DNA of 38,506 nt from a virus: IMG/VR virus record IMGVR_UViG_3300034374_002144, positions 1 to 38,506 of that record; one strand, written 5' to 3'. A program made the translations under genes and the position numbers. The notes under the pieces are model-generated. The model was not told the origin of the DNA. It was given only the letters and a program-made list of their open reading frames with translations, and searched no databases. This document shows, piece after piece, positions 1 to 38,506 of this stretch (positions are counted from its first letter, which is position 1; every line of letters starts with the position of its first letter).

Positions 1-15
1 TACGGAAATAACTAA
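1..15 (+). CDS. 3' tail of small cysteine-rich phage protein (partial)
   Basis: The first five codons read Y-G-N-N-stop and match the end of the 50-residue protein encoded at 33258-33410. The gene is cut by the window edge. It is followed by the same late-promoter motif as its full-length counterpart. Confidence 0.6.
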   Translation, partial: YGNN

Positions 16-19
16 AAAT

Positions 20-54
20 GCAAAATACTAATTAATAATCGTTATATAAATATG
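20..54 (+). promoter_or_regulatory. Late-promoter motif upstream of scaffold gene (copy 1)
   Basis: GCAAAAT lies at 20-26 and CGTTATAT at 40-47, separated by 13 nt, and the ATG starts 4 nt after the second box. The same two boxes with the same spacings precede 2295, 31520, 33447 and 35713; 23012 has the second box only. If this is a promoter, a start site about 7-12 nt after CGTT falls on or next to the ATG, giving leaderless mRNA. The promoter role is inferred; the motif is seen directly. Confidence 0.7.
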
Positions 55-648
55 AAAAATCCAACAGAAATGCTAAAAGAGATTAAAAACCTTCTAGGCA
101 TTGAGCTTTCTGAGGAAATTAAAGAGCAAGAAGTTACTACTGAGCAAGTAGAGGCTAGCTCTGAGGTAAATCTAGCTCAAGCAAAACTAGAAAACGGAAC
201 AGTCCTTGAAGCTGAGGCTTTCGAGGCAGGCAATGAAGTCTTCATCATAACAGAAGATGAAAAAATACCTGTACCAGTAGGAGAGTACCAAATGGAAGAT
301 GGTATGATCTTAGTAGTATCAGAGGAAGGAATGATAGCAGAAATCAAAGAAGCTGAAGCCGAAGTAGAAGAAGAAGAGGTAGAAGCTGCTGCTGACTATG
401 CTACTAAAGAAGAATTAGCTGAGATCAGAACTATGGTAGAAGAGATCAAAGCTATGATTAAGGAAAAAGAAGAAATGGCTACTGTAGAAGAAGAGGCTCA
501 ACTTAAAGAAGAGTTATCTAAACCTGCTGCTGCTCCATTGAAGCATAATCCTGAATCAGAGAACAAAAAACCTCAAGTGTTATTTAGCCAAAAGAGAGCA
601 TCTAGCACAAGAGATCGAGTATTTCAAAAAATTGCAAACCTAAAATAA
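52..648 (+). CDS. Putative capsid scaffolding protein (copy 1)
   Basis: This 198-residue, very acidic protein lies directly before the major capsid gene, with a gap of only 9 nt. That is the usual place of a head scaffold. A central segment (residues about 40-100) is a compact, probably beta-rich domain. A Glu-rich helical region with predicted coiled coil follows (about 100-165). The C-terminus is short and basic (residues about 175-198, ending near DRVFQKIANLK), as expected for a capsid-binding tail of a scaffold. The second copy (33447-34064) is 205 residues and is the least conserved of the repeated pairs, especially in the acidic linker. The start follows a conserved late motif. The role is inferred from position and composition. 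Confidence 0.65.
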   Translation: MKNPTEMLKEIKNLLGIELSEEIKEQEVTTEQVEASSEVNLAQAKLENGTVLEAEAFEAGNEVFIITEDEKIPVPVGEYQMEDGMILVVSEEGMIAEIKEAEAEVEEEEVEAAADYATKEELAEIRTMVEEIKAMIKEKEEMATVEEEAQLKEELSKPAAAPLKHNPESENKKPQVLFSQKRASSTRDRVFQKIANLK

Positions 649-657
649 AAATTAAAA

Positions 658-1605
658 ATGGCGACTACAACTAGTATTACAAGTACTTATGCAGGGGAAT
701 TTGCAGGCAAGTATATTTCTGCTGCACTACTTTCTTCTCCAACTTTGGAGCAAGGAAACATCGAAATCAAACCTAATGTAAAATACAAAGAGGTTATCAA
801 AAAATTAGCAACCGATTCTAACGTAATCAAAGATGCTACTTGCGACTTTACAGACACAGCTACAATTACTTTGACTGAGCGTATTCTTCAGCCTGAGGAG
901 TTCCAAGTGAACCTTGAGCTCTGCCGTAAAGATTTTCACAGCGACTGGGAAGCTGTTCAGATGGGATATTCTGCATTTGACAACCTACCTCCTGCTTTTA
1001 GTGATTTTTTAATTGCTCACGTTGCAGGTCTAGTAGCTGAGAAAAACGAGCAAAACATCTGGGGTGGTGTTACAGGTAACGCAGGAGAGTTTGATGGTAT
1101 TACTGTACTAGCTGCTGCTGATGCTGATGTAAACGATGCTGCTAATGGTGGAGAAACTGCTTTCTCTTCTACTAACATCATCACTTTGTTAGAGAATGTA
1201 GTAGATTCTCTTCCTTCTGCTGTTTATGGTAAAGAGGATTTGACTATCTATATGCCTACTATTGCTTGGCAGTCTTACATCCGTCAATTAGGTGGATATG
1301 CTGCTAACGGAGTTGGTGCTGCGGGTTACGAAAACAGAGGTTCTCAATGGTATAATATGGGCAATGCACTTTCTTTCGATGGTATTAAGTGTGTTCTTGC
1401 TCCGGGTATGCCTACTAACCACATCGTAGCAGGACAAAAATCTAACTTCTACTTCGGTACTGGTCTTTTATCAGATCATCAAGAAGTTAAATTGTTAGAT
1501 ATGGCTGATCTAGATGGTTCTCAGAATGTTCGTGTAGTAATGCGATTTACTGCTGGTGTACAGTACGGAATTGGTTCTGATATTGCTTTGCTTACTTTAG
1601 CTTAA
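658..1605 (+). CDS. Major capsid protein, HK97-fold type (copy 1)
   Basis: This 315-residue protein follows the scaffold-like gene and precedes tail and portal genes. The size, the N-terminal arm, the central segment with ERILQPEEFQVN (residues about 84-95) and the C-terminal part with NFYFGTGLLSD and a final GVQYGIGSDIAL stretch fit the major capsid proteins of Bacteroidetes siphophages with the HK97 fold. The second copy differs at about 7 residues, with many silent base changes, so both look functional. A strong hairpin terminator follows at 1627-1665. The fold assignment is by pattern recognition, not by a search. Confidence 0.88.
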   Translation: MATTTSITSTYAGEFAGKYISAALLSSPTLEQGNIEIKPNVKYKEVIKKLATDSNVIKDATCDFTDTATITLTERILQPEEFQVNLELCRKDFHSDWEAVQMGYSAFDNLPPAFSDFLIAHVAGLVAEKNEQNIWGGVTGNAGEFDGITVLAAADADVNDAANGGETAFSSTNIITLLENVVDSLPSAVYGKEDLTIYMPTIAWQSYIRQLGGYAANGVGAAGYENRGSQWYNMGNALSFDGIKCVLAPGMPTNHIVAGQKSNFYFGTGLLSDHQEVKLLDMADLDGSQNVRVVMRFTAGVQYGIGSDIALLTLA

Positions 1606-1626
1606 TAAATAATAATTGTCTAATAT

Positions 1627-1665
1627 AAAGGGTGGGTAAGGACAGTTCCTGCCTGCCCTTTTTTA
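1627..1665 (+). terminator. Hairpin terminator after capsid gene (copy 1)
   Basis: A long GC-rich stem with G·T pairs and one bulge (arms 1627-1642 and 1647-1661, loop CAGT) is followed by a T run. The counterpart at 35044-35082 keeps both arms and changes one base in the loop only, which supports selection on the stem. It lies in the 71-nt gap before the tail tube gene, so it probably attenuates transcription and raises capsid mRNA relative to downstream genes. Confidence 0.8.
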
Positions 1666-1676
1666 ATACTTAAAAT

Positions 1677-2204
1677 ATGGCTTGTGCATTAACAACAGGA
1701 AGATCACTACCTTGTAAGAGTGCTGTAGGTGGACTTAAAACAGTTTACTTTGCGGACTATGGCACTTTAGGTACAGCTACCATTTCAGCAGGTGAGATTA
1801 CAGCTCTATCAGGCACTCCTTCGTGGTATCAGTATGATATTAAAGGAAACTCTAGCTTAGAGACTACTGTAAACTCATCAAGAGAAAATGGTACTACTTT
1901 TTACACGCAAACTCTTAACTTGACACTCACTTACTTAGATAAGGCTACTCAAGAGGAGATTAAACTACTAGCTGCTGCTAGACCTCACGTTGCTATCGAG
2001 GATTACAATGGAAACTTTTTCCTAGTAGGACTTGAACACGGAGCAGAGGTAACTGGTGGTACTATTGTTTCAGGTGCAGCAATGGCTGACCTTTCAGGAT
2101 TTACTTTGACTTTTGAAGCTATGGAGACAGCTCCTGCATACTTTGTTACTTCTACAGTAATTACAGATGATGCCTCAGCTACTCAGATTGATCCTGATGC
2201 TTAA
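1677..2204 (+). CDS. Putative major tail (tube) protein (copy 1)
   Basis: This 175-residue protein starts with a short motif (MACALTTGRSLPCKSAVGG, residues 1-19, two cysteines) followed by GLKTVYFADYG. I recognise this opening from abundant tail-structural proteins of Bacteroidetes phages. The body alternates Thr/Ser-rich beta strands, typical of tail tube proteins. It sits between two strong terminators, behind the capsid gene, so it is probably expressed at a level of its own. The second copy differs at about 6 residues. Tail tube is the most likely role; a head decoration protein is the alternative. Confidence 0.65.
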   Translation: MACALTTGRSLPCKSAVGGLKTVYFADYGTLGTATISAGEITALSGTPSWYQYDIKGNSSLETTVNSSRENGTTFYTQTLNLTLTYLDKATQEEIKLLAAARPHVAIEDYNGNFFLVGLEHGAEVTGGTIVSGAAMADLSGFTLTFEAMETAPAYFVTSTVITDDASATQIDPDA

Positions 2205-2221
2205 TATTGTTTTTTAGAGAG

Positions 2222-2254
2222 AAGGAGGCTAGCTTAATGTTAGCCTTTTTTTTT
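2222..2254 (+). terminator. Hairpin terminator after tail tube gene (copy 1)
   Basis: GGCTAGC (2227-2233) pairs with GTTAGCC (2239-2245) around a TTAAT loop and is followed by eight or more T. It is conserved at 35640-35672. It is followed within 10 nt by the next late-promoter motif, marking an operon boundary. Confidence 0.85.
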
Positions 2255-2262
2255 GCACCTAT

Positions 2263-2297
2263 GCAAAATAATTGCTTTTTAGCGTTATATATGTATG
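2263..2297 (+). promoter_or_regulatory. Late-promoter motif upstream of gene 2295 (copy 1)
   Basis: GCAAAAT (2263-2269), 13 nt, CGTTATAT (2283-2290), 4 nt, ATG. The paired site at 35681-35715 keeps both boxes and both spacings, while most of the 13-nt spacer has changed. This is a footprint of selection on the boxes. Confidence 0.7.
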
Positions 2298-2714
2298 AAG
2301 ATACTTACTACTAGTACGGCAGCACAGAGTCTAAGATTTGTTCCTAGAGATTATGTTACTAGTGCTACGCTATATATAAGAGATGATAGTACCAATGTAA
2401 CTACTAATCAAGCGGTAGAATTAATACAGGATGGTGATGAGCTAGTATATACAGCAAGTTTTGAGCTAATAGAGGGAAGATTCTATGATTTTGATTTTGT
2501 TGTAGATCCTAACTTGTGGGAGCAAAACACTTTGCTATGGAATATGAACTATGACAAGTGGGAGGATTCTCAGGGTGCAGCTCTTAGTTTGTATAAGGAT
2601 AAGATATTCTGCACGGATCAGCCTTTAGATCAGACAGAGGATGAGTACTACACAGTAAATAAAAATGAGTATGTTACAGAAAAGACATACGATAATGAGT
2701 ACATAATAATATGA
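2295..2714 (+). CDS. Conserved structural-module protein of unknown function (copy 1)
   Basis: I do not recognise a named domain in this 139-residue acidic protein. It has alternating hydrophobic strands in the first 75 residues, suggesting a small beta fold, then a Trp- and Tyr-rich segment and an acidic tail ending EYIII. It heads the operon with the portal gene, overlapping it by 4 nt (ATGA), so the two are probably translationally coupled. The copy at 35713-36132 differs at about 10 residues, mostly conservative. A neck or head-tail joining role is possible from context but not shown. Confidence 0.8.
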   Translation: MKILTTSTAAQSLRFVPRDYVTSATLYIRDDSTNVTTNQAVELIQDGDELVYTASFELIEGRFYDFDFVVDPNLWEQNTLLWNMNYDKWEDSQGAALSLYKDKIFCTDQPLDQTEDEYYTVNKNEYVTEKTYDNEYIII

Positions 2715-4492
2715 GAAAGCTAAAGAATCAAAGACCTGCTTTAAAGCCTAAGTCTCAATCAGAGGTGCATCTAGTTAATCTAAGTACCTACACTTCTCCT
2801 AAAATCAAGGAAGTAAGAGGCAAAGAATGGGTGTCCTATGGAGAGGATAACAATTACTATCAGTTTTTGATTGATAGATACAATGGATCGCCTACTAACA
2901 ATGCCGCTATTAATGGCTTGTCAGAGATGATTTACGGAAAAGGCTTAGATGCTACTGACTCTAACAGAAAGCCTGACCAATATGCACAGATGATTACTTT
3001 GCTTAAAAAAGACTGTGTAAGAAAGCTAGTTTTTGACTTAAAACTAATGGGTAGCTGTGCAATGCAGATTATCTACTCTAAGGACAGAACAAAAGTAGCT
3101 CAGGTAGAGCATTTTCCTATTGAAACACTAAGAGCTGAGAAATGCAATGAAGAAGGAGATATAGAGGCTTACTACTATTTTAAGGACTGGGCAAATATCA
3201 AACCCACAGATGAGCCTAAAAGAATACCTTGCTTTGGATATAGCAGAGAGTCAATAGAGATTTATGTAGTTAAGCCTTACAGAGCAGGATTTTATTACTA
3301 TTCACCTGTAGATTATCAAGGAGGATTGCAGTATAGCGAGCTAGAGGAGGAAATTTCTAACTATCATTTAAATAATATCCTAAATGGCTTAGCACCATCT
3401 ATGCTTATCAACTTCAATAATGGAGTACCTAATGAAGAGCAAAGAAGATTGATTGAGAATAGAATATATGAGAAGTTCTCAGGCAGCTCAAATGCAGGGA
3501 AGTTTATTCTTAGCTTCAATGACAATGCAGATGCACAGGCTAATATTGAGCCAGTTCAACTATCAGATGCTCACAATCAGTATCAGTTCTTATCAGATGA
3601 GAGTGCTAGAAAGATACTAGTAAGCCATAGAATCGTTTCTCCTATGCTTTTAGGTATCAAGGATAACACAGGGCTAGGAAATAACGCAGACGAGCTTAAA
3701 ACAGCCTCTATTTTGATGGATAACACAGTTATTAGACCTTTTCAAACTTTATTGATAGATGCTTTTGATCAGATACTAGCTTATAACAGCATTTCTCTTA
3801 ATCTATACTTTAAAACTCTACAGCCACTAGAATTTACAGACTTAGAAAATGTGGTAGATGATGAAACAAGAGAAGAAGAGACAGGAGTAAAAATGAGCAA
3901 GCAAAATCCTGAGGCTACTGAGGAGCTTGCAGACCTATTGCAAGAGTTTGGAGAAGATGAGGATTTAGATAACTGGGTGCTTGTTGATGAGAGAGCGGTA
4001 GATTACGATCAAGAGGAGGCTTTAGATAAAATGATAGGACTAGCCTCTACAGGAACTGCTAGACCAAATGCAAAGAGCGAGCAAGATGGAGAAGAGGATA
4101 ACCTAAGATTCAAAGTAAGATACCAATATGCACCACTAAGAACCTCAGATAACTCAAGAGAGTTTTGTCAAAAGATGGTAGCTGCTAAAAAGATTTATAG
4201 AAAAGAGGATATTCAAGCTATGGGTCAAAGAGCAGTTAATGCAGGATGGGGTCCAAATGGAGCTAGTACTTATGATATTTGGCTATATAAAGGAGGAGGA
4301 GACTGTCATCACTTTTGGATGAGAAAAACCTATATGGCTAAGGGTGTTAATCCTGATGCTACTAATCCTAATGCAGAGATAAGCGTCAATAAAGCAAAGA
4401 AGGAAGGCTTTACTCCTGAGGTAAATGATCCTAAAGTAGCTAAGAGACCAAAAGATATGAAAAATAGAGGATTTTTAAAACCTAGAGGATAA
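2711..4492 (+). CDS. Portal protein with extra C-terminal domain (copy 1)
   Basis: The first ~390 residues form a portal protein. They include an N-terminal clip/wing region, a segment around VRKLVFDLKLMGSCAMQI, and a long helical stem region with SHRIVSPMLLG and a NADELKTAS stretch that are characteristic of SPP1/HK97-type portals. About 200 further residues follow an acidic linker. They form a separate domain with FCQKMV, VNAGWGPNG, YDIWLYKGGGDCHHFWMRK and a basic C-terminus. The Cys-His-His cluster could bind metal or be a processing or head-morphogenesis module; I cannot name it. The second copy is 607 residues, and most of the differences are in this C-terminal domain. The portal dodecamer would form the DNA entry vertex. 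Confidence 0.88.
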   Translation: MRKLKNQRPALKPKSQSEVHLVNLSTYTSPKIKEVRGKEWVSYGEDNNYYQFLIDRYNGSPTNNAAINGLSEMIYGKGLDATDSNRKPDQYAQMITLLKKDCVRKLVFDLKLMGSCAMQIIYSKDRTKVAQVEHFPIETLRAEKCNEEGDIEAYYYFKDWANIKPTDEPKRIPCFGYSRESIEIYVVKPYRAGFYYYSPVDYQGGLQYSELEEEISNYHLNNILNGLAPSMLINFNNGVPNEEQRRLIENRIYEKFSGSSNAGKFILSFNDNADAQANIEPVQLSDAHNQYQFLSDESARKILVSHRIVSPMLLGIKDNTGLGNNADELKTASILMDNTVIRPFQTLLIDAFDQILAYNSISLNLYFKTLQPLEFTDLENVVDDETREEETGVKMSKQNPEATEELADLLQEFGEDEDLDNWVLVDERAVDYDQEEALDKMIGLASTGTARPNAKSEQDGEEDNLRFKVRYQYAPLRTSDNSREFCQKMVAAKKIYRKEDIQAMGQRAVNAGWGPNGASTYDIWLYKGGGDCHHFWMRKTYMAKGVNPDATNPNAEISVNKAKKEGFTPEVNDPKVAKRPKDMKNRGFLKPRG

Positions 4493-4992
4493 TGGCTACA
4501 GCACTTTTTATAACAAGAACGGATCTAGTAAGAAATAGTGTCTTAGATGGCAACGTAGATACTGATAAGTTTATTCAGTTTATCAAAATTGCTCAAGAGA
4601 TTCACGTCAGAAACTATCTAGGATCAGATTTATACAACAAGATTAGCAATGACATTCTAGCTAGTAACTTAACAGGAGACTATCTAACACTAGTAAACAA
4701 TTATGTACAGCCTATGCTGATACACTATGCTATGATGGACTACTTGCCATTTGCAGCCTATACAATTAAAAATGGAGGCATCTATAAGCACGTTAGCGAA
4801 ACAGCAGAAACAGTTACAAAAGAGGAGGTGGATTACTTAGTGCAAAAGGAATTAGACATAGCAGAATACTACACAAGAAGATTCATAGATTATATGAGCT
4901 TTAATCAGAGCAAGTTTCCTGAGTACACATCTAACTCAAATGATGACATCTATCCTTCACACGATGCAAACTTTAATGGCTGGGTGCTATGA
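4492..4992 (+). CDS. Head-tail connector protein, DUF6712-like (copy 1)
   Basis: This 166-residue, mostly helical protein overlaps the portal stop by one base. The opening ATALFITRTDLVRNS, an IRNYLGSDLY-like helix (residues about 36-46) and a conserved FPEYTSNSNDDIYPS tail fit a family of gp6-like head-tail connector proteins from Bacteroidetes phages that I know as DUF6712. The position after the portal supports this. It would form a ring below the portal to prepare tail attachment. The copy at 37952-38452 differs at about 8 residues. The family name is from memory and should be confirmed by a profile search. Confidence 0.72.
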   Translation: MATALFITRTDLVRNSVLDGNVDTDKFIQFIKIAQEIHVRNYLGSDLYNKISNDILASNLTGDYLTLVNNYVQPMLIHYAMMDYLPFAAYTIKNGGIYKHVSETAETVTKEEVDYLVQKELDIAEYYTRRFIDYMSFNQSKFPEYTSNSNDDIYPSHDANFNGWVL

Positions 4993-5084
4993 AATATAAA
5001 CCAAAGCAAACCAATATTACAAAACTAAAACAGTACTTAAATAAAATAACAAACAATGGCAACACTAACAGGAAATACAATTAA
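4989..5084 (+). CDS. Possible 31-residue basic protein overlapping fibre start
   Basis: An ATG overlaps the connector stop (ATGA) and opens a 31-codon reading frame rich in Lys and Asn that runs 29 nt into the fibre gene. In the second copy the visible part (57 nt) differs by one base only, and that change is silent (TAT to TAC). This conservation is higher than in neighbouring genes. It may be a real coupled leader peptide, or the DNA may be conserved as an untranslated leader of the fibre gene. Confidence 0.35.
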   Translation: MKYKPKQTNITKLKQYLNKITNNGNTNRKYN

Positions 5085-8000
5085 GGACACTTATCAGTCG
5101 CTCCTTAAAGTAAATGACAATGGAGAGCTAGCAGCAACTCTTCAAGAGATTACAGATGGAGTTGGTAATGGCTCAGGTGTCAGCTTAAACACAACTGGTG
5201 ATCTTAAAGCAGAGGGAACTATTGAGTTTGGCTCTTTGAAAGACACAGGAGAAGCTATCACTATAACAAAGTTTGTAGATGAGGCTGATGGTATTGCAAA
5301 TAACGATAATGATACTTCTATTCCTACTTCTGCTGCCATTATAGATTATGTAGCTGCAAAAATTACAGAAGAGGATTTAGACTTTGCAGGAGATTCAGGT
5401 ACTGGCTCTGTAGATTTAGACTCTCAGACTTTCACTATTGGAGGTACTGCTAATCAAATAGAAACTACAGCAACTGGTCAAAGCCTTACTATAGCTTTTC
5501 CTAGCGCAGGTGTTGTTTTACCTGATGGTTCTACTGCTACTACTCAAGCTATTTCTGACGACTCAACAAAGGTTGCTACTACTGCTTATGTTAAATCAGT
5601 TCTTACTCAAGAGGACTTAGATTTTCAAGGTGATACAGGAACAGGAAGTGTGGACTTAGATTCTGAGGTGCTAGATATTGCAGGAGGTACAGGAATTGAT
5701 ACGGTAGCATCAGGGCAAACTCTTACAGTTAATATTGATAGCACAGTAGCAACGCTTACAGGCACTCAGACGCTTACTAACAAAACAATAAATGCTGATA
5801 ATAATACTATCTCAAACTTAGAAGTAGATAACTTAAAAGCAGGAGTATTAGATACAGATTTGACTACTGTTTCAGCATCAGATGATACTTTAGCTTCGGC
5901 AAAAGCGATTAAGACTTATGTAGATGCTAATATCACAGCTCAGGACTTAGATATAACAGATGGAACTACTACCTCAGCAGTAGATTTGGATTCTCAGACA
6001 ATGACTATCCAAGGCACAGCTAATGAGGTGGAGGTTAGCTTAACAGATCAGACTTTTACAGTAGGACTTCCTGATACTATCAATGTAAATGTTTCAGGTA
6101 ACATCACAGGAGACATCACAGGCAATGCAGGTACAGCTACTGCTTTAGAAACAGCTAGAGATATTGCATTATCAGGAGACGTAGTAGGATCAGCTAGCTT
6201 TGATGGTACTGCTAATATTACAATAGCTGCCACTATTCAGGCTGACTCAGTAGCACTAGGAACAGATACCACAGGAGACTATGTAGCTAACTTAGGAACT
6301 GGTACAGGGGTTACTATTGCAAGCAACACAGGAGAAGGATCACAGCCTACAATTTCAGTAGATTATGGCTCAACAGCTAACACAGCAGTAGAGGGAGATA
6401 CTGAGATTACAATAAGTGGCACTACAAACCAAATAGAAATAACAGGAACTGCTAATCAAGCACTAGGAGGTTCACCATCTTACACAGTAGGCTTACCTGA
6501 TGATGTTACAATAGCAGGCAGCTTGATAGTTAGCAATGATCTAACAGTAAATGGTACTACTACCACAGTAAACACTCAGACGCTATCAGTAGAAGATCCA
6601 CTAATTGCTTTGGCTATTGCTAATGATGCTAACTCAGTAGATACAGGATTCTATGCTAAATACTCTTTAGATTCAGGTGTTACTACTAAGTTTGCAGGGT
6701 TATTTAAGGATGCTTCAGATACTGATACTTTTAAGCTATTTAAAGGCTTAGAGGTAGAGCCTACTACTACTGTTGATACGGCAGGCACAGGATATGCTTT
6801 AGCAGACATTCAGGTAGCAGGATTAGAGGCCACTACAATTGTAAAAACAGGAGGATCATCTACAGAGTTCTTAAAAGCAGATGGCTCAATAGATTCTAAC
6901 ACTTACCTCACAGCAGAAAGCGACACTTTAGATGCTGTTACAACAAGAGGCAACACTACTACTAACTCAATAGAAGTAGGAGCTGCTACAATCACAGGCG
7001 ACCTTACAGTAGATACAAACACTTTATACGTTGATAGTACTGACAATCGAGTGGGGATAGGTACTACGAGTATTAATTCTAAAGTTCAAATAGAACAACC
7101 GCAACAAATATCAGGTGCATTTTCAAATCCATTTATTAAATTATCAAATTCAGCACAAACTGACAATATTGGTACAACTGCAATAGCTTTAGCAACTTCT
7201 ACTGCTGATAATTATGGATATGCTATAAGTGCAAAAAGAGGCACAAGTGGAGCTGATTCAAGTTTTATTATAACACATCACGACAATAGTTTAACTGGCA
7301 CAGAACGAATGCGTATCGACTCAAGTGGTAATGTAGGAATAGGGACTGATAATCCGAGTGCGGGGATTCACGTTAAACACGGAAGTATAACTACTTCTTC
7401 TGACTATTCAAGTTTTTTATCAAACGCAACTGCTAAAATAGTTGCAAATCATTCAAGTGAATATGGTATTTCGATTGGTTATGCTAATGCCTCAACTGAC
7501 ACTATTGGAATACAGTCTGGTAATACAGGAGCATCAAGACCTTTAAGTTTACAGCCTTTTGGTGGCAACGTAGGAATAGGTACCAGTAGTCCAACAAGAA
7601 CGCTTGAAGTAAATAGCGGAACTGCTTCTGATATTGCTAAAATTGGAAACAATAGTGGTGCGTTTACTTTTGGTTATAGTGCTTCTTTAGCAAGTATTGA
7701 TTTAGCAGCAAGTAATGCTTTTAGAATAAGACAGGGTGCTGTTATTCCTTTTTATATAAACACAGATAGCAACGTAGGAATAGGCACTACGAGTCCTAAT
7801 TATAGGCTTAATTTATCTAATTCAAGTACTTTAACCCCAGTTTACCAACAATTTACAAACGGAACAACTGGAACTACCGCAAACGATGGAACCGTTATGG
7901 GTATTGATTCAGATGGAGATTTTATAATTAACAATTTAGAAGCTAAAGATATAAAATTATACACTTCTGACACCCCCCGAATGGTTATAGACTCGAGTGG

Positions 8001-9594
8001 GAATGTTAAAATTAACAATGGTTCTTTAGAATTAGGTTCAGAGGGTATTTCTTCAGGGTATGTTTACTCTCAAGAGTCTTTATACTTTAATGTTGATTCA
8101 AACAATACTCCTGAAAATTCTGTTATTGTCTTTGGAACAGGAAGAACAGGTAATACAGGTGGTAGTGAACTTATGCGCATAGAATCCGATGGAAAAATAG
8201 CTATTGATGGATATTCTAATGGTGCTTATATTAAATCTGTCGGTTCAATAAGATTTGACATAGATAGTGACAATAATCAAACGGATAGGGCTTTTGTTGT
8301 TGGGCATAATAACGCTGCAAGTGATTTATTTATTATAAAAGAAAGTGGCAACGTAGGAATAGGGACGAGTCCGACTGCTAAATTAACTGTAAATGGAAAT
8401 ATTAATTTTCCATACTCTACTACTGGAACTTCTACTATCGGCATACAACAATCTCCAACAAACCCATATTCTACAACAGCAAGAGAATTACTAATAAAAG
8501 GAGCGAATGCTGAACCTACTGGGGCATCTGGACAAGCCCAACAAGGAGGTAATGTAAGAATATCAGCAGGATTAGCACGTGTAAATACTGGTCTTGGGAT
8601 AAGGGCTGGAGATGTAATTATTGAAGGTGGCTTGCACCACGATGGAGTAGGTGTTACTGATGGTGCTGGAAGAATTATTTTTAATACGGCAGGCACCGAA
8701 CGAATGCGCATAGATTCGAGTGGGAATGTTTTAATAAATAACAGTTCTAATAGAATAGGGGAAAGATTAAATGTTACAGGAAGTGGTATTTTGATTGAAC
8801 AAACAGACGGAGGTATAGCTACAATGCTTGGTGCTTTTGGTTCTTCTGATGTTATTCTTGGAGCGTTTTCAAATAATGATGTTCAATTAAGAACGAACAA
8901 CACCGAGCGAATGCGCATAACGAATGGGGGGGATTTGTATATCGGAACTGGTGCAAGTGTAGCTTCCTCTACACAAGGTGGCGCATCTTTTGTGGTTGAT
9001 ACTAATGATAGGAGAACACTTTTATTATCCACACAAACAACATCAGCTAATAGTTTAGTAATTTTTTATAATACAAATGGTGTGGTAGGTACAATTAGCA
9101 CAAGTGGCTCTTCAACTGCTTACAACACTACTTCTGACTACCGACTAAAAGAAAACGTAGTGCCTATGGAGGGTGCTTTAGATAGAGTAGATGCGCTAAA
9201 ACCTTCTCGCTTTAACTTTATTGCAGATACTAACAGAACAGTAGATGGATTCCTTGCTCACGAGGTTGCCGAAGTAGTACCTGAAGCTATTAGCGGAGAA
9301 AAAGACGCTATGGAAACTCAAGAGTATGAAGTATCTCCTGCTGTTTATGAAGATGTAGTACATCCTGCTGTAAAAGAAGTGCTAGATGATGATGGCAATG
9401 TAGTAACTCCTGCACAGGAAGAATACACAGAAAAAGTTTTGGTTAGTGAAGCTGTTATGGGAACTAGAGAAGTTCCTGTTTATCAGGGAATCGATCAAAG
9501 CAAATTAGTACCACTACTTACAGCAGCTTTGCAAGAAGCTCATACTTTAATTAAAGAGCTAACTGCTAGAGTAGAGGCTTTAGAAAGTAATTAG
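5056..9594 (+). CDS. Long tail fibre with C-terminal S74 chaperone
   Basis: This 1512-residue protein is the largest in the window. Residues 1 to about 650 contain repeated modules (DLDSQTFTI-like, and a DSTKVATTAYVKS unit) typical of tail fibre shafts. Residues about 658-1340 carry repeated GNVGIGT and ERMRIDSSG motifs common in trimeric fibres. The end is a Peptidase_S74 intramolecular chaperone: SDYRLKENV begins at S1360, the expected self-cleavage serine. It is followed by the FNFIADTNRTVDGFLAHEV segment and a C-terminal coiled coil. The chaperone folds the trimer and is then cut off. The protein would bind the host surface. The middle third uses different codons and phrases (for example CGA ATG CGC ATA) from the shaft, which suggests module exchange. 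Only one copy is in the window. Confidence 0.9.
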   Translation: MATLTGNTIKDTYQSLLKVNDNGELAATLQEITDGVGNGSGVSLNTTGDLKAEGTIEFGSLKDTGEAITITKFVDEADGIANNDNDTSIPTSAAIIDYVAAKITEEDLDFAGDSGTGSVDLDSQTFTIGGTANQIETTATGQSLTIAFPSAGVVLPDGSTATTQAISDDSTKVATTAYVKSVLTQEDLDFQGDTGTGSVDLDSEVLDIAGGTGIDTVASGQTLTVNIDSTVATLTGTQTLTNKTINADNNTISNLEVDNLKAGVLDTDLTTVSASDDTLASAKAIKTYVDANITAQDLDITDGTTTSAVDLDSQTMTIQGTANEVEVSLTDQTFTVGLPDTINVNVSGNITGDITGNAGTATALETARDIALSGDVVGSASFDGTANITIAATIQADSVALGTDTTGDYVANLGTGTGVTIASNTGEGSQPTISVDYGSTANTAVEGDTEITISGTTNQIEITGTANQALGGSPSYTVGLPDDVTIAGSLIVSNDLTVNGTTTTVNTQTLSVEDPLIALAIANDANSVDTGFYAKYSLDSGVTTKFAGLFKDASDTDTFKLFKGLEVEPTTTVDTAGTGYALADIQVAGLEATTIVKTGGSSTEFLKADGSIDSNTYLTAESDTLDAVTTRGNTTTNSIEVGAATITGDLTVDTNTLYVDSTDNRVGIGTTSINSKVQIEQPQQISGAFSNPFIKLSNSAQTDNIGTTAIALATSTADNYGYAISAKRGTSGADSSFIITHHDNSLTGTERMRIDSSGNVGIGTDNPSAGIHVKHGSITTSSDYSSFLSNATAKIVANHSSEYGISIGYANASTDTIGIQSGNTGASRPLSLQPFGGNVGIGTSSPTRTLEVNSGTASDIAKIGNNSGAFTFGYSASLASIDLAASNAFRIRQGAVIPFYINTDSNVGIGTTSPNYRLNLSNSSTLTPVYQQFTNGTTGTTANDGTVMGIDSDGDFIINNLEAKDIKLYTSDTPRMVIDSSGNVKINNGSLELGSEGISSGYVYSQESLYFNVDSNNTPENSVIVFGTGRTGNTGGSELMRIESDGKIAIDGYSNGAYIKSVGSIRFDIDSDNNQTDRAFVVGHNNAASDLFIIKESGNVGIGTSPTAKLTVNGNINFPYSTTGTSTIGIQQSPTNPYSTTARELLIKGANAEPTGASGQAQQGGNVRISAGLARVNTGLGIRAGDVIIEGGLHHDGVGVTDGAGRIIFNTAGTERMRIDSSGNVLINNSSNRIGERLNVTGSGILIEQTDGGIATMLGAFGSSDVILGAFSNNDVQLRTNNTERMRITNGGDLYIGTGASVASSTQGGASFVVDTNDRRTLLLSTQTTSANSLVIFYNTNGVVGTISTSGSSTAYNTTSDYRLKENVVPMEGALDRVDALKPSRFNFIADTNRTVDGFLAHEVAEVVPEAISGEKDAMETQEYEVSPAVYEDVVHPAVKEVLDDDGNVVTPAQEEYTEKVLVSEAVMGTREVPVYQGIDQSKLVPLLTAALQEAHTLIKELTARVEALESN

Positions 9595-9602
9595 TATCTT
9601 TG
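9595..9602 (+). promoter_or_regulatory. Bacteroidetes-type -7 box (TATCTTTG)
   Basis: TATCTTTG matches TAnnTTTG exactly and lies 24 nt before the start of the next gene, straddling the end of the fibre gene. I see no TTG at the proper upstream distance, so it may be a weak promoter for the lysis region. Confidence 0.4.
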
Positions 9603-9625
9603 AGGATAACTCAAAATTTATAATT

Positions 9626-9853
9626 ATGAAACTAGAAGAAAAAGAATTACAAACATTAAAAGAGCAAGAGACTAAAAAGAATGTGATCCTAAGAGATTTA
9701 GGCATCCTAGAAACTCAAAAGCACTCTTTGTTACACGCTTATGCTGCAATACAAGAACAGCAAGAGGGAACTAAGAAAGAGCTTGAGGAGAAGTATGGAA
9801 AAATCTCAGTCAATTTAGAGGATGGCTCTTATGAAGAAGTAAAAGATGAATGA
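9626..9853 (+). CDS. Small coiled-coil protein
   Basis: This 75-residue protein is almost entirely charged helix with heptad spacing (residues about 3-60) and a short acidic end. It is separated from the fibre by 31 nt and overlaps the next gene by 8 nt, so it belongs to the lysis/accessory operon. Similar short coiled-coil proteins are common at this place in Bacteroidetes phages, but I know no function for them. A structural or lysis-associated role is possible. Confidence 0.75.
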   Translation: MKLEEKELQTLKEQETKKNVILRDLGILETQKHSLLHAYAAIQEQQEGTKKELEEKYGKISVNLEDGSYEEVKDE

Positions 9854-9989
9854 TATAAAGATATATGCCTTAAACATAGCAGCTCTGCTTGTAAGTAGTG
9901 TAAGTGTTATTAATCCTTACTTGCAGACTGCTTCTTTGTTACTTGCTATAATTTACACAATAATCCAAATATACCACAAACTTAAATGA
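9846..9989 (+). CDS. 47-residue membrane protein, possible holin component
   Basis: The frame starts with ATG inside the end of the preceding gene and ends in TGA overlapping the next ATG (ATGA). The overlaps at both ends support a real gene. Two hydrophobic segments (residues about 7-21 and 27-41) with a short Asn-Pro turn between them predict a hairpin in the membrane. It lies directly ahead of other membrane proteins, an M15 peptidase and a 3TM holin, so a lysis role is plausible. Confidence 0.65.
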   Translation: MNDIKIYALNIAALLVSSVSVINPYLQTASLLLAIIYTIIQIYHKLK

Positions 9990-10267
9990 GCGGAATTGAT
10001 ATTAATGGAGATGGCAAAGCAGACTTTTCTATCTCAATAACTCAGATTATCACTATAGCAGCTATGTTTGCTTCTATTGTCGGATCTTACTACACTTTAA
10101 GTAACAGAATTGCTATTCTAGAAGAAGAAGTATCTAAGCTAAACTACAATCAAAAGGAGTACACTTGGAAAGCACAAAGAGCTTTAGAGGCAGATGTTAA
10201 AGAGCTAGAGCTAGAAATGAGAGCTTTTATGAAAGACATAGAGTATCTTCAAAGAGAAAAAAGATGA
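9986..10267 (+). CDS. Small membrane-anchored coiled-coil protein (lysis region)
   Basis: In this 93-residue protein the first ten residues hold an EF-hand-like DINGDGKAD. One hydrophobic segment (about 17-38) and a long charged coiled coil (about 40-93) follow. This layout resembles small phage lysis accessories with one membrane helix and a cytoplasmic or periplasmic coil. It overlaps its neighbours on both sides by 4 nt. The specific role is unknown; holin, antiholin or spanin-like are guesses from context. Confidence 0.75.
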   Translation: MSGIDINGDGKADFSISITQIITIAAMFASIVGSYYTLSNRIAILEEEVSKLNYNQKEYTWKAQRALEADVKELELEMRAFMKDIEYLQREKR

Positions 10268-10404
10268 TTAAGAAAATAGCTAAGAAGATTAAATACTGGT
10301 TTATAGAAAGAGCTGCAAGTGGTACAGCTTTTGATTATTTTTTGATAGGATTAGTAGGTATGCTATTCTTAATTTTAGTTAGCTTAATTGTTGAGTATGT
10401 ATGA
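10264..10404 (+). CDS. 46-residue single-pass membrane protein
   Basis: The ATG overlaps the previous stop (ATGATG) and the frame ends inside the start of the M15 peptidase gene. A basic, amphipathic N-terminus (IKKIAKKIKYWF) precedes one strong hydrophobic segment (residues about 25-45). It lies within the lysis cassette. The overlapping arrangement makes chance unlikely. Function unknown. Confidence 0.6.
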   Translation: MIKKIAKKIKYWFIERAASGTAFDYFLIGLVGMLFLILVSLIVEYV

Positions 10405-10756
10405 TCTTAAACACTTTTCGCTCTCAGAATTTGACTCTCCTGATCTTAAAAATAGTGGTGTTAATATGGATGCTACTTTTTTGGAGTTGCTCGATACAGC
10501 AAGAGATAAAGCAGGAGTACCATTCAAGATTACAAGTGGTTACAGATCTAAGGAACATAATGCAAAGGTCGGAGGAGTTGAGAACAGCTCGCACCTTAGA
10601 GGATACGCTGCTGATATTGCCTGCACCTCAGGCTCACAAAGATGGCAAATAATTAATGCACTTATAGAGGTAGGATTTTCAAGAATAGGAGTTGCTAAAA
10701 CTTTTATTCACGTAGATAATGATCCTGACAAGTCTAGTGCTATTTGGACATATTAA
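10397..10756 (+). CDS. M15-type peptidoglycan peptidase (endolysin)
   Basis: The ATG at 10397 is preferred; an upstream TTG at 10388 would add three residues. The 119-residue protein has the M15 zinc peptidase pattern: ITSGYRS (45-51), SSHLRGYAADI with H66 and D73 as likely zinc ligands, and FIHVD with H105. This is the usual length of the Peptidase_M15_3 type. It would cut the peptide cross-links of the cell wall at the end of infection. The neighbouring membrane proteins and the 3TM holin support a lysis cassette. No signal peptide is seen, so export would depend on a holin. Confidence 0.88.
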   Translation: MYDLKHFSLSEFDSPDLKNSGVNMDATFLELLDTARDKAGVPFKITSGYRSKEHNAKVGGVENSSHLRGYAADIACTSGSQRWQIINALIEVGFSRIGVAKTFIHVDNDPDKSSAIWTY

Positions 10757-10772
10757 TGGCTGAAATAAAAAA

Positions 10773-11186
10773 ATGAGTAAGAAGTTTAAAGATACAGCAG
10801 TAGGAAAATTCTTGCTTCAAAAGATACCTCAAGTGGTAGGCAAAATAGCTGAGGACACTCCAGTAGGATCGGTTATAGAAGCTATCATAGGCGGCTCAGA
10901 TATGCCTCAAGAGGATAAGGATGTAGCTTTAAAAAAACTAGAATTAGAAAGAACAGAGATAGATGGAATCACTCGCAGATGGGTGGCTGATAGTCGCAGT
11001 AGCAGTTGGCTTGCTCAAAATGTGCGACCTCTTACTTTAGCTTTTCTTACTGTAGCTTTTGTAGTAGGATGGTCTATGCAACTAGAAGAACTAGAAGTAG
11101 TAAAAGAGCTGCTTCAAATTGTTTTCATAGGCTACTTCGGATCGAGAGGTGCTGAGAAGATACTAGGTAACAAACATCACAAATAA
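10773..11186 (+). CDS. 3TM holin family protein
   Basis: In this 137-residue protein the N-terminal half is soluble and helical. WVADSRSSSWLAQNVRP (residues about 70-86) is the hallmark of the 3TM holin family known from gene-transfer-agent release. Hydrophobic segments follow (about 87-103 and 112-128), with a Lys/His-rich end. It would permeabilise the inner membrane and release the M15 peptidase. It closes the lysis cassette; the gene-free AT-rich region starts right after it. Confidence 0.82.
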   Translation: MSKKFKDTAVGKFLLQKIPQVVGKIAEDTPVGSVIEAIIGGSDMPQEDKDVALKKLELERTEIDGITRRWVADSRSSSWLAQNVRPLTLAFLTVAFVVGWSMQLEELEVVKELLQIVFIGYFGSRGAEKILGNKHHK

Positions 11187-11389
11187 GGTACCTCACAGCC
11201 CTTTTAAGAGACTTTTATATATTTTAGGTATATCTATATACTTTATAAGAAGATAAGCTCTTAGAAAGCTTTATTTAGCTTTGCTATTTTTTCTTAGTTA
11301 TATATAGTTAGTTATATAATATATTAGTTATATTTAGCTAGCTATAATTAGTTTAGCTATATATAGCTATATAGAAAAAAACAAAAAAA
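11187..11389. other. AT-rich gene-free region, possible origin or control region
   Basis: This is the longest gene-free stretch in the window (203 nt) and is extremely AT-rich. It holds a TAGCTTTG box (11276-11283, exact TAnnTTTG without a clear upstream TTG), an iteron-like array at 11294-11366 and a perfect palindrome TATATAGCTATATA within 11361-11374. It separates the late lysis genes from the DNA-metabolism genes, a typical place for an origin or early promoter region. Function inferred only from structure. Confidence 0.5.
11294..11366. repeat. Five near-tandem 14-mers, iteron-like
   Basis: Copies of TTAGYTATATWTAG begin at 11294, 11308, 11324, 11338 (CTAGCTATAATTAG, diverged) and 11353, spaced 14-16 nt. 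Direct, phased AT-rich repeats of this kind resemble iterons of replication origins or multiple operator sites. They end 24 nt before the next gene. Confidence 0.6.
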
Positions 11390-11644
11390 ATGAAAACTAC
11401 AGATGTATTAGAAAGAGCTGCTAAAATAATGAGCTATAAAACATATTCAGTAAAAAGAAAAATAGATGCTTTGTTAGAGCTTGATAGTAAGATGTATACA
11501 GAAAGAGGATTAGATACTACTGTTACAGAAATGCGAGATACTAAAAGAGCTTCTAAAAAGATTTACAGAATGATAGCTGACATATCTCCTATTGATGGGT
11601 TTTTACTCAGAGCTTTAAGCGTAGACATTCCTGAGATAGAATGA
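11390..11644 (+). CDS. Small protein of unknown function
   Basis: I do not recognise this 84-residue protein. It is charged and probably all helical, with a basic first half (SYKTYSVKRKIDALLELDSK). It overlaps the NinG-like gene by 4 nt (ATGA) and is the first gene after the iteron-like array. It may therefore be an early protein tied to DNA metabolism, or a DNA-binding regulator of that region. Confidence 0.7.
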   Translation: MKTTDVLERAAKIMSYKTYSVKRKIDALLELDSKMYTERGLDTTVTEMRDTKRASKKIYRMIADISPIDGFLLRALSVDIPEIE

Positions 11645-12039
11645 AACAAAAGAAGCCTGCTAAAAAGCCAGTAAGATCAAAACTAGTAAGAAAGCTAGAT
11701 GTAATCTTCTCTCAGTATATTAGAAACAAATATGCCAACAAAAAAGGGATGGTAAAGTGCTTTACTTGTGATAGAGAATATCCTGTTAAAAATATTCAAA
11801 ATGGGCATTTTATGAGCAGAAAGCATTATTCGACTAGGTGGCACGAAGATAATTGCAGACCTCAATGTTACTCTTGCAATGTTATGCAGGGAGGACAGCA
11901 ATATATTTTTGCTATGAAGTTAGGCAAAGAATTATCAGATGAAATGTATCAGCTCAGCAGAGAGATTGTTAAATTTTCAAATTATGAGCTAGAAGAAATG
12001 ATAGAATACTATCAAAAAGAGTTAAAAAAGTTATTGTGA
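11641..12039 (+). CDS. ninG: NinG (Rap)-like recombination nuclease
   Basis: This 132-residue protein matches the NinG/Rap family pattern. It has a basic N-terminus, then CFTC (C40, C43), IQNGHFMSRKHYSTRW (H56, H62) and the ENCRPQC-like C72-x3-C76-x2-C79 cluster. In lambda, Rap is a Holliday-junction-directed endonuclease; the family is HNH-related and binds zinc through these cysteines. The lambda protein is longer, but short versions are common in phages. It likely resolves recombination or replication intermediates before packaging. It ends just before a canonical promoter at 12034. Confidence 0.85.
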   Translation: MKQKKPAKKPVRSKLVRKLDVIFSQYIRNKYANKKGMVKCFTCDREYPVKNIQNGHFMSRKHYSTRWHEDNCRPQCYSCNVMQGGQQYIFAMKLGKELSDEMYQLSREIVKFSNYELEEMIEYYQKELKKLL

Positions 12040-12062
12040 TAATTTAAATATAGTTATCTTTG
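12034..12062 (+). promoter_or_regulatory. Canonical Bacteroidetes promoter
   Basis: TTG at 12034-12036 and TATCTTTG at 12055-12062 are separated by 18 nt, matching the primary-sigma promoter of Bacteroidetes (TTG, 17-20 nt, TAnnTTTG). It should be read by host RNA polymerase early in infection. It is the only site in the window where I find both boxes at the correct spacing. Confidence 0.7.
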
Positions 12063-12064
12063 CG

Positions 12065-12079
12065 TATGTTTGAAACATA
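12065..12079. promoter_or_regulatory. Inverted repeat at predicted transcription start
   Basis: TATGTTTGAAACATA is a perfect 7-bp inverted repeat around one central base. It directly follows the -7 box, over the expected start site, as an operator would. No obvious repressor gene is seen in the window, so the binding protein could be host-encoded or one of the unknown small proteins. Confidence 0.45.
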
Positions 12080-12132
12080 TTACTTGTTTTTAAAGGGGTG
12101 GGGTTGAAATATTATTTCACCCCTTTTTTTTT
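12069..12132 (+). ncRNA. Candidate short phage RNA or attenuated leader
   Basis: The canonical promoter at 12034-12062 and the strong terminator at 12100-12132 enclose about 65 nt with no coding frame. Transcription from this promoter should often stop at the hairpin. This suggests either a small regulatory RNA or an attenuator for the genes from 12177 on. Exact ends are inferred, not observed. Confidence 0.4.
12100..12132 (+). terminator. Hairpin terminator or attenuator downstream of promoter
   Basis: GGGGTTGAAAT (12100-12110) pairs with ATTTCACCCC (12114-12123), with one bulged T and a 3-nt loop, followed by nine T. It lies only about 60 nt after the predicted start of the 12034 promoter and before any coding start. 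The product would be a short RNA or an attenuated leader. Confidence 0.75.
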
Positions 12133-12176
12133 CTGTTATCAAAAAAATTTTTTATATTTATCAAAAAATAAGTAAT

Positions 12177-12317
12177 ATGAATATTAAACACTACACCAAC
12201 GAACAGTTATGGGATGCTGTACAAAACCCAGAATTACTAGTTTCTTATCGCAGAGCCTGTAAACAGGAATTGGAATTAAGAGGTAATTTTAAACTACTTC
12301 ACAATGACATACACTGA
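12177..12317 (+). CDS. 46-residue protein of unknown function
   Basis: The ATG follows an A-rich leader with a TATATTTA box about 20 nt upstream. The protein is helical (YTNEQLWDAVQNPELLVSYR, then CKQELELRG). It overlaps the next ATG by 14 nt. It is the first gene after the promoter and attenuator at 12034-12132, so it is likely an early gene. Not recognised. Confidence 0.55.
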   Translation: MNIKHYTNEQLWDAVQNPELLVSYRRACKQELELRGNFKLLHNDIH

Positions 12318-12423
12318 GGACTTGCTCAGACTTTATGAAGCTAGAATAATAGCTATGGAGCAAAAAATAGCAGAACTAGAAGCAAAATTAGAAATTTCTC
12401 AAAACAATTATTATGCAAAGTAA
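12304..12423 (+). CDS. 39-residue coiled-coil protein
   Basis: This short frame overlaps both neighbours (14 nt upstream, 11 nt downstream). It encodes one helix with heptad spacing (LLRLYEARIIAMEQKIAELE, residues 7-26). Similar micro-genes before a single-strand-binding-type gene are seen in related phages as far as I recall. Function unknown. Confidence 0.5.
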   Translation: MTYTEDLLRLYEARIIAMEQKIAELEAKLEISQNNYYAK

Positions 12424-12781
12424 AATTATTCACGTAGAGCCAAAAGGAACGTGGAACAATGGACAGCGAACATTTAACAAGTATCAGGTTAGCTTCGCGA
12501 ACGGAGACTCTCTTAGCTTTTTAGCGGTAGGAGAGTTCAAAAAAAATGTAGGAGATGTTATCACTTATGAAAAAAACGATCAACATCAAACTGGAAAGAT
12601 TATTTATGAGCAGCCACCTGTTACTAAATCAGGCAATCCTAAAGATGATGTACAAAAATACATTATTAGACAAAGCTCACTAAACAGAGCTACAGATTTA
12701 TTTTCAGGCTCAGGAACTTGGGATGAAATGCAGATAATAGAAACTGCAAGGATATTTGAAAACTATGTGTACAACGGATAA
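12413..12781 (+). CDS. Possible OB-fold, ssDNA-binding-type protein
   Basis: In this 122-residue protein residues 1-65 are rich in beta strands with Trp and Phe (GTWNNGQRTFNKYQVSFANG, then VGDVITYEK), as in an OB fold. A short linker and a helical end (IIRQSSLNRATDLF, ARIFENYVYNG) follow. The position in the replication region, before the helicase, fits a single-strand DNA-binding or replication accessory protein. I have no firm family match, so this is a guess from fold-like features and context. Confidence 0.5.
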   Translation: MQSKIIHVEPKGTWNNGQRTFNKYQVSFANGDSLSFLAVGEFKKNVGDVITYEKNDQHQTGKIIYEQPPVTKSGNPKDDVQKYIIRQSSLNRATDLFSGSGTWDEMQIIETARIFENYVYNG

Positions 12782-12791
12782 AAAATAAGAT

Positions 12792-13073
12792 ATGGAAGAT
12801 AAAAAACCTAAAATATTTGCAGATGGTATATACGCTTTCAAAACAGATTTTGATTGGATGCCTTTCAAATTACAAATAGTGGCTAAAGAATTTGCTGAAA
12901 CTCTTATAAAGCACGCTGATCTTGCTGCTAAAAATGATGGAAAGCTAAATATAGATTGCAAAGTATCAGGAAAAGGCAAGCTTTATTTAGAGATTAATGA
13001 CTTTGTTAGGCAAAAGGAAGTAACTAAGTCAGACTATTCACCTGATCGGCAGGAAGCAGACTTACCAATTTAG
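12792..13073 (+). CDS. Small replication-region protein of unknown function
   Basis: This 93-residue protein has an N-terminal strand-rich part (IFADGIYAFKTDFDWMPFKL), a central helix and a second strand pair (KLNIDCKVSGKGKLYLEI). It lies 10 nt after the possible ssDNA-binding gene and is closed by a terminator, so the two are probably one operon. It may be a partner protein; I do not recognise it. Confidence 0.65.
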   Translation: MEDKKPKIFADGIYAFKTDFDWMPFKLQIVAKEFAETLIKHADLAAKNDGKLNIDCKVSGKGKLYLEINDFVRQKEVTKSDYSPDRQEADLPI

Positions 13074-13076
13074 TTT

Positions 13077-13105
13077 AAAGGGGAGCAATTAGCTCCCTTT
13101 TTTTT
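13077..13105 (+). terminator. Hairpin terminator
   Basis: GGGAGC (13081-13086) and GCTCCC (13092-13097) form a perfect stem with an AATTA loop, flanked by A upstream and eight T downstream. It separates the genes ending at 13073 from the helicase operon. Confidence 0.9.
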
Positions 13106-13112
13106 ATATTAG
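13105..13112 (+). promoter_or_regulatory. TATATTAG box, possible promoter for helicase operon
   Basis: TATATTAG differs from the Bacteroidetes -7 box TAnnTTTG at one base and follows the terminator directly, 21 nt before the helicase start. Related boxes precede 15656 (TATTTTAG) and 21818 (GATATTAG). The upstream TTG is not evident. Confidence 0.35.
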
Positions 13113-13133
13113 ACTTTTCAAAACCAAAGTATT

Positions 13134-14033
13134 ATGATTTTAAACATTAAACAACAAGTAGAAAAGCTACAAAAGATTCGCAACAATGAAATAAAAGAGG
13201 GATATTCATTAGGCATACAAGAGTTTGATGAATATTTTAAGCTCAAATCAGGATCATTCAACGTAGTATTAGGACATTCTAACACAGGTAAGACAACAAC
13301 TATCTTATATGTGATGCTGTTATACTCAGTAAAGCATAATTTAAGATGGTTAATATATAGCTCAGAGAACGAAGCTTATGTAGTAATAAGAAAGCTTGTA
13401 GAGTTTTTAGAAAGCAAACCAATTAACAAAGTTGAGGAGGTAGATTTTGTTCAAAGAATTAAGTGGATAGATGCACATTTTAAAATAATTGACCCTAATA
13501 CGTTATTTAATTATAAAAAACTGTTAAATTTAGCAGAAGAAATAAAAAAAGCGTGGGATTATGAAGGATTTTTAATTGACCCTTATAACTCATTAATGAT
13601 AGATAAAAAGGGTTTGACAGGAATATCTAAGCACGACTACGATTATCAAGCGACAAGCGAAATGAGAATATTTTGCAAGTCTAATAATGTTACTATATGG
13701 CTATGTACACACGCTGCTACAGAAGCTCTTAGAAAAACACACGCTAAAGATCACGAATATGCAGGGCATCCTATGCCTCCTATGGGATCAGATGTTGAGG
13801 GCGGAGGTAAGTTTATAAATCGTAGCGATGACTTCTTAGTAATTCATAGATATACACAGCATCCTACTGAATGGATGTACTCTATGATTCACGTTAGAAA
13901 AATAAAAGATATGGATAGCGGGGGGAGACCTACAAGTTTAGACAGCCCAATTATGATGAAGTCAGTTATTAATAATGTAGGCTTTACAATTAATGGAGAA
14001 AATATGATGCATAAAGTTTTAGAAAAAATATGA
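13134..14033 (+). CDS. DnaB/RecA-fold replicative helicase-type ATPase
   Basis: This 299-residue protein holds a single RecA-like core without a primase or DnaB N-terminal domain. The Walker A is GHSNTGKTT (residues 47-55). A likely catalytic glutamate lies in SSENE (76-80), the Walker B is GFLIDPYNS (145-153, D149), and LCTHAATEA (about residues 195-203) fits motif H3. This is the size of the helicase domain of DnaB or T7 gp4 alone. It would unwind DNA at the fork or act as a RecA-like recombinase; helicase is favoured by the neighbouring DNA genes. It overlaps the next gene by 4 nt. Confidence 0.8.
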   Translation: MILNIKQQVEKLQKIRNNEIKEGYSLGIQEFDEYFKLKSGSFNVVLGHSNTGKTTTILYVMLLYSVKHNLRWLIYSSENEAYVVIRKLVEFLESKPINKVEEVDFVQRIKWIDAHFKIIDPNTLFNYKKLLNLAEEIKKAWDYEGFLIDPYNSLMIDKKGLTGISKHDYDYQATSEMRIFCKSNNVTIWLCTHAATEALRKTHAKDHEYAGHPMPPMGSDVEGGGKFINRSDDFLVIHRYTQHPTEWMYSMIHVRKIKDMDSGGRPTSLDSPIMMKSVINNVGFTINGENMMHKVLEKI

Positions 14034-14227
14034 TAGAATTTTTCTTTTTTGGTTATGCAGTAAATATTCAATTTATACCAATATATGGTTGTGGCTTAGG
14101 AGTGCTTTATTATAATCCTAATCTACAGCCTGATGAAGAAGATGTGCCTGAAGATGATTTTTATCATCAGGTTACAGTTATGTTTTTGTTTTTTGGAATA
14201 CACTTGACAATTTGGAAATATTACTAG
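14030..14227 (+). CDS. Small predicted membrane protein
   Basis: This 65-residue protein has two hydrophobic segments (residues about 2-28 and 48-62) with an acidic loop (PDEEDVPEDDF). It overlaps both the helicase (ATGA) and the sigma-like gene. Membrane location is predicted from hydrophobicity. It may act in host take-over or superinfection exclusion, but nothing in the sequence shows this. Confidence 0.55.
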   Translation: MIEFFFFGYAVNIQFIPIYGCGLGVLYYNPNLQPDEEDVPEDDFYHQVTVMFLFFGIHLTIWKYY

Positions 14228-14733
14228 AGGCATACAAAAAGCACAAAGATTGGTGTGAAATTGTGATGTCTTTTGGTTGTAATAAAGACACAGCAGAAGA
14301 TCTTGTGCAAGAAATGTATCTTAAATTATATGATCTAACACAAAAAGGTGTAAATATTAAATACAATAATACAGTTAATTATTATTACATCTACAAAATA
14401 TTAAGAAGCTTTTTTATAGACTTAAAAAGAAAAGAAAGCAAAATAAATATAGTAGATATTGATGCAATACATATTCATAATCTAAATGTAGCTAACATAT
14501 ATTTTAATGAAGGCTCACCAGTTGAGATGTTTGATGTTACATTTTACAATGAATTATATGATAAATTAATGAGTGTTTTAGATAGTTTGTATTGGTATGA
14601 CAGAAAAGTATTTGAATTGTTAGATGGAGAAACATCAGTATCAGAGCTGTCAAGAAACACAGGAATCAGTTACTACTCTTTGTACAACACTTATAAAAAA
14701 GTAAAACAAATTATAAAAGACGAATTATTATGA
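14212..14733 (+). CDS. Sigma-70-family (ECF-like) sigma factor
   Basis: The likely start is TTG at 14212, overlapping the previous gene by 16 nt; the next in-frame ATG is about 17 codons later and would cut into region 2. The protein has 173 residues, the usual ECF length. Residues about 27-42 (DTAEDLVQEMYLKLYD) match sigma region 2. LRSFFIDLKRKE (about 63-74) fits the end of region 2. The C-terminal VFELLDGETSVSELSRNTG with YYSLYNTYKKVKQ is a region-4 helix-turn-helix. It would redirect host RNA polymerase. The GCAAAAT/CGYTATAT late motif is the obvious candidate target (inference). Confidence 0.72.
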   Translation: MEILLEAYKKHKDWCEIVMSFGCNKDTAEDLVQEMYLKLYDLTQKGVNIKYNNTVNYYYIYKILRSFFIDLKRKESKINIVDIDAIHIHNLNVANIYFNEGSPVEMFDVTFYNELYDKLMSVLDSLYWYDRKVFELLDGETSVSELSRNTGISYYSLYNTYKKVKQIIKDELL

Positions 14734-14933
14734 AACTAGGAGATTTATTAGAAACAATATTCAAGTACACAGGTATCAAGTGGCTAGTTAAAAAAGTTAC
14801 AGAAGCTGTAGGAATAGAGGACTGTGGCTGTGAAAGTAGAAAGCAAGCACTTAATAAAATTAAAATAGATAGAAAATATGGAAGCACAAGACCAACCGAA
14901 GTGGGAAAAGTTCAGAGAAAAAAAGAGAAATAG
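14730..14933 (+). CDS. Small conserved phage protein, function unknown
   Basis: This 67-residue protein has an amphipathic helix with KYTGIKWLVKKVTEAVGIED, a GCGC-type pair (DCGCESRKQ, two cysteines) and a basic tail. I recognise this arrangement (KYTGIKW followed by IEDCGC) from other Bacteroidetes phages, without known function. It overlaps the sigma-like gene by 4 nt and is probably co-translated. Confidence 0.7.
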   Translation: MKLGDLLETIFKYTGIKWLVKKVTEAVGIEDCGCESRKQALNKIKIDRKYGSTRPTEVGKVQRKKEK

Positions 14934-15075
14934 CATCACTAATGCAGAGTTTGAGTTAATCTGCGAGTTGCACGCTAAATACTTTAATCACCAATACTAC
15001 AAGCCTTGTACTTGTAATCCAAAGACAATCAACAGATGGATAGCTGACTTGAATATGTACTATGAGGCTGTCTGA
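14878..15075 (+). CDS. Small protein with CxC motif, function unknown
   Basis: This 65-residue protein starts inside the previous gene (56-nt overlap) and overlaps the nuclease gene by 14 nt. The C-terminal half carries FNHQYYKPCTCNPKTINRW, with two cysteines and one histidine that could hold a metal. It is similar to short phage proteins with a CTCNPKT-like motif. An alternative later start is possible. Function unknown. Confidence 0.6.
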   Translation: MEAQDQPKWEKFREKKRNSITNAEFELICELHAKYFNHQYYKPCTCNPKTINRWIADLNMYYEAV

Positions 15076-15490
15076 TGTACACAAGTGGGAGAAAGCAGTA
15101 ATAGCAGTTCTTAATCTAGATGGATGGGATCTGCAATGGTGTGGAGGTGGCTATGAGCATTACGATGCTGTAGGTGCAACTCCTAAGGGCAATGAGTGTG
15201 TTATAGAGATGAAGTTTAGAACTACATATTATGACACTAAGATGCTAGAGAAATACAAATACGATCAGCTAATGGATATGCCTGCTGATATGGTTAAGCT
15301 ATACTTTGTTAATGATCCTAAAGCAAACTATCTTTTTTGGCTTAATCAAATCTCAATGCCTGAGCCAGTGGAGATGTACTGCCCTGATACTACACTATGG
15401 ACTAAGAGCAAAAAAACAAAAGCAGTATATTTGTTAGAAGAAAGTCAAGCAACAATTATAAATATAAACGACAACAATGCCAATACCTAA
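15062..15490 (+). CDS. Predicted PD-(D/E)XK nuclease
   Basis: In this 142-residue protein the pattern EHYDAVGATPKGNECVIEMK (residues 32-51) gives D35, then E49-x-K51. This is the active-site signature of the PD-(D/E)XK fold after a Gly-rich turn. Small size and a single domain suggest a Holliday-junction-resolvase or repair-type nuclease. It sits among replication genes. NinG at 11641 could overlap with it in function. The substrate is not shown by the sequence. Confidence 0.6.
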   Translation: MRLSDVHKWEKAVIAVLNLDGWDLQWCGGGYEHYDAVGATPKGNECVIEMKFRTTYYDTKMLEKYKYDQLMDMPADMVKLYFVNDPKANYLFWLNQISMPEPVEMYCPDTTLWTKSKKTKAVYLLEESQATIININDNNANT

Positions 15491-15620
15491 GCCAAAAACA
15501 GGAGAAAAACAAGCAGAGTTTGTAAACAGATGTATGGCAAACCCTACTATGAAGTCAGAATACCCTGACAAAGATCAAAGATTAGCTGTATGTTATAATG
15601 CTTTTATTAACAAAAGTTAA
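15477..15620 (+). CDS. 47-residue phage protein with conserved EFVxRCM / QRxAVCY pattern
   Basis: The short frame overlaps the nuclease gene by 14 nt. Its sequence follows a pattern I know from many phages: PIPKPKTGE, EFVNRCM (residues 14-20) and DQRLAVCY (33-40). It is found alone or attached to head-morphogenesis or protease proteins. Two cysteines are conserved. Here it is free-standing and lies in the DNA-metabolism region. Function unknown. Confidence 0.7.
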   Translation: MPIPKPKTGEKQAEFVNRCMANPTMKSEYPDKDQRLAVCYNAFINKS

Positions 15621-15630
15621 TTTTTTTTAT

Positions 15631-15638
15631 TATTTTAG
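15631..15638 (+). promoter_or_regulatory. TATTTTAG box, possible promoter
   Basis: This box differs from TAnnTTTG at one base and lies 17 nt before the start at 15656, in the only gap of this operon. It is comparable with the box at 13105. Confidence 0.3.
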
Positions 15639-15655
15639 TTAAAAATAAACAAGAT

Positions 15656-15949
15656 ATGATACAAACAAGATCAGATAAGGAAACTACCTATCTAAAATTA
15701 GAAACCCTTGAGGATATTAAGTATATGAATAACTTCAACTTAGTGTCCTCTGTGCTTTTAAAGTGGTCAAAGATTAAAAAAAATCCTGACTTAAATTCTA
15801 TGATAGAGGCTATGAATGAGATAGCTTTCTACAATCTCAAACTAAAGAGAGAAAGAGATGACCTATTAGAGATTATCTCCACATATCGAGCTGATAAGAT
15901 CAGAGCTATTGAAAGAGCTAGAAGATGTGAAGAAAAAATACAGAACTAA
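15656..15949 (+). CDS. Helical protein of unknown function
   Basis: This 97-residue protein is charged, with a predicted coiled coil in the second half (residues about 50-95). It is the first gene of a long, tightly packed operon that runs through the exonuclease, DnaA-like, modification and terminase genes. Not recognised. Confidence 0.65.
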   Translation: MIQTRSDKETTYLKLETLEDIKYMNNFNLVSSVLLKWSKIKKNPDLNSMIEAMNEIAFYNLKLKRERDDLLEIISTYRADKIRAIERARRCEEKIQN

Positions 15950-16032
15950 TGGGATGTGTAATATATATGATAGCCTTTGGCATCTTTGGATTTGTTATGG
16001 GAATAGCAGTAGCATTAAATAATAAAGAATAA
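15949..16032 (+). CDS. Possible 27-residue membrane micropeptide
   Basis: The ATG shares one base with the previous stop and the frame ends 1 nt before the next ATG, filling the gap exactly. It encodes one hydrophobic helix (residues 3-23, Gly-rich) and a polar end. The packing favours a real gene, but it is very short. Confidence 0.4.
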   Translation: MGCVIYMIAFGIFGFVMGIAVALNNKE

Positions 16033-16033
16033 G

Positions 16034-16801
16034 ATGATAACATTACTAGATGGAACACAATGGAATAAAGAGGACTTGCTAAAAGAAATGCAGTCAGATG
16101 AGTTTTACTATGGTTACTTATCAAAAGCAGCTCTTAGTAGTTCATCCTTAAAGCTATTATTAGATAGCCCTAAAACATATTACAATGTTATTCAATATGG
16201 CAATGAAGAAAGCCAAGCCCTTAGAGATGGATGGTTATTCCACACAGCTATACTAGAGCCTGATGTATTTAATGCTCAGGTATTTGTAGATGTAGCTTCA
16301 AAAAATACAAAAGCTTATAAGTTAGCCAAAGAAGAACACGGCAGAGTATTTACTAAAACAGAAAAAAAGTTTGCAGAAAGAATGGCTGATGCTTTTTTAA
16401 GAAATGAAAAGGCTTTGCAGTATATTCAAAAATCAGAATTTGAAGTCCCTGTTGTTGGCAATGTTATGGGTATGCCATTTAGGGGTAAAGCTGATGTCTT
16501 GGGAGATGGTAGGATATGCGATTTAAAAAGCTCATCAGACTTAAAGGCATTTCCATATTCAGCTAAAAAATATTCTTATGACATTCAATGCTATCTTTAT
16601 TGTACTCTTTTTGATGTGCCATACGATGCATTTACTTTTCTAGTTATAGACAAGGGCAGCTTAGATATCGGAATATATCATTGCTCAGAGGAGTTTTATT
16701 TATCAGGGAAAGAGAAAACAGAGAAAGCTATACAGATATACGAAACATATTTTTTACAAGAAACAGACTTAGACCAATATTATATAGAAGGAATATTATG
16801 A
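16034..16801 (+). CDS. RecE-like / PDDEXK exodeoxyribonuclease
   Basis: This 255-residue protein fits the phage exodeoxyribonuclease VIII-like PDDEXK family. It has LSSSSLKLLLDSPKTYY near the start (about 34-50), H70 in GWLFH, then FRGKADVLGDGRICDLKSSS (149-168) with D154, D163 and K165 as catalytic residues. YDIQCYLYC, a conserved Gln/Tyr helix, follows. It would resect double-stranded ends to create 3' single strands for recombination. The expected partner annealing protein is not obvious in the window. It overlaps the next gene by 4 nt. Confidence 0.85.
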   Translation: MITLLDGTQWNKEDLLKEMQSDEFYYGYLSKAALSSSSLKLLLDSPKTYYNVIQYGNEESQALRDGWLFHTAILEPDVFNAQVFVDVASKNTKAYKLAKEEHGRVFTKTEKKFAERMADAFLRNEKALQYIQKSEFEVPVVGNVMGMPFRGKADVLGDGRICDLKSSSDLKAFPYSAKKYSYDIQCYLYCTLFDVPYDAFTFLVIDKGSLDIGIYHCSEEFYLSGKEKTEKAIQIYETYFLQETDLDQYYIEGIL

Positions 16802-17301
16802 CAATACAAGAACACTGTGCAAAAGAAGTAGTAGAGCATTACTATCAAATAAAATTAAATGAAAAAACAAGGAGATTTCCTTATGTAGAAGCAAGAGCAG
16901 TTTATTTTAAATTGGTAAGAGATAACAGCCATTTATCTTTCAGCAAAATAGGTATGCCATTTGGAAAAGATCACACAACTGTTTTATATTTATGTAATAA
17001 GATACAGGATTGGATGGAAACTGATAAAAACTTTTTAGCAACCTATCATCTTATTCAATCTGCTTATGAAAAAATATTAGACTTAAAGCCTAAATTGGTA
17101 GAAGAAGATTTATACAGTAAAATAGTAGAAGATAATGATTATAGAATAAAAGATATAATTCTGGAAAATCAAAAACAAATAGAAAGGCTCAAAAAAGAAA
17201 AAGAGAGTCTTAAAAAAATTATTTTAACAGAAAGATCAAAAAGAAAAAAATACGAAAAAATGTACAGTGAAAAAATAAATAAAGCTTTATGCAGCGAATA
17301 G
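16798..17301 (+). CDS. DnaA domain-IV-like DNA-binding protein
   Basis: The ATG at 16798 overlaps the exonuclease stop (ATGA) and gives 167 residues. Residues about 25-75 match the C-terminal double-stranded DNA-binding domain of DnaA: YVEARAVYFKLVRD, LSFSKIGMPFG and the signature GKDHTTVLYL (56-65), equivalent to the RDHTTV helix that reads DnaA boxes. There is no AAA+ ATPase part; the C-terminal half (about 120-160) is a basic coiled coil. It probably binds DnaA-box-like sites to start or block replication, or to act as an origin marker. It may compete with host DnaA. Confidence 0.8.
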   Translation: MTIQEHCAKEVVEHYYQIKLNEKTRRFPYVEARAVYFKLVRDNSHLSFSKIGMPFGKDHTTVLYLCNKIQDWMETDKNFLATYHLIQSAYEKILDLKPKLVEEDLYSKIVEDNDYRIKDIILENQKQIERLKKEKESLKKIILTERSKRKKYEKMYSEKINKALCSE

Positions 17302-17984
17302 TACATCAGGTTTTTTTTGGAATAAACGGAGAAACCTTAAAAGATCATTTATTGTTTGAGAAAAGCATTAGGTCTATTAAAAAAATTAATCCTAAAATAA
17401 AACACGTTCTTTGGTCAGAAGAAGATTGCCTAAATTTAGTCAAAGAAAACTTTCCTGAATATGTAGATTTTTATCTTAATATGAGATATGATATACAGCG
17501 TATGGACTATATTAGAAACGTTATTTTGTATTGCTATGGTGGGATATATGTAGATTTAGATATGATCTGTTTAAAGAGCTTAGATGAGCTATTTGAAAAA
17601 AAGTTTTTTATTCATAGTCTTAGACACATAAAGCCAAAACATAGTGAATTTGTTTTAAACGATTTAATGGGATCAGAAAAGGGCTTCAAGTTTTGGAAAA
17701 TATTAATAGATAAAACTGTAGAAAACTATAAAGAAAAGGAAAAGATTGAAGTCTATGACACTTGGAAAGCAAGATTTGTTTTGCAAACAACGGGACCTAA
17801 ATTTTTAAGCAGAGTTTTAAAAGAAGTTCTGCCAAGCTATAAGCCTGAGCATCTTGTTTATATAGACACAGAAAATGCAATGCATAAAGAATGGCGTTTT
17901 TCCACAGATGTAAAAGACAAAAGCAAGTATTATTTTGAAGACTATAAAGCAGGAACGTGGTTAAATAATTTATACGATGATTAA
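17289..17984 (+). CDS. GT32-type glycosyltransferase (DxD)
   Basis: This 231-residue protein has IVHQVFFG at the start and SIKKINPKIKHVLWSEEDC (about 29-47). The hallmark of GT32 / sugar-binding DXD transferases follows: DIQRMDYIRNVILYCYGG and IYVDLDM, with D89-x-D91 for metal and nucleotide-sugar binding. It overlaps the DnaA-like gene by 13 nt and the ParB-like gene by 8 nt. Because it opens a cassette ending in a TET/JBP dioxygenase, the likely acceptor is hydroxymethylated base in phage DNA. Glycosylation of host surface or proteins is the alternative. The sugar is unknown. Confidence 0.8.
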   Translation: MQRIVHQVFFGINGETLKDHLLFEKSIRSIKKINPKIKHVLWSEEDCLNLVKENFPEYVDFYLNMRYDIQRMDYIRNVILYCYGGIYVDLDMICLKSLDELFEKKFFIHSLRHIKPKHSEFVLNDLMGSEKGFKFWKILIDKTVENYKEKEKIEVYDTWKARFVLQTTGPKFLSRVLKEVLPSYKPEHLVYIDTENAMHKEWRFSTDVKDKSKYYFEDYKAGTWLNNLYDD

Positions 17985-18555
17985 AAAAGTTAAAATTTCA
18001 GAAGTAAAGAAAAATCCTAACAATCCAAGATTGATAAAGGATTACAAGTATCAAAAGCTAGTTAAAAGCATTAAGGATTTTCCTGAAATGCTTGAGCTTA
18101 GACCCATTGTTGTAGATGAAAATATGATTATACTTGGTGGTAATATGAGATACCGAGCAAGTGTAGATGCAGGTCTTGGTGAGGTTTGGATTAAGATTGC
18201 AGACAATCTAACAGAAGATCAAAAAAAAGAATTTGTTATTAAGGACAATTCTAATTTTGGTGAATGGGATTGGGATTTATTAGCAAATGAATGGGATATT
18301 AAAGCACTATCAGATTGGGGTCTTGACTTGCCAGCTGTTTACTTTGATGATGATGAAGAGCCTGAGTTTGATGAAGAAGAATTAGATCAAGACCTTGATA
18401 CATACATTAACAACAACATTAAACAAATTGTTTTATATTATAACACAGAAGAATATGAAGCTGTTATAGAAAGCTTAGACAAGCTAAAAGAAAGTCTAAA
18501 TATAGATGATAATTCTAAGCTAGTAAAACATTTGATTGATGAAAAACTTTCCTAA
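17977..18555 (+). CDS. ParB/sulfiredoxin-fold protein
   Basis: In this 192-residue protein residues 1 to about 75 form a ParB-N / Srx domain: KNPNNPRLIKD, the RPIVVDENMIILGGNMRYRA segment (about 43-62) with the GGxMRY nucleotide-binding loop, and a following helix. An acidic middle part and a helical end follow (VLYYNTEEYEAVIESLDKL). Such free-standing ParB-like proteins are fused to or next to DNA methylases in many phages, and comparative genomics has linked them to TET/JBP base-modification cassettes. It may bind or cut DNA or recognise the modified site. No methylase is attached here. Confidence 0.78.
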   Translation: MIKKVKISEVKKNPNNPRLIKDYKYQKLVKSIKDFPEMLELRPIVVDENMIILGGNMRYRASVDAGLGEVWIKIADNLTEDQKKEFVIKDNSNFGEWDWDLLANEWDIKALSDWGLDLPAVYFDDDEEPEFDEEELDQDLDTYINNNIKQIVLYYNTEEYEAVIESLDKLKESLNIDDNSKLVKHLIDEKLS

Positions 18556-19396
18556 GATATTTATCCCAAGCTACAATAGACCAGAGGAGATAAAAACATT
18601 AAGAAACTTAGATGGCTATGATCCTGTTATTGTTTTACATTCAGATGAGCAGCTTAAATTATATAAGCAATATAATCCTGATCTAAAATATGTAGTGACA
18701 AACGTGCCTGTTGGTGACTATAGTATGATTAAAACAAGAAACTATGTTCAAAATAATCTTGTAGAGGATGGCGAGTGGTTTATTATGTTTGATGATAACA
18801 ATCACAAGATAACTAAAGTGCAAGATGAATATTATCCATTTCAGGTTTTAGATGTAAAATCAGATAAGAAATATCAGGAAATATATAATCAGCAGGTAAC
18901 ACTAAAAGACATTGAAGAAGATATAATAAAAGATATAAGATTAGCTGAGCGAACAAATATTTATCATATTGCCTATGCACCTAATGAAAATTATTTTTTC
19001 AGACCAACAAAATATAGAAACATAGGATATACAAAGGGCAACGCTACTATCACTAGAAAAGATGGGTTGATATATGATGAGAATTTAAAATCAATGGACG
19101 ACTACTCATATGCTTGTCAGCAGCTTGTTAAATATGGTAAAGTCTTAATAAACTATTTTATTTGCTTTCATAAAAATCACTATTCAAAAGGAGGTATAGG
19201 AACTTATGAAAAAAGACTTCCTATGAAACTACACGACACAAAATATTTGATGGAAAAATATGCAGGACTTTTACGTTATTCTATTAAGAAGAATATGCAT
19301 CCTGAATCAGATCTAACATTTAGGATAACAAATATGAATAGCTTTAAAAAGTGGAGACATCAATATTTAAGAAATGAAAAAAATAGAATTAGCTAG
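18539..19396 (+). CDS. GT-A glycosyltransferase, TAGT-like
   Basis: The ATG at 18539 is preferred over TTG at 18536. This 285-residue protein opens with KIFIPSYNRPEEI (6-18), the first strand and loop of a GT-A nucleotide-sugar fold. It continues with YSMIKTRNYVQ (R67) and EWFIMFDDN (79-87), where D85-D86-N87 takes the DxD place. FRPTKYRNIGYT and a DDYSYACQQLVKYG acceptor segment follow. The R-N and DDN spacing resembles the TET-associated glycosyltransferases of phages. It overlaps the TET/JBP gene by 23 nt. It probably transfers a sugar to the hydroxymethyl group made by that enzyme. The exact family needs a profile search. Confidence 0.72.
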   Translation: MKNFPKIFIPSYNRPEEIKTLRNLDGYDPVIVLHSDEQLKLYKQYNPDLKYVVTNVPVGDYSMIKTRNYVQNNLVEDGEWFIMFDDNNHKITKVQDEYYPFQVLDVKSDKKYQEIYNQQVTLKDIEEDIIKDIRLAERTNIYHIAYAPNENYFFRPTKYRNIGYTKGNATITRKDGLIYDENLKSMDDYSYACQQLVKYGKVLINYFICFHKNHYSKGGIGTYEKRLPMKLHDTKYLMEKYAGLLRYSIKKNMHPESDLTFRITNMNSFKKWRHQYLRNEKNRIS

Positions 19397-20285
19397 AAAA
19401 CCAATAGATGTAGCAAAGTTTAAGAAAAGAACTGCGTTATTATCAGACGTTAACAACAAAATAACAGAAGACTGCATAATCTATAACGAGGGAAAGCCTG
19501 TTATATTATATATGAAGCTAGATAATAATGAAACAAAAAACCTTAGATGGGCAGTTAAAAACACTACATTTATTACAGGCAAAAGATCAAGAGGGCTAAA
19601 GCACACTTCAAGAACTTTTGGATATGCTCCACGGATAGCTATGAGGCAGGACTATTGCCACACTACTTCTTTAGCTTATGATCAGCCTAAGCATCACTTT
19701 GTTGTTTCAAGCTTTGCTAAAAACTTACAGGAAATATACAGTAAATATTTTCCTGATACATTTGAGCAACATCAGAACAAAGTAGAAGAAAAAATAAAGC
19801 CTGAGTGGAAAATAGCAGATACTCCTTTTACAAGCGGGATCATAAATAAAAACAACCCCTTAAAATACCACTATGATCAAGGAAACTTCAAAGGAGTTAT
19901 GAGTAATATGATAGCCTTTAAAAAAGATGTATTAGGCGGACATCTAGTAATACCTGAATTTGATATAGCTTTAGATATAGATGATAATACTTTAACTATA
20001 TTTGATGGTCAAGATATATTGCACGGAGTATCAGGATTTGAAAGAAAAAATGATCACGGATATAGATACACGATAGTTTATTATTCACTAGAACAGATGT
20101 GGAAGTGTGAACCAATAGATGATGAGGTTGTAAGAATAAGAAAGGTAAAAGAGCAAAGAGAAAAAAATAGACTAAACCCTGAGCATCTAGACTCTCTTAA
20201 AAAAAGAAAGGATGAACTTAAAGCACATTCAGATAAAGAGAAAGCTCTAAATAAAATAAAAAATGAACAAAACCGAACAACATAA
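19374..20285 (+). CDS. TET/JBP-family 2-oxoglutarate/Fe(II) DNA dioxygenase
   Basis: This 303-residue protein carries FGYAPRIAMRQDYC (82-95), FTSGIINKNN (152-161) and YHYDQGNFKGVMSNM (165-179), with H166-x-D168 as iron ligands. GGHLVIPEFDIAL and IFDGQDILHGVSGF, with H217 as the third ligand, come next. YRYTIVYYSLEQMWKC has R231 for 2-oxoglutarate. This order is that of TET/JBP dioxygenases, which oxidise the methyl of 5-methylcytosine (TET) or thymine (JBP) in DNA. A charged helical tail (about 250-303) follows. It lies between two glycosyltransferases with a ParB-like gene and the terminase. I see no cytosine-C5 methyltransferase, so the substrate is open. Confidence 0.88.
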   Translation: MKKIELARKPIDVAKFKKRTALLSDVNNKITEDCIIYNEGKPVILYMKLDNNETKNLRWAVKNTTFITGKRSRGLKHTSRTFGYAPRIAMRQDYCHTTSLAYDQPKHHFVVSSFAKNLQEIYSKYFPDTFEQHQNKVEEKIKPEWKIADTPFTSGIINKNNPLKYHYDQGNFKGVMSNMIAFKKDVLGGHLVIPEFDIALDIDDNTLTIFDGQDILHGVSGFERKNDHGYRYTIVYYSLEQMWKCEPIDDEVVRIRKVKEQREKNRLNPEHLDSLKKRKDELKAHSDKEKALNKIKNEQNRTT

Positions 20286-20610
20286 AAAAGCAATTTTAGA
20301 AGCTTTAGAAAAATCTTTAGGTATAGTTACTACTGCTTGCAAGCAAGTTGGTATTGGTAGAACTCAATTTTATGAATGGTTAAAAGATCCTGATTTTAAA
20401 GCGCAGGTAGATGACATTCAAAACATTACTTTAGACTTTGCAGAAAGCCAACTACACAAGCAGATAAAAGATGGCAATACCACCGCCACAATATTTTATT
20501 TAAAGACAAAAGGCAAGTCCAGAGGCTTTGTGGAGCGTCAAGAAATAACAGGAGCTGATGGCTTTCCAACAGAGATTGAGTTAAATATTATCAAGACTAA
20601 TGCGGATTGA
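20263..20610 (+). CDS. terS: Terminase small subunit (HTH)
   Basis: In this 115-residue protein the N-terminal half holds a helix-turn-helix: GIVTTACKQVGIGRTQFYEW (residues 20-39), as in phBC6A51-type small terminases. LHKQIKDGNTTATIFYLKT (64-82) is a recurring helix-turn in this family. It would recognise the packaging site and load the large subunit. It overlaps the dioxygenase gene by 23 nt and the large subunit by 11 nt, so modification and packaging genes are translated together. Confidence 0.85.
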   Translation: MNKTEQHKKAILEALEKSLGIVTTACKQVGIGRTQFYEWLKDPDFKAQVDDIQNITLDFAESQLHKQIKDGNTTATIFYLKTKGKSRGFVERQEITGADGFPTEIELNIIKTNAD

Positions 20611-21754
20611 CACCAATGTTGTTTGTGAACATCTTCTTGAGACAGATAAAAAAATAATTGTAGAGCAGGGGGGTACTCGCTCGGGCAAAACGTACAATAT
20701 ACTTGTATGGATTATATTTTATTACTGTGCTTTTAACAAGGGCAAGATCATAACAATATGCAGAAAAACATATCCTGCCTTAAGAACCTCAGCTATGAGG
20801 GATTTTATAACAATACTTAGAGAAAAAAATATATACAAAGAAGAAGATCATAACAAGTCAGCTTCTGAGTATAGACTAAACGGAAACTTAATAGAATTTA
20901 TATCTTTGGATCAGCCTCAAAAAGTGAGAGGTAGAAAAAGAGATTTGCTTTTTATTAATGAGGCTAATGAATTATACTGGGAAGACTGGCAGCAGCTTAT
21001 ATTCAGAACGCAGGAGAAGATAGTAATAGACTACAACCCCTCTGATGAATATCACTGGATATATGACAAGGTTATACCAAGAGATGATGCAGCTTTTTTT
21101 CAAACAACCTATAAAGACAACCCATATTTAGAGAAAACTATCATAGAGGAGATAGAAAGACTTAGACAAACTGATGAAGAATATTGGCAGATTTATGGGC
21201 TTGGGCAAAGAGGTATATCAAAGTCCACTATCTTTAGGTACACAGAGGTTGAATCAATCCCTGAGACAGCTTCTTTTTTAGCTTATGGTATAGACTATGG
21301 CTTCACTAATGATCCAACAACCATAGTGGGCGTATGGACTGATGGCTATATGCTATACGCTAAAGAATATTTATATCAAACAATGATGACAACAATCGAC
21401 ATACATAGAAAGCTAAAGGCTATTGGTATAGATCGAGAGATGATATTTGGAGATAGTGCTGAGCCAAGACTAAATGAGGAGCTAAGGAGAATGGGGTGGA
21501 ATGTAAAGCCAAGCCTTAAAGGCAGGGATAGTGTTAATGCAGGAATTGATTTACTTAAAAGATATAAAATACACCTAACAAGAGACTCTGATAATATGAT
21601 ACAGGAGTTCAGAAACTATAAGTGGAAGCAAGATAGGAATGGAAAAACATTAAACATACCAGAAGATAAAGCAAACCACACAACCGATGCACTCAGATAT
21701 GCCACCTATTCTTTGTTGAGCAAGCCAAACTTTGGTAAATATGCTATACAATAA
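20600..21754 (+). CDS. terL: Terminase large subunit
   Basis: In this 384-residue protein the ATPase domain has Walker A GGTRSGKT (24-31) and Walker B LLFINEAN with catalytic E121. The nuclease domain has D232 in YGIDYGFTNDPT, D285 in IFGDSAEPR and D363 in NHTTDALRY, the acidic triad of the RNase-H-like fold. Length and motifs fit the phage terminase_3 / PBSX-type family, often linked to headful packaging. That would agree with the terminal redundancy implied by the overlapping contig ends. It is the last gene of the long operon. Confidence 0.95.
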   Translation: MRIDTNVVCEHLLETDKKIIVEQGGTRSGKTYNILVWIIFYYCAFNKGKIITICRKTYPALRTSAMRDFITILREKNIYKEEDHNKSASEYRLNGNLIEFISLDQPQKVRGRKRDLLFINEANELYWEDWQQLIFRTQEKIVIDYNPSDEYHWIYDKVIPRDDAAFFQTTYKDNPYLEKTIIEEIERLRQTDEEYWQIYGLGQRGISKSTIFRYTEVESIPETASFLAYGIDYGFTNDPTTIVGVWTDGYMLYAKEYLYQTMMTTIDIHRKLKAIGIDREMIFGDSAEPRLNEELRRMGWNVKPSLKGRDSVNAGIDLLKRYKIHLTRDSDNMIQEFRNYKWKQDRNGKTLNIPEDKANHTTDALRYATYSLLSKPNFGKYAIQ

Positions 21755-21789
21755 ATTATAAAAATATTAGGCAGTTTAAATTTATTTAG

Positions 21790-21798
21790 CGATATTAG
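21790..21798 (+). promoter_or_regulatory. CGATATTAG box, possible promoter
   Basis: CGATATTAG follows the terminase gene and precedes the 21818 start by 19 nt. It resembles both the TATATTAG boxes and, loosely, the second late box, with a GCAG element at 21771. Assignment to either class is uncertain. Confidence 0.3.
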
Positions 21799-21817
21799 TT
21801 AATATAAAACAAGTATT

Positions 21818-22126
21818 ATGGACTTTCAATTCTTAGGGTATTCTCTTGAATACTATCAAAACAACAAGTATGTTGGCTCTGTTAAAGTAACACAAGCTGA
21901 CAGACCTCTCGGTTATAGCGGTAGGAAATATCAAATTGCTGAGCAGGATATTGTGATTTACAATTCGATGAACAAAGCTAAAAAGATTCGCAAAGGTACG
22001 GAGTACTATACAGAAATTATTGTGCTTTGTGGGAAATTAAAAGGCTCACAAGAAGAAAAAGTATCAAGACTTCGATCTTCTTTCGAGTGGAGAAACCAAC
22101 TTAAATCTATTGGAAATGAGTTATAA
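21818..22126 (+). CDS. Small protein of unknown function
   Basis: This 102-residue basic protein has many Tyr and strand-like segments in the first half (FQFLGYSLEYYQNNKYVGSV) and a helical C-terminus (SRLRSSFEWRNQLKSI). It is the first gene of a short accessory operon between the terminase and tail genes. Not recognised. Confidence 0.65.
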   Translation: MDFQFLGYSLEYYQNNKYVGSVKVTQADRPLGYSGRKYQIAEQDIVIYNSMNKAKKIRKGTEYYTEIIVLCGKLKGSQEEKVSRLRSSFEWRNQLKSIGNEL

Positions 22127-22391
22127 TGGTTGGAAAAACTATCCTACGTGGAGAGTAGCACTAGAATTTTTTGACAGCTGTGAACAGTACGATGAATTTA
22201 TAGCTGAAAACGATGACGTATGTGACTTAGCAGCTTGCCTTAGAGAAGAAGTAGAAGAATATTTATCGGCAAATGGAATGGGTATGACTTTAGATTATGC
22301 CCTAGCTTTTTTGCACGAATGTTCCTATTACGAAATAGCTGAGCATCTAATAGAAGAATACAAAGAAAAACTAAAACACGAAGAAGTATGA
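22116..22391 (+). CDS. Conserved phage protein with NGWKNYPTW motif
   Basis: ATG at 22116 gives 91 residues and an 11-nt overlap with the previous gene; an in-frame TTG lies two codons earlier. The opening SYNGWKNYPTWRVAL belongs to a widespread phage family that begins with NGWxNYxTW. The rest is acidic and helical. Its function is unknown to me. Confidence 0.72.
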   Translation: MSYNGWKNYPTWRVALEFFDSCEQYDEFIAENDDVCDLAACLREEVEEYLSANGMGMTLDYALAFLHECSYYEIAEHLIEEYKEKLKHEEV

Positions 22392-22684
22392 AACTGACAG
22401 GAAATAGGATGAAAAAAATAATGAAAATATATCACGGCTTTAACCTATATGAATTAGAATACTTTTTGTCTGCGTGTGCTGACAGAATAACTGTGCCTGT
22501 GGACAGGGGTGATTCAGTAGAGTGCCAAAAAGGGTGCTTTGCAGTGATTAATGGGAGATACATAGATATTATTACAGAGGAGTTTGAGGAGGCTATGCAA
22601 AGAGAAAAAGAAAATTTAAGGTCAGATATTAAAAAACAAAAACAAGCTAATAACCTTTTAAAAGATACAGATGAAAAATTATGA
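22388..22684 (+). CDS. Small protein of unknown function
   Basis: In this 98-residue protein a short strand-rich core with two cysteines (VECQKGCFAVINGRYIDII) is followed by a charged coiled-coil tail (about 65-98). It overlaps its upstream neighbour by 4 nt (ATGA) and the next gene by 14 nt. Not recognised. Confidence 0.6.
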   Translation: MKLTGNRMKKIMKIYHGFNLYELEYFLSACADRITVPVDRGDSVECQKGCFAVINGRYIDIITEEFEEAMQREKENLRSDIKKQKQANNLLKDTDEKL

Positions 22685-22814
22685 TTGGACACCCGACAGA
22701 GAGCTAACACCTCCTGATGTTTACGAAAGAGAATGCTGCGAATGTGGCAGACCTATAAGTGATTATAGTGATTATTGGTGCAGCGATGCCTGCTTTGAAG
22801 CAAGTTTATTATAA
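22671..22814 (+). CDS. 47-residue putative zinc-ribbon protein
   Basis: The frame overlaps its predecessor and encodes ECCECGRPI followed by DYWCSDACFEASL. The CxxC (with one further Cys) and CxxxC pairs, about 14 residues apart, are typical of a small zinc finger such as those ending in CSDxC. It may bind nucleic acid or protein. No closer match recognised. Confidence 0.6.
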   Translation: MKNYDWTPDRELTPPDVYERECCECGRPISDYSDYWCSDACFEASLL

Positions 22815-22825
22815 AATTAAAAAAA

Positions 22826-22924
22826 ATGAAAAATTATTTGTTTATATCATTTCCAATTTATATCTTAACAATAATATTCCTTCTGCTGTGCAAGTATGCA
22901 GATAGTTTGATGTTCATAAATTAA
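22826..22924 (+). CDS. Possible 32-residue membrane peptide
   Basis: The short frame begins 11 nt after the zinc-ribbon gene behind an A-rich leader. It encodes one hydrophobic helix (residues about 4-23) and ends before a terminator. It could be real, but nothing beyond its position supports it. Confidence 0.35.
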   Translation: MKNYLFISFPIYILTIIFLLLCKYADSLMFIN

Positions 22925-22946
22925 ATTCTTAATTGTTTAAGTTTGG

Positions 22947-22980
22947 AAGGGTGGCAGAAATGCTGCCCTTTTTTTATTTT
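22947..22980 (+). terminator. Hairpin terminator before tail operon
   Basis: GGGTGGCA pairs with TGCTGCCC (two G·T pairs) around a GAAA loop, followed by a long T run. It closes the accessory operon. The tail operon starts 32 nt later behind a late-type box. A TAAGTTTG box (22938-22945) lies just upstream but lacks a TTG at the right distance. Confidence 0.85.
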
Positions 22981-22999
22981 TAAAAAAAAATATCAAAAA

Positions 23000-23014
23000 C
23001 GTTATATTAATATG
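23000..23014 (+). promoter_or_regulatory. Late-type CGTTATAT box upstream of tail chaperone
   Basis: CGTTATAT (23000-23007) lies exactly 4 nt before the ATG, as in the other late sites. The upstream box is poor here: the expected place (22980-22986) reads TTAAAAA. This site also decides the start codon of the gene, at 23012. Confidence 0.5.
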
Positions 23015-23662
23015 AAAATAGATATTACAGTACCTGATCAGTTATCTGAGATTACTCTAGGACAGTATCAGAAATTCTTAAAAATACAAGATGAAAATCC
23101 TGATGAAAGATTTTTGTCATCTAAGATGATAGAGATATTTTGTGATGTCAGCTTAAAGAAAGTAATGAGGATGAAGCTGTCAGATGTTACTAGTATTTGT
23201 CAGATATTAATAAATATGTTTCAAGAAAAGCCAGCACTTAGAAAAAGATTTTTTTTAGATGGTGTGGAATATGGGTTTGTGCCTAACTTAGAGGATATAT
23301 CTTTTGGAGAATATGTAGATTTGGATAGCTATTTATCTGATTGGGAATTAATGCACAGGGCTATGAGTGTGCTTTATAGACCCATAAAGGTAAAATATGG
23401 GGAGAGATATTCTATTGAAGACTACGATGCAAGTGATACTATTGTTATGAAACGAATGCCTTTAGATGCTGCTCTAGGTGCTGTGCTTTTTTTTTATCAT
23501 TTAGGGATAGACTTATCAACGACTATTCTGAATTATTTGGATCACAAGGAGGAGACAGCTTTACAGCGGTATCTCAGTTTGGAAAAAAGTGGGGCTGGTA
23601 TCAATCAATTTACACACTCGCTCAAGGCGATGTTACAAGATATGAAAATATCACTCAACTAA
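23012..23662 (+). CDS. Tail assembly chaperone, G-like product
   Basis: The ATG at 23012 follows the late box; a longer frame from 22943 would run through the terminator and is rejected. The product has 216 residues. The opening (MKIDITVPDQLSEITLGQYQ) and FGEYVDLDSYLSDW (residues about 95-108) fit a family common before tape measure genes in Bacteroidetes phages. A T-TTT-TTT slippery heptamer at 23488-23494 lets part of the ribosomes enter the -1 frame, as in lambda G/GT. It would bind and fold the tape measure protein. The zero-frame end (residues about 160-216) is the unshifted version. Confidence 0.7.
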   Translation: MKIDITVPDQLSEITLGQYQKFLKIQDENPDERFLSSKMIEIFCDVSLKKVMRMKLSDVTSICQILINMFQEKPALRKRFFLDGVEYGFVPNLEDISFGEYVDLDSYLSDWELMHRAMSVLYRPIKVKYGERYSIEDYDASDTIVMKRMPLDAALGAVLFFYHLGIDLSTTILNYLDHKEETALQRYLSLEKSGAGINQFTHSLKAMLQDMKISLN

Positions 23663-23748
23663 ATATTCATCAAGCTTTATTAGCATTGACATTTATAAAA
23701 GAAAAATCAGAGTTAGAAGAAAAACAAATAAAAAATAAATTCAAATGA
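23012..23748 (+). CDS. Tail assembly chaperone GT fusion by -1 frameshift
   Basis: The -1 frame is open from about 23436 to TGA at 23746-23748, which overlaps the next ATG exactly (ATGA). It encodes a well-ordered segment: QFGKKWGWYQSIYTLAQGD, then ENITQLNIHQALLALTF and a charged IKEKSELEEKQ end. This is typical of the T part of tail chaperones in this phage group. Frameshifting at T-TTT-TTT (23488-23494) gives a protein of 245 residues. The coding potential between 23662 and 23745 would otherwise be unused. The slip point is inferred; a site nearer 23590 (run of six A) is less canonical. Confidence 0.65.
23488..23494 (+). other. Slippery heptamer T-TTT-TTT
   Basis: In the frame of the chaperone gene the codons are CTT TTT TTT TAT, so the sequence fits X-XXY-YYZ perfectly. 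It lies within the region where the zero and -1 frames are both open. A run of nine T (23487-23495) could also cause transcriptional slippage. Confidence 0.55.
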
Positions 23749-24215
23749 GTTATAAAGCAGCAAGAGGCTTCTATTTAATAACAAACCTTATAGAGGATTT
23801 ACTTATAGCAGATGAGTATATCAACACAGTTACTTATGGTGATATTTCAGATATTGATCTAAACAAGCAAACCATCTTTCCACTTGGACACTTGATAATA
23901 AACTCTATTACATCAGGAGAGCAAACTTTAACATTTAACATAAGCATCCTTTCTATGGATATAGTTAATGTAGAAAAGAAGCCAACTACAAATTGGTTTA
24001 GAGGCAACACAAATGAGCAAGATGTTCTTAACGCACAATTTAAAGTGCTAAATAAATTAATACAAAAAATAAGAATAGGCAGCCTTTATAGAGAGGGCTA
24101 TCAAGTATTAGGAGATGTATCCTTTGAGCCTTTTACAGATAGATTTGAAAACCTATTGGCAGGATGGGCAGCTACATTTGATATAATGATTAACAATGAT
24201 CAATCAGTTTGCTAA
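23745..24215 (+). CDS. Putative tail terminator / completion protein
   Basis: In this 156-residue protein a helical start is followed by strand-rich parts with GHLIINSITSGEQTLTFNISIL. It ends in FENLLAGWAATFDIMINN, a pattern I associate with small tail-end proteins of Bacteroidetes phages. The position between chaperone and gp10-like gene suits a tail terminator. The assignment is by context and general look, not by a named family. Confidence 0.55.
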   Translation: MSYKAARGFYLITNLIEDLLIADEYINTVTYGDISDIDLNKQTIFPLGHLIINSITSGEQTLTFNISILSMDIVNVEKKPTTNWFRGNTNEQDVLNAQFKVLNKLIQKIRIGSLYREGYQVLGDVSFEPFTDRFENLLAGWAATFDIMINNDQSVC

Positions 24216-24757
24216 TGAAGTATAAGAACACAGAAGAAGCTCTTAGGAAGTTTGCACAGCACGTTATATTTGAAGCTCGAAAGAACCTTAAAGACAAAGA
24301 TAAAAACGTTTCTAGCAAGCTGTCAGAGAGTATCACATATAAAACTAAAGAGTTTCCAAATTCTTTTTTTCTTAGCTTCTCAATGGAGGAATATGGATGG
24401 TATCAAGATCGTGGGGTGCGTGGTACAAAAAGTGGAAGATCTTTAGATAATTTTAGATATAAAAAAAGCAGTAATCTTGTGGGGCTAGAGGCTGCCACAG
24501 GAATATTTGCAGCTTGGGCTAGATCAAGAGGTTTGTTTAAAGCAGGTAAATTTGATCAGCCTAGAACTAGAAAAGGTAGGTTTCAAGGCTATGCAACTTT
24601 AGGTTACATACTAGCTAATAGCATAAAAAAGAAAGGAATTAAACCAAGTATGTTTTTTACTAAGCCATTTGAAAAAGCCTTTAAAGATTTACCTGATGCA
24701 TTGATAGAAAGCTACGGATTAGACGCTGAAAATTTAATACAATATATTAGAAAATAA
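24215..24757 (+). CDS. HK97-gp10-like tail completion protein
   Basis: ATG at 24215 is preferred over an upstream TTG at 24209. In this 180-residue basic protein, helix EALRKFAQHVIFEARKNL (8-25), YGWYQDRGVRG (about 62-72) and a C-terminal part with GIKPSMFFTKPFEKAF resemble HK97 gp10 / Mu-type neck proteins, in which a YGxYxDxGV turn and a final FFxxPF helix are common. It would join tail to head. It shares one base with the genes on either side. Confidence 0.68.
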   Translation: MKYKNTEEALRKFAQHVIFEARKNLKDKDKNVSSKLSESITYKTKEFPNSFFLSFSMEEYGWYQDRGVRGTKSGRSLDNFRYKKSSNLVGLEAATGIFAAWARSRGLFKAGKFDQPRTRKGRFQGYATLGYILANSIKKKGIKPSMFFTKPFEKAFKDLPDALIESYGLDAENLIQYIRK

Positions 24758-25671
24758 TGGCAAATATTTTACTTAGATCACCTTACTACGAATACAACAC
24801 TCAAGCAGGATCATCAACTGCTACAATGGAATTATATACAGGGGGTACGCTTCGATATACTTTATCAAAAGATGTAGATGCTGATGAGGGTGCATTATTT
24901 GATATAAGCGAACTAGCAAGAGACTATTTAGATATAACATTTGATGGCACATATACATCTCAAGTTGTAGCAATAACTGGTAACATTAAATTTTATGACA
25001 GCTCTAATGTTCAGGTAGGATCAACTGTTAATTTTTCTCACAAAGGTTTTGATGGCTATGGGAGATTCTTAGATGGTGCTAATCCTACTATCACATCAGG
25101 GAGTTTACTTCAAAGCAATACAAAAATATATTGGCTAGAAGGACAAGCAGGAAGAATACCTGAAGAAAGTGGAGGTGCAATTAACTATTACAGTTTTGGT
25201 AGTATCGATACCTCAGCTAGTGTAGGCGGACAGACTGTTTCTATTGAAAGAATATGTGAACCAAGATACACTCCTATATTAGTAAACTTTGTGAATAAAT
25301 TTGGTGCTATTCAAGGCATTTATTTTTTTAAAAAATCAATAGAAAGTGTTAGCACTAGCTCAGAGACTTACAAAAGGTCTTTAGTGGACAGCACAGGGAG
25401 TTATTCTATAAACGAGCATTCAGTAAGAACTTTAAGAACAGTAGGAACAGAGTCCATAACAATGAATACTGGTTATATGGATCAAGGAATGAACCGAACA
25501 ATGGAGGAGCTTTTAATGAGCCATCAAGTTTGGGCAACAATCAACTCTGTGGTAACACCAATAATAATAACAAGCAATCAACTTACATATAAGACAAGCG
25601 TTAATGACAGGCTGGTAGATTATACAATCACAGCAGATATGGCTTTTAATCTTGCAAATGATCTTAGATAA
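24757..25671 (+). CDS. Tail-tip / distal structural protein
   Basis: This 304-residue protein is strand-rich with many Ser/Thr and Gly, and no transmembrane segment. It opens with SPYYEYN, and MELYTGGTLRYTLSKD is near the start. It shares one base with both flanking genes. Its place before the large tail-tip protein suggests a distal tail or baseplate component. I do not recognise a named domain. Confidence 0.6.
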   Translation: MANILLRSPYYEYNTQAGSSTATMELYTGGTLRYTLSKDVDADEGALFDISELARDYLDITFDGTYTSQVVAITGNIKFYDSSNVQVGSTVNFSHKGFDGYGRFLDGANPTITSGSLLQSNTKIYWLEGQAGRIPEESGGAINYYSFGSIDTSASVGGQTVSIERICEPRYTPILVNFVNKFGAIQGIYFFKKSIESVSTSSETYKRSLVDSTGSYSINEHSVRTLRTVGTESITMNTGYMDQGMNRTMEELLMSHQVWATINSVVTPIIITSNQLTYKTSVNDRLVDYTITADMAFNLANDLR

Positions 25672-28600
25672 TGCAGACAATACAGCTTTACATAGGTGGA
25701 CAAAGAGTTGATCTTTTTAAAGATGAATCAGTAAGCATAACTCAAACAATACAAAACGTTAGGGATATAGGAAAAGTATTTACAGACTTTAGCAAAACCT
25801 TTAGCCTGCCTGCCTCAAGAACTAACAACAAAATATTTCAGCATTATTATAACTACGACATAGACAATGGTTATGATGCTAGAAAAAAAGTATCAGCAAG
25901 AATTGAATTAAACAACAAAGAATTTAGAAAGGGAAAGATAAAGCTTGAGGGGGTACAGTTAAAAGAGGGGGAGCCACATACTTATAAGATTACATTCTAT
26001 GGAAACACAGTTAATCTTAAAGACCTAGTGGGAGAAGATACTTTAAGCTCTCTTGATTGGTTAAATAATTTTAGCACAACATATAATGCATCAACTGTTA
26101 AAACAGCTCTAACTACAGGAATAGATAAGACAGTAGATTCAGTTACATATACTGATGCTGTTGTTGCTCCTTTAATCACACACACTACAAGGCTATTTTA
26201 TAATACCACATATTCTAATACTGCATATCCTGATGCAAACTCAGGCAACTTATACCCTAATGGAACAACATCTCCAACTATGCACGGAGTATATTATGGC
26301 GACTTAAAATATGCTATACCTGTTTATTTAATTGTCAAAGCCATTGAGCAAAATTATAGCATTACATTCTCAGATGATTTTTTTAACAGCACCAATAATA
26401 GTTACTATGATTTGTATATGTGGCTGCATAGAAAAAAAGGAGATGCTTTTGAAGAAGATGAGCCTATAACAGAATTAATAGATAACTTTACTCCTGATAC
26501 TTCTTCTATGAGCAAGGTGTTTTTTACGGCATCTAGCTTTTATGTTTTTGGATTAACAGGATCACAATCATTACCATATACACTTACAGTTAATAGCACA
26601 ACAACAAGTCCATATACTGTTATATTAAAAAAAGATGGTCAAGTTATTGATCAGCAAAGCGTAACTAGTGGCAATAATGTTTTAACAGGAAGCCTTACAA
26701 ATACCTCAACAGGATATTCTGTTTATATTCAGACAGACACAGCTATGACAGTTAGTTCTATAACAATAGCTATCAGTGATCCTTATGCTTCTCAAAGCAA
26801 CACATATTCCACCTCAGGAAGCCAATCTATAACCACTACACGCAACTTTATTATAACAGAGCAGGTTCCTAAGATAAAGGTAATAGACTTCCTTACAGGG
26901 CTTTTTAAGATGTTTAACCTAACAGCTTATTACGATGGTGAAACTATTGTAGTAAAAACCCTTGATGAGTATTATGATAGCTCAACAACAACTTGGGATA
27001 TAACAAAGTATGTAGATAACACAGCTTCTGATGTTAATATCTTGCTTCCTTTTAAAGAAATAGATTTGAAGTATCAGGGACTAGGCACTAAACTAGCACT
27101 AAGACACGAGCAAGACAACAATCAAGGATGGGGAACAATAGAATACAGAGGAGGAGATAACTATGATGCAGGAGGAGATGTGTATTCAGTAGAAGCTCCT
27201 TTTGAACACGTTAAATATGAGAGGTTAATAGATGGTGCTACTTCGTCAGTTACTTTTGCACAAGTAGGTTGGTTTGTAGATGATAACAATGATCCATACA
27301 TAGGAAAGCCTTTAGTTTTTTATCCTATTTTAAATTCAGGAACAACTATTAGATTCTTAGAGGATTCAACTAGTACCTATTCTGACATTACCGCATATTT
27401 TATACCATCAAATAGCGAGGCACTAGCATCTTCTACAAGCACTAAAAATATTAATTTTAATTTAGAGGTAAACGAATATACTTTTGATACTTCATTTTCA
27501 GGCACTTTGTTTGATCAGTATTACACAGGATATATCTCAGAGGTTTTCAATACAAAAGTTAGACTAACTAAAGTAAAAGCATATTTACCTTTGAAGTTTT
27601 TGCTTACATATTCTTTGGCAGATCGTATTCAAATATTAGATAGAAAATATATTATTAATAGCATTCAGTCAAACCTAGAAACAGGACTTAGCTCATTAGA
27701 ATTAATTAATGTGGTAAACTATCCACCACCACCACCTGAGGTTTTAGCTAGCGTTACCACTAGCACACAATCATCAGTAACACAAACCTCAGCAGTTTTC
27801 AATGGGCAAGTAACAGAGGAGGGTAATCCTGCATATACAGAGAGAGGATTTTACTGGAAAGTAGGCACAGGAACACCAACAGCTTCTGATAATGTTCAAA
27901 TAGTGTCAGGAACAGATACTAATCCTTTCTCATATACAAACAGTTCGTTGTCAGCAGGAACTACTTATAGCTATGTGGCTTATGCTACAAACTCAGTAGG
28001 CACTCAAACGGGAACAACAATATCTTTTACCACTAGTGCAGCATTTAGTTTGCCTGCTGTTTTAACATCAGGATCAACTAGTGTTACTCAAACAAGTGCT
28101 ACATTATTAGGCTATGTTACAGATGTTGGAAACCCTAACTATACAGTTAAAGGATTCTATTGGGTGCAAGGAACAGGCACTCCTACTGCAAGCGATAATG
28201 TAGAAACAGTTTCAGGAACATCATCAGGTTCGTACTCTAAAAGTATTTCAGGGCTTTCTACGGCAACTTCTTACTCTGTCGTAGCCTATGCCACAAATAC
28301 TCAAGGAACGGCAACAGGGAGCAAATATACATTTACAACAGCTGCTAATACTTATGCTCCATCTGTAACTACAAATGCAGCGACAGGAGTAGGAACAAAT
28401 AGTGCAACACTAAATGGAAATATAACAGACGTTGGCAACCCTAATTATACAGAGAAAGGATTTGTTTATGTTGTAGGAAGTGGCACGCCAACAACATCTA
28501 ATAGCAAAGCAATAGTTAGTGGAACTTCTGCAGGAACATATAGCACAACATTAACATCATTAAGCTCAAGTCAATTATATTCTGTAAGGGCTTATGCTAT

Positions 28601-29702
28601 TAATTCAGTGGGAACTTCCTATGGAGCAACAATTACATTCACAACTTCTGCTACTGTAACTTGTGATGGAGGCACACTATACTTCCAAAACCACCAGATA
28701 ACAGGGATCAATGCTACTCTAGCTACTGGTAGTTTGACTTATGGCACAGGAGATTGTAGTAGTGCAATCAGCCCACAATTAGAATTGACATTTACTAACA
28801 ATGAGGGTGAATGGGTATCTACTTCTCAGATAACTAGCTTACAGTTATACGAGGGAGCTACAAATGTTACAAGTCAGTACACTATTGGTGCTACACTAAC
28901 AGGAGATGTTATGAAGATAACCTTGTCAGGCAACTATCCAAGTGCATCTAATGATGGCAATCACACTTATAGCTTCCATATTACAGCTTATAATGTAGCA
29001 TCTTATACTACAACTATAACACTACCTACTGCTAGTGATGTAGATAATAGTTCTTTAACAGTTACTCCTGATACATCAGCTTCTTATCCTGCTTCTAAGA
29101 CAGATACAGATTACAATGTATCTACTTTATATCCTAGAGGTGAGGCAGGAGATGCTTACAGATACACATTAACATACACAGCAGATTCAGGATTTGAGTG
29201 GACAGGCTTAGGAAATATAACACAGCCTGCTGTTAGTCCATCAGGTACAGGGGTGTCAGCAACGGCAAGCTCTTACACAAGCACAACTCTTACAGTGATT
29301 ATTAGCGGTAGTATTCAGGCTAGCGATAAGGCAGCAACCGTTGCTTACACAGGAAGCCCAGTAGCAGCCCCAGCAACAAGTATTACTCAGATTAGATACA
29401 AGTTGTCTAGTAGCTCTACTTGGATAACACTAACTAGCCCTAGATCATTTGAGGTAAATGAAAACACTTCTTATGATATTGAGGTAACAGCTAATGGTGC
29501 ATACTATGTGAGCTATCAAAATACTACACTTATAGCATCAGTTACACCTACTACAAACAACACAGGCGAAGTAATGGAGCATACAGTAGTGATTAATAAT
29601 GGGCTAGTAGGCGGTGGAAATGAGATAGGACAGTTTTTAATTTATCCTAGAGGTAGTACAACGCTACTTGCAGGAGTAAGATTAGATTTTATAGACACAT
29701 AA
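25671..29702 (+). CDS. Large tail-tip protein with Ig/FN3-like repeats
   Basis: This 1343-residue protein has an N-terminal region (1 to about 130: LYIGGQRVDLF, FTDFSKTFSLPASRTNN, GNTVNLKDLVG) with the look of a baseplate hub start, common in Flavobacteriia phages. The middle is strand-rich and ends in SLELINVVNYPPPPPE (about 680-697). Then come three repeats of about 95 residues (693-790, 796-888, 890-992). Each has TSATLNGxVTxxGNPxYTxxGF, a PTxSxN turn and LSxxTxYSVxAYATNSxG, an Ig/FN3-like fold. The rest (about 993-1343) is also beta-rich. It would form the tail tip, with the repeats possibly binding cell-surface sugar. It is the second-largest gene. Confidence 0.7.
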   Translation: MQTIQLYIGGQRVDLFKDESVSITQTIQNVRDIGKVFTDFSKTFSLPASRTNNKIFQHYYNYDIDNGYDARKKVSARIELNNKEFRKGKIKLEGVQLKEGEPHTYKITFYGNTVNLKDLVGEDTLSSLDWLNNFSTTYNASTVKTALTTGIDKTVDSVTYTDAVVAPLITHTTRLFYNTTYSNTAYPDANSGNLYPNGTTSPTMHGVYYGDLKYAIPVYLIVKAIEQNYSITFSDDFFNSTNNSYYDLYMWLHRKKGDAFEEDEPITELIDNFTPDTSSMSKVFFTASSFYVFGLTGSQSLPYTLTVNSTTTSPYTVILKKDGQVIDQQSVTSGNNVLTGSLTNTSTGYSVYIQTDTAMTVSSITIAISDPYASQSNTYSTSGSQSITTTRNFIITEQVPKIKVIDFLTGLFKMFNLTAYYDGETIVVKTLDEYYDSSTTTWDITKYVDNTASDVNILLPFKEIDLKYQGLGTKLALRHEQDNNQGWGTIEYRGGDNYDAGGDVYSVEAPFEHVKYERLIDGATSSVTFAQVGWFVDDNNDPYIGKPLVFYPILNSGTTIRFLEDSTSTYSDITAYFIPSNSEALASSTSTKNINFNLEVNEYTFDTSFSGTLFDQYYTGYISEVFNTKVRLTKVKAYLPLKFLLTYSLADRIQILDRKYIINSIQSNLETGLSSLELINVVNYPPPPPEVLASVTTSTQSSVTQTSAVFNGQVTEEGNPAYTERGFYWKVGTGTPTASDNVQIVSGTDTNPFSYTNSSLSAGTTYSYVAYATNSVGTQTGTTISFTTSAAFSLPAVLTSGSTSVTQTSATLLGYVTDVGNPNYTVKGFYWVQGTGTPTASDNVETVSGTSSGSYSKSISGLSTATSYSVVAYATNTQGTATGSKYTFTTAANTYAPSVTTNAATGVGTNSATLNGNITDVGNPNYTEKGFVYVVGSGTPTTSNSKAIVSGTSAGTYSTTLTSLSSSQLYSVRAYAINSVGTSYGATITFTTSATVTCDGGTLYFQNHQITGINATLATGSLTYGTGDCSSAISPQLELTFTNNEGEWVSTSQITSLQLYEGATNVTSQYTIGATLTGDVMKITLSGNYPSASNDGNHTYSFHITAYNVASYTTTITLPTASDVDNSSLTVTPDTSASYPASKTDTDYNVSTLYPRGEAGDAYRYTLTYTADSGFEWTGLGNITQPAVSPSGTGVSATASSYTSTTLTVIISGSIQASDKAATVAYTGSPVAAPATSITQIRYKLSSSSTWITLTSPRSFEVNENTSYDIEVTANGAYYVSYQNTTLIASVTPTTNNTGEVMEHTVVINNGLVGGGNEIGQFLIYPRGSTTLLAGVRLDFIDT
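27747..28650 (+). repeat. Three tandem Ig/FN3-like protein repeats
   Basis: Within the tail-tip gene three units of about 290 nt each encode the same strand pattern, with shared phrases such as VSGT, AYATN and FTTSA. They are diverged at the DNA level, so they are old. Such repeats in phage tails are often exchanged and vary in number. Confidence 0.7.
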
Positions 29703-29703
29703 T

Positions 29704-29853
29704 ATGTTAGAAAATATATTACAACTCCTTAAATTTATGAAAGGAGAAACAGAAAACATTAGAATAGCACAGGGTAAATATTTGCTTCCTGATACATTCA
29801 AAGGGGCTTTTAATCAGGTTAAAAAAGAAAACAAATGGCACAAAAAAGAGTAA
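29704..29853 (+). CDS. 49-residue protein before tape measure
   Basis: The frame opens 1 nt after the tail-tip stop and overlaps the tape measure gene by 19 nt. The basic, helical sequence has ILQLLKFMKGE and KYLLPDTFKGAFNQVKKE. It fills the gap exactly, which supports a real gene. Not recognised; it may help tape measure synthesis. Confidence 0.55.
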   Translation: MLENILQLLKFMKGETENIRIAQGKYLLPDTFKGAFNQVKKENKWHKKE

Positions 29854-31484
29854 TAGAATTAGAGGTAGTAGCCAAAGGTCAAAAAGATCTTGACAACCTT
29901 AATGACACTTTAGAAGAACAAAGGGAGATATTAGTTTTCTTAGAAAGAGAATTGCTTAAAGTGGAGCAAGCTCAGAAAAAAACATCTAAAACAAATCTTG
30001 CTGCTCAAAAAAGATTAACTGATCAAGCTGAAAAATTAAAAGATGCTATCAAAGATCAAAGGCTTTCACTCAGACAGTTAAATCAAGAAAAAAGAAAAGC
30101 ATTAAAGGTAGAAAAAGAACTATCAGGAGAAAAAATAAGTGCTGTCGATATTACACAGCTGTTAGATAAGTTTACTGGTGGCTATGCAGGCAAGATAAGA
30201 AATGCTTATGAAGGTCTTGTTGAGATGTCAAAAGCCATTAAAGCAACAACCCTTGCACAAATTAAAATGAATGCAGCTATGCTATTAAACCCTATTGTTG
30301 TAATTACGACAGCAGTAGTAGGGCTAACAGCAGCTTTCTCAAAATACGCTTCAGTAATGACAGATGGATTAGTCAGCACAACTGAGAGCTTTTTTAACTT
30401 TATAAAATCAGGAGGGAACTCTTTTAAATTTGCTGCGCTTCAAGCTGAAACATATAGCACCAATCTTAAAAAAATAAAAGATGCACAAGACGAATTGCAA
30501 TTAGACAGAGCAATAAAAGTGCTTGGTGCTTATGGTCAAGAAACTATTGATCTTGAAATACAATTAGCCGAAAGAAAAGTAGCTGCTTTAAAAGAAGGTG
30601 AAGAAGGTTATGATCAAGCATTAACAAACTTATTAGTTCTTAGGGCTAGAAAAAATAAAAAACAAGCGGAAGACGAAGCAACTGCAACAGAAAAAGCAAG
30701 ACAAGAAAAGCTAAAAGAATTGCAGCAACAATGGGCTTTAGAAAAAGAAGCTGAGGGATTTGATAAAGAATTTTATGAAAGGTTCGGCAAAGATGCAGGT
30801 ATGACATTTCAGGAAGCTTTTGAACAAGGCAGAGAAGAAGTTTTTGATCCCAATAGAGTAGAGATAGCTGAGGAATATGACCCTGATACTGATCCTGAGC
30901 TTCAAGCCTCTTTAGATAGAAACAATAAGATTGTTGAGTCTATGAAAGAAAGGGATGCTTTGATTAAGCAATCAAGAAAAGATATGTTGAGCAATTTAAT
31001 TCAGGTGGTAGGAGCAGAAAGCAAAGTAGGAAAGGCATTAATAGTTGCCAAAGGAATACAGGCTGCTAGAGAGCTTGCTATGGATGCAGCAAAAACATTG
31101 GGAATTGCTACTCAGTCAGCAGCAAGAAGTTCAGTAGCAGTAGCAGAGGGTACGGCACAAACTGCTAAAGTAGGTTTTCCACAGAACATACCATTGTTAA
31201 TTGGATATGCAGCACAAGCAGCAGGAATTATATCATCTGTTAAATCTGCATTATCAGCAGCAAAAGCTCCCACAGATGTAAGAGCAGATGTACCAACTGC
31301 AAGAATGGAAGCTCCAACTGTCGTTCAGCAAGCACCCGCATTTAATGTAGTAGGAGCGTCAGGCATTAGTCAATTAGCAGCAGGGATAGCAGGAGCTCAG
31401 CCACAAAGAGCTTATGTTGTAGCAAACGATGTAACAACGGCACAAGGATTAGAAAGAAGCATTGTTGAGGGTGCGAGTATTTAA
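29835..31484 (+). CDS. Tape measure protein
   Basis: In this 549-residue protein an N-terminal coiled coil (about 10-110) is followed by a hydrophobic segment (about 140-170: LLNPIVVITTAVVGLTAAF). A long charged helical part (about 200-380) comes next, then an Ala-rich region with a second hydrophobic stretch (about 440-475). The end, QRAYVVANDVTTAQGLERSI (520-539), is one I recognise from tape measure proteins of Bacteroidetes phages. It sets tail length; at about 1.5 A per residue this gives a tail near 80 nm, short for a siphovirus. Confidence 0.78.
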   Translation: MAQKRVIELEVVAKGQKDLDNLNDTLEEQREILVFLERELLKVEQAQKKTSKTNLAAQKRLTDQAEKLKDAIKDQRLSLRQLNQEKRKALKVEKELSGEKISAVDITQLLDKFTGGYAGKIRNAYEGLVEMSKAIKATTLAQIKMNAAMLLNPIVVITTAVVGLTAAFSKYASVMTDGLVSTTESFFNFIKSGGNSFKFAALQAETYSTNLKKIKDAQDELQLDRAIKVLGAYGQETIDLEIQLAERKVAALKEGEEGYDQALTNLLVLRARKNKKQAEDEATATEKARQEKLKELQQQWALEKEAEGFDKEFYERFGKDAGMTFQEAFEQGREEVFDPNRVEIAEEYDPDTDPELQASLDRNNKIVESMKERDALIKQSRKDMLSNLIQVVGAESKVGKALIVAKGIQAARELAMDAAKTLGIATQSAARSSVAVAEGTAQTAKVGFPQNIPLLIGYAAQAAGIISSVKSALSAAKAPTDVRADVPTARMEAPTVVQQAPAFNVVGASGISQLAAGIAGAQPQRAYVVANDVTTAQGLERSIVEGASI

Positions 31485-31487
31485 AAA

Positions 31488-31522
31488 GCAAAATAAAAAG
31501 TTTTAATCGCTATATAATTATG
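31488..31522 (+). promoter_or_regulatory. Late-promoter motif upstream of prohead protease
   Basis: GCAAAAT (31488-31494), 13 nt, CGCTATAT (31508-31515), 4 nt, ATG at 31520. The architecture is identical to the sites before the scaffold and 2295 genes. Confidence 0.7.
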
Positions 31523-32512
31523 AGAATAGTAGAACTTATCTTAGATGAAGACCAAGAGATGACAGGAATAGAAGCCATTTCTGTGGTAGAAAACCCTGCA
31601 ATAGAAGAAGACTTCATAGCTTTAAAAGCAGAAGAAATAAAATTAGCAGAGGTAAACAAAGAAAAGCGTATCCTTATGGGTGCTTTATTGATACCTAACA
31701 AGCCTATATACAGAAGATCAGGAGAAGATGAGTATTACATTTACTTTTCAAGAGATACTGTCTTAAAAGCTTCTCAAATGTATTTAATGAAAGGCAATCA
31801 GAATAACTCAACACTAGAGCATCAATACGAGCTATCAGGACTTAGCTTAGTGGAAAGTTGGATAGTAGAGGATGAAGTACACGATAAGAGTAGAAAATAT
31901 GGTATGGAAGTGCCTATTGGAACTTGGATGGGCGCAGTTAAGGTAAACAACGATGATGTTTGGGATAACTATGTTAAAACAGGCAAGGTAAAAGGCTTTT
32001 CTATTGAGGGATATTTTGCTGATAAAATGGAAAGACCACAGGATGCTGTCGGTATGAGCGCAGAAGATCAGGAAGCACATAGCCTTATAGAGCAAATTAA
32101 GGCACTTTTTAAGGAAGAACTTGAATCTTATGCAGACTACCCCCAATCAGCAACAAACAATGCTAAGAAAGCCTTAAAATGGGCTGAAAAGAATGGGTGG
32201 GGATCTTGTGGCACAGCTGTTGGTAAGCAAAGAGCAAATCAGTTAGCTAATAGAGAACCATTAACAAGAGACACCATAGCTAGAATGGCATCTTTCAAAA
32301 GACATCAGCAACATAAAGACGTGCCTTATTCAGAAGGATGTGGTGGTCTTATGTGGGATGCTTGGGGTGGCACTAGTGGGATTGAATGGGCAATAAATAA
32401 GCTTAAAAAAATTGATTTAAAAGATCCTTGTTGGGATGGCTACGAAATGATCGGTTGGAAAGAAAAAGATGGTAAGAAAGTTCCTAATTGTGTAAAAATT
32501 AAAAATGGCTAA
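31520..32512 (+). CDS. XkdF-like prohead protease with C-terminal phage domain
   Basis: In this 330-residue protein residues 1 to about 185 resemble the XkdF type of phage serine protease. They include IEAISVVENPAIEEDFIAL, RILMGALLIPNKPIYR, YIYFSRDTV, STLEHQYELSGLSLVESW (H94 and S99/S103 region) and a GFSIEGYF segment. The second part (about 203-300: YADYPQSATNNAKKALKW, REPLTRDTIARMASFKRH) is a well-known domain of phage head proteins. The end has CWDGYEMIGWKEKDGKKVP, also common. It would cleave scaffold and capsid during head maturation. It heads its own late operon. Confidence 0.8.
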   Translation: MRIVELILDEDQEMTGIEAISVVENPAIEEDFIALKAEEIKLAEVNKEKRILMGALLIPNKPIYRRSGEDEYYIYFSRDTVLKASQMYLMKGNQNNSTLEHQYELSGLSLVESWIVEDEVHDKSRKYGMEVPIGTWMGAVKVNNDDVWDNYVKTGKVKGFSIEGYFADKMERPQDAVGMSAEDQEAHSLIEQIKALFKEELESYADYPQSATNNAKKALKWAEKNGWGSCGTAVGKQRANQLANREPLTRDTIARMASFKRHQQHKDVPYSEGCGGLMWDAWGGTSGIEWAINKLKKIDLKDPCWDGYEMIGWKEKDGKKVPNCVKIKNG

Positions 32513-32639
32513 AATTCAAATATCAAATTATAGAAAAAAGCCAAAGGTTAGCAGACCTAATGTTCATTCTAAAACTAAGATGAGCAGCTTAAAATCTTCA
32601 AGAAACTACAAGAAAAAATATAAAGGACAAGGCAGATGA
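32505..32639 (+). CDS. 44-residue basic conserved phage protein
   Basis: The frame overlaps the protease gene by 8 nt and the next gene by 4 nt. It is strongly basic, with RPNVHSKTKMSSLKSSRNY and KKYKGQGR, a pattern of small proteins common in Bacteroidetes phage head operons (VHSKxKxSxLKSSxNYKKxYxGQG). It may bind DNA or other head parts. Function unknown. Confidence 0.75.
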   Translation: MAKIQISNYRKKPKVSRPNVHSKTKMSSLKSSRNYKKKYKGQGR

Positions 32640-33265
32640 TAAAAAACACTTCATATAAAGTACAAGCAGACGTAGATAGCGAAGCAGTAAGACTCCAATA
32701 CCAAATAGAGGAGGGTGCTTATGTTACTACTTCTACAGGAGTATGGACTGTTTGGAATGGAGAATGGAGAAAGATATATCCTCAATCAGGAGCAGGATCA
32801 GGATTAGGATGGGGTAGATATATGGATACAGAGTACACAGAGGTAAGTCCATTATCTTTAGCTGCCGACACTTTAACTGTATTGCCAAACAATAAAGGTA
32901 GCGTAATAACAAGCGATCCTTCTGTTGATTATTATGAGAATGATGCTAATCAAAAAATAAAAGGAGACAACTTAAATAATGTTTTTATAATTACTATAGA
33001 ATGGAAAGCACAAGCTCCTAATGCTAATCAAACTCACTTAAACTTATCAATACAGAATGGTGGCGGTGTTATTGAAAATTTAGATATTGCCTTAGCATAT
33101 ATAAAGGGCAATGCAGAAACACAGGTGTTTCATAATGTTTTTCAGTATTACATAGATCAAAATTTCATAGATAATGGTGCTTCATTATATATACAGTCTC
33201 ACGGAGGAACTTCTACTGTGTGGGATATAGAATATTTCATTCAAAAAACTCAAAGCTATGCCTAA
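32636..33265 (+). CDS. Putative head or tail decoration protein
   Basis: This 209-residue protein is rich in strands and aromatic residues (GVWTVWNGEWRKIYP), with a C-terminal part (FQYYIDQNFIDNGASLYI) resembling jelly-roll or C1q-like decoration domains. It lies within the head operon, overlapping both small neighbours. The role as fibre or decoration protein is inferred from composition and context. Confidence 0.55.
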   Translation: MIKNTSYKVQADVDSEAVRLQYQIEEGAYVTTSTGVWTVWNGEWRKIYPQSGAGSGLGWGRYMDTEYTEVSPLSLAADTLTVLPNNKGSVITSDPSVDYYENDANQKIKGDNLNNVFIITIEWKAQAPNANQTHLNLSIQNGGGVIENLDIALAYIKGNAETQVFHNVFQYYIDQNFIDNGASLYIQSHGGTSTVWDIEYFIQKTQSYA

Positions 33266-33410
33266 ACACGACAACAAAATTCCTAGTAGAACATCACCTA
33301 AAGGAAGTAAGAGAGGGTGTCTATGTAAAGATACTAACACATATTCTAGCAAGTGCTGTGATGGCTCTTTGTGGGCTCAAGGCATAGGTAAAATATATGG
33401 GAATAATTAA
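33258..33410 (+). CDS. 50-residue cysteine-rich conserved phage protein
   Basis: The frame overlaps the previous gene by 8 nt. It has KGSKRGCLCKDTNTYS and CCDGSLWAQGIG, with four cysteines that could bind zinc. I recognise the GCxCxDxxTYSxxCC...QGIG pattern from many Bacteroidetes phages, next to head genes. Its last codons reappear at the left edge of the window. Confidence 0.75.
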   Translation: MPKHDNKIPSRTSPKGSKRGCLCKDTNTYSSKCCDGSLWAQGIGKIYGNN

Positions 33411-33414
33411 AAAT

Positions 33415-33449
33415 GCAAAATAAAAACCACTAAACGCTATATTATTATG
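33415..33449 (+). promoter_or_regulatory. Late-promoter motif upstream of scaffold gene (copy 2)
   Basis: GCAAAAT (33415-33421), 13 nt, CGCTATAT (33435-33442), 4 nt, ATG. Compared with 20-54, the spacer sequence has diverged but both boxes and both distances are kept. Confidence 0.7.
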
Positions 33450-34064
33450 AAAAACCCAACACAAATGCTAAAGGAAATTAAAAACATTCTAGGCATTGAG
33501 CTTTCTGAGGAGGTCAAAGAGCAAGAAGTATCTACCGAACAAGTAGAGGCTAATGCTCAGGCTGCTGAAGAACCAAAGGTAAACTTTGCTCAAATGAAAC
33601 TAGAAAACGGTACTGTTTTGGAAGCTGAAGCTTTTGAAGCAGGTAATGAAATTTTTATCTTAACAGAGGATGAAAAAGTAGCTGTGCCAGTAGGAGAGTA
33701 TCAAATGGAAGATGGTCAAATCTTATTGGTAGCAGAAGAAGGAGTTATTTCTGAAATTAAAGCCTACGAGGATATGCCTGAGGAGGAGGAGAAAGAAGAA
33801 ATGAATTACGCTACAAAAGAAGAATTAGCTGAGGTTGTATCTATGATTGAAGAAATCAAAGCTATGATTCAAGGAAAAGAAGAAGCTGCTGATCAAGTTG
33901 CTGAGGAAGAAGCACAATTAAAAGAAGAATTATCTAAACCTGCTGCTGCTCCATTAAAGCACAATCCAGAAGCTGAAAACAAAAAAGAACGAGTATTGTA
34001 CGCTCAGCGTAGAGCAATGACTACAAGAGATCGTGTATTTCAAAAATTTGCAAACCTAAATTAA
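33447..34064 (+). CDS. Putative capsid scaffolding protein (copy 2)
   Basis: This 205-residue protein is the counterpart of 52-648. The N-terminus, the central GTVLEAEAFEAGNE domain and the basic C-terminus are kept. The acidic linkers differ in sequence and length (for example EDMPEEEEKEEMNY versus a Glu/Ala-rich stretch). It is the most diverged of the repeated pairs, as expected for a low-complexity scaffold. Confidence 0.65.
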   Translation: MKNPTQMLKEIKNILGIELSEEVKEQEVSTEQVEANAQAAEEPKVNFAQMKLENGTVLEAEAFEAGNEIFILTEDEKVAVPVGEYQMEDGQILLVAEEGVISEIKAYEDMPEEEEKEEMNYATKEELAEVVSMIEEIKAMIQGKEEAADQVAEEEAQLKEELSKPAAAPLKHNPEAENKKERVLYAQRRAMTTRDRVFQKFANLN

Positions 34065-34074
34065 TCTAATAAAA

Positions 34075-35022
34075 ATGGCAACAACAACTAGTATTACCAG
34101 TACATATGCTGGCGAATTTGCAGGGAAGTACATCTCTGCTGCTTTATTATCTTCTCCTACTTTGGATCAAGGTAACATCGAAATTAAACCTAATGTAAAA
34201 TACAAAGAGGTTATTAAAAAATTAGCAACTGATTCTAACGTAATCAAAGATGCTACTTGTGATTTTACTGACACAGCTACAATCACTTTGACTGAGCGTA
34301 TTCTTCAGCCTGAGGAGTTTCAAGTGAACCTTGAGCTTTGTAAGAAAGATTTTCACAGCGATTGGGAAGCTGTTCAGATGGGATATTCTGCATTTGACAA
34401 CTTGCCTCCTAAATTCAGTGATTTTTTAATCAATCACGTTGGTGGTCTTGTAGCTGAGAAAAACGAGCAAAACATCTGGGGTGGTGTTACAGGCAACGCA
34501 GGAGAGTTTGATGGTATTACTGTACTAGCTGCTGCTGATGCTGACGTAAATGATGCTGCTAATGGTGGAGAAACTGCTTTTTCTTCTACTAACATTATTA
34601 CTTTGTTAGAGAATGTAGTAGATGCTCTTCCATCTGCTGTTTATGGCAAAGAGGATTTGACTATCTATATGCCAACTATTGCTTGGCAGTCTTACATCCG
34701 TCAATTAGGTGGATATGCTGCTAACGGAGTTGGTGCTGCGGGTTACGAAAACAGAGGTTCTCAATGGTATAATATGGGTAACGCACTTTCTTTCGATGGT
34801 ATTAAGTGTGTTCTTGCTCCTGGTATGCCTACTGACCACATCGTAGCAGGACAAAAATCTAACTTCTACTTTGGTACTGGTCTTTTATCAGATCATCAAG
34901 AAGTTAAATTGTTAGATATGGCTGATCTAGATGGTTCTCAGAATGTGCGTGTAGTAATGCGATTTACTGCAGGTGTACAGTACGGAATTGGTTCTGATAT
35001 TGCTTTGCTAACTCTAGCTTAA
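34075..35022 (+). CDS. Major capsid protein, HK97-fold type (copy 2)
   Basis: This 315-residue protein is the counterpart of 658-1605, with about 7 substitutions (for example LEQ to LDQ, PPAF to PPKF, TNH to TDH) and many silent changes. The excess of silent over replacement changes indicates purifying selection on two established lineages, not a recent duplication. Confidence 0.88.
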   Translation: MATTTSITSTYAGEFAGKYISAALLSSPTLDQGNIEIKPNVKYKEVIKKLATDSNVIKDATCDFTDTATITLTERILQPEEFQVNLELCKKDFHSDWEAVQMGYSAFDNLPPKFSDFLINHVGGLVAEKNEQNIWGGVTGNAGEFDGITVLAAADADVNDAANGGETAFSSTNIITLLENVVDALPSAVYGKEDLTIYMPTIAWQSYIRQLGGYAANGVGAAGYENRGSQWYNMGNALSFDGIKCVLAPGMPTDHIVAGQKSNFYFGTGLLSDHQEVKLLDMADLDGSQNVRVVMRFTAGVQYGIGSDIALLTLA

Positions 35023-35043
35023 TAAATAATAATTGTCTAATAT

Positions 35044-35082
35044 AAAGGGTGGGTAAGGACAATTCCTGCCTGCCCTTTTTTA
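35044..35082 (+). terminator. Hairpin terminator after capsid gene (copy 2)
   Basis: Both stem arms are identical to those at 1627-1665. The single change (G to A) is in the loop, and the T run is kept. Confidence 0.8.
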
Positions 35083-35093
35083 ATACTTAAAAT

Positions 35094-35621
35094 ATGGCTT
35101 GTGCATTAACTTCAGGAAGATCACTACCTTGTAAGAGTGCCGTAGGTGGACTTAAAACAGTTTACTTTGCGGACTATGGCACTTTAGGTACAGCTACCAT
35201 TTCAGCAGGTGAGATTACATCTTTAGCAGGTACTCCTACTTGGTATCAATTTGACATCAAAGGAAACTCTAGCTTAGAAACTACCGTAAACTCATCAAGA
35301 GAAAATGGTACTACTTTTTATACGCAAACTCTAAATCTTACTCTTACTTACCTAGACAAGTCTACACAAGAGGAGATTAAATTACTAGCTGCTGCTAGAC
35401 CTCACGTTGCTATCGAGGATTACAATGGAAACTTTTTCCTAGTAGGACTTGAACACGGAGCAGAGGTTACTGGCGGTACTATTGTTTCAGGTGCAGCTAT
35501 GGCTGACCTTTCAGGATTTACTTTGACATTTGAAGCTATGGAGACAGCTCCTGCATATTTTGTTACTTCTACAGTAATTACAGATGATGCTTCAGCTACT
35601 CAGATTGATCCTGATGCTTAA
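35094..35621 (+). CDS. Putative major tail (tube) protein (copy 2)
   Basis: This 175-residue protein is the counterpart of 1677-2204, with about 6 conservative substitutions gathered in residues 7-95. The C-terminal half is identical at the protein level as far as I can see. Confidence 0.65.
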   Translation: MACALTSGRSLPCKSAVGGLKTVYFADYGTLGTATISAGEITSLAGTPTWYQFDIKGNSSLETTVNSSRENGTTFYTQTLNLTLTYLDKSTQEEIKLLAAARPHVAIEDYNGNFFLVGLEHGAEVTGGTIVSGAAMADLSGFTLTFEAMETAPAYFVTSTVITDDASATQIDPDA

Positions 35622-35639
35622 TATTGTTTTTTAGAAAGA

Positions 35640-35672
35640 AAGAGGGCTAGCTTAATGTTAGCCTTTTTTTTT
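35640..35672 (+). terminator. Hairpin terminator after tail tube gene (copy 2)
   Basis: GGCTAGC/GTTAGCC with a TTAAT loop, as in copy 1, and a T run. The flanking bases differ from copy 1. Confidence 0.85.
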
Positions 35673-35680
35673 ATCTCAAT

Positions 35681-35715
35681 GCAAAATAAATAAGTCATCT
35701 CGTTATATTATTATG
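35681..35715 (+). promoter_or_regulatory. Late-promoter motif upstream of gene 35713 (copy 2)
   Basis: GCAAAAT (35681-35687), 13 nt, CGTTATAT (35701-35708), 4 nt, ATG. The spacer differs strongly from the copy-1 site at 2263-2297, while boxes and distances are the same. Confidence 0.7.
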
Positions 35716-36132
35716 AAAATACTTACAACGAGCACATCTGCTCAGACATTAAGATTCGTTCCTAGAGATTATGTTACTAGTGCTACGCTATATATAAGAG
35801 ATGATAGCACCAATGTAACTACTAATCAAGCGGTAGATTTAATACAGGATGGTGATGAGTTGGTATATACAGCAAGTTTTGAGCTAATAGAGGGAAGATT
35901 CTATGATTTTGACTTTGTTGTAGATCCTAACTTGTGGGAGCAAAACACTTTAATGTGGAATATGAACTTTGATAAGTGGGAAGATTCACAAGGTGCTGCG
36001 CTGTCTTTGTATAAAGATAAAATATTCTGTACAGATCAGCCACTTGATCAAACAGAAGATGAATATTACAGCGTGAATAAAAATCAGTATGTTTCAGAAA
36101 CCACATACGATAATGATTACATAATAATATGA
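35713..36132 (+). CDS. Conserved structural-module protein of unknown function (copy 2)
   Basis: This 139-residue protein is the counterpart of 2295-2714, with about 10 substitutions, mainly in the last 20 residues. It overlaps the portal gene by 4 nt as in copy 1. Confidence 0.8.
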   Translation: MKILTTSTSAQTLRFVPRDYVTSATLYIRDDSTNVTTNQAVDLIQDGDELVYTASFELIEGRFYDFDFVVDPNLWEQNTLMWNMNFDKWEDSQGAALSLYKDKIFCTDQPLDQTEDEYYSVNKNQYVSETTYDNDYIII

Positions 36133-37952
36133 GAAAAATAAAAAACCAAAGACCTGCTCCCAAACAAAGACCTCAGTCAGAAGTGCAAATAGTTAATCTA
36201 AGTACCTACACTTCTCCTAAAATCAAGGAAGTAAGGGGTAAAGAATGGGTGTCTTATGGAGAAGACAATAATTACTATCAGTATTTGATTGATAGATACA
36301 ATGGCTCTCCCACTAACAACGCTGCTATTAATGGGCTGTCTGAGATGATCTATGGCAAGGGTTTAGATGCTACGGATTCAAATAGAAAGCCCAATGAATA
36401 TGCTCAGATGATGTCTTTGCTTAAAAAAGACTGTGTTAGAAAGCTAGTTTATGATCTTAAGTTGATGGGCAGCTGTGCAATGCAGATTATCTACTCTAAG
36501 GACAGAACAAAAGTGGCTCAGGTAGAGCATTTTCCCATTGAAACACTAAGAGCTGAGAAATGCAATGAAGAAGGAGATATAGAGGCTTACTATTATTTTA
36601 AGGACTGGACAAGCATCAAGCCCACAGATGAGCCTAAAAGAATACCTTGTTTTGGATATAGCAGAGAGTCAATAGAGATTTATGTAGTTAAGCCTTACAG
36701 AGCAGGATTCTATTACTATTCGCCTGTAGATTATCAAGGAGGATTACAATATAGTGAGCTAGAGGAGGAGATTTCTAATTATCACTTAAATAATATCTTA
36801 AATGGCTTAGCACCATCTATGCTTATTAACTTCAATAATGGAGTGCCTAATGAAGAACAAAGAAGATTGATTGAGAATAGAATTTATGAGAAGTTCTCAG
36901 GCAGCTCGAATGCAGGAAAGTTTATTCTTAGCTTCAATGACAATGCAGATGCACAGGCTAATATTGAGCCAGTTCAACTATCAGATGCTCACAATCAGTA
37001 TCAGTTCTTATCAGATGAGAGTGCTAGAAAGATTCTAGTAAGCCATAGAATCGTTTCTCCTATGCTTTTAGGTATCAAGGATAACACAGGATTAGGAAAC
37101 AACGCAGACGAGCTTAAAACAGCTTCTATTTTGATGGATAACACAGTTATTAGACCTTTTCAAACTTTATTAATAGATGCTTTTGATCAGATACTAGCTT
37201 ATAACAGCATTTCTCTTAATTTATATTTTAAAACTTTACAGCCACTAGAATTTACAGACTTAGACAATGTGGTAGATGAAGAAACAAGGGAAGAAGAAAC
37301 AGGGGTAAAAATGAGCAAGCAAGTTTGTTTGTCAAATGATCAGGTATTTGAAGCTCTTAGCGAATTAGGAGAAGACGAAGATTTAGAAAATTGGATTTTA
37401 GTTGATGAAAGACAAGTAGATTACGATCAAGAAGAAGCTTTGGATAAAATGATAGGACTAGCTTCAACAGGGGTAGCAAGACCTAATGCTAAAAGTGATC
37501 AAGATACTCAGGTTGGTGACAAAAAATTCAAAGTGAGATACCAATATGCACCACTAGAATTTGATAGTCAAAGCAGAGATTTTTGTTCTAAAATGGTAAG
37601 AGCAGCTAAAATTTACAGAAAAGAAGACATAATTGCTATGGGCAAAAAAACAGGAAAAGATGCTGTTAATGCAGGATGGGGTCCTAATGGTGATGATGCT
37701 TATGATATTTGGCTGTACAAAGGAGGAGGCTCTTGCAGACATTTTTGGATGCGTAAAACTTATATGGCAATAGACGTAGCTCCTGATGTTAAAAATCCTA
37801 ATGCAGAAATTAGTGTAAACGAAGCAAGAAGTGAGGGATTAAAGCCTGAAAAAAATGACGCTAAGGTTGCTAAAAGAACAAGAGATCAAGAGAACAGAGG
37901 GTTTTTAAAGCCTAAAAACTGGAAAACTAAACAGGATAAAGCATTTGACTAA
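36129..37952 (+). CDS. Portal protein with extra C-terminal domain (copy 2)
   Basis: This 607-residue protein is the counterpart of 2711-4492. The portal core (1 to about 390) is nearly identical. After MSKQ the linker is longer and different (VCLSNDQVFEALSELGEDED), and the Cys/His-containing domain carries many substitutions (CHHFW to CRHFW, an inserted TGKDA). The C-terminus has an extra NWKTKQDKAFD. The second of the two neighbouring histidines is kept and the first is not, so only the latter position may matter. Confidence 0.88.
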   Translation: MRKIKNQRPAPKQRPQSEVQIVNLSTYTSPKIKEVRGKEWVSYGEDNNYYQYLIDRYNGSPTNNAAINGLSEMIYGKGLDATDSNRKPNEYAQMMSLLKKDCVRKLVYDLKLMGSCAMQIIYSKDRTKVAQVEHFPIETLRAEKCNEEGDIEAYYYFKDWTSIKPTDEPKRIPCFGYSRESIEIYVVKPYRAGFYYYSPVDYQGGLQYSELEEEISNYHLNNILNGLAPSMLINFNNGVPNEEQRRLIENRIYEKFSGSSNAGKFILSFNDNADAQANIEPVQLSDAHNQYQFLSDESARKILVSHRIVSPMLLGIKDNTGLGNNADELKTASILMDNTVIRPFQTLLIDAFDQILAYNSISLNLYFKTLQPLEFTDLDNVVDEETREEETGVKMSKQVCLSNDQVFEALSELGEDEDLENWILVDERQVDYDQEEALDKMIGLASTGVARPNAKSDQDTQVGDKKFKVRYQYAPLEFDSQSRDFCSKMVRAAKIYRKEDIIAMGKKTGKDAVNAGWGPNGDDAYDIWLYKGGGSCRHFWMRKTYMAIDVAPDVKNPNAEISVNEARSEGLKPEKNDAKVAKRTRDQENRGFLKPKNWKTKQDKAFD

Positions 37953-38452
37953 TGGCAACAGCACTATTTATAACAAGAACAGATTTAGTTAGAAACAGCA
38001 TCTTAGATGGCAACGTAGATACTGATAAGTTTATTCAGTTTATCAAGATTGCACAAGAGATTCACGTCAGAAACTATCTAGGATCAGATTTATACAACAA
38101 GATTAGCAATGACATTCTAGCTAGTAACTTAACAGGAGACTATCTAACACTAGTAAACACTTATGTACAGCCTATGCTGATACACTATGCTATGGTGGAC
38201 TACTTGCCATTTGCAGCTTATTCAATAAAAAATGGAGGTATCTATAAGCACACAAGTGAAACAGCAGAAACAGTTTCTAAAGAGGAGGTAGATTACTTGG
38301 TACAAAAAGAGTTAGACATAGCAGAATACTACACAAGAAGATTCATAGATTATATGACATTTAATTTAAGCAAGTTTCCTGAGTACACATCTAACTCAAA
38401 TGATGACATCTATCCTTCACACGATGCTAACTTTAATGGATGGGTGCTATGA
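37952..38452 (+). CDS. Head-tail connector protein, DUF6712-like (copy 2)
   Basis: This 166-residue protein is the counterpart of 4492-4992 with about 8 substitutions. It shares one base with the portal stop, as in copy 1. Confidence 0.72.
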   Translation: MATALFITRTDLVRNSILDGNVDTDKFIQFIKIAQEIHVRNYLGSDLYNKISNDILASNLTGDYLTLVNTYVQPMLIHYAMVDYLPFAAYSIKNGGIYKHTSETAETVSKEEVDYLVQKELDIAEYYTRRFIDYMTFNLSKFPEYTSNSNDDIYPSHDANFNGWVL

Positions 38453-38506
38453 AATACAAACCAAAGCAAACCAATATTACAAAACTAAAACAGTACTTAA
38501 ATAAAA
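38449..38506 (+). CDS. Start of the 31-residue basic frame (copy 2, cut by window end)
   Basis: The frame corresponds to 4989-5084. Nineteen codons are visible, with one silent difference from copy 1, then the window ends. Whether it is translated is uncertain. Confidence 0.3.
   Translation, partial: MKYKPKQTNITKLKQYLNK

Follow-up and report, generated by a model that had tools for sequence, protein, structure and literature searches.

A predicted TET/JBP DNA hypermodification cassette lacking a C5-methyltransferase in a marine flavophage-like virus

Phage operons that combine ParB, TET/JBP and TAGT genes, including those of actinophages such as CaiB, were reportedly catalogued by Iyer et al. 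(2013), and Burke et al. (2021) are said to have concluded that the phage TETs assayed so far act on 5-methylcytosine (5mC), with a phage C5-methyltransferase (C5-MTase) supplying that base and glycosyltransferases associated with the dioxygenase. In CaiB, genes for ParB, TET/JBP, a pyrophosphorylase and a kinase lie ahead of the terminase (PMC9302106), and oxidation of 5mC by the phage TETs characterised to date is summarised in PMC12730594. Phages M6, ViI and phi W-14 incorporate 5hmdU during replication, and this is the hydroxymethyl intermediate of their thymidine hypermodification (PMC6449724). In kinetoplastids, base J is made by hydroxylation of thymine in DNA (JBP1/2) and addition of a sugar by a glycosyltransferase (JGT), with no methyltransferase.

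Here we analyse a locus in the viral record IMGVR_UViG_3300034374_002144, whose 38,506 nucleotides are referred to as the window. Its architecture is already known: the window adds a member, and the Pfam family of one of its transferases is itself named TET-Associated Glycosyltransferase (TAGT). As in the catalogued operons, ParB, TET/JBP, a transferase and the terminase stand together, with no C5-MTase in the 18 isolates compared; the window differs in adding a GT32 gene, in belonging to a separate marine flavophage-like clade and in a TET that is only ~30–35% identical to those of actinophages. The closest isolate by portal protein (39.5%) is Nonlabens phage P12024L/S (Inhavirus), which at about 35.7 kb also has Tet_JBP and TAGT genes and no C5-MTase, but whose TET is of another lineage (26.6% identity over 61% of the query), whose transferase follows the TET, and which has an N4/N6-methyltransferase and no annotated ParB beside the TET. 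A bacterial virus of flavobacterial type, within a distinct marine flavophage-like clade, is the best explanation of the record; a scan of genome contigs gave two loci only and therefore did not lead to a host.

The original prediction took the record for a whole genome, which is nearly right, except that its ends overlap as a strain variant: bases 1–5046 are repeated at 33396–38506 with 87–94% identity. Relatives carry the head module once and in the same order, and a true tandem duplication of that module was rejected on this ground; the record is therefore one phage circle of ~33.4 kb plus a 5.1 kb strain-variant overlap.

A four-gene cassette ahead of the terminase

Four overlapping genes precede the terminase on the plus strand, each open reading frame lying where the original prediction had placed it and each protein matching Pfam above the curated cut-off. 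A GT32-type (Gly_transf_sug, DXD) glycosyltransferase of 231 aa (17289..17984; PF04488, 1.5e-16) is followed by a ParB/Srx-fold protein of 192 aa (17977..18555; PF02195 (ParB_N), 2.2e-6; phrog_498/phrog_620, ~1e-26), a GT-A glycosyltransferase of the TAGT type with a DDN motif (18539..19396; PF20691, 2.2e-8; phrog_842, 4.9e-12) and a TET/JBP 2-oxoglutarate (2OG)/Fe(II) dioxygenase of 303 aa (19374..20285; PF12851). The probable start of the TAGT, which scores 34.7 bits against a PF20691 cut-off of 27.5 and is also linked to a TET gene, is ATG 18539, a single codon past TTG 18536. Overlaps within the cassette are 8, 20 and 23 nt, and the series continues, again as foreseen, into a terminase small subunit (TerS, 20263..20610; phrog_309, 7.4e-7; phrog_2538, 1.6e-6) overlapping the TET gene by 23 nt and a large subunit (TerL, 20600..21754; PF04466 (Terminase_3), 2e-21; PF17288, 5e-17) overlapping TerS by 11 nt. 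The TAGT would add a sugar to a hydroxymethyl base, the GT32 protein is best read as a predicted second sugar transferase that is optional to the cassette, and the ParB/Srx-fold protein may serve the modification enzymes as a partner for DNA binding or targeting. Directly upstream of the GT32 gene, and outside the proposed pathway, lies a gene for a DnaA C-terminal-like helix-turn-helix protein (16798..17301; PF08299, 4.1e-11; TIGR00362, 1.3e-13, C-terminus only), whose start, with a small correction, is ATG 16798.

The dioxygenase had been proposed as a TET/JBP enzyme on the basis of its iron ligands and arginine, and the profile search bears this out, with a Tet_JBP match of 5.3e-13 (49 bits against a curated cut-off of 34.9). 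The H166-Y-D168 iron-binding motif (19869..19877), the third iron ligand H217 (20022..20024) and the predicted 2OG-binding R231 (20064..20066) are intact and invariant both across 21 close homologues and in a 25-sequence alignment that includes isolate phages. A single-sequence phmmer search against the PDB returned no TET, whereas an alignment-profile search matched TET2 (4.5e-7) and a Foldseek search with the predicted structure placed NgTET1 best (8e-12), followed by CcTet, CMD1 and TET2, all above FTO. By profile, iron triad, 2OG arginine and predicted fold, the protein is thus assigned to the TET/JBP family, and it is predicted to oxidise a 5-methylpyrimidine within DNA in a reaction that depends on 2OG and Fe(II).

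Conservation of the cassette and methyltransferase searches

The cassette was compared across 78 related loci and 18 complete isolate genomes. A ParB gene lies upstream of the TET in 63/63 loci with more than 1.5 kb of upstream DNA, and the terminase follows within three genes in 61 of 64. The gap between ParB and TET holds a transferase or an unknown protein in 58 of 61 loci, 52 of them with a TAGT-type enzyme (both figures are sums from the slot table); in some relatives the glycosyltransferase (GT) is replaced by an unknown 300-aa protein with a low-scoring predicted fold (pLDDT 47). A GT32 homologue upstream of ParB is less frequent (14 of the 45 loci having enough upstream DNA).

That no C5-MTase or hydroxymethylase would be visible held up throughout the window: searches for C5-MTases with PF00145, phrog_757 and phrog_363 and for dUMP/dCMP hydroxymethylases (PF00303, thymidylate synthase family) found none above cut-off, nor was there an N4/N6-methyltransferase (PF01555). 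Among 34 other TET records, only one reaches the family cut-off for PF00303. The further claim that such a cassette would be unlike the phage TET norm is not supported, as PF00145 exceeds its cut-off in none of 50 related IMG/VR records, a C5-MTase is found in none of the 18 complete isolate genomes, and phage-specific models recover one in only 2 of 49 records, both metagenomic contigs. A TET cassette without a C5-MTase is the rule in this lineage.

The modified base and competing readings

Thymine, which the original prediction had offered as a possible substrate, emerges as a serious candidate. In three relatives whose TETs are 59–61% identical to that of the window (L057–L059), the GT is replaced by an ADDT, an FAD oxidoreductase and a P-loop protein, and in a fourth (L071) an ADDT and a kinase occupy the same slot. 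Among the isolates, AnarQue, Prince, MO526, Tonitrus and Kozie carry an ADDT and Kharcho a kinase; overall, an ADDT occurs in 12 of 50 TET records against 0 of 14 control genomes. On a TET tree of 49 sequences, in which the label 'kin_only' marks only the lack of an assigned GT or ADDT in the vicinity, ADDT requires at least seven changes and is interleaved with GT, which suggests a single hydroxymethyl intermediate common to the GT and ADDT/kinase modules. Because the enzymes that replace the GT (ADDT, P-loop DNA kinase and FAD oxidoreductase) are those of thymidine hypermodification, a route from thymine through 5hmU to glycosyl-5hmU is favoured on comparative grounds, as it is by the missing C5-MTase and hydroxymethylase. 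As in M6, ViI and phi W-14, the ADDT and P-loop kinase of these relatives would act after the hydroxymethyl base, but TET/JBP would in this case form the 5hmU within the DNA itself, and in the window sugars take the place of those further steps. One relative (L131) is a counterexample, in which ADDT-like and kinase genes accompany a C5-MTase-like gene that precedes the TET by two genes; ADDT plus kinase is therefore no proof of thymine. The TETs of ADDT-bearing close relatives are, moreover, only about 50–60% identical to that of the window, so base preference could have shifted.

Base composition was considered separately. CATG is absent from the window (~93 expected) and GGCC occurs once against 27; these restriction sites are still purged, which makes complete base replacement unlikely. 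Such avoidance was not accepted as a guide to which base is modified, since flavophages that lack a TET display avoidance of these kinds too, and it argues only against complete replacement. The observed/expected ratio of CpG in the window is 0.35. CpG depletion was rejected as evidence of 5mC: TpG shows no clear rise, the same depletion is seen in L001 and L077, and the next relatives, for example L002, stand at 0.85.

We propose, with a probability of roughly 55%, that this is a late, translationally coupled hypermodification cassette in which TET/JBP acts on thymine, sugars follow and a partial mark is laid down before packaging. The ParB-like protein would engage replicated phage DNA and position the enzymes; the dioxygenase would hydroxylate, at its 5-methyl group, a pyrimidine that is already part of the DNA, most likely converting thymine to 5-hydroxymethyluracil with no methyltransferase; the TAGT would place the first sugar on the hydroxymethyl group and the GT32 enzyme a further or an alternative sugar, shortly before the neighbouring terminase packages the DNA; and the mark would be partial or sequence-restricted. 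That the phage decorates its own DNA with one or two sugars, as first suggested, is the best reading of family membership and gene linkage. The proposed logic parallels that of base J by analogy, but the 303-aa protein has no J-binding or SNF2 part, and its presumed role is phage defence, not transcription termination.

Action of the dioxygenase on host-made 5mC, which would yield 5hmC and then glycosyl-5hmC and confine both to sites methylated by the host, is an unlikely but substantial competitor. Phage TETs characterised to date reportedly oxidise 5mC, a host-limited mark would be sparse and so fit the persistent restriction-site avoidance, and the residue at D+3, compared as a discriminator between C and T, is Asn (Asn171) in the window as in TET2 and Asp in the P12024L TET, so the active-site sequence does not exclude 5mC. 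However, the cassette without a C5-MTase is kept in phages of Flavobacteriia, Actinobacteria and cyanobacteria hosts, all of which would then depend on host enzymes, and the ADDT/kinase swaps point to 5hmU. We consider it improbable that a divergent phage-encoded methyltransferase supplies 5mC to an ordinary 5mC–TET–GT cassette. Pfam performs poorly on small C5-MTase-like proteins of phages, as in one contig (L015) where such a gene, lying elsewhere, falls below the PF00145 cut-off with no Pfam hmmscan match and is found by phrog_757; yet PF00145, phrog_757 and phrog_363 are all empty in the window, the L015 protein has no match there below E 3.5, and motif scans list no window ORF.

Slighter still is the chance that another base such as N6-methyladenine is modified, or that the mark signals packaging rather than protection. 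CcTet, among the top fold matches, was crystallised with 6mA DNA (7w5p), and the tight TerS/TerL linkage suggests action at packaging, but the window has no N6/N4-methyltransferase and the ADDT, kinase and TAGT relatives belong to hydroxymethyl-pyrimidine chemistry. GT32 enzymes often build surface polysaccharides, and the GTs could work on the capsid or on sugars of the host surface while the dioxygenase does something unrelated; we regard this as the most remote of the readings, given that the slot between ParB and TET is so regularly of the TAGT type and is swapped for DNA-modifying ADDT/kinase genes.

More broadly, and at somewhat less than even odds, a widespread phage TET/JBP lineage may hydroxylate thymine in finished DNA, with 5hmU as a common platform for interchangeable modules. 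GTs would make base-J-like nucleotides, here with as many as two sugars, kinase/ADDT modules would make amino-acid-derived thymines, and a ParB-fold partner would select the sites. Nonlabens phage P12024L, Mycobacterium phages Nigel and Prince and Arthrobacter phage Altadena are cultured phages in which nucleoside analysis could answer the base question for phage TET/JBP enzymes. If these enzymes are thymine-active, bacterial viruses would have their own equivalent of the base J pathway of trypanosomes, and the lineage would provide new enzymes that place sugars on T in DNA.

Cassette genes, active site and genome context

The original prediction of four genes at 17289-20285 proved sound in Pfam profile searches: all are real, all lie on the plus strand, and they encode, as described, a GT32 glycosyltransferase (17289-17984), a ParB/Srx-fold protein (17977-18555), the TET-associated glycosyltransferase TAGT (PF20691; 18539-19396) and a TET/JBP dioxygenase (19374-20285). 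Each start codon lies within the preceding gene (overlaps of 8, 20 and 23 nt), the terminase small-subunit gene (TerS) overlaps the dioxygenase gene by 23 nt, and that of the large subunit (TerL) overlaps TerS by 11 nt, which suggests that translation of the whole set through TerL is coupled. Against the Tet_JBP profile (cut-off 34.9) the dioxygenase scores 49 bits, and its proposed active-site residues H166-x-D168, H217 and R231 do not vary in an alignment of 25 divergent homologues. Its AlphaFold model, built from the window and IMG/VR homologues only, has a pLDDT of 81.7 and matches the structures of NgTET1, CcTet, CMD1 and TET2 above FTO; the same four were recovered by searching the PDB with the family profile.

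The head module at 1-5046 is repeated at 33396-38506 with 87–94% identity. Two related genomes (G002 and G029) carry it once (protease, scaffold, capsid, portal and the next gene), in the order of the window closed into a circle; the doubling is thus best explained by wrap-around assembly of two co-occurring strains. The window is most likely one phage circle of ~33.4 kb plus a strain-variant overlap, and gene absences are trustworthy to that extent. A Sigma-70 region 2-like gene at 14212-14733 is possibly a phage sigma factor; homologues occur at 32 of the 79 loci.

Conservation and tailoring variants among relatives

Among 78 IMG/VR loci encoding relatives of the dioxygenase, the ParB-like gene lies upstream of TET in all 63 with more than 1.5 kb of upstream sequence, and in 61 of 64 the terminase genes lie no more than three genes downstream. 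The interval between ParB and TET holds a TAGT-type glycosyltransferase in 52 loci, a ~300-aa protein of no recognised family in 3, and ADDT, an FAD oxidoreductase and a P-loop protein in another 3; it is empty in 3. Of the 45 loci with sufficient upstream DNA, 14 encode GT32, and additional upstream tailoring genes in some relatives, a glycosyltransferase (phrog_7162) and a TylF-like methyltransferase, suggest larger sugars. TAGT is already a named Pfam family and, in actinophages, a ParB–TET/JBP–transferase–terminase arrangement is described (PMC9302106, citing Iyer et al. 2013); the window cassette is an instance of this known arrangement.

A ~300-aa protein takes the glycosyltransferase's place beside TET at L036:958-1863, L043:1513-2418, L074:6691-7596 and L068:4863-5756. 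It has no Pfam match, a weak PHROG match (0.067) and a predicted model of low confidence, and is a candidate new base-tailoring enzyme. Separately, phrog_6059 and RefSeq label TET/JBP proteins 'queuine tRNA-ribosyltransferase' (gp2 of phage Nigel, L080, and other actinophage and cyanophage records); these align to the window protein and share its catalytic residues, and the name looks wrong.

Methyltransferase absence and the probable target base

The predicted lack of a C5-cytosine methyltransferase held in profile searches of the window with PF00145, phrog_757 and phrog_363, the latter two added because Pfam missed small phage enzymes; PF00303 and PF01555 were also without a match there. PF00145 exceeded its cut-off in none of 50 related records and none of 18 complete isolate genomes, and phrog_757 or phrog_363 was positive in 2 of 49 records (the contig of L015, and L131). 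A TET cassette without a C5-methyltransferase is therefore the rule among these relatives. The 'methyltransferase' adjoining TET in the Nonlabens phage P12024L is of the N6_N4 type. CPAG_00033 of MED4-184 (L083:4662-5303), annotated 'DNA methylase', has ParB_N as its sole Pfam match, below cut-off (6.4e-5); its label probably arose from phrog_498, which mixes ParB domains with methyltransferases.

ADDT, known from thymidine hypermodification, occurs in 12 of 50 TET-bearing records versus 0 of 14 control genomes, including beside TETs 59–61% identical to that of the window (L057–L059) and in actinophages. The operon of one relative (L071:1705-6991) runs ParB, TET, class II glutamine amidotransferase, GNAT, ADDT, kinase, TerS, TerL, and its gene content predicts hypermodification initiated by TET and continued by an unusual set of tailoring enzymes. 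Thymidine hypermodification in phages M6, ViI and phi W-14 begins at 5hmdU in DNA, which a DNA kinase phosphorylates before transferases act (PMC6449724). On a TET tree of 49 rows the ADDT label changes at least seven times, interspersed with glycosyltransferases; the simplest reading is one hydroxymethyl base feeding either module, which would be 5hmU made from thymine. Two observations count against certainty on thymine. A TET of the P12024L lineage (L131:1883-5718) has a C5-MTase-like gene two genes before it and ADDT-like and kinase genes downstream, possibly ADDT/kinase chemistry on cytosine; and Asn171, three residues after D168, is also Asn in TET2.

Probable extent of the mark and a proposed pathway

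Within 1-33395, CATG is absent (~93 expected), GGCC occurs once against 27, CCGG once against 8 and CCNGG once against 22, and pooled 6-base palindromes stand at 0.68 of expectation. CATG is likewise missing from many related phages, some of which also lack GATC, CTAG, CGCG, CCGG or TCGA altogether. Croceibacter P2559S and Flavobacterium 11b (first 30 kb of each), two flavophages in which no TET is annotated, avoid the same kinds of sites; avoidance is therefore characteristic of these phages and persists despite the cassette. If all C or all T were glycosylated, the pressure on CATG would be expected to have gone; we infer that the mark is more likely to be partial or limited to certain contexts. 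On the L071 contig, even AATT and TTAA are avoided. In L123 and L125, phages of P12024L type, no 4-base palindrome is avoided, and TC/GA dinucleotides occur at 0.45 times and GC at 1.65 times the expected frequency, a skew that may reflect a context-specific mark.

We propose that the ParB-like protein would recruit the modification enzymes, a targeting role consistent with the frequent fusion of phage ParB-CTPase folds to predicted DNA methyltransferases (PMC12704722). TET/JBP would then hydroxylate thymine, TAGT and subsequently GT32 would add sugars, and terminase would package the DNA after sugar addition. Of this scheme, the analysis establishes only which genes are present and absent, their linkage, and the fold and intact active site of the dioxygenase; activity, base, sugars, timing and targeting are predicted. 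The point that the cassette raises is the possible production of glycosyl-5hmU by bacterial viruses.
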